Shown: positions 1 to 64,000 of the stretch, one piece after another
Layout: every line of letters begins with the position of its first letter
Position numbering within the stretch: the first letter of the stretch is position 1
Source of the DNA: Sulfurimonas sp. SAG-AH-194-I05
GTDB lineage: Bacteria; Campylobacterota; Campylobacteria; Campylobacterales; Sulfurimonadaceae
NCBI RefSeq assembly: GCF_029215955.1
Contig: NZ_JAEMVA010000003.1
Span: 1 to 64,000, forward strand
DNA length: 64,000 bases
Direction: 5' to 3'
The notes under the pieces: model-generated
The model's database searches: none
The model's input: the letters and a program-made list of their open reading frames with translations, nothing else
Told to the model about the DNA's origin: nothing
Translations under genes and position numbers: made by a program

Positions 1-34
1 AGGGGATATAATGATTATCTATCATTAAAATCAT
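1..34 (-). CDS. 5' end of an unidentified protein gene, cut by the window edge
   Basis: Only eleven codons are inside the window, reading MILMIDNHYIP. The start is supported by a Shine-Dalgarno sequence (GAGGAAA, plus-strand positions 44-50) nine bases upstream and by a -10-like TATAAT further upstream at 73-78. The opening residues resemble the N-terminus of glutamine amidotransferases of the PabA/TrpG type, but the Asn-Tyr-Asp-Ser segment expected next is not there, so I do not assign a function. Confidence 0.35.
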   Translation of the reverse strand, partial: MILMIDNHYIP

Positions 35-72
35 TTTTTATTATTTCCTCGGAATTTCTAACTTTTAGCAAC

Positions 73-78
73 ATTATA
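73..78 (-). promoter_or_regulatory. Probable sigma-70 -10 box for the gene leaving the left edge
   Basis: On the minus strand the sequence reads GTGTGTATAATG, an extended -10 match, about 40 bases before the ATG at 34. I see no good -35 box, which is usual for vegetative promoters in this phylum. Position and orientation fit only the truncated leftward gene. Confidence 0.35.
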
Positions 79-145
79 CACACTATTTTATTGCCCTGCT
101 TCTCAGGTCTTCATTTTTACTAGAAAACACTTAGTTTCCTTAAAA

Positions 146-286
146 TTAAAGCTCAGAATTTTCTTCAGTATCCTCAGCTTCTATTGTAAACTCCAAATTC
201 ATTTCATAATCGCTTTCATTTCCATAATCATAACCGTAGTCACAATCAATCTCTTCGTCTTCTCTATCATCAATATAAACTAACAT
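146..286 (-). CDS. Small highly acidic hypothetical protein (46 aa)
   Basis: An ATG at 284-286 follows an AAAGGAT ribosome-binding site at good spacing and opens 46 codons ending in TAA. The product is extremely acidic (about 19 Asp/Glu and a single Arg) with several Tyr residues, one Cys, no signal peptide and no hydrophobic segment. I do not recognise a family. It lies alone between the truncated gene at the left edge and the permease gene, all on the minus strand. The good ribosome-binding site and clean coding frame argue for a real gene; the short length keeps confidence moderate. Such anionic proteins can be DNA mimics or small inhibitors, but nothing here shows that. Confidence 0.5.
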   Translation of the reverse strand: MLVYIDDREDEEIDCDYGYDYGNESDYEMNLEFTIEAEDTEENSEL

Positions 287-341
287 GATAAATCCTTTTA
301 TCTATAGTGTTATAAATATATCGTGTATTTTGAAAATTTAT

Positions 342-1139
342 TTAATTTTGAATCTGTTTTTTATTTGTTAATTGCTGTAAATAGTTAGAAATATTTATAA
401 GTGAGAATGTCACAAGAAAAATCATAAATCCTGGAAAAAAACTAACCCACCATGCGATTTCTATGACGTCTTTGCCTCCACTTAAAATCGTTCCCCAACT
501 CATTTGAGGGGCAACTATTCCTAGACCTAAAAAACTAAGCCCTGACTCGGCTAAAATTGCACCGCCAACACCAAAAGTAAAACTTACAAAATATATGGGA
601 GCTAAAATTGGAGCATAATATTTAAATAAAATTTTTACTTTACTTACTTTTGCAATGTTGAGTATTTTAATATAAGGCTGAGAGTTCAACTTAAAACTTT
701 CTGATCGAATAAGTCTTGCCGTTGTCATCCAACCTGTAATAGAAATAATAACAATAAGTACCAATGCCGAAGCATTTACATAACTCACTAAAGCTAAAAG
801 AAGAAAAAAAGTAGGGAAGGTTAAAAAAAGATCGACAGTGACTATAAATATTTTATCAACATTCCCACGAAAGTAGCCTGCTATCGAACCAAAGATAAGA
901 CCTATGACTGAAGCAATTAAAGCACTACCTACTCCAATAGTAAGTGACACTTTCCCTCCGTCAATAAGTCGAGCTAAAACATCTCTTCCTAGTCTATCTG
1001 TACCAAAATAATATTCATAGCAAGGAGCAACTAAAATAGAGTCTACATTTAAGGCATGAGAATCTATACTATAAAAATAATTGCCAAAAAAAGAGAATAA
1101 AAAAATAAAAAATAAAATAGTTACACTGAAGTATGGCAT
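342..1139 (-). CDS. ABC transporter permease, DppC/OppC family
   Basis: 265 residues with an N-terminal membrane anchor, the family signature FGTDRLGRDV at about residues 45-54, four to five further membrane helices, and the conserved ESGLSFLGLG near residues 198-207. It is therefore the C-type inner-membrane permease of a peptide/nickel-type ABC importer. The cytoplasmic EAA loop (about 157-180) is degenerate: the usual Ala-Leu-Gly-Ala-Ser core reads Ala-Lys-Val-Ser, so contact with the ATPase may be atypical. No binding protein, DppB partner or ATPase gene is adjacent; the neighbour upstream is flgK, 16 bases away. An AAGGAT box precedes the ATG. Partners may be just outside the window or elsewhere in the chromosome. 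Confidence 0.85.
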   Translation of the reverse strand: MPYFSVTILFFIFLFSFFGNYFYSIDSHALNVDSILVAPCYEYYFGTDRLGRDVLARLIDGGKVSLTIGVGSALIASVIGLIFGSIAGYFRGNVDKIFIVTVDLFLTFPTFFLLLALVSYVNASALVLIVIISITGWMTTARLIRSESFKLNSQPYIKILNIAKVSKVKILFKYYAPILAPIYFVSFTFGVGGAILAESGLSFLGLGIVAPQMSWGTILSGGKDVIEIAWWVSFFPGFMIFLVTFSLINISNYLQQLTNKKQIQN

Positions 1140-1155
1140 AAGAGTTAAACTATCC

Positions 1156-3036
1156 TTACTGTTTTATACCAAGTAATGTTTGCATCATTTGATCTATGGT
1201 TGTAATAATCTTTGCTGCGGCACCATAAGAAGTTTGGTAACGTATTAAATTTGTCATCTCTTCATCAATACTAACTTTAGAAGTCGATGCATACTCTATT
1301 TCAATAGCATTAAATTGTGCAGCAATAGTTTCATTTCTTAAAATTGCTGAATTTGTTGCTGTACCGACCTCAGTAGCTATAATATCAAACATCCCATAAA
1401 TTGTAGTATTTACACTTGAAGAACCAACTTTAAATTCAATATTTTCAAACTGCTGTTGCACCATATTTAACGCTAAAGAACTATCTCCCGATATAGAAGT
1501 TTTCCCGCCAGATAAAGTAGTTGGGTCAGACTTAATGCTAAAATTTACATCAATAGAACTCGCACTATCCCCATCAAAAAATCTATGCATACCTAAGGCA
1601 CCTGCAAAATTTGTCCCAGAATCAAAAGAATCATCAGTTAAAGTGTCTTCTATTGCGAAGGTGTACCCTTTAGACTCAAAAGCAGCGTCCATTGTAAATT
1701 CTACTGCTCTATCACCACTTGCATATGTAGCAAAGTTAAAGTTAAGCATATCATCTATATCATTGTTCGCATTTCCATCTGCATTATCATCTATTTGTGC
1801 ATTCATTTGCGCTTCAATAGAGTTCGTATCTGTTGTACCACTCATAGTAGTCGCAAAATCAATCTTTATTTCTCTTTTTCCCGCTACATTTCCATCAATG
1901 TCATATACTATTAGGTTAAATGACCCTTCTTTAACATTAAGACCAGAACTCGTTATCGGTGTAGTGTCATTTAATTCGATGGTATTAGAAGTCATTCTCG
2001 TTGTTGCGCTTGAAGCATAAATATTATTTGTTGATTCAATAAGTGTTGCTGCAAAAGAATCAAGTTGTGCAATAGTATTTTGCAAAATTCCATCTTTAGG
2101 AACTCCACTTGTTGTGTCAATAGCACCACCACGGAGGGTCATTAATGCACCTATTTTCCCACCGTTTAACTTTTCTTCTAAGGGAACTAACACACCATCT
2201 TCTCTTTCAAAAGAAATTTCATAAAATCCGCTAGCATTCTTTTCATTTGAAACAGTTATTGGATGGTAACTCGTACCATCTACTAAGTTAAATCCATTTA
2301 TACTGACTGTATAACTACCAGTTTTTGTATTTGATGAACTATCGATTTGTATATTTGAAGTTAATTGATCCCGCGATGTCGTTGCCCCAATAAGTCGTGC
2401 TAAGTCCCTCTCGATAACGTTTCTTTTGTCTCTTAAATCATTCGCATCATACAAATCTCCAGATTCTGCTGTATCTATTGCTTGATTTATTTGCGTTAAT
2501 TCTTTTGCTAAAGTATTCACTTCGTCAACATTCACTTTAATTTTGTCATTAAGTTCTAATTGTAATGTTTTAACTTGATCTTGTGTATAGTTAATATGTT
2601 GCGATAAAATGTCAGCTTGTTTTACTAAGGCTAATTTTATAGACTCATTATCAGGATTATCTCCAAATGATTGCCACATGTTATAGTATTCTTGTAAATC
2701 TGACTTGATACCCACATCATCAATTTCAGGAAAATACGTTGATAATTTTTCTAAAGTACCTTTTTCTAATTCTACATATTCTTTTTTTGTATAAGAATCC
2801 GTATATCTATCAAAAACAAAGTTATCAAAAACTCGTTTAATTGTTTGAATTTCAACACCATTACCAACATTACCTGGGTTTAATGAGAGTGGAGTTGCTG
2901 ATGATTGAATGACTCTTTGTCTTGTATAACCATCAGTTTCAGCATTAGCAATATTATTTCCGGTGGTATTAATACCAACTTGCGCTGCATTTAAACCTGA
3001 GTAACCAATTCCAAGAGAGTTAAATATAGAAGCCAT
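1156..3036 (-). CDS. flgK: Flagellar hook-associated protein 1 FlgK
   Basis: 626 residues. The N-terminus (SLGIGYSGLNAAQVGINTTG, then NNIANAETDGYTRQRV) is the classic FlgK/rod-hook motif that forms the D0 coiled coil, and the C-terminus (MTNLIRYQTSYGAAAKIITT) is the matching helical half. The middle is the variable surface-exposed part. FlgK forms the first junction ring between hook and filament and is exported by the flagellar type III system, which explains the lack of a signal peptide. It follows the flgN-like gene by one base, so chaperone and substrate are made from one transcript that probably starts at the FliA promoter before flgM. Confidence 0.97.
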   Translation of the reverse strand: MASIFNSLGIGYSGLNAAQVGINTTGNNIANAETDGYTRQRVIQSSATPLSLNPGNVGNGVEIQTIKRVFDNFVFDRYTDSYTKKEYVELEKGTLEKLSTYFPEIDDVGIKSDLQEYYNMWQSFGDNPDNESIKLALVKQADILSQHINYTQDQVKTLQLELNDKIKVNVDEVNTLAKELTQINQAIDTAESGDLYDANDLRDKRNVIERDLARLIGATTSRDQLTSNIQIDSSSNTKTGSYTVSINGFNLVDGTSYHPITVSNEKNASGFYEISFEREDGVLVPLEEKLNGGKIGALMTLRGGAIDTTSGVPKDGILQNTIAQLDSFAATLIESTNNIYASSATTRMTSNTIELNDTTPITSSGLNVKEGSFNLIVYDIDGNVAGKREIKIDFATTMSGTTDTNSIEAQMNAQIDDNADGNANNDIDDMLNFNFATYASGDRAVEFTMDAAFESKGYTFAIEDTLTDDSFDSGTNFAGALGMHRFFDGDSASSIDVNFSIKSDPTTLSGGKTSISGDSSLALNMVQQQFENIEFKVGSSSVNTTIYGMFDIIATEVGTATNSAILRNETIAAQFNAIEIEYASTSKVSIDEEMTNLIRYQTSYGAAAKIITTIDQMMQTLLGIKQ

Positions 3037-3037
3037 C

Positions 3038-3466
3038 TTACACTCTCACTTCCAAAATAGATGCACTCTTTGATGCTACTTTGTTGTACCCTTGCATTTC
3101 TGTTGGTACTAATCTTTCTAAAAATGTATTATATAAATGACTTACACTAAGAACAAATTTTGCATATTTTTTATTTACATCTCGAAGGTTGGATAATTCT
3201 TGTTTTAATGCATCAAGAGCAGAATGTTGTTCAGCATTTAAAAGTTCAGGAAGGTCTGTGTCTGGGTGTGTTGTCATGAGAGTAGATATTTCATGATCTA
3301 TCATTGCTTTTTTTGTTTCGAAGCTTTTTAACTTTTCTTCTTTTAATGATAGTCTTTCAAATTGTTGTTCATTTTTAGCTTCTTTAATATCTGCTATATC
3401 TGATTCTGTAATGTTAATTAAGTCCCTTAAGTCACCTAAGGCACCTTGTAAATGATGAGACAACAT
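3038..3466 (-). CDS. FlgN-like flagellar export chaperone
   Basis: 142 residues, almost wholly helical and charged, with heptad-like stretches and no signal or membrane segment. Sequence similarity to enterobacterial FlgN is not obvious by eye, but the size, helical make-up and position between flgM and flgK (stop codon one base before the flgK ATG) are those of the FlgN chaperone, which binds FlgK/FlgL and delivers them to the export gate. A strong GAGGAAA ribosome-binding site precedes the ATG. The function is inferred mainly from context. Confidence 0.7.
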   Translation of the reverse strand: MLSHHLQGALGDLRDLINITESDIADIKEAKNEQQFERLSLKEEKLKSFETKKAMIDHEISTLMTTHPDTDLPELLNAEQHSALDALKQELSNLRDVNKKYAKFVLSVSHLYNTFLERLVPTEMQGYNKVASKSASILEVRV

Positions 3467-3495
3467 ATCTTTTCCTCTAACTTTATTAATAATTT

Positions 3496-3705
3496 CTACA
3501 GTAATTCATCAGCTATTTTTTCTGATAATGCCTGTAAATTTATTTTATATTCTCCAGCTTCAAGAGCTACTTTAATTTGTTCTACCTTGCTTGTATCCCC
3601 TTGCGAGGATATATTTGTTCCTGCTTTTTTACTTGCCTCTTTTGAATCGGGCAAATTGTTTGTATAAGCATTACGAATAGCAGGACTATTAACCTGTGAT
3701 ATCAT
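3496..3705 (-). CDS. flgM: Anti-sigma-28 factor FlgM
   Basis: 69 residues, the short form typical of Campylobacterota. The N-terminal half is rich in Ser, Ala, Lys and Asn and likely disordered. The C-terminal half (VEQIKVALEAGEYKINLQAL, then SEKIADELL) matches the FlgM sigma-binding helices. It holds FliA inactive until the hook is complete, and is then exported or released. The gene has an AAAGGAT ribosome-binding site and a FliA-type -10 element (3738-3745) upstream, so it appears to be under its own target sigma factor. It heads the flgM-flgN-flgK group. Confidence 0.92.
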   Translation of the reverse strand: MISQVNSPAIRNAYTNNLPDSKEASKKAGTNISSQGDTSKVEQIKVALEAGEYKINLQALSEKIADELL

Positions 3706-3737
3706 AATTTATCCTTTATAGTTTTTCTCATATAACT

Positions 3738-3745
3738 ATATCGGC
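3738..3745 (-). promoter_or_regulatory. FliA (sigma-28) type -10 element upstream of flgM
   Basis: On the minus strand this reads GCCGATAT, seven of eight matches to the sigma-28 -10 consensus GCCGATAA, about 33 bases before the flgM ATG. A TAAA upstream could serve as the -35 core, with shorter spacing than in E. coli. Control of flgM, flgN and flgK by FliA is the usual arrangement for late flagellar genes. Confidence 0.65.
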
Positions 3746-3757
3746 AAATCCGTAAAT

Positions 3758-4054
3758 TTATGAAGTTTTTTGACTCAAAAAATCATATAACATTTGCGAA
3801 AAACCAAAGCCTCCTGCACTTGCTTTTGAGAGTTCATCTCTATACATCGATTTGTATATTTTTTCACCAGGATCATTCTGCTCTGTAAAAAGATTTTTCT
3901 CATCTTTCATAGCATTATCCATTAACATTTTAATTATTACTGACTCAAAAGCATCCGTTTGCTCACGTAACTCAGCATTCTCCGCTTTAGGGTCAATACG
4001 AGGTACAGTATGCTGTTGTGATGCTATATTTATTGCACTTGGTGAATAACTCAT
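3758..4054 (-). CDS. flgJ: Rod-binding protein, FlgJ N-terminal-domain type
   Basis: 98 residues matching the N-terminal rod-binding domain of FlgJ (FESVIIKMLMDNAMKDEKNL, then the Gly-Phe-Gly-Phe segment near the end). This domain caps and scaffolds the growing flagellar rod in the periplasm. The C-terminal muramidase domain of enterobacterial FlgJ is absent, as is normal in this phylum, so peptidoglycan opening must be done by another protein. The ATG overlaps the flgI stop codon by one base (TAATG), implying translational coupling to flgI. Confidence 0.88.
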   Translation of the reverse strand: MSYSPSAINIASQQHTVPRIDPKAENAELREQTDAFESVIIKMLMDNAMKDEKNLFTEQNDPGEKIYKSMYRDELSKASAGGFGFSQMLYDFLSQKTS

Positions 4055-5100
4055 TATATTACCTTTAAGTCTGCAGAAATACTTCCTGCACTTTTCATCG
4101 TTTCAAGTATAGAAATTATGTCTTTAGGAGTTGCACCCAACTTTTGAAGGGAACGGACAAGGTTTGCAACCGTTGTCGTACCTGTTTTCGTGTAAAGTTC
4201 ATTTTCATTTAAACCAATAACAAGAGAATCGTCTACTACAATTGCACCTTCAGGTTGATTAGGAGTATCTGATTCCATAATTTTAATCGTTATGTCGCCA
4301 TGCGTTAAAATTATTGGTCTTATCTCTATTCCTATTCCAGCAATAATAGTTCCGGTTCTCTCATTAATAATTATTTTGTTCTTCGTAGTGTAGTCCATAT
4401 CTATATCTTCTACTTCTGCTAGAAATTCAATCATTGATTTATCTTCTGGTTTTTTTAGCTTTATCGTTCGAGGGTCAAGAGCTACAGCAACTTTAGTACT
4501 ATACATGCTATTTATAGCTTTTTGAACAGCTACTGCATTTTTAAAATTTGCTTCTTTTAAAGAAAGTGTTGCATACTCTTGATGATAAAGGTCTATTTTA
4601 ATTTCACGTTCAACTAAACCGCCACCATATACTAAACCAACAGTTGGATGAGACGCACTTCCTGCACCTTTTTCATTTTTACCACCAATACTTACTGGGC
4701 CTTGTGCTAAAGCATAAATTTTTCCATCCACCCCTTTTAAAGGTGTCATAAGCAATGTACCACCCTCTAAGGATTTTGCATCACCTATAGAAGAGACTGT
4801 AATATCAAACTGATCACCTTGACGAGAAAATGGTTTAAGCTTTGCTGTTACAACAACAGCAGCAACATTCTTTGACTTAATGTCTATTGTTTTCATATCT
4901 ATATTCATAGATTTTAACATATTTGCAATTGATTGGAGTGTAAATTTTGAAGTAGTACCATCACCAGTCTTTTTAAGACCAACAACAAGAGAGTAACCTA
5001 TAATCTGATTATCACGAACACCAACGATATTTGCTACATCATTGATTTTTGCAGCATGTGCATACATGCTAAAAAGTAAAAAAAACATAATTGTTCGCAT
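4054..5100 (-). CDS. flgI: Flagellar P-ring protein FlgI
   Basis: 348 residues with a short signal peptide (residues 1-16) followed by the highly conserved FlgI body: DVANIVGVRDNQIIGYSLVV, GLKKTGDGT, and near the C-terminus NLVRSLQKLGATPKDIISIL. FlgI polymerises in the periplasm to form the P-ring bushing around the rod. Length and conservation are normal. The Shine-Dalgarno AAGGATT is one arm of a 7-bp inverted repeat (5105-5125). It is followed directly by flgJ. Confidence 0.97.
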   Translation of the reverse strand: MRTIMFFLLFSMYAHAAKINDVANIVGVRDNQIIGYSLVVGLKKTGDGTTSKFTLQSIANMLKSMNIDMKTIDIKSKNVAAVVVTAKLKPFSRQGDQFDITVSSIGDAKSLEGGTLLMTPLKGVDGKIYALAQGPVSIGGKNEKGAGSASHPTVGLVYGGGLVEREIKIDLYHQEYATLSLKEANFKNAVAVQKAINSMYSTKVAVALDPRTIKLKKPEDKSMIEFLAEVEDIDMDYTTKNKIIINERTGTIIAGIGIEIRPIILTHGDITIKIMESDTPNQPEGAIVVDDSLVIGLNENELYTKTGTTTVANLVRSLQKLGATPKDIISILETMKSAGSISADLKVI

Positions 5101-5104
5101 AATG

Positions 5105-5125
5105 AATCCTTGTTAAGTAAGGATT
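5105..5125 (-). promoter_or_regulatory. Inverted repeat covering the flgI ribosome-binding site
   Basis: AATCCTT and AAGGATT pair perfectly around a 7-base loop. In the flgI mRNA the right arm is the Shine-Dalgarno sequence, so the hairpin would hide it. There is no T-run after the hairpin, which argues against an rsmD terminator. Confidence 0.4.
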
Positions 5126-5136
5126 TATAGCAATAA

Positions 5137-5736
5137 TTATTCCAATATTCTATCTTCTAGGTATGTCAAACTTGTATTTCCAAATTTTTTAGATTTTTTT
5201 ATCTTAAATGTACCAATAGTTGAAGGAACTTCTAGTCCTGTCATGTGTTCAATAACAATTAATTTTACATACTGAGAATCTAGCGAAATAATGAGTCGCA
5301 ACATTTTTTCATAAATATCTTCCATTCCTTCACGAATACTAAAAGGTGGATCTATATAAATATATGCCTGTGTATCACGTCTTTTAAGTTCTTTCATAAC
5401 AGCAGTTATATTCACAAAACTATCTCCGCTATAAACTTCACATGCATGTGGATCAGTTTGATTAATATTTTCTTTCAAAACTTTTAAAGCTTCTCTATCT
5501 TTTTCCATAAACATAATCTTAGAAGCACCGCGACTTAAGGCTTCGAGACCAATGGAGCCACTTCCGGAGAAAACTTCAACAAAAGTAGCATCTATAATAT
5601 CAAACTGAATTGTATTAAAAAAAGATTCTAAAACAATAGACTTAGAACTTCGTGTTGTAACAGATGATGGTAATTTCAAGGTTTTACCCTTGAATTTTCC
5701 CATAATAATTTTTTTTGTTATTGGCTTATTTTTCAT
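5137..5736 (-). CDS. rsmD: 16S rRNA (guanine(966)-N(2))-methyltransferase RsmD
   Basis: 199 residues of a Rossmann-type SAM methyltransferase. Motif I appears as EVFSGSGSIGLEALSRGA and the N6/N2-methyltransferase catalytic motif as YIDPPF. The N-terminal segment MGKFKGKTLKLP followed by TTRSSKSIVLE is the RsmD signature for substrate contact. It methylates G966 of 16S rRNA on the small subunit. The start at 5736 overlaps the end of the preceding gene by 11 bases; an internal ATG eleven codons later is possible, but the longer form fits the family better. Confidence 0.93.
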   Translation of the reverse strand: MKNKPITKKIIMGKFKGKTLKLPSSVTTRSSKSIVLESFFNTIQFDIIDATFVEVFSGSGSIGLEALSRGASKIMFMEKDREALKVLKENINQTDPHACEVYSGDSFVNITAVMKELKRRDTQAYIYIDPPFSIREGMEDIYEKMLRLIISLDSQYVKLIVIEHMTGLEVPSTIGTFKIKKSKKFGNTSLTYLEDRILE

Positions 5737-6100
5737 AAAATGCTTTAACCGCTTTTAAAATATTTTCTTTATATTCTTGTGTTAAAAAATCTATACGATT
5801 TTCTAAAATATCAAAATTCAGAGGTTCATCTATATCTATCACTTCCTCTTTTTTCTTATGTATATTTCTACTAAGAGTTTGATACTTGTTTTCTAAAGAT
5901 AAGATCAATTGTGACTTTGAAAATGGTTTTGTTAAGTCCGAGTCAGAAGCACTAGAAATATAAAAACATCGCGTATCTTCTAGGCACTCTTCATCGCGTA
6001 TTAAGATATCGCACTGTTTTGAAGAACTCAAATAACGTGTTAAAAAAATCTCTAATGATTTTTGTAATAAAGGGGACTTACATTCAACAGCTACTCTCAC
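5726..6100 (-). CDS. Degenerate receiver-like domain protein (hypothetical)
   Basis: 124 residues starting at a GTG with an AAGGATAAAAA leader. The pattern of short strands and helices, the acidic DILIRDEE segment, the FYISSAS strand and the DLTKPFSKSQLILSLE ending look like a response-regulator receiver domain whose Lys-Pro motif is kept. A proper phospho-acceptor aspartate is not obvious, so it is probably a pseudo-receiver with a charged helical tail. It overlaps rsmD and lies 3 bases from the exonuclease gene, apparently one operon. No function can be given. Confidence 0.6.
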   Translation of the reverse strand: MRVAVECKSPLLQKSLEIFLTRYLSSSKQCDILIRDEECLEDTRCFYISSASDSDLTKPFSKSQLILSLENKYQTLSRNIHKKKEEVIDIDEPLNFDILENRIDFLTQEYKENILKAVKAFYEK

Positions 6101-6103
6101 TTT

Positions 6104-6820
6104 TTATCCTTGTAAATTATGTACGATACTATAGCGTAAATCTTCATCTAAATCAGAAATAGAGTTAAGCATCCATTCTATATAACTTCTATCATACGTA
6201 GTGATTTCTTCTATATATCTTCCTTCATATTTACCAAAAGGAAACTTGTGTAAAAGTACATTTTTAAAACTAAGTGCACACATATCTTCTATTGTTTTCA
6301 TTTTTTGCAAGTAATGAAAAAGCAACTTTAAAACTACTGTATCTGCAATAGCATTATGTGCAATTATTTCCTCTTTAATTCCACATGCAGAGGCTTCTTC
6401 TTTTTCATATTTGTAGAGCTTTAAATCATAACGTAACACTTGTAATGCGTACGATTCACAGCCTTCTATTAAATGTTTAGATACGCGTAATGTATCTAAA
6501 AGTAAACCTTTAAACTCATATCCACATGCTAAAAGTTTTTTCATATCGAATCCAATATTATGCCCAACTATAATAGTACTTTCATTATTATGCTCTTGTA
6601 AAAATTGATAAATATCACTTTGTAACACACACTTTTCGCCTCGAATCATTTCATTTGTAATATGATGTATACTTGATGCCTTTGGTGGAATTTTTTTTCC
6701 CTCATCTACAAGTTCGTATAATGATTTAAACGTACTTTTTTCTTCATAGATAATAGCTAAGGAACATATTTTATCATCCACTTCGAGACCTGTTGTTTCT
6801 ACATCTAAAAAGATTAACAT
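6104..6820 (-). CDS. DnaQ-like 3'-5' exonuclease family protein
   Basis: 238 residues. The N-terminal exonuclease domain shows Exo I as LDVETTGL (residues 5-12), Exo II as VGHNIGFDMK and Exo III as HNAIADTVVLKLL, so the catalytic acidic residues (D6, E8 and later Asp) and the His are present. About 60 C-terminal residues (FKNVLLHKFPFGKYEGRYIE, then YDRSYIEWMLNSI) form the small extra domain often seen in stand-alone exonucleases of this type. It could be the proofreading epsilon subunit or a separate single-strand exonuclease; sequence alone does not decide. Confidence 0.85.
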   Translation of the reverse strand: MLIFLDVETTGLEVDDKICSLAIIYEEKSTFKSLYELVDEGKKIPPKASSIHHITNEMIRGEKCVLQSDIYQFLQEHNNESTIIVGHNIGFDMKKLLACGYEFKGLLLDTLRVSKHLIEGCESYALQVLRYDLKLYKYEKEEASACGIKEEIIAHNAIADTVVLKLLFHYLQKMKTIEDMCALSFKNVLLHKFPFGKYEGRYIEEITTYDRSYIEWMLNSISDLDEDLRYSIVHNLQG

Positions 6821-7353
6821 TTAACTATCCTTACTTTTTTACATCGAGAACTCATTAAAATAAAAGAAAAATATCCTGCAATTAAAATAAAAAGATATAA
6901 ATAATATATACTAAACCATCCAAAAAGGCTCATCTCATCGGTCAAAATATACACAAAAGCAAGTCCAAAAATAATCTCAACAACTACAAGCCATATTATT
7001 AAGAAAAGCCACTTCCTCCATACTTTAATAATGTCACCGTAGCCTATAACTAAAATAACTTCAGTAGAATTACATTCTAAAAGCTTAAGTTCATATCCTG
7101 AAATGGAGGTATTGAAAATATATTTTATACTCGTAAATAAACTAAAGAAGAGTAAAAAGCTCCATACAATTGGAAACCAAAAAATAAAAATACGTATCAA
7201 AGCTTCTTGAATCTCTGGATTAAGAGAAGGTGATCCTAAATTTACATACAAGTACATCGTAATAAATACAGAAATAATAGTAGAAATAAATATACTAAAC
7301 AAGCTTACATGAGCCACCCATCGTAGCCACAAAAATAAATAAAACTTTTTCAT
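6814..7353 (-). CDS. Four-helix membrane protein of unknown function
   Basis: 179 residues with four strongly hydrophobic segments (about 8-35, 52-77, 112-135 and 143-165) and a basic C-terminus. The loop between helices 2 and 3 is about 30 residues and mildly charged. No family motif is recognised. It overlaps the downstream exonuclease gene by 7 bases, and its ATG overlaps the upstream stop codon (ATGA), so it is translated as part of the block from 7775 to 5137. Confidence 0.7.
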   Translation of the reverse strand: MKKFYLFLWLRWVAHVSLFSIFISTIISVFITMYLYVNLGSPSLNPEIQEALIRIFIFWFPIVWSFLLFFSLFTSIKYIFNTSISGYELKLLECNSTEVILVIGYGDIIKVWRKWLFLIIWLVVVEIIFGLAFVYILTDEMSLFGWFSIYYLYLFILIAGYFSFILMSSRCKKVRIVKC

Positions 7354-7775
7354 TCTTTTGCTAAATCATTTACAATAGCATTATAATGAACTAAAGTCAT
7401 AAAGCTTTTTTCTAATCTGTAGCGAACAACAAATTCTACAATAGAGTCTTTGAGTCCCACTTCTACAGTTTCAGCACGACCAAAGTAACCTAAAGAAATA
7501 TTTTTCGACTTTATCACTGCTTCTTTATCATAAGATATCGCTAAAATTTGTAAGTACCTACCCTCTTTTACTTCTCCTAATGTTTCTTGAACCAAAGAAG
7601 CACCCGACAAATTAATTGCTTTAAAATCAAAGAGGTTCTCAAAACTTTCAACTTTTTCGCCTATATTTAAAGAAATAAACAGTTTTTCTAAAAGTTTCAT
7701 ATTTTCTTTTCTAGCTAATTCATAGCTAGATATTTGATTTGTCAAATTTTTTAATCTATCAAGTGCTGAACTCAT
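7350..7775 (-). CDS. Conserved-looking hypothetical cytoplasmic protein (141 aa)
   Basis: I place the start at the ATG at 7773-7775 because GAGAGGAAATATA precedes it at ideal spacing; a longer frame back to 7829 has no such signal. The product begins MSSALDRLKNLTNQISSYEL, has a helical N-terminal third and a beta-rich remainder, no signal peptide and no membrane segment. No family is recognised. It is the first gene of the leftward block and is divergent from murA. Confidence 0.65.
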   Translation of the reverse strand: MSSALDRLKNLTNQISSYELARKENMKLLEKLFISLNIGEKVESFENLFDFKAINLSGASLVQETLGEVKEGRYLQILAISYDKEAVIKSKNISLGYFGRAETVEVGLKDSIVEFVVRYRLEKSFMTLVHYNAIVNDLAKE

Positions 7776-7872
7776 TATATTTCCTCTCTTATATTCATAT
7801 AGAATTATATCAAAAATGCAATTAACCAAGTTTGTAGTATAATAAGTCTATATTAGAGAACAAAAGAGAGCA

Positions 7873-9135
7873 ATGGATTACTTACAATTAGAGGGCATTA
7901 AATCGCTCAACGGAACTATCAAAATATCTGGTGCAAAAAATGCATCATTACCTTTAATTGCAATGACTATTCTTGCTAAGAATAGTATTCATATTAAGAA
8001 TTTACCACATGTTGTAGATATAAATACTCTTTTGAAACTTTTAACAAACCTTGGGGCAACATGTGACTTTAGAGACGACCGTGTCGTTGTTGACACTTCT
8101 ACAATCACTGAGACTAAAGCAACCTATGATATTGTTAAAACAATGCGTGCATCTATTTTGGTACTTGGTCCAATTCTTACACGTTTTGGGCATTGTGAAG
8201 TATCACTTCCTGGTGGTTGTGCGATAGGACAACGTCCTGTAGACTTACATCTCAAAGCACTTGAACAAATGGGCGCAAGCATAGCGATTAAAAATGGCTA
8301 TATAGAAGCAAGTGCACCAAATGGATTAAAAGGCTGTCCTATTATTTTTGATAAAATCACAGTTACAGGAACGGCAAATATTGTAATGGCGGCAGCGTTA
8401 GCACATGGAAATACTACGATAACAAATGCGGCACGAGAACCAGAGGTTGTGCAACTTTGTGAAATTTTAAATGCAAATGGTGTCAAAATAGACGGTATCG
8501 GTACTGCTGTTTTAACAGTTCACGGCACAAATGGAAAATGTATAGATATTCAAGAATTTACAGTCATTCCAGATAGAATTGAAGCAGGAACATATCTTTG
8601 TGCTGGTGCAATAACACACTCAGAATTAACTATCTCACATGTTGAGCCAAAACATTTAGGTTCTGTATTGGCTAAGCTTGAAGAGATGGGAAGTACCTTC
8701 ACCCAAACAGAAGACACTATCACCATCCATCCATCACAAAACATTAAACCTGTAAAAATTACAACCCAAGAATATCCTGCTTTTCCAACAGATATGCAAG
8801 CACAATTTTTAGCACTAGCAACACAGGCAGATGGTGTTTCCATAATAGAAGAAAGACTTTTTGAAAACCGTTTTATGCATGTAAGCGAGCTTCAAAGAAT
8901 GGGTGCAGACATTACACTTAATGGTAGTGTAGCAACTGTAAGTGGGAAAAATTCTTTAAGCGGAACAGATGTAATGGCAACGGACTTAAGAGCATCAAGT
9001 GCCTTAGTCTTAGCCGCACTCGTAGCCGAAGGAACAACAAATATTCATAGAATCTACCACCTAGACCGAGGCTATGATAGACTCAAAGAAAAACTTGAAG
9101 ATGTTGGAGCAAAAATTAAAAGGCTCAAAGACTAG
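7873..9135 (+). CDS. murA: UDP-N-acetylglucosamine 1-carboxyvinyltransferase MurA
   Basis: 420 residues, normal length, in the EPSP-synthase fold. It transfers enolpyruvate from PEP to UDP-GlcNAc, the first committed step of peptidoglycan synthesis in the cytoplasm. The UDP-GlcNAc-binding [10 protein letters not shown] is at residues 18-27. The catalytic loop [13 protein letters not shown] carries Cys116, the residue attacked by fosfomycin, so it is not a naturally resistant Asp variant. The gene is monocistronic and convergent with hspR, which ends four bases beyond it. Confidence 0.97.
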
Positions 9136-9139
9136 TCAT

Positions 9140-9517
9140 TTATTCTTGAAAAATTATCATCTCATAAATACTTCTTGTTGTAACCATCGCTTTATTTGGT
9201 GCTACTGCATAAGCATTATTTGTTTTTTCAAGCTTATAACGTAGTTCAGCAATTTCAGTTTCCATAGAATCAACATTTTCTTTTAAACGTAAAATAATAT
9301 CAACACCTGCTAAATTTACACCAAGTTCACGAGTAAGTCTTAAAATGAGTTTTATTCTATCTATATCTCTTTGGGAGTAAAGTCGTATACGCCCATTCGT
9401 TCTTGAAGGACATATAAGGTTTTCTCTTTCATACTGCCGTAGCGTTTGAGGGTGAATATCTAAAATTTTTGCAACAATGCTAATTAAATAAACTGGTTCG
9501 TCATACTGATGTATCAT
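9140..9517 (-). CDS. hspR: Heat-shock repressor HspR (MerR family)
   Basis: 125 residues. The N-terminal winged helix (VYLISIVAKILDIHPQTLRQ, then YERENLICPSRTNGRIRLYS) is that of HspR, followed by a coiled-coil dimerisation region. In Campylobacter and Helicobacter HspR represses the cbpA-hspR, clpB and chaperone operons through HAIR inverted repeats, often with DnaK as co-repressor. Here the gene follows cbpA by four bases with a good AAAGGAG site, and HAIR-like operators lie in front of both cbpA (10471-10491) and clpB (31257-31277) in this window. Confidence 0.93.
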   Translation of the reverse strand: MIHQYDEPVYLISIVAKILDIHPQTLRQYERENLICPSRTNGRIRLYSQRDIDRIKLILRLTRELGVNLAGVDIILRLKENVDSMETEIAELRYKLEKTNNAYAVAPNKAMVTTRSIYEMIIFQE

Positions 9518-9521
9518 GTGA

Positions 9522-10421
9522 TTACTCCTTTGGAAGTTTTTTTCTCATTACCTCTACTAAGTCTTCATCTAAATCATCTATTTTAGGTAAAATAATATTT
9601 ACTTTTAAATATAAATCACCTCGAACCTTGGTTTTACGGTTCATAGCTCCCATCTCCTTTACACGAAATCTTTGGCCATTTTTTGTATTTTGAGGAACTT
9701 TAAGTTTTATTTCTTTTTCTAATGTTTCTATTGCTATTTTATCGCCAAATAAAGCAGCCGATAAAGGAATATTAAAAACTTTTACTAAATCATTTTCTTC
9801 TCTTTCGTAATCAGGACTACTCGCAACTGTAATTTTTAAAAACAGGTCACCTGCACGACCATTTTGTGCATGACCCTTGCCTTTCACTCTCATTTTTTCA
9901 CCACTGTTCACACCAGCAGGAATTTTAATGTCAAATCTTTCACCATTAACAGAAACAGAATGCGATCCACCAAGAATAGAAACAACAAAAGGAACTGTAA
10001 TACTTGTTTCTATATCTAAGTTAGGAGCTTGCTGTTGTCCACCAAAACCACCTCCACCAAATGGATTTCCACCACCGCCAAAGGGATTACCTCCACCACC
10101 GAATCCACCTCCGCCACCAGAGAACATTTGTCTTAAAATATCGTCTAAATCACCTTGACCATGGCTACCGTGAGAGCGAGAGAAGTCACTAAAATTCTGA
10201 CCTCCAAACATATTGTCACCCATTTGATCATACTGCGATTTTTTCTTCTTATCGCTTAATATTTCATATGCTGAGTTAATCTCTTTAAATTTATCTTCAG
10301 CTCCTGCATCGCTATTTACATCAGGATGATATTGTCTTGCAAGTTTTCTATACGCTTTTTTAATTTCTGCTTCACTAGCACCCTCGTTAATTTCAAGTGT
10401 TTTATATAATGATTTTGCCAT
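9522..10421 (-). CDS. cbpA: CbpA-type DnaJ co-chaperone
   Basis: 299 residues. The J domain occupies residues 1-70 with the HPD motif at 32-34, which stimulates DnaK ATPase. A Gly/Phe-rich linker (about 70-135) contains repeated GGGGNPF units. There is no cysteine zinc finger, so this is a class B J protein like CbpA rather than DnaJ. Two C-terminal substrate-binding beta domains follow. It forms an operon with hspR, as in other Campylobacterota, behind a HAIR-like operator and sigma-70 promoter. Confidence 0.95.
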   Translation of the reverse strand: MAKSLYKTLEINEGASEAEIKKAYRKLARQYHPDVNSDAGAEDKFKEINSAYEILSDKKKKSQYDQMGDNMFGGQNFSDFSRSHGSHGQGDLDDILRQMFSGGGGGFGGGGNPFGGGGNPFGGGGFGGQQQAPNLDIETSITVPFVVSILGGSHSVSVNGERFDIKIPAGVNSGEKMRVKGKGHAQNGRAGDLFLKITVASSPDYEREENDLVKVFNIPLSAALFGDKIAIETLEKEIKLKVPQNTKNGQRFRVKEMGAMNRKTKVRGDLYLKVNIILPKIDDLDEDLVEVMRKKLPKE

Positions 10422-10456
10422 TTTTTTCCTAGAAGTATAATAAGTTATTTAAGCCA

Positions 10457-10491
10457 ATTATATCATATAAGTTGAGTGGAAGGCAAGCAAG
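10457..10491 (-). promoter_or_regulatory. cbpA-hspR promoter with HAIR-like HspR operator
   Basis: On the minus strand a -35-like TTGCCT (plus 10481-10486) and a perfect TATAAT (10457-10462) are separated by 18 bases. Overlapping the -35 is CTTGCTT, seven bases, then ACTCAAC (10471-10491), matching the HAIR consensus CTTGAGT-N7-ACTCAAG at 5/7 and 6/7 positions with the exact 7-base gap. Autoregulation of cbpA-hspR by HspR is the expected role. Confidence 0.72.
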
Positions 10492-10535
10492 TTTCTAGTT
10501 AATTTTCCATCAAGAAAACAAAAAAGTAATGTAAA

Positions 10536-10650
10536 TTCAAGGCGCATAGTAAGGAAGCGTACTTTTTGTACGTGACGAACGTAGCAACGCAGATCTAGGC
10601 TAAAGCCTGACACAGCATTTCACTAAATGAAATGTCGTGCGTACGTTGCT
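10536..10650. repeat. Structured intergenic element between cbpA and purH
   Basis: A G+C-richer segment in the 238-base gap between the cbpA promoter side and the purH stop. It contains three perfect hairpins: CGTAC/GTACG with a T5 loop (10558-10572), AGGC/GCCT with TAAA (10597-10608), and CATTTC/GAAATG with a 7-base loop (10616-10634). An outer inverted repeat AGCAACG (10583-10589) pairs with CGTTGCT (10644-10650). No ORF lies in it. It looks like a dispersed repeat or a small mobile remnant that may also end transcription of purH. Confidence 0.45.
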
Positions 10651-10659
10651 ATTTTAATT

Positions 10660-12195
10660 TTAATGTAAGAAGTGGCGTACTTCTGAAAAATACAGACTCA
10701 TTCCAAACTCATTAGCAGCTGCAATTATCTCTTCATCACGAATACTTCCACCAGGCTCAATAATATTTTTCACACCAGCCTCTGCTGCTGCATCTATTGA
10801 ATCACGGAATGGAAAGAATGCTTCTGAGGCAAGTGCTGCACCTGTTACATCAAGACCCATATCTTTTGCTTTTTTCAAAGCACATTGGGCAGCATCAACA
10901 CGCGAAGTCATACCCATACCAACAGCAACCATTGCAGAATTTTTAACATACACTACGCAGTTTGATTTTGTAAGAGATGCTACTTTATATGCAATTTCCA
11001 TATCTTTCATATCAGCTTCTGAGGCTGCATTTTTAGATACTAACTTTGCATTTTTAACTTCATCAGCTCCAACTTTATCTGCATCTTGAAATACAAATCC
11101 CCCATCCACATGCTTAAAGTCTTTTTTATCATTTGCAAGTATTAACTTATCTGAACCCATTTCAAAGAGCTTTATACGTTTTTTCTTTGCAAAAACCTCT
11201 TGTGCTTCATCTGTAATACGACCAGCAATAACAACTTCTAAGAAGATTTCATTCATTTTCTCAGCCATCTCTTTATTTACCACACCATTAACTGCAACAA
11301 CACCACCAAATGCTGAAACAGGATCACATTTTAATGCTTCCGTATACGCTTCTAAAAGTGTGTCTTTAATAGCAAAGCCACATGGGTTACCATGCTTAGA
11401 AATACATACGGCATTGTCATCACCAAAAGCTCTTGCAATTTTAACAGCACCATTAAGGTCATTTAAGTTATTAAAACTCGCTTCGCCTTTTAGCGTTGTA
11501 AAGTTCTCTGAAAAATGTGTATCGAACTCATATAATGCACCTTTTTGATGAGGGTTTTCACCATAACGTGTAGCCATTACTTTATTTCCCACTATAAATT
11601 GTTTCTCACCAAAACCATCATTAAAACGTTCATTCATATAATTTGCTATCATAGAATCATATGCCGCTGTGTGTTCATACGCTTTTATCATGTATCCACG
11701 ACGAAAATCTTTTGTATTTTTTTCATTCTCAATTGCATCGATAACTTCACTATAATCTTCAACATTTGTAACAATAATTACAGCATCAAAATTCTTAGCT
11801 GCTGAACGGACCATTGCTGGTCCACCGATATCGATATTTTCAATTATTGCATCGAAGTCATCAGTTTTTTCAATAGTTTCTTTAAATGGATAAAGATTAA
11901 CACATACAAGATCTATTGATGTAACACCTAATTCTTTTGCTTGATCAAGATGAGATTGCTTGTCACGACGATGTAAAATACCACCATGAACATAAGGATT
12001 TAATGTTTTAACACGTCCTTCAAAACACTCAGGAAACTTTGTAACTTCATCAATTTCAATAGCTTTCACACCTGCTTCAACTAATTTTTTATATGTTCCA
12101 CCCGTAGAAATGATTTCATAATCATTGTTTACTAAAGAAATACAAAACTCAACTATACCCGCTTTATCACTTACGCTTACTAATGCTCTTTTCAC
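10660..12195 (-). CDS. purH: Bifunctional AICAR transformylase / IMP cyclohydrolase PurH
   Basis: 511 residues. The N-terminal MGS-like IMP cyclohydrolase domain begins [15 protein letters not shown] with the STGGT motif at about 32-36. The C-terminal AICAR transformylase domain holds the catalytic Lys-His motif ([12 protein letters not shown]) and ends with the usual RHFLH. It catalyses the last two steps of IMP synthesis. The start is GTG (AAAGGTG box upstream). purL lies 2.4 kb upstream on the same strand but separated by other genes, so the two are not one operon. Confidence 0.97.
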
Positions 12196-12302
12196 TATTT
12201 ACACCTTTTAACAAATATGCACATCGATATTTTAAATTATAGAATTTTATCTAATTATAGTTGAGATAATGGTAAACTATATAAAAATTGGGAGTAAGAT
12301 AT

Positions 12303-13256
12303 ATGAAAAATATTGCTATTATTTGTTCTGGCGGTGATGTATCAGGAATGAATCCGGCACTGAAACATTTCGTCGAATATGCTTTGGAGAAAAATCTACA
12401 TCCCTATTTCGTTTATAACGGCTATGAGGGACTTATCGACAATGCTATAAAGCAGGTAAGTTATTCAGATGTAGCAGGAATTATTACACGTGGAGGTACC
12501 ATCATAGGAAGTGCACGTAGTAAGCGTTTTATGCAAAAAGAGTATAGAAGAATTGCGAAAAATAATCTTGATTCACTTGGAATCCACATGCTAATCGTTC
12601 TTGGTGGAGATGGTTCATTTAAAGGTCTTGATATATTTTATAAGGAACATGGTGTCAAGTTTTGTGGTATTCCATCCACTATAGATAATGATATCTATGG
12701 AACGGACTATTGTCTAGGTGTTGATACTGCCTTAAACATAATTAAAACTTCGATTGATGCAATTAGAGATACTGCTTCATCCTTTAAAAGAGCCTTCGTA
12801 ATTGAAACTATGGGACGAGACTGTGGCTATTTAGCATTAGTTTCACATTTAACCTCAGGGTCTGAACTTTGTCTCATTCCAGAGTTAGCATGTGATTTAG
12901 TAAAATACGAAGAAAAATTTAAAATACAAATGAAAAATGGTCGGAACTATTTTATTGCCATTGTATCTGAGGGAATAGAAAAAAGCGCACAAGATATTGC
13001 TGATTGGTTTGAAGAAAAAGTTGGTATAGAATCTCGTGTTTCAGTTCTTGGTCATATTCAAAGAGGTGGTAATCCCACAATTTATGATAGGCTCATGGCA
13101 TATAAGTTTATTACACATGCTATAAACGCACTTTTAAACTCTACTAATAAGAGTATAGTTTGTTATGATACAAATGGCTTTAGCTTAAAAAGTATTGATA
13201 CTGTGGTAAATAAACAAAAAGAACTAGACACAAATCTTTTAAAATTTCTTCATTAG
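12303..13256 (+). CDS. pfkA: 6-phosphofructokinase
   Basis: 317 residues from the ATG at 12303, chosen because GGGAGTAAG precedes it; a TTG five codons earlier has no such support. Phosphofructokinase motifs are clear: SGGDVSGMN (phosphate loop), GGDGSFKG with Ser after Gly as in ATP-dependent enzymes, PSTIDND with the catalytic Asp, and ETMGRDCGYLA. It phosphorylates fructose-6-phosphate in glycolysis. Many Campylobacter and Helicobacter lack this enzyme, so its presence with fbaA points to a complete Embden-Meyerhof route or glycogen use. Confidence 0.93.
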   Translation: MKNIAIICSGGDVSGMNPALKHFVEYALEKNLHPYFVYNGYEGLIDNAIKQVSYSDVAGIITRGGTIIGSARSKRFMQKEYRRIAKNNLDSLGIHMLIVLGGDGSFKGLDIFYKEHGVKFCGIPSTIDNDIYGTDYCLGVDTALNIIKTSIDAIRDTASSFKRAFVIETMGRDCGYLALVSHLTSGSELCLIPELACDLVKYEEKFKIQMKNGRNYFIAIVSEGIEKSAQDIADWFEEKVGIESRVSVLGHIQRGGNPTIYDRLMAYKFITHAINALLNSTNKSIVCYDTNGFSLKSIDTVVNKQKELDTNLLKFLH

Positions 13257-13266
13257 GATACTACAC

Positions 13267-13560
13267 ATGCAAGAACTTTACAAATTTCTTATCTTTGAAA
13301 CATTTATCTCACATGGTATGCTTTTTATTTTTTACTATTTAGGAGCTATCTTTCTCCCTTTTATAGGTTTTATCTACGCTAAAAAACTGTACCAATATCC
13401 AAAAGACTCTCTAAATAAGATGCTTCCCAATTCTTATAAAGTAAAACTCATTGCTCTGAGTGTTATGTTCTTTCTTTTTATGGAAATACTTTGGAGAATG
13501 ATGTTTGAATACTTATTTGCTTTTTTACAAATGAGAGATGCGCTTCTATTATCACAATAA
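13267..13560 (+). CDS. Small membrane protein of unknown function (97 aa)
   Basis: Two hydrophobic segments (about 17-40 and 62-82) with a basic loop between them suggest a small inner-membrane protein. No family is recognised. It begins ten bases after pfkA with an AGGA site and is probably co-transcribed with it. Confidence 0.6.
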   Translation: MQELYKFLIFETFISHGMLFIFYYLGAIFLPFIGFIYAKKLYQYPKDSLNKMLPNSYKVKLIALSVMFFLFMEILWRMMFEYLFAFLQMRDALLLSQ

Positions 13561-13588
13561 TTTGATATATTGTAAAATTTAATCACAA

Positions 13589-13622
13589 TTGTAACTATAT
13601 TGTAATTATTATCTATTATAAT
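13589..13622 (+). promoter_or_regulatory. Promoter with tandem TTGTAA operator for the 13650 gene
   Basis: TTGTAA occurs at 13589-13594 and again at 13600-13605 (11-bp period), then 11 bases, then a perfect TATAAT at 13617-13622. A third TTGTAA lies at 13570-13575. The arrangement is nearly the same as at the pit promoter (59211-59245) and resembles OmpR/PhoB-type direct-repeat operators that replace the -35 box. Confidence 0.55.
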
Positions 13623-13649
13623 TCCATAAATAACAAAAGGAGTTATCAA

Positions 13650-13892
13650 ATGAAAAGTATAATAATTTTACTTTTAGCAATCGGTTCATTGTCTGCACTT
13701 AGTATAGAGCAATTATCAAAAAATATTCACAAGATGGAAAAAGCTCGTGAGACACAAAGAGAAATATTATCTATGGATGTAGATATGAGAGAATATAGAA
13801 GATCATTTATAGAAAAAAGAAGAGATGCAAAGTCTCCAGTTATATCAAAGATGATACAACTAAGAGACAAAAATAGAGAGAGTGTTAATTAG
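13650..13892 (+). CDS. Small secreted helical protein (80 aa)
   Basis: An N-terminal signal peptide (about residues 1-16, ending SLSA) is followed by a charged, helical mature part of about 64 residues rich in Lys, Arg, Glu and Met. No family is recognised. A strong AAGGAG site precedes the ATG, and the promoter carries a tandem TTGTAA element shared with the phosphate transporter gene pit, so co-regulation is likely. A hairpin at 13901-13915 ends transcription. Confidence 0.65.
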   Translation: MKSIIILLLAIGSLSALSIEQLSKNIHKMEKARETQREILSMDVDMREYRRSFIEKRRDAKSPVISKMIQLRDKNRESVN

Positions 13893-13900
13893 TATACCAA

Positions 13901-13920
13901 GTGATTAAAAATCACCTTTT
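13901..13920 (+). terminator. Terminator after the 13650 gene
   Basis: GTGATT and AATCAC form a 6-bp stem around AAA, followed by CTTTT. It overlaps the last codons of the convergent DUF302 gene, so it may act on both strands. Confidence 0.5.
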
Positions 13921-14474
13921 GCTGCACGAGCAGGTATACCTGTCATAGAAGCTTGAACTATTGTAGCGAGTTCTAACATTTTTGGAGAAAGTGGTTGACC
14001 ACCGTGGATCATCAGAGTTAAATCCATTGTATATAAAATTCTATCACCATTTCCAAATTCTATAAGCATAATTCTACAAGGCATAAAACCACCATAATGT
14101 GGAGAATAATTCATAAATACTTTTGCAATTTGAAGACTACATAAAGAAAAAATTCTTGCATGTTTAACTTCAGTTCCCTTAGCATTTTCTTCAGTAAACA
14201 TCTTAATGTCACCAGTGATTCTCATATTTGCTTCTTCTGTTAAAGCATATATAGATTCAGCAACATCTTCATTTGTTACATCTTCATCAACTTTGTATTC
14301 TAAAATCATAGCTTCAGCAGCATTTCCAGTTTCTAAAACGGTTCCAAACATATCCATATAAGCAGGAAGAGCACCAGAATCTAGTTTACTAACTTGTGAA
14401 CCAAACATTACAGCACCAATAATTACTATAACTGATACCAAAGCACCAATCATTGCGAGTATATTTTTTAACAT
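13905..14474 (-). CDS. DUF302-family membrane-anchored protein
   Basis: 189 residues with an N-terminal membrane anchor (about 4-26) and a periplasmic DUF302-like domain. Recognisable segments are HARIFSLCSLQIAKVFMNYS, then MPCRIMLIEFGNGDRILYT. The molecular function of DUF302 proteins is not established; they are common in sulfur-oxidising bacteria, and some bind metals or nucleotide-like ligands. The two cysteines (in SLCSL and MPCRI) might bind a ligand. It has an AAGG site and appears monocistronic. Confidence 0.8.
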   Translation of the reverse strand: MLKNILAMIGALVSVIVIIGAVMFGSQVSKLDSGALPAYMDMFGTVLETGNAAEAMILEYKVDEDVTNEDVAESIYALTEEANMRITGDIKMFTEENAKGTEVKHARIFSLCSLQIAKVFMNYSPHYGGFMPCRIMLIEFGNGDRILYTMDLTLMIHGGQPLSPKMLELATIVQASMTGIPARAAKGDF

Positions 14475-14554
14475 AAAAATAGCCTTATTTTAAATTTTAA
14501 GTATGAAATTTTATACTATTAAACTTAATATAAAATAACAATTATTATTTTATT

Positions 14555-16771
14555 TTATATATCTCTCTCAATTACTCTTTTAAATGTATTAAAATAATTA
14601 TCTTTTAAAGTTTTCATATCCATAGAAACATCATTTACTTTAAGGAGAGATCCACCAACTGAACCAATTTTTTCAATAGCCATTGCTTCATCAAGCATTG
14701 CTTCAAAAGCTTCACAGTTTTCAGGTTTCACTTCAATAATAGCACGACTCATCGACTCGGAAAAAATATCTCTAGTATCAGATACACTCATTTCAACATC
14801 ACAACCAAGACCAGATGTAGCTACCATTTTTGCTAATGCAATGGCAACACCACCAGAACTTGCATCTTTTGCACATTCTAGTAGTTTTTTCTTGTTCGCT
14901 TCAATAACGAGCTCCCAAAGAGCTAATTCATTTTTATAGTTTATGTCAGGTAAAATTCCCCCAACAATTCCACATACTTCTTTCATATAAAGAGAACCAC
15001 CAAATTCTGATTTTGATTCACCAACTAAATAAAGAGCATTGCCTTGCGCCTGAAATGATGACATCAAAACATTGTTTTGGTCATCATTAACACCCACAGT
15101 AGCAATAGAAGGAGTTGGAAAAACAGAAATACCATTTGTTTCGTTATACAGTGAAACATTACCACCAATAACAGGAGTAGTAAGCTCTGCACATGCTTCT
15201 TTGATCCCTAAACATCCTTGAGCAAACTGCCACATAACTTCAGGATTTTGAGGGTTACCGTAGTTAAGACAATCTGTAATAGCTAAAGGTCTAGCACCAC
15301 TCATAGCCACATTTCTTCCAGCTTCCATAACAGCTGCTGCTGCTCCACCCTTGGGGTCTATATAGCAATAGCGAACATTACAATCAGACGACATAGCTAA
15401 AGCTTTGCCATTTTCTTTTACACGAATAACAGAAGCGTCAAGCATGCCACCATTTTTAATAGTATTTGTTTGTACCATTGAATCATACTGTGTATATATC
15501 CAAGACTTATCTACTACTTCCATAGACTTTATAAGTGTTTCAAAAGCATTCTGATTTGAAACTTTATCGAAGCTATCAATTGTAACAGAAGCTAAGTCAG
15601 CTAAATATGCTGGTTTACTCATTGGACGATTAAGTTCAGGTGCTTCTTCACTTACAGGGTCAACTGGAACTTCTCCACATTTTTCACCTTCCCAAAAAAG
15701 TTCCATATTTCCAGTAGCTGTAACTTCACCAATAACAGCAGCATCTAAGTCCCACTTTTCAAAAATGTCAATAATCGCTTGTTCTGAACCTTTTTTAGCA
15801 CACAAAAGCATACGTTCTTGAGATTCACTAAGCATAAAATCATAAGGAGTCATATTTTCTTCACGCGCTGGAACTTTGTCGAGGTGCATAATCATTCCTG
15901 AGCCTGAACGTCCAGCCATTTCAAATGAAGAAGAAGTAAGACCCGCTGCACCCATATCTTGAATACCTATTACATGGTCTGTTTTAAAAAGTTCCATACA
16001 AGCTTCAAGTAGAAGTTTTTCTGTAAAAGGATCACCCACTTGAACAGTAGGACGAAGTGATTTTGATTCTTCTGTGAATGAATCAGAACTCATTACAGCC
16101 CCACCAAGACCATCACGACCTGTTTTTGCACCAACATACATTACTGGATTTCCAACACCCTCAGCAACGCCAAGGAAAATCTCATCAGCCTTACAAATAC
16201 CAAGATTAAAAGCATTTACAAGAATATTTCCATTATAACACTCATCAAAACTCACTTCACCACCAATAGTAGGAACACCCATACAGTTACCATAACCACC
16301 TATTCCCTCAGTTACGCCACGAACTAAGTATCTTTGGTGTGCTGCGCTTTTGTCATCATTTAAAACATTACCAAAACGAAGAGAATTTAATGATGCAACG
16401 GGACGAGCACCCATAGTAAAGACATCACGCATAATCCCACCAACACCAGTTGCAGCACCTTGATATGGTTCTATAAAAGATGGATGATTATGTGATTCCA
16501 TCTTAAAAACAGCTGCATACCCATCACCGATATCAATGACACCAGCATTTTCACCAGGACCCTGAATAACCCAAGGAGCTTTAGTAGGAAAACCTTTTAA
16601 ATGCACTTTTGATGATTTATAAGAGCAGTGCTCACTCCACATAGCCGAAAACACACCAAGTTCAACAAGGTTTGGTTCACGTTTTAAAATCTCTTTAATA
16701 TGCGTATAATCTTCTTGAGAAAGCTTATGGTTCGATAATTGTGTATCTATATCTGCTAATTGTTGGCTCAC
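14555..16771 (-). CDS. purL: Phosphoribosylformylglycinamidine synthase subunit PurL
   Basis: 738 residues, the small-type PurL that works with separate PurS and PurQ subunits. The ATP-grasp-unrelated AIRS fold is marked by [20 protein letters not shown] near residue 90 and [15 protein letters not shown]. It converts FGAR, glutamine and ATP to FGAM in purine synthesis. The start is GTG at 16771 with AGGA six bases upstream; an ATG two bases earlier is out of frame. It follows the Gre gene by about 80 bases. Confidence 0.97.
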
Positions 16772-16850
16772 ATGGAATCCTAAAATATTATTTTTGGTTT
16801 TAAAGAGGGATTATAACTAAAATCGACTAAGAGAATTTTTAATATTTCGC

Positions 16851-17363
16851 TTAGTGAAAGGCAAAATCATTTTGCGTTCGTATATTCTTTTTTAGAGAAA
16901 AAATATTTTTATATACTATTGTTATAATTTCGTATTCTTTATTTGCATGTGGAAGTTTAATTCTAAACGTATCATCAACCTCTTTTCCTAGCATAGCTTT
17001 AGCCAAAGGAGAATGTATTGAAATAAGTCCATTTTCTGGCTCACTTTCTAGTACTCCACAAAGAGTATACTTTATCTCTTCCTCAGTATCCATATCAACT
17101 ATAGTAATAGTGCTGCCAAAACTCACCTTAACATGTGAAAATTGTGAGGGGTCAATAATTCGTGATTTTTGTATGAGAGAGTTTAAATAAAAAAGACGTT
17201 TGTCTATAAATCGTAATTTTTCTTTAGCTGCATGGTAGTCGGCATTTTCACTTCTATCACCTTGAGCAGCAGCCACAAGTTTTTCTTCTGCTGTTTTTGG
17301 CTTTTCAACTTCTAACAAAAATTTAAACTCTTCTGTTAAAAGATCATAGCCTTCTAAAGTCAT
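16851..17363 (-). CDS. Transcription cleavage factor of the GreA/GreB family
   Basis: 170 residues. The N-terminal coiled coil carries GDRSENADYHAAKEKLRFID, where GDRSENADY and the following IDKRL are closer to GreB than to GreA (which usually has GDLSENAEY). The acidic tip residues that enter the RNA polymerase secondary channel are present. A C-terminal FKBP-like domain is followed by an unusual hydrophobic and basic tail. It rescues backtracked RNA polymerase. I leave the symbol open between greA and greB. Confidence 0.85.
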   Translation of the reverse strand: MTLEGYDLLTEEFKFLLEVEKPKTAEEKLVAAAQGDRSENADYHAAKEKLRFIDKRLFYLNSLIQKSRIIDPSQFSHVKVSFGSTITIVDMDTEEEIKYTLCGVLESEPENGLISIHSPLAKAMLGKEVDDTFRIKLPHANKEYEIITIVYKNIFSLKKNIRTQNDFAFH

Positions 17364-17373
17364 AGGTTCTTTA

Positions 17374-17700
17374 CTAATGATTAAAACCTATTATATAGTA
17401 TGTTTCTTTATTCTCTAACTTATTCACTGTTACTTTAAACTTATCAGAAAAATGTTGTATTTTTTCATGTGCTTCTTGTGCTAATGCAGTACTTGCTGCT
17501 TCAACTTTAATCTTAAAATAATTTTCTGAATTTGATAACGCTATGAAAGAGCCGTCCACACGTAAATGGTCGTGCAAGTCCATTATATGTTTTTGAATTT
17601 TAGAATACCCTTTCGTATTCTCCTCAATTGCTTGTAGTTGTTTGACTAAAGCTTCATTTGGTGCATAACCTAGTTGTATTAACATTGCATCTTTTTGCAT
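17374..17700 (-). CDS. Conserved-looking hypothetical protein (108 aa)
   Basis: A soluble alpha/beta protein with no signal or membrane segment. The order of elements (short helix, long helix, beta pair, helix, two strands) is compatible with a small ferredoxin-like fold, but no family is recognised. A good AAAGGATG site precedes the ATG. It lies ten bases upstream of the Gre gene, so the two are probably one transcript. Confidence 0.65.
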   Translation of the reverse strand: MQKDAMLIQLGYAPNEALVKQLQAIEENTKGYSKIQKHIMDLHDHLRVDGSFIALSNSENYFKIKVEAASTALAQEAHEKIQHFSDKFKVTVNKLENKETYYIIGFNH

Positions 17701-17824
17701 ATTTTACATCCTTTTGATATTTTGAAAAAAATAATATCACTTTTATGTAAATATTCAGTATTTATTAACAAAGATGCACTATAATATTGCAAATAACTAA
17801 AATATCACAATAAGAGAGCGTAAT

Positions 17825-18628
17825 ATGACTGAAGACATTCTAAAAAAAATCAAGCAACTTCCACCACTCCCAGAATCTGCAATGCAAATCGAAGCAGTTT
17901 ACCAAGATCCAGATAGTAGTTTTAATGACATGGTAAAGATTTTAGAAAAAGATCCTCTTTTAACAGCTGATATTTTAAAAGCTGCGAACTCACCACTTTA
18001 TGGTTTTTCACGTGAAATCAATGCAATTAGCCAAGCAGTTGGTCTCTTTGGTATGGGTACTGTTCGTGGTTTTGCACTTGCAAGTATTGTTAAAAAAAGT
18101 TTTACCCTTGACCTTTCTCCATATGGAATTAACAATGAAATGTTTTCATTACTTTCTAAAAAACAGCATGGTCTTGTAACTGCATGGTGTATTAGAAGAG
18201 ACAACAAACTTCTTGGTGTACTTTCTCCAGCAGCATTCCTTGTTGAAATTGGTAAAGTTTTAATTGCACAACAAATTATTTCTGATGGAAAACAAGAAGA
18301 GTTCCGTGATGCATTAGCAGAACTTGGTGATGTTGAAGCAGCTGAGCGACAAGTTGTTGGAGTTGATACTCCTGAAGTTTCTGCAACTATTTTTAGACAG
18401 TGGAAATTTGAAGAAGGCTTAGTAGATGTTCTTGGACATTGTATGGATCCTGAAAAATCTGACAACCCTGATGATGTTAAACCCGCCGCTATTTTAAATG
18501 CTGTACGTTTAGCTGTTCCGATTAATGGTATTGTTACAGATGAAAGTATTGCAGCAGCAAAAGAAATTATTACAAAATTTGATTTAAATATGGAAACTTT
18601 CGAAACTGCTATAGAAAACGTTAAATAA
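17825..18628 (+). CDS. HDOD domain protein
   Basis: 267 residues. The HDOD domain fills most of the protein: IKQLPPLPESAMQIEAVYQD, then VKILEKDPLLTADILKAANS and GLFGMGTVRGFALASIVKKS. HDOD domains are HD-like folds without the metal-binding residues and usually act in signalling or gene control; in Campylobacterota several such proteins exist with unknown targets. No extra sensor or output domain is seen. The gene ends eight bases before rnr and may be co-transcribed with it. Confidence 0.88.
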   Translation: MTEDILKKIKQLPPLPESAMQIEAVYQDPDSSFNDMVKILEKDPLLTADILKAANSPLYGFSREINAISQAVGLFGMGTVRGFALASIVKKSFTLDLSPYGINNEMFSLLSKKQHGLVTAWCIRRDNKLLGVLSPAAFLVEIGKVLIAQQIISDGKQEEFRDALAELGDVEAAERQVVGVDTPEVSATIFRQWKFEEGLVDVLGHCMDPEKSDNPDDVKPAAILNAVRLAVPINGIVTDESIAAAKEIITKFDLNMETFETAIENVK

Positions 18629-18636
18629 TCTAACAC

Positions 18637-20577
18637 TTGAAATCTCTACTTATTAGGCTCACTCTTGGTTTGAGTGAGCAAGACATTGCTCTTGATGAAA
18701 GAGTACATGTTGCAAGCTTCTTACAAAAAAAATACATTACTTTTAAAAACAATACTTATAAGTTTCATTCAAAGTACCGTGCTGGAACTCTTGGTCTTAT
18801 TCAAAAAGGCACTGCTTATGTCAATGTTATTGGTGAGCTAACACGCGATTTATTTATTGGCGATGGCGACTTATTGGCCGCAAACGAAGGAGACTTAGTT
18901 ATTGCACAAAGACTCTTAGGTAAACGCGGTGCTCCATCGGCAAAAATCGCTGCCATAGTTGGAAGAGCTATTAGCTATAGTATAGGATATATAATTGTAA
19001 AAGATGGAACGCATTCTCTTGTTGATTTACGAAACGACTACCCAACTGGAGTTGAAGTAACACCTGAAGTCTTAGCTTCTTACAAAGAAGGCGATGTCTT
19101 TAAAATAGATAATAGCACCTATCAAATTATGGAAAAACTAGGAAATTTAGCAGACCCTAAAGTTGATGAAAAAATAGTTCTTGCACAGTTTAATAAGCAT
19201 GATGCATTTGAAGAAGACGTTTTAAAAATTGCTTCTTCTTTTGAAAAAGTAGATGCTTCGAAATATCCAAAAAGAAAAGACTTACGCGCGCTTCCTTTTT
19301 GTACAATAGACCCCGTAACAGCTAAAGATTATGATGATGCAATTTACTGGGACCATGAAAACACAACACTGTATGTAGCAATAGCCGATGTAAGTGAATA
19401 TGTTAAACCTTTTGGAGCACTTGATAATGAAGCAATTTATAGAAGTTTTTCTATATACCTTCCTCATCGTTCTATCCCTATGCTACCTCGCCAACTTAGT
19501 GAAACACTTTGTTCCTTGCAACCACATGTTGATAGACTAGCCTTTGTATTTCAAATGAAACTAGATTTACATTCTTTAGAAGTTATAGATTCTACAGTAT
19601 ATGAAGCAATTATACATTCCGATCGACGATTTAATTATGAAGAAATAGATGATTATTTTGCAGGAAATCTCAAAGCATCCAATGCAAAAGAAAAAGAAAT
19701 ATTTGACTCTATTACGAAACTTCGCACTGTAACAGATTCCCTAAAAGAGAAAAGACTTAAAATAGGTTATGATTTTCGATCAACAGAACTGGAGATGAAA
19801 ATAGATGAACAAGCGAACTTAGAATCTACATCCTATGCAAAAGAAACGCCTTCTCATGCACTTGTTGAGGACTGTATGCTTTTAGCAAATAAAGAAGCTG
19901 CTCGTTCGTTTGAGAGGGGGATTTTTAGAATTCATGAAGCTCCATCACAAACAAAAATCCAAACACTCTACCAAGAACTTGCAGGGATTGGAATGTTTAT
20001 AGATATACAAGACTCTATAAAAGAAACAATAACAATGATTCAAAAACAAGCTGACGATATGGGGATTGCTGCGGAGGTTGATACCCTCATTATTCGATCT
20101 CAAATGCAAGCACGCTACGCTCCACTTAACGCAGGACACTTTGGTCTTGGATTTGAAGAGTATACACATTTCACTTCACCTATTCGTCGATACTCTGACC
20201 TTATAGTACATAGACTCTTAAAAGCTATAAACAATAACGATACAGAAGAAGGCTCTTATGTTCTTAGAAATATAGAAGCCCTAAGTATGACAATCAGTGA
20301 AAAAGAAAGAGAAGCTAGTAGTATTGAAAAAGACTTTCAACAAAGAAAATTTGCACGTTGGGCAAAAAACAATTTAAATAAAGAGTTCAAAGCAAGAATT
20401 AATGCAACAGACCCTGAAATCAAAGCTGAAATAAATGATGAAATTGGAGGGGCGAGACTTTTTATAACATCTCTAGGGGATATAGTTCTTTTTGAAAATG
20501 TCATTGTTAGCATTGATAAGGTAGATATTGCGAAGGCAAAAATCTATGCCTCTGTTGTTGGAAAAGTAGATGTATAA
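18637..20577 (+). CDS. rnr: Ribonuclease R family exoribonuclease
   Basis: 646 residues, shorter than E. coli RNase R and typical for this phylum. The RNB catalytic core shows FCTIDPVTAKDYDDAIYW with the metal-binding Asp cluster and FTSPIRRYSDLIVHRLL further on. N-terminal cold-shock-like domains are reduced, and the C-terminal S1 region is weak. It degrades structured RNA processively from the 3' end. The start appears to be TTG (MKSLLIRLT) with no clear Shine-Dalgarno sequence, so the exact start is uncertain. holA overlaps its end by 8 bases. Confidence 0.92.
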   Translation: MKSLLIRLTLGLSEQDIALDERVHVASFLQKKYITFKNNTYKFHSKYRAGTLGLIQKGTAYVNVIGELTRDLFIGDGDLLAANEGDLVIAQRLLGKRGAPSAKIAAIVGRAISYSIGYIIVKDGTHSLVDLRNDYPTGVEVTPEVLASYKEGDVFKIDNSTYQIMEKLGNLADPKVDEKIVLAQFNKHDAFEEDVLKIASSFEKVDASKYPKRKDLRALPFCTIDPVTAKDYDDAIYWDHENTTLYVAIADVSEYVKPFGALDNEAIYRSFSIYLPHRSIPMLPRQLSETLCSLQPHVDRLAFVFQMKLDLHSLEVIDSTVYEAIIHSDRRFNYEEIDDYFAGNLKASNAKEKEIFDSITKLRTVTDSLKEKRLKIGYDFRSTELEMKIDEQANLESTSYAKETPSHALVEDCMLLANKEAARSFERGIFRIHEAPSQTKIQTLYQELAGIGMFIDIQDSIKETITMIQKQADDMGIAAEVDTLIIRSQMQARYAPLNAGHFGLGFEEYTHFTSPIRRYSDLIVHRLLKAINNNDTEEGSYVLRNIEALSMTISEKEREASSIEKDFQQRKFARWAKNNLNKEFKARINATDPEIKAEINDEIGGARLFITSLGDIVLFENVIVSIDKVDIAKAKIYASVVGKVDV

Positions 20578-21538
20578 AAATGAGTTTGACAGTTTTATAA
20601 AACAAAGTAAAATCTCTAATAGCTTCGTTTTTTTTGGTGAAAGTGCCTTTTTAATCGATATGTACACCAAAATGATGTCAAATATACAAGAAACATCTAT
20701 ACTTTCTTTTTATCATGATGAATATAATTTAAAATCTGCAAAAGAACACCTTTCTCAAGCTTCTCTCTTTGGAGATAGAAATGTTTTAATAATTAAAAGT
20801 GAAAAGAAAGTTCCAAAAAAAGAGTTAGATATTCTCATTGAACTTTGTGAAAAAAATGCTGATAATGTTTTTATATATGCGTACTATGGAAGCGACCATA
20901 AAACATATAATAATAAAAAAACATTTGCAAAGTTTAAAACAATGGCTGTACGTTTTTTTAGTCCTAAAGAGTATGAAGCACAAAATATTGTTCTTCAAGT
21001 AGCAGATGAGAAAAATGTAAATATAGATAAATACTCAGTCTCCCATCTTTTAAATATACATAATGGTGACGTAGCCCTAGCGTGCAATGAAATGGATAAG
21101 TTAAGAGTTTTTGATAAAGAAATAACAACAAAAGACATAGACACTCTTGTTTTTGGTTTAGCAGCAATTAGTATTGATGACTTCATTAAAACACTTCTAC
21201 AAAAAAAAGATTTTAAGCAAGACTTATTAAATATTTTAGAGCATGGAGAAGATGAAATACGCATTATTACAGCTATAACTTCCTATATCACACAACTTTA
21301 TATGTTTAACATATATATACGTGTTAACGGTGCTCCAAATGCTCTTGAAATACTAGGGTATCCTGCTCCAAAATTTGTTGTAGATGAAAAAGCAGCTCTT
21401 TGTCTTAAATTTAAGCCAAATACATATTATAAATTAAGTGAATTGTTATTAGAGAGTGAATTAAAAATGAAAAGTTCACATGGAGATAAAAATGCAATTT
21501 TACTTGCAACTTTAATAAAAGTTCAAAAGTTACTCTAA
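20570..21538 (+). CDS. holA: DNA polymerase III delta subunit HolA
   Basis: 322 residues in the three-domain clamp-loader fold. The N-terminal domain contains FFGESAFLID and SQASLFGDRNVLIIKSEKKV, matching the conserved phenylalanine and DPLF-like region of delta, without a functional Walker A motif. It opens the beta sliding clamp during loading. Its ATG lies inside the last codons of rnr, which implies translational coupling. Confidence 0.9.
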   Translation: MYKNEFDSFIKQSKISNSFVFFGESAFLIDMYTKMMSNIQETSILSFYHDEYNLKSAKEHLSQASLFGDRNVLIIKSEKKVPKKELDILIELCEKNADNVFIYAYYGSDHKTYNNKKTFAKFKTMAVRFFSPKEYEAQNIVLQVADEKNVNIDKYSVSHLLNIHNGDVALACNEMDKLRVFDKEITTKDIDTLVFGLAAISIDDFIKTLLQKKDFKQDLLNILEHGEDEIRIITAITSYITQLYMFNIYIRVNGAPNALEILGYPAPKFVVDEKAALCLKFKPNTYYKLSELLLESELKMKSSHGDKNAILLATLIKVQKLL

Positions 21539-21553
21539 TTGCATTGCAAAGGT

Positions 21554-21582
21554 AAAAAGTCCACATGCTAATGCATGTGGAC
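21554..21582 (-). terminator. ilvC terminator built from an inverted CCACATG pair
   Basis: GTCCACATGC (21559-21568) and its exact reverse complement (21573-21582) form a perfect 10-bp stem around TAAT. On the minus strand five T residues follow (21558-21554), giving a textbook Rho-independent terminator for ilvC. On the plus strand the tail is weaker, but it may also stop holA. Each arm contains the window-wide over-represented word CCACATG. Confidence 0.85.
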
Positions 21583-21600
21583 CCTTCAATTATTTAAAAA

Positions 21601-22707
<1,107 letters not shown>

Positions 22708-22764
22708 TTATAATGTTAGAAAAAATTGAGAAATATTAATTATTTTAATGAGGAGTAGATTAAA

Positions 22765-23496
22765 TTGAGTAAACAAAAAGTCTCTATTGAGTACAAATTC
22801 AGAGGTACAGTTGAACTTCCAGATAACAAATATGCTAAAGATGTATTTTTTCGTGTAAAACAAGCCTATGCAAATCATCAAAACATGACTATTGGACTTG
22901 TTTTTTCACCAAGTAAACTCAAACAATTACAAAACTATCAAAAAGGTGGTTCAGAGGATGAACTTCAGAACTTAGACCTTTATATGGAACTTGGAGAAGT
23001 TTTAGGTTTTAAAACAGAAGATGCAAGAAAAATAAAACAATCAATCCACATGACAAATGATTCCGCACATTCAAATTTCAATATTACAAAACGATTGAAA
23101 CTTATAAATAAAAAGAAACAATCTAAAACTACAAAAAACTATCTTTTTTGGGATATTGAAAATTTTTCAGGAATTTCTTCTATTTTCAACCAGATTATAG
23201 AACCTTTTGACATTGAGGATGCACATATTTATATGGCTGCAAATCCTGATTCACTTTACCTGAAACGCTCTGAGTGGGAAGCAAATTTATATGATTATGG
23301 GAAAACACTCAACTCATTTAATTTTGTTAAATGTGGACATGGTAAAGACGTTGCAGACAACTTACTACTCGATAACTTCACGCAACTCAAATTAAAAAAT
23401 GCGAATGTATTTATGCTCACTTTTGATAGAGACCTCAAGGAGCGTTTCACAGCTCTGACGCACGAGAGTAATAATCTTTTTATAATGGCAAAATAA
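22765..23496 (+). CDS. NYN/PIN-like domain protein
   Basis: 243 residues starting at TTG with an AGGAG site. The C-terminal half begins FWDIEN, and later has KDVADNLLLDNF and LTFDRDLKERF: a strand ending in Asp, then conserved acidic residues, as in NYN/PIN nuclease folds. The N-terminal half is helical with a basic linker. NYN domains are usually ribonucleases, but this one is divergent and its substrate is unknown. It is convergent with ruvX (two bases between stops). Confidence 0.6.
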   Translation: MSKQKVSIEYKFRGTVELPDNKYAKDVFFRVKQAYANHQNMTIGLVFSPSKLKQLQNYQKGGSEDELQNLDLYMELGEVLGFKTEDARKIKQSIHMTNDSAHSNFNITKRLKLINKKKQSKTTKNYLFWDIENFSGISSIFNQIIEPFDIEDAHIYMAANPDSLYLKRSEWEANLYDYGKTLNSFNFVKCGHGKDVADNLLLDNFTQLKLKNANVFMLTFDRDLKERFTALTHESNNLFIMAK

Positions 23497-23498
23497 TT

Positions 23499-23891
23499 TT
23501 ATTTCTTTTTATATAAATATCTTTGTAAAATAATCATAGCTGAGATGGAGTCAATTCTTCCATCTCTTATATGTTTTATTTCGCCCTTTATTAAAGCTTC
23601 TGCCTCTTTGGAACTCCCTGCTTCATCTTGGTAAAATACTTCGCCCTGAAAATCTACTAGATTCATAAAGTGTGCGATACGTCTTCGCATTTCATCTTCA
23701 CTGCTTCCACCAAGTGGAATCCCGATAACAACAGCTTCGATTTCCCACTCTTTAACCGCTTTTTTAACTTCATCTGATGCCTGATTACGATTTTTTCTTA
23801 TTATGGCTTTAAGAGGTGTTACAATGTCTTTATGTGCTGAATATGCGAGCCCTATTCTTTTAAGTCCTAGGTCAATACTTAAATATTTCAT
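23499..23891 (-). CDS. ruvX: RuvX/YqgF family Holliday-junction resolvase-like nuclease
   Basis: 130 residues of the RNase H-like fold: SIDLGLKRIGLAYS at the N-terminus with the first catalytic Asp, VVIGIPLG in the middle, and QDEAGSSKEAEALI followed by RDGRIDSISAMIIL with the remaining acidic residues. Family members resolve Holliday junctions or process pre-16S rRNA. The ATG follows an AGGAAAATAAA leader one base after the mnmE stop codon, so it is part of the mnmE operon. Confidence 0.92.
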   Translation of the reverse strand: MKYLSIDLGLKRIGLAYSAHKDIVTPLKAIIRKNRNQASDEVKKAVKEWEIEAVVIGIPLGGSSEDEMRRRIAHFMNLVDFQGEVFYQDEAGSSKEAEALIKGEIKHIRDGRIDSISAMIILQRYLYKKK

Positions 23892-23892
23892 T

Positions 23893-25233
23893 TTATTTTC
23901 CTAAACAAAAAGAACCAAACATTTTGTCTAGCATTTCATCATTTTCAAAAGGTCTTGTTATGCTTGCCATTTCTTTTACAGCTTCATTGAGATGAAAAGA
24001 AAATATTTCCAATTCCTGTGTCTCAAGTGGGAAAAAAGATTCTTCAATATTTTGCATAGTATTTTCTACTGCACTAATTTGTCTTTGAGAAATCAACATC
24101 ATTTCATCAGAAGTATTTGTAGTATCCATACTATTTTTTAAAAATTCAATAAGTAAATCAACATTGTCTTTAGAATTTATTTCTATATCAAAATCTATTG
24201 TATTTGTGAAAAATTTCGACGTTAAATCAATTTTATTTTTAACATAAATGACTTTTTTATTCTGAGCGTGTGACGTAATTAAAGATACAATTTGTGCATC
24301 CTCAGAATCAATTTCTCTTGAGCTATCAAATAAAGCTACTACGATATCGCTCATCTCTATTGCTTCAAGACTTTTTTCAATACCTATCTTTTCTATAACA
24401 TCATTTGCTTGACGTATTCCTGCTGTATCGATGATTCGAATTAAGTGTGTTCCAATTTTAACCTGTTCTTCTATTGTATCACGCGTAGTTCCAGCGATTT
24501 CACTTACAATAGCACGATTATAATTCAAAAGCTTATTTAAAAGCGAACTTTTACCTACGTTAGGTTTTCCAACTATAGCTACTTTAAAACCTTGCATTAA
24601 ACCCTCACGCTGTCGTGATGCTTGTAATGTTCGTGATAAAGATGCTTTAAGTGCATCTAATTTTTCTTTGATTTGTCGTACTAAATCCGCTGGAAGATCC
24701 TCTTCAGCATAGTCAATACTGACTTCTGAATACGCTAAAATATGAATAATATCATCCCTAACTTGTTCGATATACTCTTTAAGAGAACCTTTCATTTGTT
24801 GTGCTAATATTTTTGCAGCATCTTCACTTTTCGCTTCTATGAGTTGCGCTATCGCTTCTGCCTCGCTTAAGTCTATGCGACCATTAAAAAATGCACGCTT
24901 TGAGAATTCGCCAGCATATGCAAGTCTGGCTCCACATGCTACACATGCTTTTAAAATAGACTGCGCAACTATGAAACCACCATGGCATTGGATCTCAACC
25001 ACATGCTCGGCTGTAAATGAATGAGGAGCTTCAAAGTGAATAACAATTGCCTCATCTATAAGCGCATTTTTATTATCATATATATTTGTTAAAGTTGCAT
25101 AACGAGGAGAAAAATTTTGTTTTTTAGAAAGTTTTTTTATAATACGAAGCGCATCATTACCACTTAGTCTAATGATAGCAATAGACCCTATTCCATTTGC
25201 TGTAGCAATAGCTGCTATTGTATCATCAATCAA
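23893..25233 (-). CDS. mnmE: tRNA modification GTPase MnmE (TrmE)
   Basis: 446 residues. The N-terminal folate-binding domain is followed by a helical domain with an inserted G domain: GKPNVGKS at 222-229 (G1), AGTTRD (G2) and DTAGIR (G3). The C-terminus is the diagnostic FCLGK with the catalytic Cys. With MnmG it modifies U34 of several tRNAs. The only in-frame start near the family N-terminus is TTG at 25231-25233, with a poor ribosome-binding site, so it may depend on translation from jag, five bases upstream. Confidence 0.96.
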   Translation of the reverse strand: MIDDTIAAIATANGIGSIAIIRLSGNDALRIIKKLSKKQNFSPRYATLTNIYDNKNALIDEAIVIHFEAPHSFTAEHVVEIQCHGGFIVAQSILKACVACGARLAYAGEFSKRAFFNGRIDLSEAEAIAQLIEAKSEDAAKILAQQMKGSLKEYIEQVRDDIIHILAYSEVSIDYAEEDLPADLVRQIKEKLDALKASLSRTLQASRQREGLMQGFKVAIVGKPNVGKSSLLNKLLNYNRAIVSEIAGTTRDTIEEQVKIGTHLIRIIDTAGIRQANDVIEKIGIEKSLEAIEMSDIVVALFDSSREIDSEDAQIVSLITSHAQNKKVIYVKNKIDLTSKFFTNTIDFDIEINSKDNVDLLIEFLKNSMDTTNTSDEMMLISQRQISAVENTMQNIEESFFPLETQELEIFSFHLNEAVKEMASITRPFENDEMLDKMFGSFCLGK

Positions 25234-25237
25234 TGTG

Positions 25238-26155
25238 TTACTTTGAATGGTAATCGTTCACTATAATATATTTTAAACCATCACGTGTTGAACGGATTAC
25301 TATATATTTATCTGGATATCTATCGCGTAATTCTTTAAGGGCTATTTGAATTAAAACACCATCAAGAATCTTCGTTTGTGCTCGACCATCTTTTTCAATA
25401 TTTTCACAAACACCCACTAAGTACTTCTGAACTGATTCTTCTTGATTACGTAAAAATTCAGCAATTTCAAGACGAAGTTGCACTTTATACTTTGTATTTA
25501 TCCAGTTAAATAGCATATAAGAAAGTGCTTTATAACGGTAACCCTCTTTTCCAATTAATAAAGCGGCATCAGCTCCTGTAAATTCAATTAATAAAGTCTC
25601 TTCATTAAATACACTCACCTTGACAGCATCTATATCAAAACATGTTAAAGCAAAAAGATTATTCACTTCTTCTTTTACAGTGTCTACTATTTTACAAATA
25701 TTTTTACTTGCATTTTCTTCACAAAAATTATCTTCTTCATCATAATCAGCTAAGTAATTTGAAACATCTTCATATTCTTCCTCTTCATCTTGAATACTTA
25801 CAAATGAAGTTGGCATAATGGTATCATTAAATACTCTGTGCTCTTTTTCTGTTTCTTTTTTCTTCTTTGGCTTTTCTTCTCTTGCTTTTTCTTCTCTTGG
25901 TTTTCTTTTCGCTGTTTCTTTTTCTTTCTTTTTCTCTATTTTCTTTTTTGGTGTAACTACGTGCTTTTCTTTAACAACAACTTCTTCTCTTATTTCTCGT
26001 ACAACAACTATAATAGCAGTCTTTTTAAAAAGCCCTAAAAAACCTTTACATGGAGCCTGAATAACTTCAACTTTTAATTCAGTAACAGAACACTTTAAAG
26101 AAGTAGCTGCATTTTTATACGCCTCTTCAAGTGTAACTGCTTCAATTTTAAGCAT
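25238..26155 (-). CDS. jag: Jag/KhpB RNA-binding protein
   Basis: 305 residues from the ATG at 26153-26155, which overlaps the yidC stop and follows GGGGAT; a start five codons earlier is less likely. Jag_N domain (residues 1-50, MLKIEAVTLEEAYKNAATSL), a very basic Lys/Glu/Arg linker (about 70-115), an acidic stretch, a KH domain around LLIGKEGYRYKALSYMLFNW and a C-terminal R3H-like region. It binds RNA and in other bacteria affects cell division and elongation. The yidC-jag-mnmE order is conserved in many bacteria. Confidence 0.9.
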   Translation of the reverse strand: MLKIEAVTLEEAYKNAATSLKCSVTELKVEVIQAPCKGFLGLFKKTAIIVVVREIREEVVVKEKHVVTPKKKIEKKKEKETAKRKPREEKAREEKPKKKKETEKEHRVFNDTIMPTSFVSIQDEEEEYEDVSNYLADYDEEDNFCEENASKNICKIVDTVKEEVNNLFALTCFDIDAVKVSVFNEETLLIEFTGADAALLIGKEGYRYKALSYMLFNWINTKYKVQLRLEIAEFLRNQEESVQKYLVGVCENIEKDGRAQTKILDGVLIQIALKELRDRYPDKYIVIRSTRDGLKYIIVNDYHSK

Positions 26156-27776
26156 TCGCTTTATCCCCATCTTTTTTATCTGATTTATTTGTTTTTGCTA
26201 AGGCTTCTTCTGCATCTGTTGCATTTTTAAACTGAGCATTTACAATAAACTGTTGTCCTATTGAGAATAGATTATTTACAAACCAGTAAAGAACAAGACC
26301 TGAAGGAAATGTTAGAAAGAAAAATGTAAAAATCACTGGTAAAAATTTAAATACTTTTTCTTGCATAGGATCTGTAAAGTTACTTGGCGTAAGTTTTTGT
26401 TGGTAGTACATTGAAGCACCCATAAGAATAGGTAAAATGTAGTACGCATCCATACGAGAAAGGTCATCTACCCAGAGAATCCACTCTGCACCTTGAAGTT
26501 CAACTGCATTTAAAAGAACACGATAAATAGCAAAAAACACAGGGATTTGCATAAGCATTGGTAAACATCCACCTAATGGATTTGCATTATGTTTTTTGTA
26601 CATATCCATAACAGCCTTGTTCATACGCTGAGGATCACCCTTATGTTTTGCTTGCAGTTCTTTAATTTTTGGTGAAATCTTCTTAATTTTCTGCATAGAC
26701 ATCATACCCTTGTATGTTAAAGGATAAAGAATGATTCTAATCGTAAAAGTAAGCGCAATAATCGACCAACCCCAGTTTCCAAAAATTCCATGGAGCCATG
26801 ATAGAAATACGAACAATGGCTTAGAAGCAAAAGTAAACCAACCATATTCAATAGCATGTGTAAGCATTGGGTTAATATTATGAAGAACTTTATACTCTTT
26901 TTGTCCAACATAACCATTAAATGTCATCGTTTGTAATCCGTCAAAATACACAACGGGATTATCATCTCTGTCACGTTCTATTATGATGTTTGTATCTTTT
27001 GCAAAACCATACATTATTGTTGCAGCGTACTGATCAAAGGCAGAGATCAGTGCAACACCAGAAAAAGCTTTACGCCCCTCTGCATCTCCATCTTCAACAA
27101 TTGTTATTAAATCACCATCATAAACCATTGCACCTGAAACAGTCATCATTTGTTCTGTAATTTCTGGACGTTGTCCTAGATAAATAAAGTATCTTTGATT
27201 ATTTGAAAGAGAAACTTTTGCATCATAATGACCATCAGCGTAAAAAGTTAACTCTTTTGTAACTGTAAGGTTAGAAAGTTTTTGTGTAAGTATAACTTTT
27301 TGGGGTGCATCACCTAAGGCTATGTCTTTCACGGATGCTGTATAAATCACAGAAGTTGCTTCTTTGTTTATGTTTGCATCTAAAAATCTTAGATAAAGCG
27401 GCTTCGTTGCAAACGCTGGAATCAACTGTGCATGGTTTCCCTCTTTATCATTAAATTTTTCTTGCAATAATTCTTTAGAGGAAATACGACCAAGCGTATC
27501 TATCTTTAAGGTAAAGTCTTTATTTGTAATGGTAACAATAGTACTTGATTGCATAGCTGCCATTTTATCTGCATCAGATATTGCATGTCCTGCTGCGGTT
27601 TGAACTTGTTCTTGTACATTATTATGCGTTGGCTTAAGTTTAACTTCCGAATTCGTTTGAAGCTCTGAGCTTGTTGGTTGCACTGGTGGGAAAATTGCTG
27701 TATATGCTGTAAAAAAAATGATTGATAATGCTACGGCTAACATTAATCTTTGGTTTGCTGACATGTTTTCTAACAC
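26148..27776 (-). CDS. yidC: Membrane protein insertase YidC
   Basis: 542 residues, Gram-negative type. One N-terminal membrane helix, a large periplasmic domain (about 40-330) and the conserved five-helix insertase core (GWSIIALTFTIRIILYPLTY, then GGCLPMLMQIPVFFAIYRVL). It inserts proteins into the inner membrane alone or with SecYEG. The start is GTG at 27774-27776 with AAAGGG five bases upstream; it overlaps the yidD stop, so the two are coupled. A later ATG is too far from that site. Confidence 0.97.
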   Translation of the reverse strand: MLENMSANQRLMLAVALSIIFFTAYTAIFPPVQPTSSELQTNSEVKLKPTHNNVQEQVQTAAGHAISDADKMAAMQSSTIVTITNKDFTLKIDTLGRISSKELLQEKFNDKEGNHAQLIPAFATKPLYLRFLDANINKEATSVIYTASVKDIALGDAPQKVILTQKLSNLTVTKELTFYADGHYDAKVSLSNNQRYFIYLGQRPEITEQMMTVSGAMVYDGDLITIVEDGDAEGRKAFSGVALISAFDQYAATIMYGFAKDTNIIIERDRDDNPVVYFDGLQTMTFNGYVGQKEYKVLHNINPMLTHAIEYGWFTFASKPLFVFLSWLHGIFGNWGWSIIALTFTIRIILYPLTYKGMMSMQKIKKISPKIKELQAKHKGDPQRMNKAVMDMYKKHNANPLGGCLPMLMQIPVFFAIYRVLLNAVELQGAEWILWVDDLSRMDAYYILPILMGASMYYQQKLTPSNFTDPMQEKVFKFLPVIFTFFFLTFPSGLVLYWFVNNLFSIGQQFIVNAQFKNATDAEEALAKTNKSDKKDGDKANA

Positions 27777-28105
27777 GATGACCCTTTATATGAATAATTT
27801 TTTATTATGTGATAACGGTTTTTTTTATTTGGTACCAACCAATATTTTACAGAATCAATTTTGAGTTTTTCTGGCTTACATTCTAACTTATCTAAGAGTG
27901 GATATTCTATTCCACCTATATAAAATTGATTACATCGTAGTATTCTAGTCAAAGAGTGGTAAAAAGCACTTGAAATTGAATTATTTTCAAAATTTAATCG
28001 TGCAAATTCACTGCAAGACGGATAATAACGGCATGAACCAAAACCAACAAGAGTAAAAAACTTTTGATAAACCCATAAAAGCTTCAATAAAGCGATTTTA
28101 ATCAT
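27770..28105 (-). CDS. yidD: Membrane protein insertion efficiency factor YidD
   Basis: 111 residues from the ATG at 28103-28105, which has AGAGAG upstream and overlaps the rnpA end; an ATG seven codons earlier lacks a ribosome-binding site. The family core is clear: LLWVYQKFFTLVGFGSCRYY, then PSCSEFARLNFE, with the amphipathic N-terminal helix and the conserved cysteines. It helps YidC-dependent insertion at the membrane. The C-terminus is extended by about 30 mostly basic residues. Confidence 0.93.
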   Translation of the reverse strand: MIKIALLKLLWVYQKFFTLVGFGSCRYYPSCSEFARLNFENNSISSAFYHSLTRILRCNQFYIGGIEYPLLDKLECKPEKLKIDSVKYWLVPNKKNRYHIIKNYSYKGSSC

Positions 28106-28451
28106 TGTTACTCTCTTTAAATGCATGGGAGCGTGCTATAACTTTTTTAAAGTCTTTTCTTAGGCTTACATGTGAAATATCTATTATTGATTGTTTTGCT
28201 ACAAAAATATATGTACCATCTTTTAAGTTTTGTGAGTGCTCATAAAAAAGAGCTCGAAGTTTTCTTTTGGCTCTGTTTCTTTTTACTGCATTACCAATTT
28301 TCTTAGTTGCTGTAAAACCGATTTTATGTGTTGATTCTTGAGGAAGAAAAAAAAGAACAACACTACTGGAGTGTTGGTTCTTTCCTTTTTTGTAGACATA
28401 CTGAAACTCTTTATGGAGTTTGAGTGTATCAAATCCGCCTAAACTGACAAT
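28098..28451 (-). CDS. rnpA: Ribonuclease P protein component RnpA, apparently with a non-standard start codon
   Basis: The frame encodes a clear Rnp[20 protein letters not shown] near the start and the RNR signature [19 protein letters not shown], ending at TAA (28098-28100). It is the basic protein subunit of RNase P. There is no ATG, GTG or TTG in frame between an upstream in-frame TAA and the conserved region. The best candidate start is ATT (28449-28451), nine bases after AAAGG, giving 117 residues and a 13-base overlap with rpmH. Order rpmH-rnpA-yidD-yidC is canonical. Confidence 0.85.
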
Positions 28452-28573
28452 CTTTTACGACCTTTAGCTCTACGACGGTTTAAAACTCTTCTACCATTTT
28501 TAGTAGCCATACGTGCTCTAAAACCATGAGTTCTTTTTCTAGGTGTATTATGGGGTTGGTATGTTCTTTTCAT
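28439..28573 (-). CDS. rpmH: 50S ribosomal protein L34
   Basis: 44 residues, the normal length: [20 protein letters not shown], then a C-terminal half ending [12 protein letters not shown]. It is too short for a typical ORF cut-off but unmistakable. A GGATATG leader precedes the ATG, and the intergenic region up to clpB (28574-28634) holds AT-rich -10-like sequences. It heads the rpmH-rnpA-yidD-yidC-jag-mnmE-ruvX operon. Confidence 0.97.
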
Positions 28574-28634
28574 TTGACATATCCTTATATAATTTTAAGT
28601 TCGAAATAATACATAATATTTACTTAAAAGGTCA

Positions 28635-31217
28635 TTAAGATATTTTTACTTGAACCTCATTGTTTTGTACAATAAACTCTACCCGAGAGCCCTCACCGAC
28701 CTTTTCTTCTAAAATCAAGTCCGCTAATTTGTCTTCAACAATTTCATATAAAGCACGTTTTAATGGTCTTGCTCCATAAATAGGGTCAAATCCAGCCTCT
28801 GCAATATACTCTTTTGCCTGTGTATTAAGCATAATTTTTATATCCCGTGATTCAACTTTTCTTGCGATATCTTTAAAAAATATATCTACTATATCTATGA
28901 TTTGTTCTTTTTTAAGCGCATTAAAAATCACAATATCATCAAGTCTATTCAAAAATTCTGGTTTAAATGATTGTTTTAACTCATTCATTACCACCTTTTC
29001 TAACACCTCTTCTGAATAAATAGTATTATTTATAATTTGATCACTCGCTATATTTGACGTTAAAATAATTATTGTATTTGAAAAATCAACAGTTACACCT
29101 TTATTGTCTGTCAATCTTCCATCATCTAAAACTTGTAAAAGTACATTAAAAACATCTGGATGTGCTTTTTCTATTTCATCAAAAAGAACTACACTGTATG
29201 GCTTGCGTCTTACGGCTTCAGTGAGCTGTCCACCCTCTTCATAGCCTATGTATCCAGGAGCTGCACCAAGAAGACGAGATACTGCATGTTTTTCCATATA
29301 CTCACTCATATCAATGCGTATAATAGAATCTTCACTATCAAAAAGAAATTTTGCTAAAGTCTTTGCCGTTTGTGTTTTTCCGACTCCGGTTGGTCCTAGG
29401 AATAAAAAGCTACCTATGGGAGCATTCGTATCTGAGAGACCTGCTTTATTTCTCTTAATTGCACGACTTACTGCATGTGTAGCTTTTTTTTGTCCTATTA
29501 CCTCTTTATTTAACTCATCTTCCACATGTAAAATTCTTTGTTTTTCACCTTGTAACATCTTACGCACTGGAATATGTGTCCAACGTGACACAACCCCCGC
29601 TATAGCTTCTTCGTCTACATTATTTTTCAATAATGTTCCTTGTTCTTGAAGTTTTATCCAGTTTTTATTAATTGCTTTTTCATCTTCAAGTAGTTTTGGA
29701 ATCTCCCCATATTCTATCTCAGCTGCACGGTTAAAATCAGATATCGACTTAGCGTTATGTGCTTCTTTACGTTTGAATTCTATTTTTTCTTTAATACTTG
29801 CTATCTTTTCAAATACTTCTTTTTCACTATTGAACTGCGCTTCGAGTCCTTGTATATCTTCATCAACATCTGCAAGTTCTTTTACTATTTCTTTTAATCT
29901 TTTCTCATTAGAAACAGTTTTCTCCATCTTTAAGGCTTCAGTTTCCACATGCAACTCTGAACTTAATCGTTTTGCAGCACTTAAAACATTTGGCTCAGAT
30001 TCTATTTGCATTTTTAACTCAGCCGCAGCTTCATCTATTAAATCTATAGCTTTGTCTGGTAAAAATCTATCTGCTATATATCTATCAGATAATCGTGCTG
30101 CTGCTACGAGAGCACTATCAGTAATTGTTACATTGTGATGTGTTTCTAAACGCTCTTTTATCCCTCTCAATATTTGCAAAGATTGATTTACTGTTGGCTC
30201 ATCAAGGTTAATTGCTAAGAATCGTCTTTGAAGTGCTGTATCTTTTTCAAAATATTTTCTATATTCTTTCAATGTTGTTGCACCAATAGTATGCAGTTCA
30301 CCGCGAGCAAGGGCTGGTTTTAAAATATTTGCAGCATCCATACTTCCCTCACTCGCTCCCGCACCTACAATAGTATGAATCTCATCAATAAATAAAATGA
30401 TTTTTCCATTTTCTTTTACTTCATCAATAACTGCTTTGAGTCTGTCTTCAAATTCACCTCTGTATTTTGCACCAGCGATTAATGCTGACATGTCAAGCGC
30501 TACTACGCGTTTGTTTTTCAAAGAAGTTGGAACTTTTCCATCATGGATTCTTTGTGCTAAACCTTCTACTAATGCTGTTTTACCAACACCTGGTTCACCT
30601 AAAAGCATAGGATTGTTTTTTGTTTTACGAATGAGTATTTGCATCATTCGTGTTATTTCTTCATCTCTACCAATTACCGGTGATAGTTTTCCTTCACTTG
30701 CTTCACTTGTTAAATCTACACCATATTTTGCCAAAGATTCTAAAGTTTCATCGCCACTTTGTGTTTGTATCTTTACCCCACCTCGAGAAGCTTCTATATT
30801 TTTTATAAGCTCTGGTATATCTATATATTTAGATAAAATAGAAGAAAAAACATCATTTTTTATTGTCGCAAGTATATACGTGTCAACTGCTAAATAAGAA
30901 TCGCCTTTTTTAGTCATCAACCCTGCTCCATATTCCAAAGATTCTACAAAACTTTTAGACAAGCGAATACTCTCTTTTGAAACATTTGAAGAAACAGGTA
31001 AGGTACTTGTTATACTCTTTATATCAAGTTCAATGGCAGTTTTGTCACTATGCATTTTAGTAAACATTTGATTTAAAATAGAGTCTGAATTTGTAAGTAA
31101 TGCCCATAAAAAATGGATTACTTCTACTTCTTGATTTTTATTATGTAATGCAAGCGATAAGGCTGACTCTATTGCCTGTGTCATATTATGTGTTAGTTTT
31201 TCAAATATATTGTTCAT
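28635..31217 (-). CDS. clpB: Disaggregase ClpB
   Basis: 860 residues, full length. N-terminal repeat domain, first AAA+ module with [13 protein letters not shown], a middle coiled-coil domain (about 400-510) that identifies ClpB rather than ClpA/ClpC, and a second AAA+ module with [15 protein letters not shown]. No ClpP-docking tripeptide is evident. It extracts proteins from aggregates with DnaK. The gene is monocistronic behind a sigma-70 promoter that overlaps a HAIR-like HspR operator. Confidence 0.97.
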
Positions 31218-31246
31218 AATTTTCCTTTTTATTTTTGATATAAGGC

Positions 31247-31277
31247 ATTATATCACATTGAGTCACTTAGTGTCAAG
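31247..31277 (-). promoter_or_regulatory. clpB promoter with HAIR-like HspR operator
   Basis: On the minus strand a perfect -35 TTGACA (plus 31271-31276) and a perfect -10 TATAAT (31247-31252) are 18 bases apart. CTTGACA, seven bases, then ACTCAAT (31257-31277) overlaps the -35 and spacer and matches the HAIR consensus at 5/7 and 6/7 positions. HspR bound here would block RNA polymerase; hspR itself is at 9140-9517. Confidence 0.75.
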
Positions 31278-31368
31278 TATAGTGAGTGAGTTAGATTCAT
31301 ATCTAATTTTAACTTTATAATATAAATCCTATGTTATAATCACTTAAAATAATTTTTAGGATTACATA

Positions 31369-32049
31369 ATGCCAACAGTTTTAGAAGCCTTAGAAAATCG
31401 TTCTTCAAAAAGAGCATATATTGATAAGAAAATACCAAAAGATATATTAGAAAAGATTCTAAATGCTGCGGCTATGACACCAAGTGGGGCGAATATGCAA
31501 CCTTGGAAAAGCATTGTAATCAGCAATAAGGAAACACTTACAAATGTTGGGGATGCAATTATTGCACGTATGAATGAAGGTCTCATGCATGACCAATTTA
31601 TACAATACTATCCTGTTAAATGGGTAAACCCTTATAAAAAAAGACGTATAGTTACAGGTTCTGGTCTTTACAAGCTTATGGAAGTAGATAGAAAAGATGA
31701 TGCAACACGTTTACAAATGTGGCATGATAATTTTCGATGGTTTGGAGCACAAACAGTTGTATTTGTTTTTACAGATAAATCAAATATAGATGGCTCACAA
31801 GGTGCTTTCATTGACTGTGGAGCGTATATGCAAAGTATCATGCTAGCTGCACAAGAATTTGGAATTGACTCCTGTCCACAAGGTTCTACTACTGAGTTTG
31901 GAAAAGTTGTAGCAAAAGTTTTAGATACACCAGATAACCTTGCACTTCTTTACAGCGTAGTACTAGGCTATGCAGATGACACTTCTAAAATTAACAGCTA
32001 CCAACCTACACGTGCTAAACTTGAGGATAATGTAACATTTATTGACTAA
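31369..32049 (+). CDS. Nitroreductase family FMN-dependent oxidoreductase
   Basis: 226 residues. The N-terminal LEALENRSSKRAYIDKKIPK and MTPSGANMQPWKSIVI are the FMN-binding Arg/Ser and dimer motifs of the nitroreductase fold; the GIDSCPQGSTTEFG segment forms the distal FMN site. Such enzymes reduce nitro compounds, quinones or flavins with NAD(P)H in the cytoplasm. The natural substrate cannot be read from sequence. A TATAAT (31335-31340) and a TTAGGAT site precede the ATG. Confidence 0.9.
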   Translation: MPTVLEALENRSSKRAYIDKKIPKDILEKILNAAAMTPSGANMQPWKSIVISNKETLTNVGDAIIARMNEGLMHDQFIQYYPVKWVNPYKKRRIVTGSGLYKLMEVDRKDDATRLQMWHDNFRWFGAQTVVFVFTDKSNIDGSQGAFIDCGAYMQSIMLAAQEFGIDSCPQGSTTEFGKVVAKVLDTPDNLALLYSVVLGYADDTSKINSYQPTRAKLEDNVTFID

Positions 32050-32069
32050 GACCTTTGTGTCTTAGTTCC
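32045..32069 (+). terminator. Terminator after the nitroreductase gene
   Basis: ACTAAGAC (32045-32052) and GTCTTAGT (32059-32066) form an 8-bp stem around a 6-base loop, beginning inside the stop codon region of the nitroreductase gene. The T-run is short (TTCCTT), so termination may be partial. The downstream gene is convergent. Confidence 0.5.
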
Positions 32070-32082
32070 TTAAACATGCATG

Positions 32083-32925
32083 CTACAATGCATACCTTTT
32101 TAGCATGCTTTTATTGCCACTAACCCCTCCACTATGGATGTATATAAATTTTTCAGGAACACTTTCTAACAAGTTTTTCCACATGAGAGGTGCATAAAGT
32201 AAATCAAACTCAATCCCACATGCCAAGAATTTTTCATATATATTTAAAAAGATACTCTGCGGTTTTCCAAAAGGATATTTCTGTGTATTTTCAAGAATAA
32301 TTAAATTTTTAGGGATACTATTTAAAGCTTGCATTTGCACCCTTAAATAACATGCATCGCCAATAACAGCAGTAGTGTATACTTTATACTCAGGTAGGGC
32401 TACAGCTAAGAACAAGGCAGTTGTACCTGTTCCTGATGGTAAAGCTAAAGATTTAATACCTAAGTCATTATTTCGAATTTCATCTGCTAATATACGTATG
32501 CCCTCTTTCGCTAAAATATCTGCACCACCTTGGTCAATAATAAATGTTGATTCATCTATTGTAACGCGAAGCGATGCAATAAAATCTCTATAAAGTTCAT
32601 ATTCAATAATAATATGCTCCATTCCAAGTTGAATCGATTCAAATAAATTACCTTCATTTTCCTCTTTTTGAACTTTGCTAAGTGGTTTTGAATAATAAAT
32701 AAATTTCCATTTTTTTTTCTGACAGAGAGAAGCTAGAGCGAGCATTGCATTTGATTGTGTTCCACCATAAGAAATAAGGGTAGTATATTTTTCACTAGGA
32801 GTTTGAAGAAGAGAATAAAATTTACGAAATTTATTTCCTGCTAAAAAAGGATCTATCAAATCATCTCTTTTAACATAAAGTTTCCTTCCCTCTAACTCTA
32901 TATGAGAGATGGGAGAAGGTAACAT
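32083..32925 (-). CDS. PLP-dependent enzyme, ACC deaminase / D-cysteine desulfhydrase family
   Basis: 280 residues of the fold-type II PLP family. LYVKRDDLIDPFLAGNKFRK contains the PLP-binding Lys (in GNKFRK), followed by YGGTQSNAMLALASL, the substrate-carboxylate loop, and the phosphate-binding SGTGTTA. Members deaminate ACC or release sulfide from D-cysteine; sequence does not separate the two here, although the second would suit a sulfur-oxidising host. The ATG lies within a CCACATG motif five bases after the upstream PpiC gene. The family is usually about 330 residues, so this is a short version. Confidence 0.85.
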   Translation of the reverse strand: MLPSPISHIELEGRKLYVKRDDLIDPFLAGNKFRKFYSLLQTPSEKYTTLISYGGTQSNAMLALASLCQKKKWKFIYYSKPLSKVQKEENEGNLFESIQLGMEHIIIEYELYRDFIASLRVTIDESTFIIDQGGADILAKEGIRILADEIRNNDLGIKSLALPSGTGTTALFLAVALPEYKVYTTAVIGDACYLRVQMQALNSIPKNLIILENTQKYPFGKPQSIFLNIYEKFLACGIEFDLLYAPLMWKNLLESVPEKFIYIHSGGVSGNKSMLKRYAL

Positions 32926-32930
32926 GTGGA

Positions 32931-33758
32931 CTATTTTATAGTAGCTTTGCTTTGAAGACTTTTCATTGTTTCTGCCATAGAAATTTTAAATTTTTCCATT
33001 TTTAAACGGTCTTCTATAAATACTTTAACATCACTGAATGCTGCTGTCATTTCTTTTTTCTTGTCTTCTAGGTAAATAATATGAAAACCAAATTGTGTTT
33101 TAACAGCATCCGAGATTGTACCTTTTTTCATATTGAAAACTTTATTATCAAATTCTGGAACCATTTGACCCTGTGCAAAATAACCTAAATCTCCACCTTG
33201 CGGTCCACTTGGTCCAACAGATTTTTCTCTTGCTAAGTCAATAAACTTAGTTGCAAGTTCTTTCCCTTTAAGTGATTGTAATTCATCAAGTAAAGCCTTT
33301 GCTTCATTTTCTGTTTTAACTAAAATATGACGTGCATGTACACTTTCTTTTTGTTTAAATTCTTCTTTATTTTTTTCGTAATATTTTTTTACTTTTCGTG
33401 ATGATATTTTCACTTTATCTAATTGCTTCTTTTGCCAAACTTGAATTGCTAATTCTTTTTTAACCTTGTCTAGAACTTTAAGATATTCTGCTTTAAATTC
33501 TTTTGATTTCATAACACCAGTTTTTACAGCATCGCCATAAATGAGTTCTTTGGCTACAAGTTGCTCAAGAACTTGTCTTCTAAATTCTATTTGTTTATCA
33601 GCTGGAACCTGATTAAATCTACCCTGTGTTGCATTCATTAAAGCACTATCAACATCTTTTCTTGTTATTTCAGTCCCATTTACTGTCACAAGTACATCTG
33701 CCACAAGGATCGATGTCGTTAAAAGCATTGTCGAAATAATTTTTGTAGAAATTTTCAT
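32931..33758 (-). CDS. Periplasmic PpiC-type peptidyl-prolyl isomerase
   Basis: 275 residues with a signal peptide (about 1-20), a SurA-like helical N-terminal region and a parvulin domain (HARHILVKTENEAKALLDEL, then GPSGPQGGDLGYFAQGQMVP and FGFHIIYLEDKKKE). It is a folding factor for exported proteins, akin to Campylobacter PEB4/CBF2. A paralogue lies at 47774-48583 inside the cytochrome cluster. A good AGGAG site precedes the ATG. Confidence 0.92.
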   Translation of the reverse strand: MKISTKIISTMLLTTSILVADVLVTVNGTEITRKDVDSALMNATQGRFNQVPADKQIEFRRQVLEQLVAKELIYGDAVKTGVMKSKEFKAEYLKVLDKVKKELAIQVWQKKQLDKVKISSRKVKKYYEKNKEEFKQKESVHARHILVKTENEAKALLDELQSLKGKELATKFIDLAREKSVGPSGPQGGDLGYFAQGQMVPEFDNKVFNMKKGTISDAVKTQFGFHIIYLEDKKKEMTAAFSDVKVFIEDRLKMEKFKISMAETMKSLQSKATIK

Positions 33759-33878
33759 ATAAAGTTTCTCCTAGAGTTCTTTTATCTAAATTTCTAAAAG
33801 TATATTTTAGTTATGTTAATACTTATTAAACAGCTTAAATAAGTCACCCTAAATAATTAGTATGCTAAAATACAAACA

Positions 33879-34520
33879 ATGAAAAAAGCAACAAAAAAAG
33901 AAATTTTAGAAATACACCAACTTTTTATAGAACGTTATGATGATGCGGTCACAGAGCTTACATATAAAAATGCTTATGAACTTGTCATTGCTGTAGCACT
34001 CTCGGCACAGTGTACTGACAAACGAGTAAATATAATCACTCCTCCTCTGTTTTTAAAATACCCTACACCTCAGCTTTTAGCCCAAGCAGATATAAACGAT
34101 GTGAAAAGTTTTATTAATTCTTGCTCATTCTTTAATAACAAGGCTAAAAACATCATTTTAATGGCGCAAAGAGTTGTAGAAATTTATAATGGTGCAATTC
34201 CAATGAATGAAAAAGATTTACAAACATTAGCAGGAGTAGGACAAAAAACAGCAAATGTCGTCATGATAGAATATACGGGAGCAAATCTTATGGCCGTAGA
34301 TACACATGTTTTTCGAGTAGCGCATAGGTTAGGTCTGAGTGATGATAAAACTGCTAGTAAAACAGAAGCTACACTTGTTAGAAAATTTAAAAATGACTTA
34401 CATGCATTACATCAAGGCATGGTACTTTTTGGACGTTATATTTGTACAGCTAAAAATCCAAAATGCGAAGAGTGCTTTTTAACTGAATTCTGTAGAACAA
34501 CAAAAACTTTTAAAGTCTAA
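33879..34520 (+). CDS. nth: Endonuclease III
   Basis: 213 residues, normal length. The helix-hairpin-helix LAGVGQKTANVVM contains the catalytic Lys, VDTHVFRVAHRLGL carries the catalytic Asp, and the C-terminal iron-sulfur loop has four Cys in the C-x6-C-x2-C-x5-C pattern (CTAKNPKCEECFLTEFC). It removes oxidised pyrimidines from DNA as a bifunctional glycosylase/AP lyase. No strong Shine-Dalgarno sequence is seen. Confidence 0.96.
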   Translation: MKKATKKEILEIHQLFIERYDDAVTELTYKNAYELVIAVALSAQCTDKRVNIITPPLFLKYPTPQLLAQADINDVKSFINSCSFFNNKAKNIILMAQRVVEIYNGAIPMNEKDLQTLAGVGQKTANVVMIEYTGANLMAVDTHVFRVAHRLGLSDDKTASKTEATLVRKFKNDLHALHQGMVLFGRYICTAKNPKCEECFLTEFCRTTKTFKV

Positions 34521-34531
34521 CTGGAGCTATT

Positions 34532-34798
34532 TTGATTAAATATTTTTTACTACCTTCTCTTTTTCTTTTTACATCGTGTATGAACGAAAGAGGTCTCTCT
34601 CTTAACTACTACAACGACTGTACCGAGTACTATGACCTCCAAGGATATTATCATAAAGATTGTAATGATAAAGATACCTATTTATATACAGATGTTAAAA
34701 AGGACACCAAAAAAGCTCTTGATAAAAGCATAGATTTCCTTTTATTACGAGACCCTAAACCTGAGAAAAAACTACCGCCAAAGCCTAACGTTTGGTAG
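34532..34798 (+). CDS. Small putative lipoprotein (88 aa)
   Basis: Starts at TTG (GGAG upstream). The N-terminus has a short hydrophobic stretch and a lipobox-like LFTSC, so Cys16 would be lipidated. The mature part is rich in Tyr, Asp and Lys, with a few Cys in the first half, and ends in a Pro/Lys-rich tail. No family is recognised. It lies 11 bases after nth. Confidence 0.6.
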   Translation: MIKYFLLPSLFLFTSCMNERGLSLNYYNDCTEYYDLQGYYHKDCNDKDTYLYTDVKKDTKKALDKSIDFLLLRDPKPEKKLPPKPNVW

Positions 34799-34804
34799 CC
34801 ATAT

Positions 34805-35512
34805 TTATTTTACAGCTATAAATGTACAGAAATTTGCCCACCTAAAGATAACTTCACAATGAGAAAAACCACAGTTTTTTGCCATTGTTATATTTTCCTC
34901 TTCGCTATAAGGTACAAGTACGTTTTCTAAGGCTTCTCTTTTTTGCATAATTTCATATTCAGAGTATCCTTGTTCTTTTTTAAAGTCATAATAACATTCT
35001 ATTAAGTCTTTGTTTAATTTTGAATGATGGGAAATCACCTTTTCGCTAAATAAAAAAACACCCTCTTGTTTGAGTGCATTTGCTATTTTTTTTACTAACT
35101 CTTCTCGTACTAATGGGCGAATAAACTGCAAGGTATAGTTACTAATAAAAACATCCGCTTCTTCATACGCATATTCTAAAATATCTGCATTCTGCACTAT
35201 AATTGGGGCACCGTACGCTTCACACTTACGTCTTGCTTGTTCGAGCATTGCTTCTGAATTATCGAGGCCTATAAGACTAGCCTCAACTTCAAGTTTACGG
35301 TGTATAGTAAGAAGTATAGAAGCAGTTGAACACCCTAAATCATAAAGTTTTCCGTTCTCTGTTAAATGTTTTAAAGCAAAAAATTCTGTTATTTTTTGAC
35401 TTTCTTTATAAAAAGGGACACTTCTTTGTAGCATATCATCAAAAACAGCAGCAACTTCTTCATCAAATTCAAACTGTTTTTTTATTGGTTTTGAAAATAC
35501 TTTATCATTCAT
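34805..35512 (-). CDS. cmoA: Carboxy-SAM synthase CmoA
   Basis: 235 residues of a Rossmann SAM-dependent enzyme. N-terminal [20 protein letters not shown] and [10 protein letters not shown], and motif [13 protein letters not shown], are CmoA hallmarks, as is NYTLQFIRP. CmoA makes carboxy-S-adenosylmethionine from prephenate and SAM for cmo5U34 modification of tRNA together with CmoB. Length is close to the family norm. It has an AGGA site; cmoB is not in the window. Confidence 0.92.
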
Positions 35513-35605
35513 TATTTGTCCTATAGACTTCTTTTAAATAGAATTTTATCAAAATTATTATAATATAATCACTCTCATGAAATTAAATAGCGTAAAAGGC
35601 AAAAA

Positions 35606-35950
35606 ATGGAACTCGATACTACAACATGGATGCTCATATTTTTTATGCTCTCATTTGGTCTTAGCATGTGGAAAATATATGCTTTTTTACCAAACAAAGA
35701 ACTTGAAGATGATGATACAACAAAGGAGTCACAAGAAGAACTCATAGCCCTTGTTATCAGGACTATTCAAAATGCAGAGAATAGTCCAAGTGAAAATGAG
35801 TTATTTGAAAGTGTAAAGAAAGATGAAAATTTTGATGCAAAACATTTTTGGCGCTTTAACCAAAACAAGCTCAATCAGCTCCTCAATGGGTACTATATAA
35901 AGAATCCGAACCTTCAAAGTATTGAAGATATATATAAAACTAAGAGATAA
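35606..35950 (+). CDS. Membrane-anchored hypothetical protein (114 aa)
   Basis: One N-terminal membrane helix (about 7-27), then an acidic linker and a helical cytoplasmic domain of about 70 residues (HFWRFNQNKLNQLLNGYYI). It is not recognised as a known family. An AAGG site precedes the ATG. It is convergent with fbaA, sharing a bidirectional hairpin that contains both stop codons. Confidence 0.65.
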   Translation: MELDTTTWMLIFFMLSFGLSMWKIYAFLPNKELEDDDTTKESQEELIALVIRTIQNAENSPSENELFESVKKDENFDAKHFWRFNQNKLNQLLNGYYIKNPNLQSIEDIYKTKR

Positions 35951-35959
35951 ACTCTTAGT
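35939..35959. terminator. Bidirectional terminator shared with fbaA
   Basis: ACTAAGAG and CTCTTAGT form an 8-bp stem around ATAAA. The stem includes the stop codons of both convergent genes. On the plus strand TTTC follows; on the minus strand it is followed by TTTTATATA. Confidence 0.65.
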
Positions 35960-37034
35960 TTCTATCGAGTCCATTTAAATCTCTATATGCAACTTCTACA
36001 CGAGCAACAAGAGTTTTTTGACCATCCCGTAACCATTTTCTAGGGTCATAATACTTTTTGTTAGGTTTATCTTCACCGTCTGGATTTCCGATTTGACCTT
36101 GCATGTACTCTTTGTTTTTTTCATAGTAGTCTTTTACGCCTACCCATGTAGCCCATTGTGTATCTGTATCAATATTCATTTTAATAACACCATAGCCAAT
36201 AGCTTCAGTGATTTCACATGGTTTCGATCCAGAACCACCATGGAAAACAAAGTTTACAGGTTTTTCGGCCGTATTAAACTTTTCTTGAATATATTTTTGA
36301 GAATTATCTAAGATTTTAGGAGTAAGCGAAACATTACCTGGCTTATATACACCATGAACATTTCCAAAGGATGCAGCTATTGTAAAATGTTCTGAAATTT
36401 TATTTAATTCTTCATAGGCATAGGCTACATCTTCTGGTTGCGTATAAAGAAGCGAGTTGTCCATTTCAGTATTATCAACACCATCTTCTTCTCCACCTGT
36501 ACAACCTAACTCTATTTCTATGCTCATGCCGATTTTATTCATACGCTCAAAGTAAGCTTTACATGTGGAAATATTTTCTAAAAGTGATTCTTCTGATAAG
36601 TCTAACATGTGAGAAGAGTATAAAGGCTTCCCTTGTGACTCAAAATACGCTTCACCAGCTTCTAAAAGTGCGTCTATCCAAGGAAGAAGTTTTTTAGCAG
36701 CATGGTCTGTGTGCAAAATCACAGCCACACCATAAGCCTCAGCCATCATATGCGTATGGATTGCTCCACTTACAGCACCAATAATTGCGGCTTTTTCATT
36801 TTCATTCGATAAGCCTTTTCCAGCATAATACGAAGCTCCACCATTGCTAAACTGAATAATAACAGGAGAGTTAACAGTAGCAGCCGCTTCTAAAATAGCA
36901 TTTACAGAATCAGTTCCTACTACATTTACAGCAGGAATTGCGAATCCTTCTTTTTTTGCGAAATCATAAACCTTTTGAATATCATCTCCAAAAAGAACCC
37001 CTGGTTTAACTATGTCTAAAATACCTCTACTCAT
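35955..37034 (-). CDS. fbaA: Class II fructose-bisphosphate aldolase
   Basis: 359 residues from the ATG at 37032-37034 (AGGAAG upstream); the frame extends 22 codons further but without a signal. It is the FbaA (E. coli-like) subtype: VVGTDSVNAILEAAATVNSP at the N-terminus, HTDHAAKKLLPW with the zinc-binding His and catalytic Asp, and NFVFHGGSGS near the phosphate site. It cleaves or forms fructose-1,6-bisphosphate in glycolysis and gluconeogenesis. Together with pfkA it supports a full upper glycolytic pathway. Confidence 0.96.
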   Translation of the reverse strand: MSRGILDIVKPGVLFGDDIQKVYDFAKKEGFAIPAVNVVGTDSVNAILEAAATVNSPVIIQFSNGGASYYAGKGLSNENEKAAIIGAVSGAIHTHMMAEAYGVAVILHTDHAAKKLLPWIDALLEAGEAYFESQGKPLYSSHMLDLSEESLLENISTCKAYFERMNKIGMSIEIELGCTGGEEDGVDNTEMDNSLLYTQPEDVAYAYEELNKISEHFTIAASFGNVHGVYKPGNVSLTPKILDNSQKYIQEKFNTAEKPVNFVFHGGSGSKPCEITEAIGYGVIKMNIDTDTQWATWVGVKDYYEKNKEYMQGQIGNPDGEDKPNKKYYDPRKWLRDGQKTLVARVEVAYRDLNGLDRN

Positions 37035-37110
37035 TGCACTTCCTAAAAAATTTAATTTTGTCATTATATAATAGAGTACATTTAAAAGAACTTTCTTCAC
37101 ATATTACTTT

Positions 37111-38166
37111 TTAAGAAGATATAAAGAGTGTGATTTCATCTGCTAGAAGGTAGTCTACATTATAAAATACATCATCTTTATGTGAAAGTTTTTTCTCTGT
37201 ATAAAGAAGTTGCGCACGTTTTAATTCTTCTTTATTTAAAATATTTTGATGTACACCTACGATGGAGCGAAACCCTAAGAATATTTTTTCGATTTTTATA
37301 TCTTCTTGTGTTAATACTTCACTTTTAATATCCATGGGATTTTTTATATAATTTTCTACATTAGAAGTTGGATAGAGCCTTACTTGGTCTAAACTTCCAA
37401 CCGCTCCTGAACCAAGCCCAATGTAGTTTTTATACTGCCAGTATCCAAGGTTATGCTGACTTTGATATGTCCCAAAGTTACTAATTTCGTATTGGGTAAA
37501 TCCATGCTTTTGAATCTCTTCAAAAATCCATGTGGTAATGTCTAATGTTTCTTTTGCCATATGAGGTTTTTTCTCAAAGGGTGTTCCCTCTTCTATAGTT
37601 AAAGCATACGCACTTATGTGGTTTATAGGAAGGGTAAAGGCAGTTTGTATATCATGTTTGAGTAATGCTTTAGAATCACCTAATGTTGCATAAATTAAAT
37701 CAAGTGAAAGGTTTACAAAACCAATTTCTTTCGCACTTTTAATGGCCTCTATTGCATCTTCTGGAGAATGTGCACGGTTAAGAATCTTGAGTTTGTCGTT
37801 ATTAAAACTCTGTACACCAAAGCTAATACGGTTTACACCTAACTTCCACATGCCACGAAGCCATTCTTTTGTTGCACTGTTGGGGTTTGCTTCACTTGTA
37901 ATTTCTATATTTGCAGAGAGGTACTTTTGAAGCATCTTAAAAAGAGGTTCATAAAGTTCTGGCGCAACAGTAGAGGGAGTTCCCCCTCCAATAAATACAG
38001 ATTCAATACTTTTCTCACTCGCACGAAACCTTTCTAGTTCATATTTTAGCTGCACAAGGAGAGCTTGCATATAGGCCTCTTTGAGATGAAACTTATCTAC
38101 ATAAGAATTAAAAGAACAGTAAGAGCACTTAGAATCACAAAAGGGAATGTGTATATAAAGTAACAT
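37111..38166 (-). CDS. hemW: Haem chaperone HemW (radical SAM)
   Basis: 351 residues from the ATG at 38164-38166; a TTG five codons upstream is possible. The radical-SAM motif is CDSKCSYCSF (C-x3-C-x2-C-x-F). The Phe where HemN has a fourth Cys marks HemW, which delivers haem rather than oxidising coproporphyrinogen. FIGGGTPS and SFGVQSFN are the SAM-binding elements. Older annotations call it HemN. A haem carrier suits a genome with multihaem cytochromes. It follows the DUF2628 gene by four bases. Confidence 0.9.
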   Translation of the reverse strand: MLLYIHIPFCDSKCSYCSFNSYVDKFHLKEAYMQALLVQLKYELERFRASEKSIESVFIGGGTPSTVAPELYEPLFKMLQKYLSANIEITSEANPNSATKEWLRGMWKLGVNRISFGVQSFNNDKLKILNRAHSPEDAIEAIKSAKEIGFVNLSLDLIYATLGDSKALLKHDIQTAFTLPINHISAYALTIEEGTPFEKKPHMAKETLDITTWIFEEIQKHGFTQYEISNFGTYQSQHNLGYWQYKNYIGLGSGAVGSLDQVRLYPTSNVENYIKNPMDIKSEVLTQEDIKIEKIFLGFRSIVGVHQNILNKEELKRAQLLYTEKKLSHKDDVFYNVDYLLADEITLFISS

Positions 38167-38170
38167 TAAT

Positions 38171-38650
38171 TTATGAAGCAAATGCCATTGATGGTATCAG
38201 TATCATTGCGACAAAGCCAAACATTGCAAACGTTACAAAAAGTGCATACACCCATACTACCCATTGATGATAACCACCAACCTGTCGCATTGTGTCTATT
38301 CTCATTTGTGTGTCTTGAACATGTGATTCTACTTCAGCACGTTTGCTTTTATAGCCTTTATATACAAAGTAAGAAGCATAACCACCGGACAATATAGCAA
38401 GACCAAAACCAACAAAAGGAATCATTCCTAAAGTCATAGAGATTATAAAAAGAACGAAAGAAGCGATGTATTGCTTTCTAAATAATAGATAAAGAAATCC
38501 TCCACCAAAAGCCCACCATGACCAGTTCCATTGCATAGTATCTACCCCATTAATGTTAAACTTTTCAAATGCAAGTTGGTACCAAAGTGATTTTTCTTCT
38601 TTGTCTATAAAGGCAGCTATCATCTCATTATTATAATTATTGTCTTCCAT
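38171..38650 (-). CDS. DUF2628-family membrane protein
   Basis: 159 residues. The MQWNWSWWAFGGGFLYLLFR segment followed by two hydrophobic helices is the DUF2628 pattern, with a third helix near the C-terminus (about 130-155). The function is unknown. It lies just upstream of hemW and divergent from the psr genes. Confidence 0.75.
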   Translation of the reverse strand: MEDNNYNNEMIAAFIDKEEKSLWYQLAFEKFNINGVDTMQWNWSWWAFGGGFLYLLFRKQYIASFVLFIISMTLGMIPFVGFGLAILSGGYASYFVYKGYKSKRAEVESHVQDTQMRIDTMRQVGGYHQWVVWVYALFVTFAMFGFVAMILIPSMAFAS

Positions 38651-38722
38651 TTTTTCACCTTCTTCTTTTTAAGTATGAAATTGTATCTCAAATTTTTGTT
38701 TTATATATTAGTTCTCATTGGA

Positions 38723-38728
38723 TATAAT
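38723..38728 (+). promoter_or_regulatory. Likely -10 box of the psrABC operon
   Basis: TATAAT in a TTGGATATAATAT context, about 100 bases before the psrA ATG. A near-perfect ribosome-binding site (GAGGAGGACCT) precedes the ATG. The long leader leaves room for regulation, but I see no clear operator in it. Confidence 0.45.
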
Positions 38729-38826
38729 ATATTTAATAATAACTTATTTGAAATAATTAGATGCATTATGGCATAGATATCACATGAACTATTTGTTAGA
38801 GTAATACAAAAAATAGAGGAGGACCT

Positions 38827-41250
38827 ATGAAAGTTGAACTATCTCGAAGAAAATTTCTTCAAGGCTCGGTTGCGTTAAGTATTTTTGGTGCGAGTGCTGT
38901 CTCCACAGTTCCAACTCTTTTAGCAAAAGAAAAAAAACAACATTTAAGTAAGCAGACTATTGCAACTCTATGCGAGATGTGCGTAAACCGTTGTGCTGCT
39001 TTTGCTACAGTTGATAATGGAATAGTTAAAAAACTTGATCCAAATCCTTTGTTTCCAAAGTCGAAAAATATGCTTTGTGCTCGTGGTGACGCAGGAATTC
39101 ATGCTCTGTATGATCCAGATAGATTAAAATATCCTATGATTCGCATAGGTGAAAAAGGCTCAGGTGAATTTAAACGTGTTACATGGGACGAAGCGTATGA
39201 GGCAATTTTAAACGGTACAGACAAGTTTAAAGGTTTTAAGCAAATTTTACACGAAGAAAAAAACAACCGTTCGACTATTGCTTACTGTGCTGGTGAGGGG
39301 ATGGGTGAACATACTTATAAAGATTTTATGGGTGGTTTATTTGGGTCTACAAACTTTGTAAACCATGCTTCTATTTGTTTACAAACAACTATCTCTGGGT
39401 ACGCCCTCACTATAGGTGGCTACGGAAAAGCCGACTTAGAAAACGCTCGCTATGTAATTATGGCTGGTGCAAACCGTGCAGAAGCCATTTTAACTCCTGA
39501 CACTATGGATATGTTTAAAAGAACAAGAGGACGTGGGCTCAAGCTTATAGTACTGGACCCTCGCTTCACAAATACAGCGCAACATGCAGACAAATGGTTA
39601 GGTATAAAAGTAGGAACAGACTTAGCCTTTGTTTTAGCTCTTACACATGTTGTAATTCACGAAGTCTTATATAATAAAGAATTTGCAGCTAAAAATATAA
39701 ATGGTTTTGAAAAATATAAAGAACATATTTTAAGTCATAACTATACCCCTGCGTGGGCTTCAAAAATCACAGGTATTGATGCAAATGACATTTTTACAAT
39801 AGCACGAGACTTTATGGCGAATGCTCCTCGTGCTATTTATTACCAAGGAAGACGTACTGCTTGGAGTAAGCAAGACTTCCAGCTTCGACGTGCACAGGCA
39901 ATTTTTACTGCTCTTGGTGGTGGTATTGATATTAAAGGTGGTATTATCTTTGGCAAAAAATTAGAACTCGATGCGCATATTGTTGAAGTGCCACTTTATT
40001 CAGGAAATAAACCAAGAATAGATAAAAATGAAGCAAGCTATGTAGGACCAAATGGTACATGGATTGGCTTTAGAAATTTAATAGCTGAGAAAAAAACACC
40101 GTATCCTGTTCGGGGAATGTTTGTGTATAAACATAACCCAATGCAAAGCGTTCCAAATATTACAAAAACAAGAAAAATGTTTGAAAACCTTGAACTTGTA
40201 GTAACCATTGACACAATGCCAAGCGACACTGTCATGATGTCAGATGTTATTTTGCCTGAGTGTAATTATTTAGAGAGAGAAGACCCTGTTAAATCGTTTG
40301 CAGGAATTGAACCGGCTATTGTACTTCGTAATAAAGTTATAGAACCTATGTATGAGACACGTGCTGTTTTTGATATTTTAAAAGGTTTAGCAAAAAAAGT
40401 TTCCGAACCTTTGTTTGACATAACACTCGAGTATGACGCTGACTTACGAGCAGAAGTTGCAGAGCGTGGAAGAGAAGATGTTTATGAAGAAGATATGTTT
40501 AATCTTAACCTTGCGTATGAGCACACACAAGAAGAAATAAATAAAGAGCGTGTAGTTGAAACATATGGAGAAGAAGCGTATCATACTTTAAAAGAAAAAG
40601 GTGTTTTTTACCCCCATATGGACACATATTTTAAAAAGATAAATATGAATGAGTACCAGTATTATCCAGAAGATAAAAAGTATTATTCTCGTCCATCAAA
40701 AGAAAAAACAGAAGCACTTGATAGCTGTGTAGATGAAAAAGCAATGGCTTCTTTAAAGAAAAATCTCTCAACTGGTTCAGGAAAAGTGGAATGTTGCTTA
40801 CCTAACCTAGCACTCAAAGGTGTTGACACTATGCCACAATGGCGTGAAGAACTTTACTTTGAAGTACAAAAGGGAAAATTTAAGTTTGTAACAGGTCGTC
40901 ATGCCCAACAAACACAAAATGCTACATCAAACAATATTATGCTACTTGATGTAATGCGAGAAAATTATTTGTGGATAAACAAAGAACAAGCAGAGCTAAA
41001 GGGCATTTCTCATGGAGATTGGGTTGAGGTTAAAAGTTCTATCGGTGCTGTTCGCATTAAGGCGTATCCTACGATTAAAATTATTAAAGATGTAGTATTT
41101 TATGTACATGGTTTTGGCTCAGAGTCAACGGGTCTTACATTTGGTTATAGAAATGGTGCAAGTGATAACATGATAATAGAAGATCATGTAGAAACAGTTT
41201 TTGGAAGTGCCGCAATGCATGAAACTGTTGTAGAAGTAACAAAGGTTTAA
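38827..41250 (+). CDS. psrA: PsrA/PhsA-type molybdopterin oxidoreductase, catalytic subunit
   Basis: 807 residues. A Tat signal (SRRKFLQGS, residues 5-13) sends the folded enzyme to the periplasm. The FeS motif CEMCVNRC with a later Cys (MLCARGD) binds a [4Fe-4S] cluster; molybdopterin guanine dinucleotide domains follow (GEGMGEHTYKDFMGG, GANRAEAIL). A Cys in NHASICL could ligate the metal, as in polysulfide and thiosulfate reductases. The C-terminal domain (WVEVKSSIGAVRIKAYP) is complete. It heads an operon with psrB and psrC. The substrate (polysulfide, thiosulfate or another) cannot be fixed from sequence. Confidence 0.88.
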   Translation: MKVELSRRKFLQGSVALSIFGASAVSTVPTLLAKEKKQHLSKQTIATLCEMCVNRCAAFATVDNGIVKKLDPNPLFPKSKNMLCARGDAGIHALYDPDRLKYPMIRIGEKGSGEFKRVTWDEAYEAILNGTDKFKGFKQILHEEKNNRSTIAYCAGEGMGEHTYKDFMGGLFGSTNFVNHASICLQTTISGYALTIGGYGKADLENARYVIMAGANRAEAILTPDTMDMFKRTRGRGLKLIVLDPRFTNTAQHADKWLGIKVGTDLAFVLALTHVVIHEVLYNKEFAAKNINGFEKYKEHILSHNYTPAWASKITGIDANDIFTIARDFMANAPRAIYYQGRRTAWSKQDFQLRRAQAIFTALGGGIDIKGGIIFGKKLELDAHIVEVPLYSGNKPRIDKNEASYVGPNGTWIGFRNLIAEKKTPYPVRGMFVYKHNPMQSVPNITKTRKMFENLELVVTIDTMPSDTVMMSDVILPECNYLEREDPVKSFAGIEPAIVLRNKVIEPMYETRAVFDILKGLAKKVSEPLFDITLEYDADLRAEVAERGREDVYEEDMFNLNLAYEHTQEEINKERVVETYGEEAYHTLKEKGVFYPHMDTYFKKINMNEYQYYPEDKKYYSRPSKEKTEALDSCVDEKAMASLKKNLSTGSGKVECCLPNLALKGVDTMPQWREELYFEVQKGKFKFVTGRHAQQTQNATSNNIMLLDVMRENYLWINKEQAELKGISHGDWVEVKSSIGAVRIKAYPTIKIIKDVVFYVHGFGSESTGLTFGYRNGASDNMIIEDHVETVFGSAAMHETVVEVTKV

Positions 41251-41252
41251 AT

Positions 41253-41933
41253 ATGAATTTTGCAATGTCATTAGATTATCAAAGCTGCATAGACTGTAAG
41301 GCCTGTGAAGTTGCCTGTAAAGAAGAAAATGGGGTGCAACTCGGAGCGGACAAACAACGAATATGGGTTTCTCAAGTAGAAACAAGTATATTTGGACAGC
41401 CCTTTATTAGTCTGCACCCATCACAATGTAACCATTGTCTTGACGCACCATGCGTAGATGTTTGTCCAACGGGAGCGAGTTACTTTGCCCTAGGTGGACT
41501 TGTTATGACCGATAAAGATACATGTATACTATGTAAGGGATGCATGGAAGCATGTCCTTATGATGCTCGTTTTGTCGATGATACGCATGTTGCAGTAGAT
41601 AAATGTAGCTTTTGCTATGAAACACGACTTGTTCATGGTGAAATGACTACTGCATGCCAAGCAACGTGTCCCACTAAAGTACGTTTACTAGGAGACATAG
41701 ATGATGAAGAATCTGATTTAGTACAACTTCTAAAAAAGAGGAAATTTTATGTATTAAAAGAAGAAGAAAAAACTGTACCTAAACTTTTTTACCTTCTTCC
41801 TGAACATGATGATTATTTTGCTATGAATTCTGTAAGTCCTGATACAAATATATATACATGGGATGAATATAAACCTATTATCGAAGCTGCAAAAGCTAAA
41901 AGGAAACCACAGTGGAAAACCGTAATACTTTAG
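41253..41933 (+). CDS. psrB: PsrB-type iron-sulfur electron-transfer subunit
   Basis: 226 residues with four cysteine groups for four [4Fe-4S] clusters: CIDCKACEVACKE, CNHCLDAPCVDVCP, CILCKGCMEACP, and a final CSFC with CQATCPT. There is no signal peptide; in this family it is exported with the Tat-bearing catalytic subunit. It carries electrons between PsrA and the membrane subunit. It starts two bases after psrA with an AAAGG site. Confidence 0.93.
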   Translation: MNFAMSLDYQSCIDCKACEVACKEENGVQLGADKQRIWVSQVETSIFGQPFISLHPSQCNHCLDAPCVDVCPTGASYFALGGLVMTDKDTCILCKGCMEACPYDARFVDDTHVAVDKCSFCYETRLVHGEMTTACQATCPTKVRLLGDIDDEESDLVQLLKKRKFYVLKEEEKTVPKLFYLLPEHDDYFAMNSVSPDTNIYTWDEYKPIIEAAKAKRKPQWKTVIL

Positions 41934-43162
41934 AGGTAAACAAACTAACATACAAAGAATTCTTTTTAGATAAAGTAATGCTTATTTCTTATGTTTTTTT
42001 AGCCTTATTTTTTTTCGGTGTTGTTGAAATGGTGTATGAGCGTTACTTTCTTCTTTCTGCAACTGCAGCAGATGCAGGGCTTTTTCCAGGAAGTCGAGCA
42101 GTAGCAGAGGCGATGAAAGAAGCGGTATTTGGTAATGGAGGAGAGGTTAAACGAGAAGCTCCTTGGTCACTGTATATTGTAAATTATATATATATGGTTT
42201 ATGTTGGTTCTGGAATTATATTTATTGTAGCTATTGGTGAACTTTTAGAAAATAAAGAGATTAAAAATATGGCAGCCGCATTTCTTAGCTTAGGTCTAGC
42301 GATGGTTATTGCGGGTTTAGTAACTATTTTAGTTGACTTAAATGTTCTAAACCTGCTCTCGATGCTCCTCTCCCCTCAGTTTAGTTCTGGCATGTGGCTA
42401 ATGCTACCTTTATATACAGTATATGTACCTCTCGTTATACTAGAGATTTATCTTGTTCTTAGCCATAAAGATGCTTGGATTAAAAAAATCGCTTACGCAA
42501 TTATAATTCTGAGTTTACTTGTAGAAGTAATAGAATTTTATGTACAAGCAAAATTATTTGACATGAATTCGGCACGACATTTATGGACAACCTACCCTTT
42601 ACTACCACTTTATTTTGTTGTTTCATCTTTCACTTCGTCTTTAGCTATTATGAGCCTTTATGTTTACCTCAATAAAGGAAATTTTATGTTGCGGTATATC
42701 ATTGAAAGAGCTACCTTATACTTTGTTCTAGCTTTAGGAATTTATGAAGCTGTTTCTTATCTTTTTATTGATAAGAAATGGGCTGAAATTATTCTTTTTG
42801 GTGATTTTAAGTACTGGTTTTATCTCTATGTATTTTTAGCAGTTTTACTACCTCTTGCATTACTCTTTAAACATTATATGAATATTTATTTTAAAATAAC
42901 AGCTGCATTTTCTATTATATTAGGAACATTTTTAGGAAAAATTGTTTTTGTGTATGGTGGAAATGCTTACCCAATGAGTGATAGATTTGGTGTAGGATTT
43001 GAGAAATACTTTGAATATGATGAGGTGAAAAATGTTATATTTTTCATGCCCCCTTTTAGTGAAGTAGCGATAGTTATAGGTTCTGTAGGTATCGTTTTAA
43101 TCATTTTTAGAGCTGTGGACTTACTTTTACTACCTAAAAAGCTTGTAGAAAAAGGAGTGTAA
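41912..43162 (+). CDS. psrC: PsrC/NrfD-type membrane quinone-reactive subunit
   Basis: 416 residues, eight to ten hydrophobic segments, NrfD/PsrC-like. It should anchor PsrAB to the periplasmic face of the inner membrane and exchange electrons with menaquinone. The start is GTG with AAGGAAACCACA upstream and lies 22 bases inside psrB. The N-terminal region has an unusually long loop between the first two helices (about residues 45-85). Sequence is fairly divergent, so the family call rests on context as well. Confidence 0.88.
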   Translation: MENRNTLEVNKLTYKEFFLDKVMLISYVFLALFFFGVVEMVYERYFLLSATAADAGLFPGSRAVAEAMKEAVFGNGGEVKREAPWSLYIVNYIYMVYVGSGIIFIVAIGELLENKEIKNMAAAFLSLGLAMVIAGLVTILVDLNVLNLLSMLLSPQFSSGMWLMLPLYTVYVPLVILEIYLVLSHKDAWIKKIAYAIIILSLLVEVIEFYVQAKLFDMNSARHLWTTYPLLPLYFVVSSFTSSLAIMSLYVYLNKGNFMLRYIIERATLYFVLALGIYEAVSYLFIDKKWAEIILFGDFKYWFYLYVFLAVLLPLALLFKHYMNIYFKITAAFSIILGTFLGKIVFVYGGNAYPMSDRFGVGFEKYFEYDEVKNVIFFMPPFSEVAIVIGSVGIVLIIFRAVDLLLLPKKLVEKGV

Positions 43163-44442
43163 TGAACGATAGCAGTAGAAAAATCGGTTTACTCGGTGCA
43201 ATCTCAATAGGAATAGGAGGCATGGTAGGTGGCGGTATCTTCGCTGTACTTGGAGAAGCTGTTTCTTTAGCACATAGTGCTACAGCCATTGCTTTTTTAC
43301 TAGCAGGATTGGTAGCTTTATTAACAGCGTATTCCTATGCTAAGTTATCTGTTTGTTACCAAAATAGTGCTGGGACAGTTGTTTTTATTACCAATGCTTT
43401 TGGAAATAATCTTTTTTCAAGTGCCATTAACATTATGCTATGGCTAAGTTATTTAGTTACAATCTCTTTATATGCCACTGCTTTTGCTTCGTATGGCGCA
43501 ACTTTTTTTACAAATACTTCTTCGTTACTCCATCATATACTTATTTCTCTTGCTATTATTTTACCTGCTGTTTTGAATCTTATAAGCTCTAAAATAGTTA
43601 CACAGTCAGAAACTACAATTGTAGTCATAAAGTTAGCTCTTTTAGCGCTTGTGATTGTTTCTGGTATACCATATATAGATACTACCCGATTAGCGTTACC
43701 ATCATTAAATCAAGGACTTGGAGTAATAACTGCTGGAATGATAATCTTTGTAGCCTATGAAGGCTTTGAACTTATAGCTAATTCAGCCCAAGAGATAAAA
43801 AATCCCACTATCAATCTTCCTCGTGCTTTTTATGCATCTGTAATTATTGTAATACTTTTATATATTTTAATATCTTTAGTTGTTGTTGGTACTGTGAATG
43901 AAAGTCAACTCTTAGAAGCGAAGGAATATGCCCTAGCACTGGCAGCAAAACCAGCTTTAGGAGAAATAGGCTTTAGTCTTGTAGCTATAGCAGCACTCTT
44001 ATCTACTTTTTCAGCTATAAATGCAACAATATACGGCAATGCACGATTAGGAGTTTTTCTTGCTAAAGAAAGAGAATTACCTAAAAAACTACAGCATGTG
44101 CAACGTGACATACCAGATATAGGTGTTGTTGTAACTACTATTTTAAGCTTAATAATTGCAAATAGTATCTCTTTGAGTGAAATTGCGATTATTGCTAGTG
44201 CTGGTTTTTTACTTATATTTGCTTTGGTTAACCTTGCAGCATTTAAACTTAGAGCAATCATTAAAGCAAAAGCAAGTATTGTTTTAAGTGCCTTTATTAT
44301 GAGTAGTTTAGCTCTTTTTACATTACTCATCTATACTTTTAAGTATAATCCACATGCTATTATTATTTTTATAAGTTTTATAGCAATTGCATTTCTTTTT
44401 GAGTTCTTCTTCTCTCGAATTTTTGGTGTTTCTCCTGCTTAA
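43162..44442 (+). CDS. APC-family amino-acid permease
   Basis: 426 residues with about twelve hydrophobic helices. The first helix has the substrate-binding GIGGMVGGGIFAVLG unwound segment typical of the APC superfamily, and FVAYEGFELIANSAQEIKNP is the conserved helix 6 region. It imports or exchanges an amino acid or related compound; substrate unknown. Its ATG overlaps the psrC stop codon (TAATG) with AAAAGGAG upstream, so it is translationally coupled to the psr genes, an unexpected partner. Confidence 0.88.
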   Translation: MNDSSRKIGLLGAISIGIGGMVGGGIFAVLGEAVSLAHSATAIAFLLAGLVALLTAYSYAKLSVCYQNSAGTVVFITNAFGNNLFSSAINIMLWLSYLVTISLYATAFASYGATFFTNTSSLLHHILISLAIILPAVLNLISSKIVTQSETTIVVIKLALLALVIVSGIPYIDTTRLALPSLNQGLGVITAGMIIFVAYEGFELIANSAQEIKNPTINLPRAFYASVIIVILLYILISLVVVGTVNESQLLEAKEYALALAAKPALGEIGFSLVAIAALLSTFSAINATIYGNARLGVFLAKERELPKKLQHVQRDIPDIGVVVTTILSLIIANSISLSEIAIIASAGFLLIFALVNLAAFKLRAIIKAKASIVLSAFIMSSLALFTLLIYTFKYNPHAIIIFISFIAIAFLFEFFFSRIFGVSPA

Positions 44443-44517
44443 ATAAATCCCTTCTTATTCAATATTGGAAAATTTTATATTTATCTTTAAATTAAACTTG
44501 GCTTAAATAATTTCATG

Positions 44518-44540
44518 TAATAATGCGTATGTTCGAACAT
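44518..44540 (+). promoter_or_regulatory. Palindromic candidate operator at the heptaheme cytochrome promoter
   Basis: ATGTTCGAACAT (44529-44540) is a perfect 12-bp palindrome placed five bases after a -10-like TAATAAT (44518-44524), so it would straddle the transcription start. A TTGGCT at about the right distance upstream could be the -35. A GGGGAAAA site precedes the ATG at 44561. Confidence 0.5.
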
Positions 44541-44560
44541 TAAGAAAAAAAGGGGAAAAA

Positions 44561-46939
44561 ATGAAAAGTAAATTACTACTATCAGTTGCTGCTAGTATTG
44601 CTTTTATGGTTGTGAGTGCAACGTCTGCGCTTGCTTATGACAAAAATCCTCCATTTAAACTTACCAAACTTCAAAAGTTTGTAAAAGTTGTAGATGGACA
44701 AAGAGTAGTTGGTTATGAACCAAAAAATGCTTACAATGTTTTTGTAAACTACGAACTCGGTATGCACTGTGTTGGTTTTGAAATGAGTTACTGTTGTGTA
44801 ATTCCACCATATAACTCAATTCAAGCCCAAGCTATACAAAGTGGTCAAAATGGAAAAACGCCAAAACTTTTATCACCTGCTGATGATGTGAAACTTTATT
44901 ATTATACTAAAGACAACGCATACAGTGAAGGTAACAAAATGAAGTACTGGTCTGTACCAAAAGATGCAGATGGAGATGGTCACTTTGATTCTCCGGGCGA
45001 CAATGTTGCAAACTACGTTTGGACACACCTTTTTATCTATAAAGATTTAGAAGGTACAATCCCTAGTGGCGCAACAGATAAAGACCGTCTTCGTATAGGT
45101 CGTCAAATTCCTGTAAATATTGATTGTGGTCCTTCTGGAAAACCAATGTCTGGTGGTTACTTAGACTATGCTGGTAAACATGGTGGAAGTATTGTTATGA
45201 CTGACACTCTTGTTCCTGCTGTTAAAAATGTTAAGCTAGTACTTACTGCTTCTCATATTTGGGATGCATTAGGTCTTCCATTAACTGCATTTAATGATTC
45301 TACAAGAAAAGGTTCTATCCGTTCAGTTACTGAAAAAGATTTCCAACCTTTCCAATACTCTACTGTAGAATTACATGATAGAAGCGGTAAAGCGAAAAAA
45401 AATAAAACAGGTCATGCAGTATCTTACTTTGGTACAAATCCTGTAGATATTCCTAACTGTTATGCTTGTCACTCTAGAAATGGTAAAGCTGCACAAATGG
45501 CTAGAGATGAAGGTATCACAGCAAGTGATAGAGAATACAAATACTGGAAAACATATCCAGATGAAAGTGAATATATGGCAAGACTTGCTGAATCTTCAAT
45601 CAACATTCTTTCATTACATGATTCACATCATGGTACTACATTTATGCAAGATTACAGAGATAATGCATCTGGAAATAGACTTGGTAAAACTGGTTTAGTT
45701 AACTGTGCTGACTGTCATGGTGACAATGTTTCTGGAAACTTACAAGAGCCTCGTCCTACTGCATCTGGTTATAAAGCTGTAAAAGCTAAACCACTTTCTG
45801 AAGCGATTCATAGTTTTCACCTTGCAATGGTTCCAATGCCAGATGCTGCTGGTCGTTCTCAAGCGTGTCAATCATGTCACCCTACACACTTCCAAAATCC
45901 TAATATGAATGATGATTCTAATCCATTTAGAGTTACAGACAGATACGGTGAAGGTAGATTTGCTAAATCAGATATCAGAACTTCTGGTGGTGGTTGTTAT
46001 GTACGTCGTGACGCGCACTCAAATCCTGATGCTAAACCACCTTTCTTCTTAAATGCATATGGTTCTTGGCAGCTAGAAAATGTAGCTACTAAAGATGAGC
46101 ATGGTAAAGATGCTGGTGAACTTAGAGGACTATATTGTACAAACTGTCACACTAAAGTTGCGCAAGGTATGCAAAACTACGATAATATCTTACATGATAG
46201 TACTCAAGAAGGTAAAACTTTAAGAAACAAAACTATGAAAGAAATTATTGCTGAACTAGCTGGCGGAGATGCAAAGAAATTTGCTGCAATTGCTGACCCT
46301 AAATCAACTGGTGATAACGAAGTATTAAGTTACTATTCTGATCATAAATCTGCTGTTCTTGTTAAGAACGTTGGTAAAGATGGCAAATTAGATCTTAAAC
46401 CATGGAACCACCCAACTGGTGGAGAAGTTCCATATATCGCAGCATCTGGTGGTAATGACTGGTGGTTATCTGCTGCTGAGCCTCATTGTGCGGATTGTCA
46501 CTTAGCTCCATTTGTTGAGAGTGAAACTGGTGGTAAATACTTCCCAATTGATTTACCTAACAAGTACTCTTTATATAGATACTCAAAAGCGCATGGAAAC
46601 ATAGCGTGTCAATCATGTCATGAATCAACTCACGGGTTATATTCAAGTAGATATGATGGTAAAGAACATTCTGTTGACTCAACTACACACGAACAAGCTC
46701 TTCAGTATTCTCCAGATGGTGAATATGCTGGTCCTGTTACTTGTGCTGCATGTCATACAGTAAATAAAAAAGGTGTTCCTTTACAACTTAAAGATACACA
46801 ATATGCAAACGATTATTGGGCATCGGTAACTTTAGCTCACTTTATGAGAGATGGTGATCAAAAACTATCTGTTAAAGAGTTAACTGAAAAATATCCGTAC
46901 CACAAATCTGCAAATATTGTAGAAAAAGGTTGGAAGTAA
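44561..46939 (+). CDS. Secreted heptaheme cytochrome c with a cysteine-containing N-terminal domain
   Basis: 792 residues with a Sec signal (1-25). Seven CxxCH haem sites begin at residues 300, 382, 436, 526, 643, 683 and 728. Residues 26-290 are haem-free and carry NYELGMHC (63-70), a Cys pair at 78-79, Cys189 and a calcium-loop-like DADGDGHFD (135-143). A second DGDQKLSVKEL loop lies near the C-terminus (764-774). Cys479 (CYVRRDAH) is outside a CxxCH. It is probably a periplasmic or surface electron carrier or reductase. No CxxCK or C-x15-CH motif is present, so it is neither NrfA nor MccA. Function unknown. Confidence 0.88.
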   Translation: MKSKLLLSVAASIAFMVVSATSALAYDKNPPFKLTKLQKFVKVVDGQRVVGYEPKNAYNVFVNYELGMHCVGFEMSYCCVIPPYNSIQAQAIQSGQNGKTPKLLSPADDVKLYYYTKDNAYSEGNKMKYWSVPKDADGDGHFDSPGDNVANYVWTHLFIYKDLEGTIPSGATDKDRLRIGRQIPVNIDCGPSGKPMSGGYLDYAGKHGGSIVMTDTLVPAVKNVKLVLTASHIWDALGLPLTAFNDSTRKGSIRSVTEKDFQPFQYSTVELHDRSGKAKKNKTGHAVSYFGTNPVDIPNCYACHSRNGKAAQMARDEGITASDREYKYWKTYPDESEYMARLAESSINILSLHDSHHGTTFMQDYRDNASGNRLGKTGLVNCADCHGDNVSGNLQEPRPTASGYKAVKAKPLSEAIHSFHLAMVPMPDAAGRSQACQSCHPTHFQNPNMNDDSNPFRVTDRYGEGRFAKSDIRTSGGGCYVRRDAHSNPDAKPPFFLNAYGSWQLENVATKDEHGKDAGELRGLYCTNCHTKVAQGMQNYDNILHDSTQEGKTLRNKTMKEIIAELAGGDAKKFAAIADPKSTGDNEVLSYYSDHKSAVLVKNVGKDGKLDLKPWNHPTGGEVPYIAASGGNDWWLSAAEPHCADCHLAPFVESETGGKYFPIDLPNKYSLYRYSKAHGNIACQSCHESTHGLYSSRYDGKEHSVDSTTHEQALQYSPDGEYAGPVTCAACHTVNKKGVPLQLKDTQYANDYWASVTLAHFMRDGDQKLSVKELTEKYPYHKSANIVEKGWK

Positions 46940-46950
46940 CATTCCTTAAT

Positions 46951-46979
46951 TTTTTCCCTCTTGAGGGAAAAAATTTCTA
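46951..46979 (+). terminator. Terminator after the heptaheme cytochrome gene
   Basis: TTTTTCCCTC and its exact complement GAGGGAAAAA (46963-46972) form a long stem with a minimal loop, eleven bases after the stop codon, followed by ATTTCTATTTTTTATT. It may leave only partial read-through into the downstream gene, which has its own TATAAT at 47020-47025. Confidence 0.75.
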
Positions 46980-47072
46980 TTTTTTATTCTAATAAAACTA
47001 TATATTGTTATATTTTTACTATAATAAACGCTCATAAGAAAATAATCAAACTCCCCCATTTAAGGACATAAG

Positions 47073-47750
47073 ATGAATAAATATTTTAAAGGTGCACTTC
47101 TCGTTTCCCTTGCAACTGCTTCGCTTAATGCAGAACTAGTTATTACAAACTTTGATACTGGTGAAGTGAAAAAGGAAACAAATTATATTGATGGTACAAA
47201 TACGGACATTAAAGTAGGAATCAAAAATGGTATAGAAAAAGTATATTATCAAATGGGTCGTATGGCGTATCAAGTGAACTATATCGAGGATAAAAGAGAT
47301 GGAATCTTAGAATGGTTTGATAAAGAAGGTAATAAATTATCTGAAATTTATTATAAGCTTGGAAAAATTACAGGTGAAGAAAAATCTTTTTATCCTAATA
47401 AACAAGTTAAACATACAGTAACGTATGTAAATGACTTAAAAGAAGGCATTCAAAAAGAATATTTTAGTACTGGGACACTTGCACAAGAGGTAAACTATAC
47501 TAAAGGTAAAAAAAATGGCCTCCAAAAAGAGTATACAGATGATGGAAACCTTTATACAAAAGTTAACTATATAAATAACTATAAAGAAGGCTTACAAAAA
47601 TGGTACGACAAACATTCTAAAGTGATAAGAGAGACTCTCTTTAAACAAGATAGACCTGTTGAAATCATGAAACAAGTTCAAAGAACAGACCAGTACAACG
47701 ATGTGCTTTCTGTAACCGGCATTGACTTTTCACCACAAAAACCTGAGTAA
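47073..47750 (+). CDS. Secreted MORN/YwqK-like repeat protein (first paralogue)
   Basis: 225 residues with a signal peptide (1-20). The mature part is about seven repeats of the MORN_2 type, each with a Tyr/Phe-x-x-G-x-hydrophobic core (for example VYYQMGRMAYQVNYIEDKRD and EYFSTGTLAQEVNYTKGKKN). COG2849 names such proteins after the YwqK antitoxin, but a secreted copy without a toxin partner is not likely an antitoxin. A paralogue lies at 49230. It has its own -10 and an AAGGAC site. The role is unknown; a scaffold or binding surface is plausible. Confidence 0.75.
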   Translation: MNKYFKGALLVSLATASLNAELVITNFDTGEVKKETNYIDGTNTDIKVGIKNGIEKVYYQMGRMAYQVNYIEDKRDGILEWFDKEGNKLSEIYYKLGKITGEEKSFYPNKQVKHTVTYVNDLKEGIQKEYFSTGTLAQEVNYTKGKKNGLQKEYTDDGNLYTKVNYINNYKEGLQKWYDKHSKVIRETLFKQDRPVEIMKQVQRTDQYNDVLSVTGIDFSPQKPE

Positions 47751-47773
47751 CAAACACAAAAAAAAGGATATAT

Positions 47774-48583
47774 ATGAAACGAATACAAAACACCCTCCTA
47801 GCAATGAGTATGGCTGCAACTTTAAGTTTAGCCAATACTGATACTTATGCCGTAGTAAATGGCGAGATAATAACGAAAAACCAAGTTGTAATTTCTTTAA
47901 AAAATCAAAATATTGATTTTAGTTCTCTTAATAAAAAACAACAAAAAGAGATTGGAAATAAGATTATTGAACAAAAATTATTAAGTCAATATGCTTTAAA
48001 ATCAGATGCAATAAAAAGTCCAGAGTATCTTGAAAAACTAGATAAGGTCAAAGGAAATATTGCCTTACAAGTATTTTTAAAAAATGGAATTAAAAAAATA
48101 AAAGTTTCAACTAACGAGATAAAAGACTTCTACACTAAAAACAGTTACTTATTTATTGAGCCTGCTCAATATAGAGCAAGACATATTTTAGTTAAAACAA
48201 AGAAAAAAGCAGTTGAACTTATTAATGAATTAAAAAAGTCTAAGCAATTAAAAAATACATTTATTGCATTAGCAAAGAAAAACTCAACAGGCCCTTCTTC
48301 AAAAGATGGTGGTAATTTAGGTTGGTTCTCATCAAACAAAATGGTTGCCGAATTCGGAAAAGCAGTTTCTTCACTTAAGAAAAATGCGATTACACTCAAT
48401 CCTGTCAAAACGCAATACGGATACCATGTAATTTACCTCGAAGATAAAAAAGACAAAGGTACGATCAAATTATCTCAAGTAGAAGTTGAAATAAAACAAA
48501 AAATAATGGCTGATAAGTTAGAGAAAAAAATGCTTACTCTCATCAAAGAACTTAAAAAATCTGCTAAAGTTGAATACAAATAA
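47774..48583 (+). CDS. PpiC-type peptidyl-prolyl isomerase in the cytochrome cluster
   Basis: 269 residues with a signal peptide (1-20), a SurA-like helical part and a parvulin domain (ARHILVKTKKKAVELINELK, then GPSSKDGGNLGWFSSNKMVA and YGYHVIYLEDKKDKG). It is a paralogue of the PpiC protein at 32931-33758. Placement between the cytochrome and CcsBA genes suggests it folds the heptaheme protein, as has been proposed for MccB in the Wolinella mcc cluster. AAAAGGA precedes the ATG. Confidence 0.9.
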   Translation: MKRIQNTLLAMSMAATLSLANTDTYAVVNGEIITKNQVVISLKNQNIDFSSLNKKQQKEIGNKIIEQKLLSQYALKSDAIKSPEYLEKLDKVKGNIALQVFLKNGIKKIKVSTNEIKDFYTKNSYLFIEPAQYRARHILVKTKKKAVELINELKKSKQLKNTFIALAKKNSTGPSSKDGGNLGWFSSNKMVAEFGKAVSSLKKNAITLNPVKTQYGYHVIYLEDKKDKGTIKLSQVEVEIKQKIMADKLEKKMLTLIKELKKSAKVEYK

Positions 48584-48604
48584 TTTCAATTACAAAGGAC
48601 ATAA

Positions 48605-49228
48605 ATGAAATATATACTTACAATATTACTGTTAAGCCTTAGCGTATTTGCTTCAACCTCACATGAGGCAAAAATCCTAGAAATACTAGAGAGTGGTGGC
48701 TACACATACATGAAAGTTCAAGACAAAAAGGTAAAGTACTGGATTGCCATGACACAACGCAAGGTAAAAGTAGGAGAAACTATTTCATTTATTGAACAAG
48801 GTTGGATGAGTAAATTTCAATCTAAAACACTTAACCGTACATTTGAGAAGATACTTTTTGCATCTGACAAAGTACAAGGAAGACAAAGTTTAAAAGACAT
48901 AAAGCCCAATATTGCATTCTCCAAGTATAAAGAAAATAATACTGTAATAATTGCTGAACTTTTTGCTAATCGAGATAAATATGTTGGCAAAGAAATTATT
49001 ATCAAAGGAAAGGTTACTAAAACTTCTATCGGGATTATAAAAAGAAATTGGGTTCACATTAATGATGGAAGCCGTTTTCAAAATATGGATGATATCGTAT
49101 TTACAACTTCGGGGAATGTTCCAAGTGTTGGAGACATAGTATATGCAAAAGGTACTGTAGCAAAAGATGTTGATTTTGGATATGGCTACTTTTATCCTAT
49201 AATTATTCAAAAATCTTCTTTTAAATAA
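48605..49228 (+). CDS. Secreted OB-fold-like protein with two tandem domains
   Basis: 207 residues with a signal peptide (1-16). The first half (SGGYTYMKVQDKKVKYWIAM, then VKVGETISF) and the second (VGKEIIIKGKVTKTSIGIIK, then WVHINDGS and VGDIVYAKGTVAKD) each look like a five-stranded OB-type barrel. Similar two-domain secreted proteins occur beside multihaem cytochromes in other anaerobes as far as I recall; the function is not known. AAAGGAC precedes the ATG, 22 bases after the PpiC gene. Confidence 0.72.
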   Translation: MKYILTILLLSLSVFASTSHEAKILEILESGGYTYMKVQDKKVKYWIAMTQRKVKVGETISFIEQGWMSKFQSKTLNRTFEKILFASDKVQGRQSLKDIKPNIAFSKYKENNTVIIAELFANRDKYVGKEIIIKGKVTKTSIGIIKRNWVHINDGSRFQNMDDIVFTTSGNVPSVGDIVYAKGTVAKDVDFGYGYFYPIIIQKSSFK

Positions 49229-49229
49229 A

Positions 49230-49829
49230 ATGAATTTAATTTTAATAATAGGCACTTTGATTGCCACAAATGCATTTGCTACAGAACTTCCTTGTAGAAA
49301 TCCAGATAAATATATTGCGCAAGACAAGGCACGTACATCTACTTATGTAAATTGCAAGCGAAATGGAATGACATTTTGGTATAGCGAATCTGGACATATC
49401 AAATCTCAAGTAAACTTTATTGATGGTAAAGAAAATGGACTCTATACTTCATTCTACAATAATCAACAAAAAAAAATTGTTGTTCATTATATAGATGGAC
49501 AAAAAGATGGTGTTCAAAATATATACTATAACACAGGACAGCTCGGGAGCAGAGTTACATATAAAATGGGTAAAAGAGAAGGCTTAATGGTCGACTGGGA
49601 TATAGAAGGATTTAAAAGTGCTGAAGTATTCTATAAAAACAACTATAAAGTGGGTTTAAAAAAATATTTTGATCATTCACACAATGTAATTATGACGGAA
49701 ACCTATAAAATGGATCGAAATCCTTTAATGATTAAACTCTTAAAAGATAAAAGAAAAGAAATTTTAGTGGACTTATCTAAGTATGGTTTAGTACCAGAAA
49801 ATGCTACTTATAAGGAAAAGATGAAATAA
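49230..49829 (+). CDS. Secreted MORN/YwqK-like repeat protein (second paralogue)
   Basis: 199 residues with a signal peptide (1-17) and two early cysteines (PCRNP and NCKRNG) that could form a disulfide. About five MORN_2 repeats follow (for example YYNTGQLGSRVTYKMGKREG). The C-terminal end (MTETYKMDRNPLMIKLLKDK) is clearly related to that of the 47073 protein (RETLFKQDRPVEIMKQVQR), so the two arose by duplication. The ATG is one base after the preceding stop codon. Confidence 0.72.
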   Translation: MNLILIIGTLIATNAFATELPCRNPDKYIAQDKARTSTYVNCKRNGMTFWYSESGHIKSQVNFIDGKENGLYTSFYNNQQKKIVVHYIDGQKDGVQNIYYNTGQLGSRVTYKMGKREGLMVDWDIEGFKSAEVFYKNNYKVGLKKYFDHSHNVIMTETYKMDRNPLMIKLLKDKRKEILVDLSKYGLVPENATYKEKMK

Positions 49830-49880
49830 GATAATTTAAACTAATAATAAAAATAATTTGTATTTATAATAAATATATGC

Positions 49881-49913
49881 TATAATTCCTTTATATAATT
49901 ATTATAAGGAATT
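49881..49913 (+). promoter_or_regulatory. Promoter and inverted repeat of the 49919 gene
   Basis: TATAAT (49881-49886) overlaps the left arm of an inverted repeat, AATTCCTT (49884-49891) with AAGGAATT (49906-49913). The right arm is the Shine-Dalgarno region. Because the left arm overlaps the -10 box it would act as DNA operator rather than as mRNA hairpin. Confidence 0.4.
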
Positions 49914-49918
49914 CAATT

Positions 49919-50152
49919 ATGAAAAATAAATTATTAATTTTAATACTATTACTATCCTCAGCAGCATTTGCTTTTACTTTACCAACAGCGTATCAAGATC
50001 AAAAAATTGGTATAGACAAGGATGCAAAACTTTGTAAACTCTTTCAAAAAAAAGCACATTTATATGAAAAAACAATGCGTGAAGATATATATGCTAAAAA
50101 AACACTCGAGTCATATCAGTTAAGAGCTGAATTATACTGCATAAAAAATTAG
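49919..50152 (+). CDS. Small secreted protein (77 aa)
   Basis: A signal peptide (1-19) precedes a mature chain of about 58 residues, largely helical, with two Cys (one in KLCKLF, one near the C-terminus in YCIKN) that could pair. No family is recognised. It has its own TATAAT and a good AAGGAATT site, and lies between the second MORN gene and ccsBA. Confidence 0.6.
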   Translation: MKNKLLILILLLSSAAFAFTLPTAYQDQKIGIDKDAKLCKLFQKKAHLYEKTMREDIYAKKTLESYQLRAELYCIKN

Positions 50153-50223
50153 CTATGCTTGTATATTGATACTATCTCTTTTATTATCAATATAGATTCA
50201 ACATTTGTTAACTACCTTCTATG

Positions 50224-50256
50224 TATAATGCCTTCAAATAATTTAATGTATGAAGG
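50224..50256 (+). promoter_or_regulatory. ccsBA promoter and inverted repeat
   Basis: TATAAT (50224-50229) is followed by CCTTCA (50231-50236) and, 14 bases later, TGAAGG (50251-50256), whose GAAGG is the Shine-Dalgarno for the ATG at 50265. The geometry resembles the element before the 49919 gene. Confidence 0.45.
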
Positions 50257-50264
50257 TATTTACC

Positions 50265-53200
50265 ATGAAACAACTTTTATCCCTCTTTGACTCCATGAAA
50301 ACCATGGCTATTTTAATGCTACTCTTTGCTTTTGCCATTGGATATGCTACATTTATCGAAAACGATTACGGTACAATCACATCAAAAGCTGAGATATTTA
50401 ACACAAAATGGTTTGAAGTTTTACTAGGACTCTTAACCTTAAACCTCATGCTAAATATTTATAAGCATAAAATGTTTTCCCTCAATAAAGCCCCTATATT
50501 CATCTTTCATATAGCTTTTATAGTTATTATTATTGGTGCTGCAATCACCCGCTACTATGGATACGAAGGGAGTATGCATATTCGTGAGGGCGACACAGTA
50601 AAAACAATGACAAGTTCTTATACATACTTTACAGTAGATGCAAAATCTGGTACAAAAAATACAATAGATTCTCAGATTCTTTACCTTTCTAAAAAAAGTA
50701 CAAATAACTTATCTGTATCACTCGAAGTTGATTCTAAACAAGTTGATGTTGAACTTATAGACTATATTCCAGACGCTATGGAAAAAATGGTTGTAGATAA
50801 TGCGCACGGAATTTCAGTTGCTGACATGATGGTTACGGGAGGAGGAAAAGGTCGACCGGTTGCACTCAAAGAAGGCACCTACTATGACACAGGAAGTGTA
50901 ATTTTAGACTTTAACACAGGAAAGGATTTTGATACTCCTGTAATTCATATCTATAAAAAAGATGGTGCACTCTTTTTAGATCATAAAATGGTACTTAAAT
51001 ATTTAAAAATGGATGACAGAAGTGATGGAGATCTTCTCGCTAACGTAAGTGAACCCTTCGCTAAAAGAACCTTATTTACAGTGGGTGAAAGTAGTTTTGT
51101 TCTTAAAAATTATTTACCACATGCTTCTATGAAGATTGTTACAAATCCTAAAGCAAAACCTATGAATCCTGGTATTGATGCCCTCAAATTTAAAATTACA
51201 GTCGATGGTGTTTCAAAAGAAACGATGCTTTATGGACAACCTGGGACATTAGCAAAAGAACAACATAATGCTATTAACGGCGTTGATGTTCATATTTCAT
51301 ATGGTGCAAAAGAGTTAGAGCTTCCTTTTGGAATTCATCTTAAAGACTTTGAGCTAGAACGCTACCCAGGATCAATGAGTCCAGCTTCATATGCAAGTGA
51401 AGTAACACTCATAGATGAAGAAGAAGGTTTAACCATGCCATATAGAATTTTTATGAATAATGTTCTAGAACATCGTGGATATAGATTTTTTCAAGCTTCA
51501 TATGATCAGGATGAGTTAGGAACTGTTCTTTCTGTAAATAATGACCCAGGAACACTTCCTTCATATATTGGATATGCACTTTTAGCGCTAGGTATGTTTT
51601 GGTCTCTTTTTTCAAGAAAAAATCGTTTTTCAAAGTTAGCAGCAAAAGCTAAAAAAGCAAATGAGAAAAAAATGTTATCGTTTTTGCTAGCCTTTGGACT
51701 ATTGAGTACATTCACTCCCTCTCATGCAGAGGACTTACATCCAGAAATTAAAACCATTATTTCCTTTGATAAAGACCATGCCAAAAAATTTGGTGAACTC
51801 ATAGTCCAAGATTCTAAAGGACGGATGAAACCTATGGATACACTTACGACTGAAGTACTAGCAAAACTATATGGTTCTGCAAAACTTAAAGTCGGAAAAT
51901 ATTCCTTAACATCAAATCAAGTTGTTTTAGGAATGATGATAAGTCCTGAATCTTACAAATATATTAAAATAATTAAAACAAAAAATAAAGATATAAACAA
52001 ACTTATAGGAGCACCAGAAGATGCAAAATATGTATCATTTTCACAATTTTTTCAAGATCCAACTGGGATAAGAGGCTATAAACTAGGTCAAGTTATTGAA
52101 AATGCTGCGAGAAAAGAAGCTAAGCATAGAGATAAGTTTGACAAAGCACTTTTAAAAATTGACGAAAAAGTGAATGTGTCTTATATGATTTTTACAGGCT
52201 CACTTATAAAAATATGGCCAAAACCAAATGACAATACAAATAAATGGCATCCAACTATTGAAGCATTACAAACCTTTGAAGCTGAAGTTGGAGAACGTGT
52301 CCGTACCACTGCTGTTGAGTATTTCACATCTATAGATGATTCGCTTATAAGTGGAAACTGGGATGCTCCAACAAAGGCTCTTTCAAAAATTGCTACATTT
52401 CAGCATGAATTTGGCTCTGCTGTATATCCAACAGAATCAAGAATTAAAGCAGAAGTTTTTTATAATGAAGTACGTATTTTTGAAAGAATTTATCCAATGT
52501 ACCTTTTAATGGGTTTTATTCTTTTAATACTTAGTTTTGTAAAAATACTCAAACCAAGTTTTAAAATGGACTTAGTTACAAAAGCCTCACTTTGGTTTTT
52601 AATTTTTCTTTTTATTGCACACACAGTTGGCCTTATAAACAGATGGTATATTTCAGGACATGCCCCTTGGTCAAACGGATATGAATCTATGATCTATATT
52701 GGTTGGGCAACTGTTCTTGCTGGATTTATTTTTTCTAAACGTTCGTCAATGACCTTAGCATCAACTGCAATCTTAGCCGGTCTCATTCTTTTTGTTGCAC
52801 ACTTAAGCTGGATGAATCCACAAGTTACAAACCTAGTTCCTGTTCTTAACTCCTACTGGTTGAGTATTCATGTATCTATGATTACTGCAAGTTATGGCTT
52901 CCTTGGTCTTGGTGCCTTACTTGGATTTGTTTCTATTATACTTTTCATTTTGAAAACAACAAAGAATGAAAAACACCTTAGTCTTTCTATTAAAGAGTTG
53001 AATGCCATTAATGAGATGAGTATTATGGCAGGTCTTGTTCTTTTAAGTGTTGGTAATTTCCTTGGTGGAGTGTGGGCAAATGAATCATGGGGTAGATACT
53101 GGGGTTGGGATCCAAAAGAAACATGGGCATTAGTAACAATTCTTATATATGCTGTGATTTTACATCTTAGATTTATTCCATCACTTTACACGCAGTTTAA

Positions 53201-53390
53201 CTTTGCTGTGGTTTCAACACTGGGCTATACTTCAGTTATAATGACGTATTTTGGAGTAAACTATTACCTTGCAGGTCTTCACTCGTATGCAAAAGGTGAT
53301 CCAGTTCCTATTCCTGATTTTGTGCCAATAACGTATGCTATACTCTTTTTAGTTATTGCTTTAGCATTTAGAAATAGAAAACTTTCCTAA
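50265..53390 (+). CDS. ccsBA: Fused System II cytochrome c synthase CcsBA
   Basis: 1041 residues from the ATG at 50265 (GAAGG eight bases upstream); an ATG five codons earlier has no such signal. The N-terminal half is ResB/CcsB-like: three membrane helices, a periplasmic domain (about 90-420), then another helix. The C-terminal half is CcsA-like with the WWD haem-handling motif WGRYWGWDPKETWALV and several conserved His residues. It carries haem across the membrane and attaches it to CxxCH motifs. Its position suggests service to the heptaheme protein, though it may be the general synthase. Length is typical for Campylobacterota. Confidence 0.95.
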   Translation: MKQLLSLFDSMKTMAILMLLFAFAIGYATFIENDYGTITSKAEIFNTKWFEVLLGLLTLNLMLNIYKHKMFSLNKAPIFIFHIAFIVIIIGAAITRYYGYEGSMHIREGDTVKTMTSSYTYFTVDAKSGTKNTIDSQILYLSKKSTNNLSVSLEVDSKQVDVELIDYIPDAMEKMVVDNAHGISVADMMVTGGGKGRPVALKEGTYYDTGSVILDFNTGKDFDTPVIHIYKKDGALFLDHKMVLKYLKMDDRSDGDLLANVSEPFAKRTLFTVGESSFVLKNYLPHASMKIVTNPKAKPMNPGIDALKFKITVDGVSKETMLYGQPGTLAKEQHNAINGVDVHISYGAKELELPFGIHLKDFELERYPGSMSPASYASEVTLIDEEEGLTMPYRIFMNNVLEHRGYRFFQASYDQDELGTVLSVNNDPGTLPSYIGYALLALGMFWSLFSRKNRFSKLAAKAKKANEKKMLSFLLAFGLLSTFTPSHAEDLHPEIKTIISFDKDHAKKFGELIVQDSKGRMKPMDTLTTEVLAKLYGSAKLKVGKYSLTSNQVVLGMMISPESYKYIKIIKTKNKDINKLIGAPEDAKYVSFSQFFQDPTGIRGYKLGQVIENAARKEAKHRDKFDKALLKIDEKVNVSYMIFTGSLIKIWPKPNDNTNKWHPTIEALQTFEAEVGERVRTTAVEYFTSIDDSLISGNWDAPTKALSKIATFQHEFGSAVYPTESRIKAEVFYNEVRIFERIYPMYLLMGFILLILSFVKILKPSFKMDLVTKASLWFLIFLFIAHTVGLINRWYISGHAPWSNGYESMIYIGWATVLAGFIFSKRSSMTLASTAILAGLILFVAHLSWMNPQVTNLVPVLNSYWLSIHVSMITASYGFLGLGALLGFVSIILFILKTTKNEKHLSLSIKELNAINEMSIMAGLVLLSVGNFLGGVWANESWGRYWGWDPKETWALVTILIYAVILHLRFIPSLYTQFNFAVVSTLGYTSVIMTYFGVNYYLAGLHSYAKGDPVPIPDFVPITYAILFLVIALAFRNRKLS

Positions 53391-53403
53391 ATATCTTTAT
53401 TTT

Positions 53404-53429
53404 AAGTTCCTTTTTTAGGAACTTTATTT
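53404..53429 (+). terminator. Terminator after ccsBA
   Basis: AAGTTCC (53404-53410) and GGAACTT (53418-53424) pair around TTTTTTA, followed by TATTTA, fourteen bases after the stop codon. Confidence 0.65.
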
Positions 53430-53508
53430 ACTCCCTTACCTCTTAGTCTAATCATCTTTTAATAGCTTATTCTGTATAATCGCGTATATAAAAAATACAG
53501 GTAAATAA

Positions 53509-53979
53509 ATGAGTAAAAAAGATGTGTATCGTCCTAATGTCGCAATGATTATTATGTCGCATAATTATCCCCAAAAAAAAGAAATTTTTATCGCACAAAG
53601 AAATGATCTTCAAGGCATGTGGCAATTTCCTCAAGGTGGTATTGATAATGGTGAAGAGGTCAAGGATGCACTTTTTCGTGAACTTGAAGAAGAAGTAGGA
53701 ACTCGTGATGCAAAAATAGTTGGAGAATTCCCTGAGTGGATTTCTTATGATTTCCCTGAGAGAATTGCGCAAAGAATGACACCTTATAAAGGTCAGACGC
53801 AAAGATACTTTTTATTAAAGCTTGGTACAAATGCGAAAATTAATTTAGCTACAGAGCATCCAGAATTTGATGACTATAAATTTGTAAGTGTTGATGAAGT
53901 TCTCAATTCTACTGCACATTTTAAGAAACCTGTCTATGAAACTGTTGTAAAATATTTTATTAAAGAGGGATTACTGTAG
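53509..53979 (+). CDS. rppH: RNA pyrophosphohydrolase RppH (Nudix)
   Basis: 156 residues. The Nudix box is GGIDNGEEVKDALFRELEEE followed by VGT, with the glutamates that bind magnesium; GMWQFPQGG before it is typical of RppH. It removes pyrophosphate from 5' ends of mRNA and so starts decay. It is the first gene of the conserved rppH-lysC-hobA-holB-folP group, with lysC starting at the next base after its stop. Confidence 0.93.
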   Translation: MSKKDVYRPNVAMIIMSHNYPQKKEIFIAQRNDLQGMWQFPQGGIDNGEEVKDALFRELEEEVGTRDAKIVGEFPEWISYDFPERIAQRMTPYKGQTQRYFLLKLGTNAKINLATEHPEFDDYKFVSVDEVLNSTAHFKKPVYETVVKYFIKEGLL

Positions 53980-55191
53980 ATGTTAATTGTTCAAAAATTT
54001 GGTGGAACGAGTGTTGGTGACTTACAAAGAATTCAAAATGTTGCACATCGTGTAAGTGAAAATAAAAAAGCTGGTAATGATATAGTAGTTGTAGTTTCTG
54101 CTATGAGTGGTGAGACAAATAAGCTTGTAGGGTACGCTGAGCATTTCTCTAAAAATCCTTCTGCTCCTGAGATGGATATGCTTTTAAGTTCAGGGGAACG
54201 TGTAACAGCATCACTTTTAGCTATTGCTCTTCAAGAGTTAGGGCATGATGCAGTTGCTATGACTGGTCGCAAAGCTGGAATTATTACAGACACGGCACAC
54301 ACAAAAGCAAGAATCGAAGAGATTAACCCTTCTGTAATGCAGGCTATAATAAAAGAGGGAAAAATCATTGTTCTTGCTGGTTTTCAAGGTGTCAATGCAA
54401 ATGGTGACGTAACAACACTTGGACGTGGTGGAAGCGACCTCTCTGCTGTAGCAGTTGCAGGAGCATTAAAAGCTGACCTTTGTGAAATATATACAGACGT
54501 AAGTGGTATTTACACAACGGACCCTCGCATAGAATCAAAAGCAAAAAAATTAGATAAAATTTCTTATGATGAAATGTTAGAACTTGCATCTATGGGAGCT
54601 AAAGTACTGCAAAATCGTTCTGTAGAAATGGCTAAAAAACTCAATGTCAATTTAGTAACGCGAACAAGTTTCTCAAATGAAGAGGGAACATTAATAACAA
54701 AGGAAGAAAATATCATGGAAGCACCATTAGTAAGTGGAATAGCACTCGACAGAAATCAAGCACGTATCTCATTAATGGGTGTTAAAGATAAGCCAGGTAT
54801 TGCTTCTGAAATTTTTACAAAATTAGCAGAGTCTGAAGTAAATATAGATGTAATTATTCAAAATAAGTCACATGATGGAACTACAAATATTGACTTTACT
54901 GTTCCCGTTAGTGATTTACATCATGCAAAAACTATAGTAGATACTTTTGTTAAAAGTGGAGATATTACAGATGATTCTTATAATGAAGATATTTGTAAGG
55001 TATCTGTTGTTGGTGTTGGCATGAAATCACATGCTGGGGTTGCAGCCCTTGCTTTTTCAACTATGGCAGATAACAACATCAACATTAACATGATTTCAAC
55101 CTCAGAAATCAAAGTTTCAATGGTTATTGATGAAAAATATGCTGAACTTGCAGTACGTGGCTTGCACGATGCCTATGAATTAGATAAGTAA
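53980..55191 (+). CDS. lysC: Aspartokinase LysC
   Basis: 403 residues. The kinase domain begins VQKFGGTSVGDLQRIQNVAH and contains SGERVTASLLAIAL and GRGGSDLSAVA; two ACT regulatory domains fill the C-terminal part (from about 260). It phosphorylates aspartate, the first step to lysine, threonine, methionine and diaminopimelate. An internal in-frame ATG at 54715 has a strong AAAGGAAG site eight bases before it, so a separate regulatory beta chain may also be made, as in Bacillus and Corynebacterium. Confidence 0.96.
   Translation: MLIVQKFGGTSVGDLQRIQNVAHRVSENKKAGNDIVVVVSAMSGETNKLVGYAEHFSKNPSAPEMDMLLSSGERVTASLLAIALQELGHDAVAMTGRKAGIITDTAHTKARIEEINPSVMQAIIKEGKIIVLAGFQGVNANGDVTTLGRGGSDLSAVAVAGALKADLCEIYTDVSGIYTTDPRIESKAKKLDKISYDEMLELASMGAKVLQNRSVEMAKKLNVNLVTRTSFSNEEGTLITKEENIMEAPLVSGIALDRNQARISLMGVKDKPGIASEIFTKLAESEVNIDVIIQNKSHDGTTNIDFTVPVSDLHHAKTIVDTFVKSGDITDDSYNEDICKVSVVGVGMKSHAGVAALAFSTMADNNININMISTSEIKVSMVIDEKYAELAVRGLHDAYELDK
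54715..55191 (+). other. Possible internal translation start for the lysC beta subunit
   Basis: ATG codon 246 of lysC (MEAPLVSGIALDRNQ) is preceded by AAAGGAAG (54699-54706) at eight-base spacing, far better than chance inside coding DNA. The product would be a 158-residue ACT-domain chain, matching the alpha2beta2 layout of some aspartokinases. Confidence 0.45.
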
Positions 55192-55198
55192 TTCCCAC

Positions 55199-55759
55199 AT
55201 GTCAGACTATATACCAGACTTTGCACAGTGGAGTCTTGATGCAATTCGTGATGAAGATGGAGCATTAAGTTGGCTAGAAGAGCAAAGGTTTAACTGGGCA
55301 ACAACTTCTTCTTCTGCTTTGAGTGAAATACTTGAAGGAAAAACAATTATTCTCATAACGGACGAGAAAAGAAAATGGTTTGAGAACTATATTTTAACTT
55401 CTATAAATAGCGATAAAATTGACAGACCACTCTTACCTATAGTCAGCATAGACAGTATTTATAAGCATTATAATCATATAACGGGTGGAGAGATGATAGA
55501 TGTCTTAGACGATATGATTTCACTCTCCTATAAAGATAATTATATTTTTTGGTATATTGGTGGGGGTGATGATAAACGTGCAGATATTGCTAAGAGAAAA
55601 GAAACTTCTTACTTTTGGGTTTTTGATGAAGAATTTCATAATGCTTTTACATTAAAGTCCTATGACTCACATTTAGATATTAAACTTTTACAACTCTATA
55701 GACTTTTTAATGCCTCATTAAATGCTGCGATGTTTGGAGAAGTTGATGTTACTTCATGA
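55199..55759 (+). CDS. hobA: DnaA-binding initiation regulator HobA
   Basis: 186 residues matching HobA (SDYIPDFAQWSLDAIRDEDG at the N-terminus, then FNWATTSSSALSEIL). HobA binds DnaA domains I-II and promotes its assembly at the origin; it is the Campylobacterota counterpart of DiaA, with a phosphosugar-isomerase-like fold. The gene sits between lysC and holB as in Helicobacter. Its ATG is inside a CCACATG word and has no clear Shine-Dalgarno sequence, seven bases after lysC, so coupling is likely. Confidence 0.93.
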   Translation: MSDYIPDFAQWSLDAIRDEDGALSWLEEQRFNWATTSSSALSEILEGKTIILITDEKRKWFENYILTSINSDKIDRPLLPIVSIDSIYKHYNHITGGEMIDVLDDMISLSYKDNYIFWYIGGGDDKRADIAKRKETSYFWVFDEEFHNAFTLKSYDSHLDIKLLQLYRLFNASLNAAMFGEVDVTS

Positions 55760-56366
55760 GAATAAAAAAAGTCATATAGTACTTAGCTCTGAGATAGAAG
55801 CGTATTTTGAAAAACTTCAAGAAGAACTATCGCCCCACAGAGTTATAGGCTTTTTAGAAGAAACCGAATTTAAACTTGATAATGCAAAGGCTGTTATTAA
55901 AGAAGCGTATATTAGTGAATCTCAAACAAAATATTTAGTTTTAGGTGCAAATAGTTTTAATAGTGTTTCCCAAAATTCCTTGCTAAAAATTTTAGAAGAA
56001 CCTCCCAAAAATATAGAAATTATTATTATTACCCCATCAAAATCAAATCTTTTAGCTACTGTTCGTTCACGTCTTCCTATTGTAAAAGGAGATGTAAATC
56101 ATGAAGCACCCAAAATTGATTTAAATCTTTTACGCATTGATTATGCACATGTATTTACATTTTTAAAAGCAAATGTAAGGGTTTCAAAAGTAGATGCGAA
56201 GCAACTTGTAGAAGCAATATATTATAGAGCTACCGTTGTGGATAAACTTCTTCTTTCAAAAAAGCAATTAAATAACTTTGATATGGCGTACAGACTTTTA
56301 GAATTAAATTCAAAACCACAGAATGTCTTTTCCATGTTACTTATGAGTTTTGTAGGGGAAAGGTAA
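55746..56366 (+). CDS. holB: DNA polymerase III delta-prime subunit HolB
   Basis: 206 residues from the ATG at 55746 (GGAG upstream), 14 bases inside hobA. An upstream ATG in the same frame has no signal. KYLVLGANSFNSVSQNSLLK followed by ILEEPP and TVRSRL are the delta-prime core; there is no Walker A motif and no zinc-binding Cys group. It is much shorter than the E. coli protein (334 residues), as is usual here. It is part of the clamp loader together with HolA. Confidence 0.88.
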   Translation: MLLHENKKSHIVLSSEIEAYFEKLQEELSPHRVIGFLEETEFKLDNAKAVIKEAYISESQTKYLVLGANSFNSVSQNSLLKILEEPPKNIEIIIITPSKSNLLATVRSRLPIVKGDVNHEAPKIDLNLLRIDYAHVFTFLKANVRVSKVDAKQLVEAIYYRATVVDKLLLSKKQLNNFDMAYRLLELNSKPQNVFSMLLMSFVGER

Positions 56367-57509
56367 ATGCAAATTGAAAAGATTTCAAGTGATATCAATG
56401 CGAAGAAACTTTTAACAGAAATAGGTGTTGATGGTGGTGGTATAAAAATACTTGCCTCAAAAATGAAAACACATACCTTATACATTCGAGATTTACATGT
56501 GGGGGCTGCAAATATACTCAAACAAGATGCACTCTCAATAGGGGCAGATTTAGCAGTACCAAAGGGTACAGTAACTGCAACAACTTCACATGTAAACTGT
56601 ATACTTATAGCTACGAGTAAACAACTTCAAATACTAAGTAAAAAAGAACTTGCACAACCTTTTGGTTTAAAAGAAGTAGCAAAAAAGCTATCTCAAATTC
56701 TTAAAGTACGAGAGCCTTCACATGTGGATATAATGGGTGTACTTAATGCGAATGAAGATAGCTTTTTTGAAGCAAGTAGGTTTAATGAAAAAAATGCAAT
56801 CATTAAAATAGAAAATATGATAGAAGATGGTGCTAGTATAATCGATATTGGAGGTGTTTCTTCAAGACCGAATGCTCCAATAGTAAGCCCAAAAGAAGAG
56901 CTCAAAAGAGTAGCACCCATTTTAAAGCTTATATATGATAGAAAACTCTATGAAAAGACATGTTTTAGTATAGATTCTTGTACACCAAATGTAATTGCCA
57001 AGGCTCTCGAGAGTGGTTTTAGTATGGTTAATGATATAACTGGACTAAAGAATGATACAGTGTGTAGCTTATGTGCTACGTACAATACTCATGTAGTTAT
57101 TATGCATATGAAGGGAACACCTCAAACGATGCAAGATAATCCACAATATTCACATGTATTAAGTGAGGTATATTCATTTTTAGAACAAAGAATTCAAAAA
57201 GCAGAATCTTTTGGGATAAGTGATATTGTAGTAGATGTAGGGGTAGGTTTTGGAAAGTCTCTTCAAGATAATCTTTCTCTTATTAAAAATTTAGAACATT
57301 TTTCAACTTTAAAAAGAAAGATTTTAGTAGGTGCCTCAAGAAAATCAATGATAAATTTAATAACTCCCTCTTCTACAGAAGAAAGATTAGCGGGGACATT
57401 AACCTTACATTTAGAAGCCCTTAGAAACGGGGCCTCTATACTTCGAGTGCATGACGTAAAAGAACATGCGCAAGCTGTTGCTGTATATAAGGCATTGAAA
57501 AATAAGTAG
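56367..57509 (+). CDS. folP: Dihydropteroate synthase FolP
   Basis: 380 residues, longer than the usual 280. The C-terminal 260 residues are the DHPS barrel: HVDIMGVLNANEDSFFEASR, DIGGVSSRPNAP, SIDSCTPNVIAKAL, and GASRKSMI. The N-terminal 110 residues are an extra domain typical of Campylobacterota FolP. It joins 4-aminobenzoate to a pterin pyrophosphate in folate synthesis and is the sulfonamide target. The usual DSFSDGG motif reads EDSFFEAS here. It overlaps the holB stop region (TAAATG). Confidence 0.93.
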   Translation: MQIEKISSDINAKKLLTEIGVDGGGIKILASKMKTHTLYIRDLHVGAANILKQDALSIGADLAVPKGTVTATTSHVNCILIATSKQLQILSKKELAQPFGLKEVAKKLSQILKVREPSHVDIMGVLNANEDSFFEASRFNEKNAIIKIENMIEDGASIIDIGGVSSRPNAPIVSPKEELKRVAPILKLIYDRKLYEKTCFSIDSCTPNVIAKALESGFSMVNDITGLKNDTVCSLCATYNTHVVIMHMKGTPQTMQDNPQYSHVLSEVYSFLEQRIQKAESFGISDIVVDVGVGFGKSLQDNLSLIKNLEHFSTLKRKILVGASRKSMINLITPSSTEERLAGTLTLHLEALRNGASILRVHDVKEHAQAVAVYKALKNK

Positions 57510-57534
57510 GAGGGCATAAATAAGGTTAAAACCC

Positions 57535-59181
57535 TTAAATCATAATACCCTTAATCATAAAGAATAATAAACCTGCAAGTATTGCAGCAGCTGGAACAGT
57601 AATAATCCATGCAGCGAAGATTTTTTTCATTGCATCTCTTTTTACATACTCAACTTTTTTCGTTTGTTTTAAATGTCTTTTTGTAGATTTTATAAGTTTG
57701 TTTTCTTCACGTCTAAGCTTATAAAGTTCTACTATTCTTTCATACTCTGCTTCAACTTTATTTTCTTTTGCTTCAAGAGTACGAAGCTCTTTTGTATAGG
57801 CTTCAAATGTTGCCTTTTCATCTTCAAGTATTTTCAAGTCATCTTCAATTGTTGATTGAGGAGACGTCAAGTGTAAGTATTCCCGTAAGAAACCCACACC
57901 AAAAACACCACCAATCGCGATATGGGTAGAACTCACAGGAAGTCCAAGTTGCGAAGCGATAATAACAGTAATAGACGCAGCCATAGCAATAGAAAATGCT
58001 CTCATTTGGTCAAGCTCTGTTATTTCTGTACCAACTGTCTTGATAAGCTTAGGACCATAAAGAGCAAGTCCTAGAGCAATACCAAGAGCACCAACACCCA
58101 TAACCCATAAAGGAATTTCAGCCTTAGATGAAATGCCACCGTTAATAACTGCATCGTTAATTGCAGCTAAAGGACCAATAGCATTTGCAACATCATTTGC
58201 ACCATGCGCAAAGCTTAAAAGTGCAGCTGAAAAAATAAGAGGAATAGTGAAGAGTGTGTTTACCGATGCTTTGGTATTTTCCATCATAGTGGCATTTGAT
58301 TTTAGTTTAGCAGTCATTGAAATAAATACAATAATTGCAACAATAAATCCCATAATTAAAGCTGTCATTAAAGTAGGTTTTTTTGTAACTTCTATGGCTA
58401 CTAAAGGAAGAGAATTAAGCAGGTCTAGGATTGATGGCCATATTTTTTTGAGACCTTTAAGTGTGAGGTATGTAACAAATGCCCATGCCATAATCGCTAC
58501 AAAAACAGGTACCCATTTTTTTGCGGCAGCTACTTTATCTTCTTTAAAGACAATAGATTTTTTAATAGAGTAAAGAAATGCAGCAGCAATAATACCACCA
58601 AGAACAGGTGAAATCACCCATGAAGCAGCAATTTTCAACATCGTTCCCCAGTCAACAATACTAAAACCAGCAGCAGCAATTCCAGCACCCATAACACCAC
58701 CAACAATAGAATGTGTTGTAGAAACAGGAGCTTTCATCATCGTTGCAAAGTTAAGCCAAAGAGCAGCAGCTAAAAGAGCCGCCATCATTGCCCAAATAAA
58801 AGGGTCAGCATTACCACCAAAAGCAGAAATATCTATAATTCCCTTTTTGATTGTTTTTACAACTTCACCCCCAGCGATTAAAGCACCAGCTGCTTCAAAA
58901 ATAGCAGCAATTATAATAGCCGTAGTCATCGTAAGTGCTTTAGAACCAACTGCTGGTCCTACGTTGTTAGCAACATCATTAGCACCAATGTTCATTGCCA
59001 TATACGCACCAATAAGGGCAGCTACTGCTAAGAACATATTGTTGGAAATACCCCCATTACTCAAAAAGCTAAATGTTAGTACAGCTACCATAAAAAAGAG
59101 TGCCATACCTAGACGAATAAAGTCTGTACCACTCTCTTTTAACGCTTTTCTCTCAAGTTTATTCATTGTTTGTATTTCCAT
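57535..59181 (-). CDS. pit: Pit-family inorganic phosphate permease
   Basis: 548 residues from the ATG at 59179-59181 (GGAG upstream). Two PHO4-type repeats with GANDVANNVGPAVGSKALT and GANDVANAIGPLAAINDAV each begin a half of about six helices. A long charged coiled coil (about residues 430-515, LEAKENKVEAEYERIVELYK) is inserted before the last helix. It takes up phosphate, or sulfate in some relatives, using an ion gradient. The promoter has a tandem TTGTAA operator that looks like a pho box. Confidence 0.92.
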   Translation of the reverse strand: MEIQTMNKLERKALKESGTDFIRLGMALFFMVAVLTFSFLSNGGISNNMFLAVAALIGAYMAMNIGANDVANNVGPAVGSKALTMTTAIIIAAIFEAAGALIAGGEVVKTIKKGIIDISAFGGNADPFIWAMMAALLAAALWLNFATMMKAPVSTTHSIVGGVMGAGIAAAGFSIVDWGTMLKIAASWVISPVLGGIIAAAFLYSIKKSIVFKEDKVAAAKKWVPVFVAIMAWAFVTYLTLKGLKKIWPSILDLLNSLPLVAIEVTKKPTLMTALIMGFIVAIIVFISMTAKLKSNATMMENTKASVNTLFTIPLIFSAALLSFAHGANDVANAIGPLAAINDAVINGGISSKAEIPLWVMGVGALGIALGLALYGPKLIKTVGTEITELDQMRAFSIAMAASITVIIASQLGLPVSSTHIAIGGVFGVGFLREYLHLTSPQSTIEDDLKILEDEKATFEAYTKELRTLEAKENKVEAEYERIVELYKLRREENKLIKSTKRHLKQTKKVEYVKRDAMKKIFAAWIITVPAAAILAGLLFFMIKGIMI

Positions 59182-59210
59182 GCTGACTCCGCATTTAATT
59201 TTATAGTACA

Positions 59211-59245
59211 ATTATACTCTTATAACGATTACAAGATGATTACAA
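59211..59245 (-). promoter_or_regulatory. pit promoter with tandem TTGTAA (pho-box-like) operator
   Basis: On the minus strand TTGTAATC occurs twice with an 11-bp period (plus 59238-59245 and 59227-59234), then ten bases, then a perfect TATAAT (59211-59216). The layout is that of PhoB-type promoters where direct repeats replace the -35. Fifteen of 19 bases match the tandem element at 13589-13607. Confidence 0.6.
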
Positions 59246-59246
59246 T

Positions 59247-59771
59247 TTACTTTTTAATATATGCTTTGATTATTTCTTGACGTTCTAATGGTCTATCACC
59301 AGGCATTGTCTGAATGCTATTGAGTTTATTAAGTGTTATAAAAGACTCTTTTGTTGCTTGCCCAAAAATAGTATGTCTTCCATTGAGCCAATGTGCTTTT
59401 CCTGTAGTAATAAAAAACTGGCTACCATTCGTATATGGTCCTGCATTTGCCATTGCTAAAACTCCGTATTTATCAAACATTTTACCTTTAAATTCATCTT
59501 TAAATGCTTTTCCCCAAATACTCTCACCACCACGACCACTCTCAGTAGGGTCACCACCTTGAATCATAAAATTTTTAATGATTCTATGAAAAGCAATTTT
59601 GTCATAGTAGCCATTTTTAATATGTGTCATAAAGTTCTCAACTGCTAATGGAGCAACATCAGGGAAAAGCTCTAGTTCGATATTTCCAGCTGTTGTTTCA
59701 AGAACAACATGTGGGTTAGCTTGTAAGTTAAGCGACAAAAGTAATAAAAGCGATAGTAGTATTTTTTTCAA
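59247..59771 (-). CDS. Secreted cyclophilin-type peptidyl-prolyl isomerase
   Basis: 174 residues starting at TTG (AAAGGAAAATAAT before it) with a signal peptide (1-18). The cyclophilin core is clear: FHRIIKNFMIQGGDPTESGR, then MANAGPYTNGSQFFITTG. It is probably periplasmic and is the third peptidyl-prolyl isomerase in this window. It is followed upstream by msrB with one base between. Confidence 0.93.
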   Translation of the reverse strand: MKKILLSLLLLLSLNLQANPHVVLETTAGNIELELFPDVAPLAVENFMTHIKNGYYDKIAFHRIIKNFMIQGGDPTESGRGGESIWGKAFKDEFKGKMFDKYGVLAMANAGPYTNGSQFFITTGKAHWLNGRHTIFGQATKESFITLNKLNSIQTMPGDRPLERQEIIKAYIKK

Positions 59772-59772
59772 A

Positions 59773-60159
59773 TTATTTTCCTTTAAAGTTTAGTGAAACA
59801 GAATTTATGCAGTAACGTAAGCCAGTTGGATCTGGACCATCTGGAAATACATGCCCTAAATGTGCGTCACAAGAGAGACAACGTACTTCAACTCTCGCCA
59901 TACCAATAGAGTCGTCTTTAATCTCTCGTATTGCATCTTCTATCCCTTCGTAATAGCTTGGCCAACCTGTACCTGAGTCAAATTTTGTATCTGATTCAAA
60001 TAGTAGAGCATCACAACATGTACATGTATAAATCCCTTCTTCTGTATTGGTATAATATTTTCCAGAAAATGGAGCTTCTGTTCCTGCTTGACGACATACA
60101 TAAAATTCTTCAGAGCTAAGTTGCTCTTGCCATTCTTTGTTTGTTTTTGTTACTTTCAA
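59773..60159 (-). CDS. msrB: Peptide-methionine (R)-S-oxide reductase MsrB
   Basis: 128 residues, starting at TTG with AAGGA six bases upstream. Zinc-binding CxxC pairs (CTCC and CLSC), the substrate motif [10 protein letters not shown] and the catalytic Cys in [11 protein letters not shown] are all present. It repairs methionine-R-sulfoxide; no signal peptide, so cytoplasmic. Its first 44 bases overlap the end of the helicase-like gene, so the two are co-expressed. Confidence 0.95.
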
Positions 60160-61582
60160 AGTTATTCCTTAGTAAATTTAAATTATCACTCTCATTTTGG
60201 TAAAGTACATAGACACATTCCTGAGATAAATTATAAGCATAGTGTAGCTCATTGACGTTAACAAGATCAATATCTACTAAGATTATGTATTTCTTTTCTA
60301 AAGCATACATTTCTTTATAAGAGGACAATAGAAGACTATTTATATCTTGGTCTATAAAACATTTTTCGCCATCATGAAAAGATATATCTTCTCCAATAAA
60401 ATCCTCCAAATCATCTTTTAATTTGAGTTTACTTGGATTTTCAGCAAGGATTGCTATATCTGTTACATGTACCGTTTTAAGAAGAGAAGAGACTATTTGT
60501 ATAGCTTTAGCATGTGGATTAGACTCCTCATATAAGACACTTCTACTTTTATATGTCTTTACTAAATCATTATTTTGCATATTTTGAGAGTTTTTCACAA
60601 TTATAATTTTGTTTTTTTCTCTCCTCTCTTCTAGTTGAGAAATAAACTCTTCTGTGTAAGATAAATAGTCATCACAAATAATAAGACCTTCAAATTTAGA
60701 ATATTTTTTAACAAAAATTCTAGGAGTTATAATGTTAATTTTAGAAATATCTATTTCAATAAGTGCATATTCGATAGTATCAATAAGCCTCTTTTTAAGA
60801 ATGTCACATGAATATTTTGTTGGTTTTATAATTATAATATTATAATTTGGATTTTTTAGATTTTCTATAATTGCTTTAAGTAAGATTGTACTTGTTTTTC
60901 CTGTATTTGGTAAAGATTCTAAGATTGTATAGTCATCCAATGCTTTATCTATAAAATTTCGCTGTTCTTTTGATGCAAAATGAACAGTTCCTTTGTTATC
61001 TAAAATAGCGTATTGAACAAAAAGTGTAGTAAGTATTTCATTTATATTTGGTAATTTATTCTCAGAGAAAGAAAGATTCTCTAGTTTTGAAAGAATTTTT
61101 TGTTCATCTGTATCATTAAACATAATTTTTTTTGAAGGTAGGAGCGCTTGTATTGAAGTCTCTAAATGATTATATTGATCTTGATTAATATTTTCCATAA
61201 GCAAGAAGTTAGAAATAGGAAGAATACTTTTATGCTTAATTTCGTTACATTTACGTTCTATAAAATGATGGGCTTGGTCAAATGCCAAATTACTGTTGTT
61301 TGAATCTACATTTTTTGCTTTTTCAATTTTCGAATTTTTCAAATCATCGTACGACCAATCTTTATGCTCAAAAAGAAATATACCACGTTTTTCATCTAAA
61401 ATTATGAGTGGTAAAAATATTTTTTTTGCGTGATGGTACAGAATGATGTTTTCAAAAAGATGAAAATGTGGAATTACTTGTACCACGGCATAGAGTTTTT
61501 TTAAAAGTAATGATTCAGGTAATAGGAGAGTTTTTTTTGATTGTTTCTTAAAAAGTGATGTAAATGATGTTAGTATACTCAT
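60116..61582 (-). CDS. Degenerate superfamily I helicase-like protein with a NERD-like N-terminus
   Basis: 488 residues. The N-terminal 110 residues contain [16 protein letters not shown], like the NERD nuclease-related core. A Q-motif-like FASKEQRNF (202-210), Walker A LPNTGKTS (224-231) and Walker B LIICDD (300-305) follow. The C-terminal part ([18 protein letters not shown]) aligns with UvrD motif VI but lacks its arginine, so helicase activity is doubtful while ATP binding is likely. It overlaps msrB by 44 bases. The role is unknown. Confidence 0.6.
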
Positions 61583-61628
61583 TTAGTGCTCAATAGTATA
61601 CTGACCCAAAGGGTCAATATAAAATGTA

Positions 61629-61913
61629 TTATTTACCAGCTGCAACACGGTCTTTAAGACCTTTACCAGCTTTAAATTTAGGAACCATTTTGTCCTGAGT
61701 TGTATAAGTTTTATCAGTTCCTGGAACTTTACCACTTTTACCTTTTTGCAAAGCTGCGGTAAAACTACCAAAACCAACTAAAGATACATCTTCTTTTTTC
61801 ACTAGTGCCGATGTAATAGCTTCTGTAAATGCTGCGATTGCTTTTTCTGCTTCAACTTTAGTTTTGTAGTCACCACTTGTTTGTACTAATTCAACGAATT
61901 GTGCTTTATTCAT
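61629..61913 (-). CDS. hup: HU-family DNA-binding protein
   Basis: 94 residues with the complete HU fold: FVELVQTSGDYKTKVEAEKA, VSLVGFGSFTAALQKGKSGK, then PGTDKTYTTQDKMVPKFKAG and GKGLKDRVAAGK. The usual GRNP arm tip is replaced by SGKVPGTDK, a variant seen in this phylum. It bends and compacts DNA. AAGGGTATTTT precedes the ATG. It lies upstream of the helicase-like gene in the same direction. Confidence 0.95.
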   Translation of the reverse strand: MNKAQFVELVQTSGDYKTKVEAEKAIAAFTEAITSALVKKEDVSLVGFGSFTAALQKGKSGKVPGTDKTYTTQDKMVPKFKAGKGLKDRVAAGK

Positions 61914-62009
61914 AAAATACCCTTGGATTCATAAAGATTTCCGAAATTATCTACTTTGAAACGGAAAGACCGTTATGATGAAATAATTCAGCTGTAGACA
62001 CTTTATAAT

Positions 62010-62243
62010 TTATTTGCTTAAAAATTTCTTCTTTTTAATATAAAAGCGTATTAAATTAACAAAACTTTTCGATTTGAAGCCATGTAGCAAATGATTTAAA
62101 TGCTTTTTTAAGAAAAGATTGTTTTTATCTGGAATAATTAAAGGTAATATTTCTTTCATTTTTCCAAATTTTCTATTATTCGTATGTATTGATAAAAATA
62201 CGTCATCTAAAGCTTCTCTCTCTCTTTGGGATAAAACACTCAT
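62010..62243 (-). CDS. Small basic hypothetical protein (77 aa)
   Basis: Begins SVLSQREREALDDVFLSIHT and ends in a Lys/Phe-rich basic tail. It is mostly helical, no signal peptide. The ATG follows the stop of the HTH gene directly, so the two are a translationally linked pair. No family is recognised; nucleic-acid binding is possible from the charge. Confidence 0.6.
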   Translation of the reverse strand: MSVLSQREREALDDVFLSIHTNNRKFGKMKEILPLIIPDKNNLFLKKHLNHLLHGFKSKSFVNLIRFYIKKKKFLSK

Positions 62244-62486
62244 TTAATGATCCTCTAAACGATTGATTTTTCGTACAGTACGGATAACCTCATCATCATC
62301 TAGTTTCCCTAACATCTTCATAACTACGCTAGCAGCTTGAGGCTTTGCACGACCCAGTTTCCAGTCTTGGTATGTTCGCATAGATATTCCTAGTGATAAA
62401 GACATCTCTTTGAGAGAGATTTTTTTACCATTTTTTTGAGATTCTAAAGAGTTATGAAGAATATTAAATACATCATCAATTTTCAT
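62244..62486 (-). CDS. Small helix-turn-helix regulator (80 aa)
   Basis: Residues 22-50 (ISLKEMSLSLGISMRTYQDW, then KLGRAKPQ) are an XRE-type helix-turn-helix, in which the second helix begins at Ser-Met-Arg-Thr. The N-terminal helix may dimerise. It is probably a local transcription factor. Its upstream region carries the 21-bp phased repeat array and a palindrome, likely its own operators. It is followed at once by a small basic protein gene. Confidence 0.68.
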   Translation of the reverse strand: MKIDDVFNILHNSLESQKNGKKISLKEMSLSLGISMRTYQDWKLGRAKPQAASVVMKMLGKLDDDEVIRTVRKINRLEDH

Positions 62487-62494
62487 GGATGTAT

Positions 62495-62595
62495 TATACG
62501 GAATATATTCTTAATAATACATTATAATTTATTATAAATACAGTATAAGTTATATTAACTACACAAATAAGTAGTAAAAATACATTATAACTTAT
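62495..62595. repeat. 21-bp phased direct-repeat array before the HTH gene
   Basis: A 17-base unit, AATACA(T/G)TATAANTTAT, occurs exactly at 62516, 62537 and 62579. Degenerate copies fall in phase at 62495 (about 11/16) and 62558 (about 10/16), so all five starts are 21 bp apart, two helical turns. The unit contains TATAAT on the other strand. It looks like a cooperative operator or an iteron set. Confidence 0.65.
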
Positions 62596-62602
62596 TTATA
62601 AC

Positions 62603-62614
62603 ACGGTTAACCGT
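62603..62614. promoter_or_regulatory. Perfect 12-bp palindrome ACGGTTAACCGT
   Basis: A G+C-richer palindrome in very AT-rich DNA, eight bases beyond the last repeat of the array. It is a likely binding site for a dimeric regulator, possibly the HTH protein at 62244-62486. Confidence 0.5.
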
Positions 62615-62659
62615 ATATTTTAAGGATACTCATAGATATTTGTTTATTATTGTAAAAAA

Positions 62660-63394
62660 TTAAATAGTGCGAAGAGTTTTTAAATTTACAGGGTGTAGGA
62701 TTAGAAAATCTTTAGTAAATTCAAGGGAGAATGGTTTGTATTCTTGGTTTTGTTCTGGAGTATAAGAAATAACTTGATCCTCTTGTGTCACAAAAGAAAG
62801 TACATTTGCCTTCATTATTTTTTTTGTAATACTTATTTTTGCACTGTGCACTGAATTTTTTATTTCTTTTTCTTCATTTTTCAAGTGTTTGAGTTCATCT
62901 TCTATATCATCTTGTGTATCTAAATTCTCTTCCTGTGCTTGAAGAAGTAACTTTTCTAAGTCTTCAACATCTTCATTGATAAGTTCAAGTTTACTTATAA
63001 GAATTGGTACTTGTTTGTAGTCTATAGTCAAAACGTTATTTAGCCCATGTATGTGTTCTATTATAATAAATTTTGAAGCACAAACTTTTATATTGCTATT
63101 GAGGTTCTTTATTTTTACACTTTGCGCATAAATTGATCCACTCTTACACGTATCAATAACAGCATGTGAGGCATGAATTTCTCCACCATCTAAAAGTGTT
63201 ACATTTGCATTATGGCAACGCAGGAGACCTTGATGGGTAAAAATAGTAGCATTTTTTACATATTGTGTAGAGCCAGCATGTGTTGTGCCTTCAACTTTTA
63301 AGTCAATAGCATCAATAATAGTTTGCGTGTGTACGTCACCTATAATATGGATATTATCAGATATAAGTTCTTCATTTTCTTGTAATTCTAGCAT
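62660..63394 (-). CDS. DUF342/FapA-like polymer-forming protein
   Basis: 244 residues. Residues 1-125 are short repeating strands with a regular pattern (NIHIIGDVHTQTIIDAIDLK, GEIHASHAVIDTCKSGSIYA), as in the right-handed beta-helix of DUF342/FapA or bactofilin-like proteins. A coiled coil (about 130-195, LELINEDVEDLEKLLLQAQE) and a small beta C-terminus follow. Such proteins act in cell-surface or flagellar placement; the exact role is unknown. It starts at the base next to the upstream gene's stop codon, so the two are coupled. Confidence 0.6.
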   Translation of the reverse strand: MLELQENEELISDNIHIIGDVHTQTIIDAIDLKVEGTTHAGSTQYVKNATIFTHQGLLRCHNANVTLLDGGEIHASHAVIDTCKSGSIYAQSVKIKNLNSNIKVCASKFIIIEHIHGLNNVLTIDYKQVPILISKLELINEDVEDLEKLLLQAQEENLDTQDDIEDELKHLKNEEKEIKNSVHSAKISITKKIMKANVLSFVTQEDQVISYTPEQNQEYKPFSLEFTKDFLILHPVNLKTLRTI

Positions 63395-64000
63395 TTAGTA
63401 CTCTAAAAGATCACTATAATCATATTTTGAAAAATCAAGATAAATATTGCCATTTTGTTTTATAAGCCTCACATCACTATCTTCTATAGCTAAAAATCTT
63501 TTTTTGATGATTTTTCTCTGGTAAGATTTTAAGTCAAGTGTCCTAATGTAGGTTTTAAGTTCTATTATTTTTCCTGTTTGTGTTGCTTCGATACTCGGAT
63601 TAACTGTTGTTACTGCTTCAACATCTTGAATATTATTTTGAGGAGTATTAAGTAAAAGTTTTGTATTTATAAGTTCTAATATATTTTTAAGTTGCTCATC
63701 CTTTGAACTATATACATGTTCAATTTTTTGCATTTCATCACGAAGCATTTGTTCTTTGTCATCAATAAGTTTATCGATTTTAGTCTCAAGCTGAATAATT
63801 TTTTCTTTAAGTTGTTGATTTTCTCTTTGGTAAAGTGCAAGTACAGATGCTACAGTTGTTTTTTGTTTGATTATATTAGGCTCATTGGGTGTTGTTACTT
63901 TACGCGTTGTACTCGTACTTATGATTATATATGTTGTACCATTCTCTGTAATATAATTTAATTTTTTAGCTCTAAGTCTTGAATGAATCATTTCTTTAGA
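63395..64000 (-). CDS. Coiled-coil protein with a probable HTH N-terminus, 5' end beyond the window
   Basis: At least 201 residues in frame to the right edge. The ATG at 63991 has no spaced ribosome-binding site, and the residues before it (SKE) join it into SKEMIHSRLRAKKLNYI, which looks like the recognition helix of a DNA-binding domain, so the true start is probably outside. A coiled coil follows (about 50-110 from that Met, ENQQLKEKIIQLETKIDKLI), then a basic segment. Function unknown; it is coupled to the DUF342-like gene. Confidence 0.6.
   Translation of the reverse strand, partial: SKEMIHSRLRAKKLNYITENGTTYIIISTSTTRKVTTPNEPNIIKQKTTVASVLALYQRENQQLKEKIIQLETKIDKLIDDKEQMLRDEMQKIEHVYSSKDEQLKNILELINTKLLLNTPQNNIQDVEAVTTVNPSIEATQTGKIIELKTYIRTLDLKSYQRKIIKKRFLAIEDSDVRLIKQNGNIYLDFSKYDYSDLLEY

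Follow-up and report, generated by a model that had tools for sequence, protein, structure and literature searches.

A conserved family of heptahaem cytochromes linked to a secreted MORN protein in Campylobacterota, and its chance neighbourhood with a psrABC operon

Introduction

The closest described relatives and analogs of the locus considered here belong to several systems of multihaem cytochromes and their partners. In the mcc system of Wolinella, the secreted multihaem c-type cytochrome MccA/SirA is accompanied by fixed NrfD, FeS, and PpiC partners. The CX15CH-type haem site of this system needs its own haem lyase, as described in PMC6976685. The family Sulfurimonadaceae encodes nine-haem cytochromes with a GMHC domain (for example, at loci L145, L147, and L149), which have lipoprotein-like N-termini and are often found near response-regulator genes. 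MtrC, MtrF, and OmcA are outer-membrane multihaem cytochromes; conduits of the MtrC type, the fold of which combines split beta-barrel and pentahaem domains, depend on a lipoprotein and a porin. Haem attachment by System II depends on CcsBA. Finally, according to PMC4584964, Psr homologs are present in all sequenced Sulfurimonas, and PMC10045233 reports four psr clusters in Sulfurovum indicum.

Here, we analyze a window (a stretch of 64,000 nucleotides) from the draft genome of Sulfurimonas sp. SAG-AH-194-I05 (2.05 Mb, 110 contigs, 85% complete), in which genes for PpiC, NrfD-type, FeS, and haem-lyase proteins are found near the gene of a secreted multihaem c-type cytochrome, hereinafter MHC, a combination reminiscent of the mcc cluster. 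The original prediction interpreted this gene run as a single, undescribed respiratory system similar in kind to that of Wolinella. Comparison with other genomes splits the run into an ordinary psrABC operon and a cytochrome module with a conserved core and looser satellites.

Results

All genes named in the original prediction are intact plus-strand ORFs, and ORF calls and family matches agree with the families assigned to them; the list was incomplete in one respect, the omission of an amino-acid permease. The features are as follows.

38827-43162, plus strand: psrABC operon (family matches), a neighbor independent of MHC and found without it elsewhere
38827-41250, plus strand: PsrA, molybdoenzyme of the PsrA/PhsA type with an N-terminal RRKFL twin-arginine motif
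41253-41933, plus strand: PsrB, ferredoxin-type FeS subunit
41912-43162, plus strand: PsrC, NrfD-type membrane subunit
43162-44442, plus strand: APC-type amino-acid permease (family match), independent neighbor
44561-46939, plus strand: heptahaem cytochrome MHC, 792 aa, with a Sec-type signal sequence, seven CXXCH motifs, and a haem-free N-terminal region containing GMHC
46948-46975, plus strand: terminator-like hairpin after the MHC gene (12-pair stem and T-run), a putative attenuator between MHC and MORN1
47073-47750, plus strand: MORN1, secreted MORN_2/YwqK-like protein (MORN_2, 8e-21), core partner of MHC
47774-48583, plus strand: PpiC-type isomerase, a local insertion in the gene run rather than a conserved part
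48605-49228, plus strand: OB, secreted protein with two OB folds (AlphaFold model and fold match), satellite
49230-49829, plus strand: MORN2, second secreted MORN_2 protein, satellite of the MHC module
49919-50152, plus strand: small secreted protein, 77 aa, with two conserved cysteines, satellite; predicted earlier and recovered as an ORF
50250-53390, plus strand: cytochrome c synthase CcsBA, 1046 aa, with ResB and Cytochrom_C_asm domains, second copy of this genome

The signal sequences of MHC, MORN1, MORN2, PpiC, OB, and the small protein were recognized by eye in the N-termini. The start of the permease gene overlaps the psrC stop codon by one base, and a gap of 118 bp separates the permease gene from that of MHC. 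No match was obtained in the plasmid collection searched.

The predicted count of seven haems holds: MHC contains exactly seven CXXCH motifs, at residues 300, 382, 436, 526, 643, 683, and 728. No longer C-x(n)-CH motif, with n of up to 17 residues, was found in the protein, which distinguishes it from MccA/SirA with its CX15CH-type site. The signal cleavage region, read by eye, is devoid of cysteine and hence of a lipobox. With an N-terminal GMHC domain followed by an array of CXXCH motifs, MHC belongs to the GMHC superfamily, and residues 52-442 are homologous, albeit distantly, to the nine-haem cytochromes of Sulfurimonadaceae (hhalign between the alignments of both families: probability 99.7%, E 5e-27). 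The latter proteins differ from MHC in having nine rather than seven haems and lipoprotein-like N-termini, as well as in the lack of a MORN partner and of the YCC motif. Exactly two non-haem cysteines are invariant in the nine-haem family, the first within GMHC and the second a short distance past a CXXCHPG site; judging from their positions, these may correspond to C70 and C479 of MHC.

With the cytochrome as the query, 79 MHC loci were detected among 84,980 species genomes, and the mean column identity among 47 homologs is 74%. Identity to MHC amounts to 58-65% in Hydrogenothermaceae (Aquificota), Methylacidimicrobium and relatives (Verrucomicrobia), Nitrospiraceae (Nitrospira), and Geobacteraceae. 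As a yardstick, aspartokinase encoded in two Methylacidiphilaceae loci is 50% identical to the protein from the window, compared to 61% for MHC; the high conservation of the cytochrome could be due, in part, to recent gene transfer. Invariant throughout the family are the non-haem cysteines C70 (within GMHC) and C479 and the vicinal pair C78-C79. At least 11 histidines outside the CXXCH motifs are invariant as well, which would suffice for bis-His ligation at all haems. All 47 aligned members weakly match the Pfam MtrC/MtrF domain II/IV. Nevertheless, MHC differs from MtrC, MtrF, and OmcA in carrying seven haems and in lacking a lipobox, full-length similarity, and a PDB match, and genes for a porin or a periplasmic decahaem partner were not detected beside MHC in the loci inspected. 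Searches turned up neither a Pfam family specific to MHC nor a solved relative: comparison of the MHC sequence profile with PDB yielded nothing significant, and the AlphaFold model, which is weak (pLDDT 60), matched no PDB structure. MHC is not named in the passages of the literature consulted. The cytochrome, described as new-looking in the original prediction, is an undescribed and highly conserved family of its own.

In Campylobacterota, MHC is tied to MORN1. Sufficient flanking sequence (2 kb or more on both sides of MHC) is present at 38 Campylobacterota loci, and MORN1 is located less than 2 kb from the cytochrome gene in 33, in several gene orders. The order is MHC-MORN1-CcsBA in Sulfurimonas and MORN1-(MORN2)-MHC in Sulfurovum, where OB and the small gene are divergent; at loci L030 and L035, CcsBA-small-OB and MORN1-MHC-MORN2 are encoded on opposite strands, and at L027, MHC-MORN1-OB is accompanied by divergent small and CcsBA genes. 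The co-occurrence of orthologs was assessed in a family sample of 200 genomes, 43 of which encode MHC and 157 do not. MHC and MORN1 coincide in 25 of these genomes from genera g1 and g3 (Sulfurimonas and one sister genus), the exceptions in these genera being G040, where 80 bp separate MORN1 from the end of its contig, and G148, where MHC is represented only by fragments at contig ends. Genera g6, g7, g10, and g16 possess MHC without MORN1. Outside Campylobacterota, none of the partner genes from the window adjoins MHC, and no other neighbor is conserved. The absence of MORN1 in these four genera and of neighbors in other phyla implies that the helpers are dispensable in general. The hairpin at 46948-46975 has counterparts at other loci, in 18 of the 30 spacers between MHC and MORN1, compared to 1.5 on average after dinucleotide shuffling. 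Such recurrence suggests that many transcripts stop after MHC and that MORN1 is required at a lower level than the cytochrome.

OB, MORN2, the small protein, and CcsBA are satellites with a looser association: their genes are dispersed in the majority of relatives but lie together in the present genome and in Sulfurovum. OB orthologs are found in 29 of the 43 genomes with MHC and in 3 of the 157 without it, and MORN2 orthologs in 11 and none, respectively, in Fisher tests that ignore phylogeny; the small protein has matches in 10 genomes of the family sample, 8 of which encode MHC. These associations support, but do not prove, a connection with MHC, given that the statistics take no account of phylogeny. 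In the family genomes that carry them, OB and MORN2 are mostly encoded far from MHC, although MORN2 adjoins it in the Sulfurovum loci, and at ten MHC loci besides this one, a homolog of the small protein is encoded next to OB or CcsBA. The predicted two-domain, OB-fold-like architecture is borne out by an AlphaFold model of OB with a mean pLDDT of 85, the top PDB matches of which are tandem OB-fold proteins. The usual site of OB in relatives is beside glyS and a gene for a 128-aa superoxide-reductase-like protein (named by eye). In the source genome, the glyS site (L155) lacks OB, which is present in the cluster instead, so that the gene apparently moved there. Of the 14 MHC genomes from other phyla that were tested, 13 lack OB, the sole genome with OB-like domains being that of a member of Geobacteraceae.

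CcsBA of the window is a full-length System II protein in which the ResB (PF05140, 7e-25) and Cytochrom_C_asm (PF01578, 2e-39) domains are fused; it is the second copy of this genome and, as in many relatives, is encoded next to MHC. The enzyme is found in 190 of the 200 family genomes, usually in one copy, whereas the source genome encodes two, the other of which is on a different contig, at the canonical Sulfurimonas site (L129), followed by a DUF2461-like gene and a ferrochelatase gene (both named by eye). The window copy (50250-53390) groups as sister (support 100/99) to the canonical CcsBA of G195, which does not encode MHC, and the CcsBA genes beside MHC in other Sulfurimonas are not its sisters. 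Thus, the association of CcsBA with MHC probably arose more than once, which fits maturation of MHC by CcsBA, albeit not specifically of MHC. A CcsBA dedicated to MHC was considered and is rejected for most genomes, where the neighbor of MHC is the single, general copy.

The psrABC operon, which combines a Tat-exported molybdopterin subunit, an FeS subunit, and an NrfD-type membrane subunit, is a plain member of the PsrABC/PhsABC group (PsrA scores below the cut-off of the PhsA model, so that no substrate is assigned), and is linked to the cytochrome module in this genome alone. No relatives of PsrA, PsrB, PsrC, the permease, or PpiC were found around the 79 MHC loci, in flanks of at most 10 kb in either direction. 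Close relatives of PsrC/PsrABC are present in 8 of the 200 family genomes, 5 of which lack MHC, and neither the permease nor MHC is encoded downstream of psrC in those relatives; the translational coupling of the permease to psrC is confined to the source genome. As for PpiC, no match in the family exceeds 43% identity (the best-scoring one is 42% identical), and its best relatives represent a general periplasmic isomerase, the copy of which in the same genome is encoded at 32931-33758. The absence of PsrABC, the permease, and PpiC near MHC elsewhere indicates that they are not parts of the MHC system, and PsrABC is an ordinary operon that happens to neighbor MHC in one genome. A PsrABC-linked pathway for MHC is rejected on the basis of synteny and co-occurrence, and a role of PpiC as a conserved part of the module is ruled out by the lack of a close ortholog in the family and its absence from the 79 loci.

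Discussion

The original prediction proposed to follow the gene set across other genomes. MHC and MORN1 indeed stay together in Campylobacterota, where MORN, OB, small-protein, and CcsBA genes are also found with the cytochrome; PsrABC, the permease, and PpiC do not belong to the set, and outside this phylum the cytochrome gene is not flanked by any of the partners. The interpretation that we tentatively favor is that MHC is an autonomous, soluble periplasmic multihaem oxidoreductase, matured by CcsBA and assisted in Campylobacterota by periplasmic helpers specific to this phylum, with psrABC and the permease being separate. The window would then contain two unrelated units placed end to end, psrABC with the permease (38827-44442) and the MHC module (44561-53390). 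The existence of the latter is indicated by the adjacency of MHC and MORN1 in differing orders and their coincidence across genomes, by the enrichment of OB, MORN2, and the small protein in MHC genomes despite their being usually unlinked, by the presence of OB in the cluster rather than at the glyS site, and by the recurrent hairpin. In this scenario, MHC would be exported by Sec, receive its seven haems from CcsBA, and have the c-cytochrome pool of the periplasm, not PsrC, as its partner in electron exchange. The cysteines C70, C479, and C78-C79, together with the haem-free N-terminal region, are a likely substrate or structural site; the putative substrate is perhaps a small sulfur or nitrogen compound, as would fit the habitats. 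MORN1, MORN2, OB, and the small protein might contribute to folding, haem loading, or anchoring, presumably in smaller amounts than MHC, in agreement with the hairpin after its gene. In this view, MHC acts alone in most phyla, and the helpers were acquired in Campylobacterota.

A less probable, although genuine, possibility is that MHC is a periplasmic or cell-surface relative of MtrC/MtrF-like cytochromes that stores electrons or conducts them between extracellular partners and the periplasm, while the MORN and OB proteins form an envelope scaffold. The Pfam match shared by all 47 aligned members, the homology to nine-haem proteins with lipoprotein-looking N-termini, and the existence of OB-containing lipoproteins in multihaem cytochrome clusters with divergent CcsBA are compatible with such a conduit. 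However, MHC has no lipobox, and no porin gene is found beside it in any lineage inspected; furthermore, a conduit cytochrome would be expected to show less than the 58-65% identity between phyla seen for MHC, and it occurs in Methylacidimicrobium, which are aerobic methanotrophs. It is this unusual conservation, along with the invariant cysteines, the missing lipobox and porin partner, and the occurrence in aerobic acidophilic methanotrophs, that leads us to prefer an enzyme. A broader version of the enzyme hypothesis, according to which MHC is a widely exchanged heptahaem enzyme for a periplasmic redox reaction common to sulfur- and hydrogen-oxidizing Campylobacterota, Aquificota, and acidophilic methanotrophs, with a cysteine site in GMHC and secreted MORN_2 proteins as dedicated periplasmic partners, is less probable.

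The autonomous oxidoreductase with helpers also has to be weighed against the view, which we consider unlikely, that the MORN, OB, and small genes are markers of habitat or clade rather than partners of MHC, their order stemming from inheritance and shared gene transfer. This would account for the occurrence of MHC without these genes in other phyla and for the usual placement of OB beside glyS and the superoxide-reductase-like gene, and the Fisher tests, which ignore phylogeny, leave room for it. Yet, MORN1 is found on either side of MHC in Sulfurimonas and Sulfurovum, that is, the adjacency was kept or rebuilt through rearrangements, and both here and in Sulfurovum, MHC is joined by OB and MORN2, which are not linked to it in relatives. 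Very improbable is the single respiratory pathway of the original prediction, in which PsrABC, MHC, the MORN pair, PpiC, OB, and CcsBA would together serve the quinone pool via PsrC in an mcc-like fashion. The single strand, the near-continuous spacing, and the resemblance of the parts to a set comprising a reductase, its FeS and NrfD subunits, a PpiC isomerase, and a haem lyase make it understandable, but PsrABC is next to MHC in none of the 79 other loci, most genomes with such a PsrC (5 of 8) lack MHC, and the permease and the 118-bp gap intervene between the two units. The likeness to the Wolinella cluster likewise dissolves: MHC is missing the MccA-type haem motif, neither an NrfD/FeS pair (PsrBC) nor PpiC is kept with it, and CcsBA is usually a single general copy. 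Hence, the mcc analogy for MHC is ruled out with respect to both the haem motif and the partners.

MHC, a seven-haem protein with invariant cysteines that is conserved in as many as five phyla, is probably of bioenergetic weight in bacteria of hydrothermal vents and geothermal habitats. The tight link between MHC and MORN1 makes the function of secreted MORN/YwqK-like proteins accessible to a clean genetic test, and the genera that carry it have cultured members, such as Sulfurimonas indica (locus L008).

OB proteins in other genomic settings

The secreted protein with two OB folds is also found beside other cytochromes. At three loci it takes a lipoprotein form and is encoded close to diverse multihaem cytochromes carrying 3 to 11 CXXCH motifs (L133, L134 and L141, in genomes G127, G141 and G140, respectively); these look like a separate cluster of the extracellular-electron-transfer type. 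Divergent homologs of the cytochrome c synthase CcsBA (42-43%) are likewise located near the lipoprotein versions in L133 and L141. A further case of the OB-CcsBA association is locus L128 (positions 12235-15991) of G077, a genome without the heptahaem gene, in which a divergent CcsBA (42%) and a fragment of a multihaem cytochrome adjoin a shortened OB protein.

In the genome that contains the window (G000), no OB gene is present between glyS and a superoxide-reductase-like gene (L155, positions 11550-14120, contig C19), a site at which relatives carry one. This empty site fits relocation of the OB gene into the window cluster.

Variation in the heptahaem gene and in cluster components

The heptahaem gene is duplicated in tandem in Sulfurovum, and genus g10 possesses a second copy, 56-57% identical (L044, L056; G010, G027, G036, G044, G061). 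In the one-contig genome G053, the gene occupies two frames (L138, 6240-8665), split at the GMHC motif of the haem-free N-terminal region, reflecting either a sequencing error or a broken gene. Four lineages unrelated to one another (L034, L067, L075 and L082) carry chorismate or aromatic-amino-acid pathway genes, identified by eye as trpE, pabB, trpB/F/C and DAHP synthase, in the vicinity of the heptahaem gene; their presence varies within lineages, and the proximity is possibly due to chance.

The small secreted protein exists in a 264-266 aa version (L027, 8970-9767; L046, 9001-9792) that consists of approximately four repeats of one cysteine-bearing unit. The second PpiC-type protein of the window (32931-33758), 39% identical to the PpiC inside the cluster, is the isomerase that serves as the family's general periplasmic one.

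Nine-haem relatives of the heptahaem protein

The GMHC motif recurs, together with lipoprotein-like N-termini, in nine-haem cytochromes of L145, L146, L147 and L149 (G010, G036, G125 and G120), often with two to three such proteins per locus and response-regulator genes nearby. These cytochromes are relatives of the heptahaem protein and, like it, are apparently without prior description.

Follow-up and report, generated by a model that had tools for sequence, protein, structure and literature searches.

A heptahaem cytochrome of Sulfurimonas sp. SAG-AH-194-I05 belongs to an unnamed LGMHC multihaem family and carries a candidate two-cysteine site

Introduction

It is customary to group multihaem cytochromes by the number of their haems, a practice that puts unlike proteins under one name. 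The subject of this study is a gene of Sulfurimonas sp. SAG-AH-194-I05, located on contig NZ_JAEMVA010000003.1 within the stretch of 64,000 nucleotides that we analysed (hereafter the window). Its product has seven CxxCH motifs, all of them between residues 300 and 732, and these are preceded by a long N-terminal region that binds no haem. An initial annotation, made from the sequence of the window, had read this arrangement as a special fusion of a redox-active or metal-binding head onto a haem wire. Here we ask what the N-terminal region is, whether its association with the haems is peculiar to this protein, and what a protein of this composition may do in the periplasm.

The heptahaem gene and its surroundings

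The coding sequence (44561–46939, forward strand, as are its parts, the hairpin and the adjacent gene given below; 792 residues) has an ATG start and no internal stops, while the opposite strand, when read in register, has many; both the reading frame and all of the motifs initially listed for it are real. We found one copy of the gene in the source genome (2.05 Mb in 110 contigs, 85% complete). Residues 1–25 (44561–44635) form a probable Sec signal peptide, for which we placed the cleavage site by eye near ALA-YDKN, and are followed by a haem-free, β-rich N-domain (residues 26–290; 44636–45430) and by the haem domain (residues 300–732; 45458–46756). The seven CxxCH sites are at residues 300, 382, 436, 526, 643, 683 and 728 (45458, 45704, 45866, 46136, 46487, 46607 and 46742, respectively), and a scan of the protein for CxnCH motifs with n = 1–19 identified those with n = 2 only. 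Cysteines outside of these sites occur at positions 70, 78, 79, 189 and 479. Just past the stop codon there is an intrinsic-terminator-like hairpin with a 12 bp stem and a T tail (46948–46975), and transcription of the gene probably terminates there; two such sites were identified in the region, against 1.2 expected by chance.

The adjacent gene (47073–47750) encodes a MORN_2-repeat exported protein, and a MORN-repeat gene adjoins at least 49 of the 63 Campylobacterota-type copies of the heptahaem gene and none of the 13 others, many of these loci ending near the gene. In the window a second MORN_2-repeat exported protein is encoded at 49230–49829, the pair flanking a parvulin-type isomerase gene, and past the second lies a CcsBA-type fused cytochrome c maturation gene (50250–53390).

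Upstream, on the same strand, are genes with matches to the PhsA-like, FeS and NrfD families (38827–43162), raising the prospect that the cytochrome is a subunit of the product of this molybdopterin oxidoreductase operon and acts as its periplasmic electron partner. However, an amino-acid permease gene intervenes, and within 1.5 kb of the 76 homologous copies of the heptahaem gene we found no counterpart to the window's Mo enzyme, FeS, NrfD-like or permease genes. We rejected an operon shared with the upstream Mo enzyme on the grounds that its genes are missing beside all 76 copies, and consider the subunit role very improbable. A search of the homologous loci for a partner gene conserved across phyla found none, the neighbours being mostly housekeeping genes; the heptahaem gene seems to act alone. 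In one Hydrogenothermaceae MAG the seven-haem gene is immediately preceded by that of an ExtM-related 12-haem cytochrome (locus L102, 1902–4400), which scores 218 bits where the cut-off is 800.

Domain searches and predicted structure

A match of the haem-free N-terminal region to a known cytochrome family domain, which by the initial annotation would have made the protein an ordinary member, was looked for and not obtained: residues 26–270 had no match in Pfam, NCBIfam or the PDB sequences. The region is a real domain and, as far as these databases go, an undescribed one. Pfam matches started at residue 271 and were to the cytochrome models PF22113 (MtrC/MtrF domains II/IV), Cytochrome_C7 and Cytochrome_C554. 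PF22113 scored at its cut-off in the window protein (30.0 bits vs. 30) and above it in several relatives, and other cytochrome models match the same protein too. The sole NCBIfam match was a sub-threshold one to cbb3, and there was none to TIGR03507 at an E-value of 0.1. No PDB chain matched the window protein at an E-value of 1, and profile searches gave nothing convincing; likewise, proteins of the hydroxylamine oxidoreductase and octahaem tetrathionate reductase types were represented by no NCBIfam match and no PDB chain at an E-value of 1. In the open-access library that we searched, neither the string "LGMHC", nor Sulfurimonas and Methylacidimicrobium together with multiheme cytochrome, had a match, and judging by titles and the starts of abstracts we did not find this protein there.

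Structure prediction was of limited help. The whole-protein model had a pLDDT of 62.6 and a pTM of 0.58, and an AlphaFold2 model of residues 26–310 (pLDDT 70.7, pTM 0.69) was mainly β; the LGMHC loop had a pLDDT below 50, and neither model is confident enough to place Cys70 and Cys479 in contact. Foldseek identified no match under an E-value of 0.001 for the whole-protein model or that of the N-domain. VIA gave a best Z of 4.5 for the former, with Ig-like rows over residues 57–297, and of 5.5 for the latter, where all matches were below 8 and antibodies, MtrC domain III and the copper protein P19 were tied. Ig-like fold matches at Z ≤ 5.5 may reflect a common arrangement only. The MccA, hydroxylamine oxidoreductase and octahaem tetrathionate reductase types were absent from the Foldseek and VIA lists, an absence that is uninformative.

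In architecture the protein can be compared with the decahaem outer-membrane cytochromes MtrC, MtrF and OmcA, in which a β-domain likewise comes before the haem domain; the PF22113 score stands just at the cut-off. The fold match to MtrC domain III is weak (Z 4.5, rmsd 3.6, 107 aligned residues), with dozens of unrelated Ig-like rows scoring equally, and the spacing of Cys70 and Cys79 in the window protein is the same as in the CX8C of MtrC. In contrast to these cytochromes, the window protein has seven haems rather than ten, lacks the TIGR03507 match and has a soluble signal peptide.

Conservation in the seven-haem clade

That the motifs are no chance arrangement is seen in an alignment of 97 full-length proteins, one of them the window protein and fragments of less than 740 residues omitted, in which 216 positions are invariant. 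The invariant residues include all seven CxxCH sites, the LGMHC motif (residues 66–70, containing His69 and Cys70; 44756–44770) and a second conserved loop, PPYN (residues 82–85; 44804–44815). Also present in 97/97 are Cys78 and Cys79 of the YCC motif (residues 77–79; 44789–44797), a feature of the seven-haem clade only, and Cys479 of GGGCYVRRDAH (residues 476–486; 45986–46018), which lies between haems 3 and 4. Because LGMHC and Cys70, Cys78, Cys79 and Cys479 are invariant, the redox-active or metal-binding site that the initial annotation had proposed is plausible on the sequence evidence.

Other residues to which it had drawn attention fared less evenly. The calcium-loop-like DADGDGHFD (residues 135–143; 44963–44989) keeps the pattern D.[DN].[DN]G in 94 of the 97 proteins, and sits in an insertion (residues 130–187) absent from the nine-haem relatives described below, whereas the C-terminal DGDQKLSVKEL is a canonical loop of this pattern in none of the 97, and Cys189 is a cysteine in 12. 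Conservation this poor led us to reject a metal-binding role for Cys189 and for the C-terminal loop.

Ten histidines outside the CxxCH sites are also invariant (97/97), and His69, though it may be a haem ligand, need not be an obligatory one, as there are nine others. These ten suffice for seven bis-His haems, as would be expected if the protein were an electron relay between periplasmic partners, with the N-domain and a Cys70–Cys479 disulfide serving as a structural clamp; the match to PF22113 fits such a relay as well. On the other hand, many of the 216 invariant positions are not connected with haem, which is more conservation than a relay needs, and no partner gene co-travels with the cytochrome. 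We regard the relay as possible, though rather doubtful.

Distribution and transfer between phyla

Campylobacterota, Hydrogenothermaceae, and Methylacidimicrobium and its relatives all have full-length relatives that are 56–85% identical to the window protein, as do one Nitrospiraceae MAG and one Geobacteraceae MAG. The N-domain as query matched 28 of 397 Campylobacterota genomes at an E-value of 0.001; 20 of these matches were of the strong seven-haem type (E < 1e-97) and eight were weak, several being nine-haem relatives. Searches with the full alignment identified the gene in 12 of the 13 genomes of the Methylacidimicrobium family, in 21 of 136 genomes (two with weak, partial matches) of the phylum that includes the Hydrogenothermaceae MAG, and in 3 of 297 genomes of that of the Geobacteraceae MAG. 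Plasmids yielded no match, and viral contigs 19 pattern matches, none of them a relative. Two loci (L072, 9001–13794, and L084, 5714–10739) have a tandem pair of seven-haem genes, and in L137 (G769 contig 10, of the 136-genome phylum) the seven-haem gene is interrupted by stop codons.

Across phyla, the relatives have 58.7–64.4% identity to the window protein, compared with 40–49% for RpoB, while within the phylum the order is reversed (73–83% vs. 80–88% for RpoB). Between one Methylacidimicrobium and one Hydrogenothermaceae genome the heptahaem proteins are 72% identical and the RpoB proteins 43%. Such a pattern marks transfer of the seven-haem clade between phyla. A control aspartokinase, encoded in the window, had 50–57% identity in the same genomes; the contrast is thus clear against RpoB and modest against aspartokinase.

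Nine-haem relatives and common descent

By way of weak matches we reached nine-haem proteins with DLGMHC and PPYN (L022, L024–L026, L028 and L147–L153). An hhalign comparison of the seven-haem and nine-haem profiles gave a probability of 99.9 and an E-value of 7e-37 over window residues 53–442, and 22 columns are invariant across 17 N-domains. With a profile of these 17 rows we searched two other phyla, where 33 of 294 genomes in the one and 17 of 118 in the other have members; we read 49 loci from these phyla, of which 33 encode an LGMHC protein, in every case with 6–9 CxxCH behind the LGMHC domain, and the remaining 16 belong mostly to a branch with LGMKC, LGEKC or TGMHS. In 12 of 12 distinct nine-haem-type proteins, and in every other relative found, the haems follow immediately upon the N-domain. 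These results demonstrate common descent of N-domain and haem domain, and the N-domain is an integral half of the protein rather than an added head; the special fusion of the initial annotation does not hold. The stand-alone LGMHC proteins that it had mentioned did not turn up either, with no haem-free protein among the 33 LGMHC loci of the two phyla, and the haem-free L023 (320 residues) and a haem-free piece in L081 both stop at contig edges.

The window protein shares with the nine-haem lipoproteins a homologous N-domain, with its LGMHC and PPYN loops, the first haems, and counterparts of Cys70 and Cys479, and like the rest of its clade it has a free cysteine between haems 3 and 4. It differs from them in haem number, in that they often have a lipoprotein signal, and in that they have other residues in place of Cys78–Cys79. 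When the 59 stand-alone proteins were placed on a tree, the 22 of the seven-haem type grouped in a single, fully supported clade, and L170 and L171, which are nine-haem proteins, are placed among the nine-haem proteins. Variants of the haem complement were also seen: L152 (6719–8614) has two monohaem sites at its N-terminus and, where the fourth CxxCH would stand, the sequence CTNASCH, probably a haem site of the CX4CH kind, and L224 (7461–12419) encodes three successive LGMHC-family cytochromes with seven CxxCH each.

The neighbours of the nine- and eight-haem relatives include two-component systems and a porin-like gene, and elsewhere RCC1-repeat, multicopper oxidase and β-propeller genes; the LGMHC cytochromes of L216 and L219 have an RCC1-repeat gene on one side and a gene for a multicopper oxidase on the other. 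Genes of the latter three kinds beside nine-haem relatives agree with the relay considered above, and such neighbours hint at surface electron transfer in the nine- and eight-haem branches, a hint that does not extend to the soluble seven-haem proteins. That the window protein is itself a cell-surface metal reductase or a nanowire-type cytochrome, as the "haem wire" of the initial annotation suggests, could be argued from these surface-type genes and from the lipoprotein signals of its nine-haem relatives, but the signal peptide of the seven-haem clade is a plain one, none of the 97 homologues matching a lipobox pattern within the first 40 residues, and a porin partner was not found beside seven-haem genes. 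Moreover, the Methylacidimicrobium family, nearly all of whose genomes carry the gene, is not known for metal reduction. We judge a surface role improbable.

Two non-haem cysteines and a CydA-like fusion branch

Counterparts of Cys70 and Cys479 are present in all 59 stand-alone family members. The second of these reads C-x(1,2)-R after the third haem in 57 (in L180, after the second counted haem), the two exceptions being CYNGR and CFVGR. In the 12 distinct nine-haem proteins the LGMHC cysteine and that of C-x-R after the third haem are the two free cysteines found in 12 of 12, L152 having more.

A divergent branch (L185–L192, L207–L212 and L246–L305) has the order CydA-like membrane domain, monohaem domain, LGM-type domain and seven haems, and PF01654 was found in 10 of the 11 fused proteins scanned. 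Its members resemble the window protein in that an LGM-type N-domain is followed by seven haems, but these stand behind PF01654 and a monohaem domain, and the motif and the cysteines have often been lost. Among the first 16 fused proteins, 12 have both cysteines, two have serine at both sites and two have lost the second cysteine alone; the coupling was first noticed in these 16, which are themselves part of the later, enlarged count. For the latter, 75 of 78 loci were kept (three being duplicates or too short) and 74 had both sites: 28 proteins have both cysteines, 38 neither, seven Cys70 only and one Cys479 only (Fisher p 8e-13, with relatives counted as independent and kinship ignored).

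We also built a tree without the two cysteine columns from 73 of the 75 rows, leaving off L213, a truncated piece of the seven-haem clade in which site 1 is missing, and L275, which is the same gene as L193. On this tree site 1 changed at least eight times and site 2 at least seven, and of 5 independent pairs differing at Cys70, Cys479 follows in 3.0 on average and opposes in 0. With at most five usable pairs the sign test was not significant (median p 0.25); for the difference between following and opposing pairs, 126 control columns of similar variability had a maximum of 2.27 and a median of 0.19, compared with 3.0 for Cys479, and His69 did not track Cys479 on the tree. Based on these counts it is likely, although not proven, that Cys70 and Cys479 are kept or lost together in the fused branch. 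The fused proteins that have neither cysteine retain their haems, so the site is dispensable for electron transfer in that branch, and that both can vanish while the haems remain is a further point in favour of the relay.

A proposed role for the two-cysteine site

Our preferred reading, to which we give about even weight, is that the window protein is a stand-alone, soluble, periplasmic oxidoreductase whose β-domain and haem domain are joined by a two-cysteine site. Cys70 of the N-domain would meet Cys479 of the loop between haems 3 and 4 in space, beside a haem, and the two would form a disulfide or be ligands of one metal; for the seven-haem clade, the addition of Cys78 and Cys79 may give a pocket of four thiols. 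Electrons would run along the haems between a quinol-linked periplasmic carrier and the cysteine pocket, a route via the quinol pool and a small cytochrome being suggested by the fusion, elsewhere in the family, to CydA-like and monohaem c domains. The substrate would be a small molecule, and a sulfur compound is our first guess because the carriers are mostly sulfidic and hydrothermal bacteria.

A precedent in idea only is MccA, the octahaem sulfite reductase, in that it is a multihaem enzyme with two cysteines beside a haem; there, Cu(I) is held by the two cysteines in a heme-Cu(I)-Cys2 site. MccA also carries, according to a passage in PMC7096707, a CX15CH haem site. The window protein differs from it in having no CX15CH site and no sequence match to any PDB chain.

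We further speculate, with a good deal less conviction than for an oxidoreductase as such, that the site made by Cys70 and Cys479 against a haem holds a metal (perhaps copper) or a persulfide, with Cys78–Cys79 as additional ligands, and that the protein represents a new class of stand-alone periplasmic sulfur-compound oxidoreductase. Such an enzyme would have moved among sulfur-oxidising Campylobacterota, Aquificota and verrucomicrobial methanotrophs. The fusions to a CydA-like domain would then represent a quinol-coupled version of it, and some of these fusions would have lost the catalytic site and become pure relays.

The LGMHC multihaem family is large, unnamed and without a Pfam or NCBIfam model, and LGMHC, PPYN and a cysteine after haem 3 together provide a signature for it in samples of at least five phyla. 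Within the family, Cys70 and Cys479 are two residues whose mutation should distinguish an enzyme from a relay. Should the site prove catalytic, an undescribed periplasmic reaction would be common to verrucomicrobial methanotrophs and deep-sea sulfur oxidisers.
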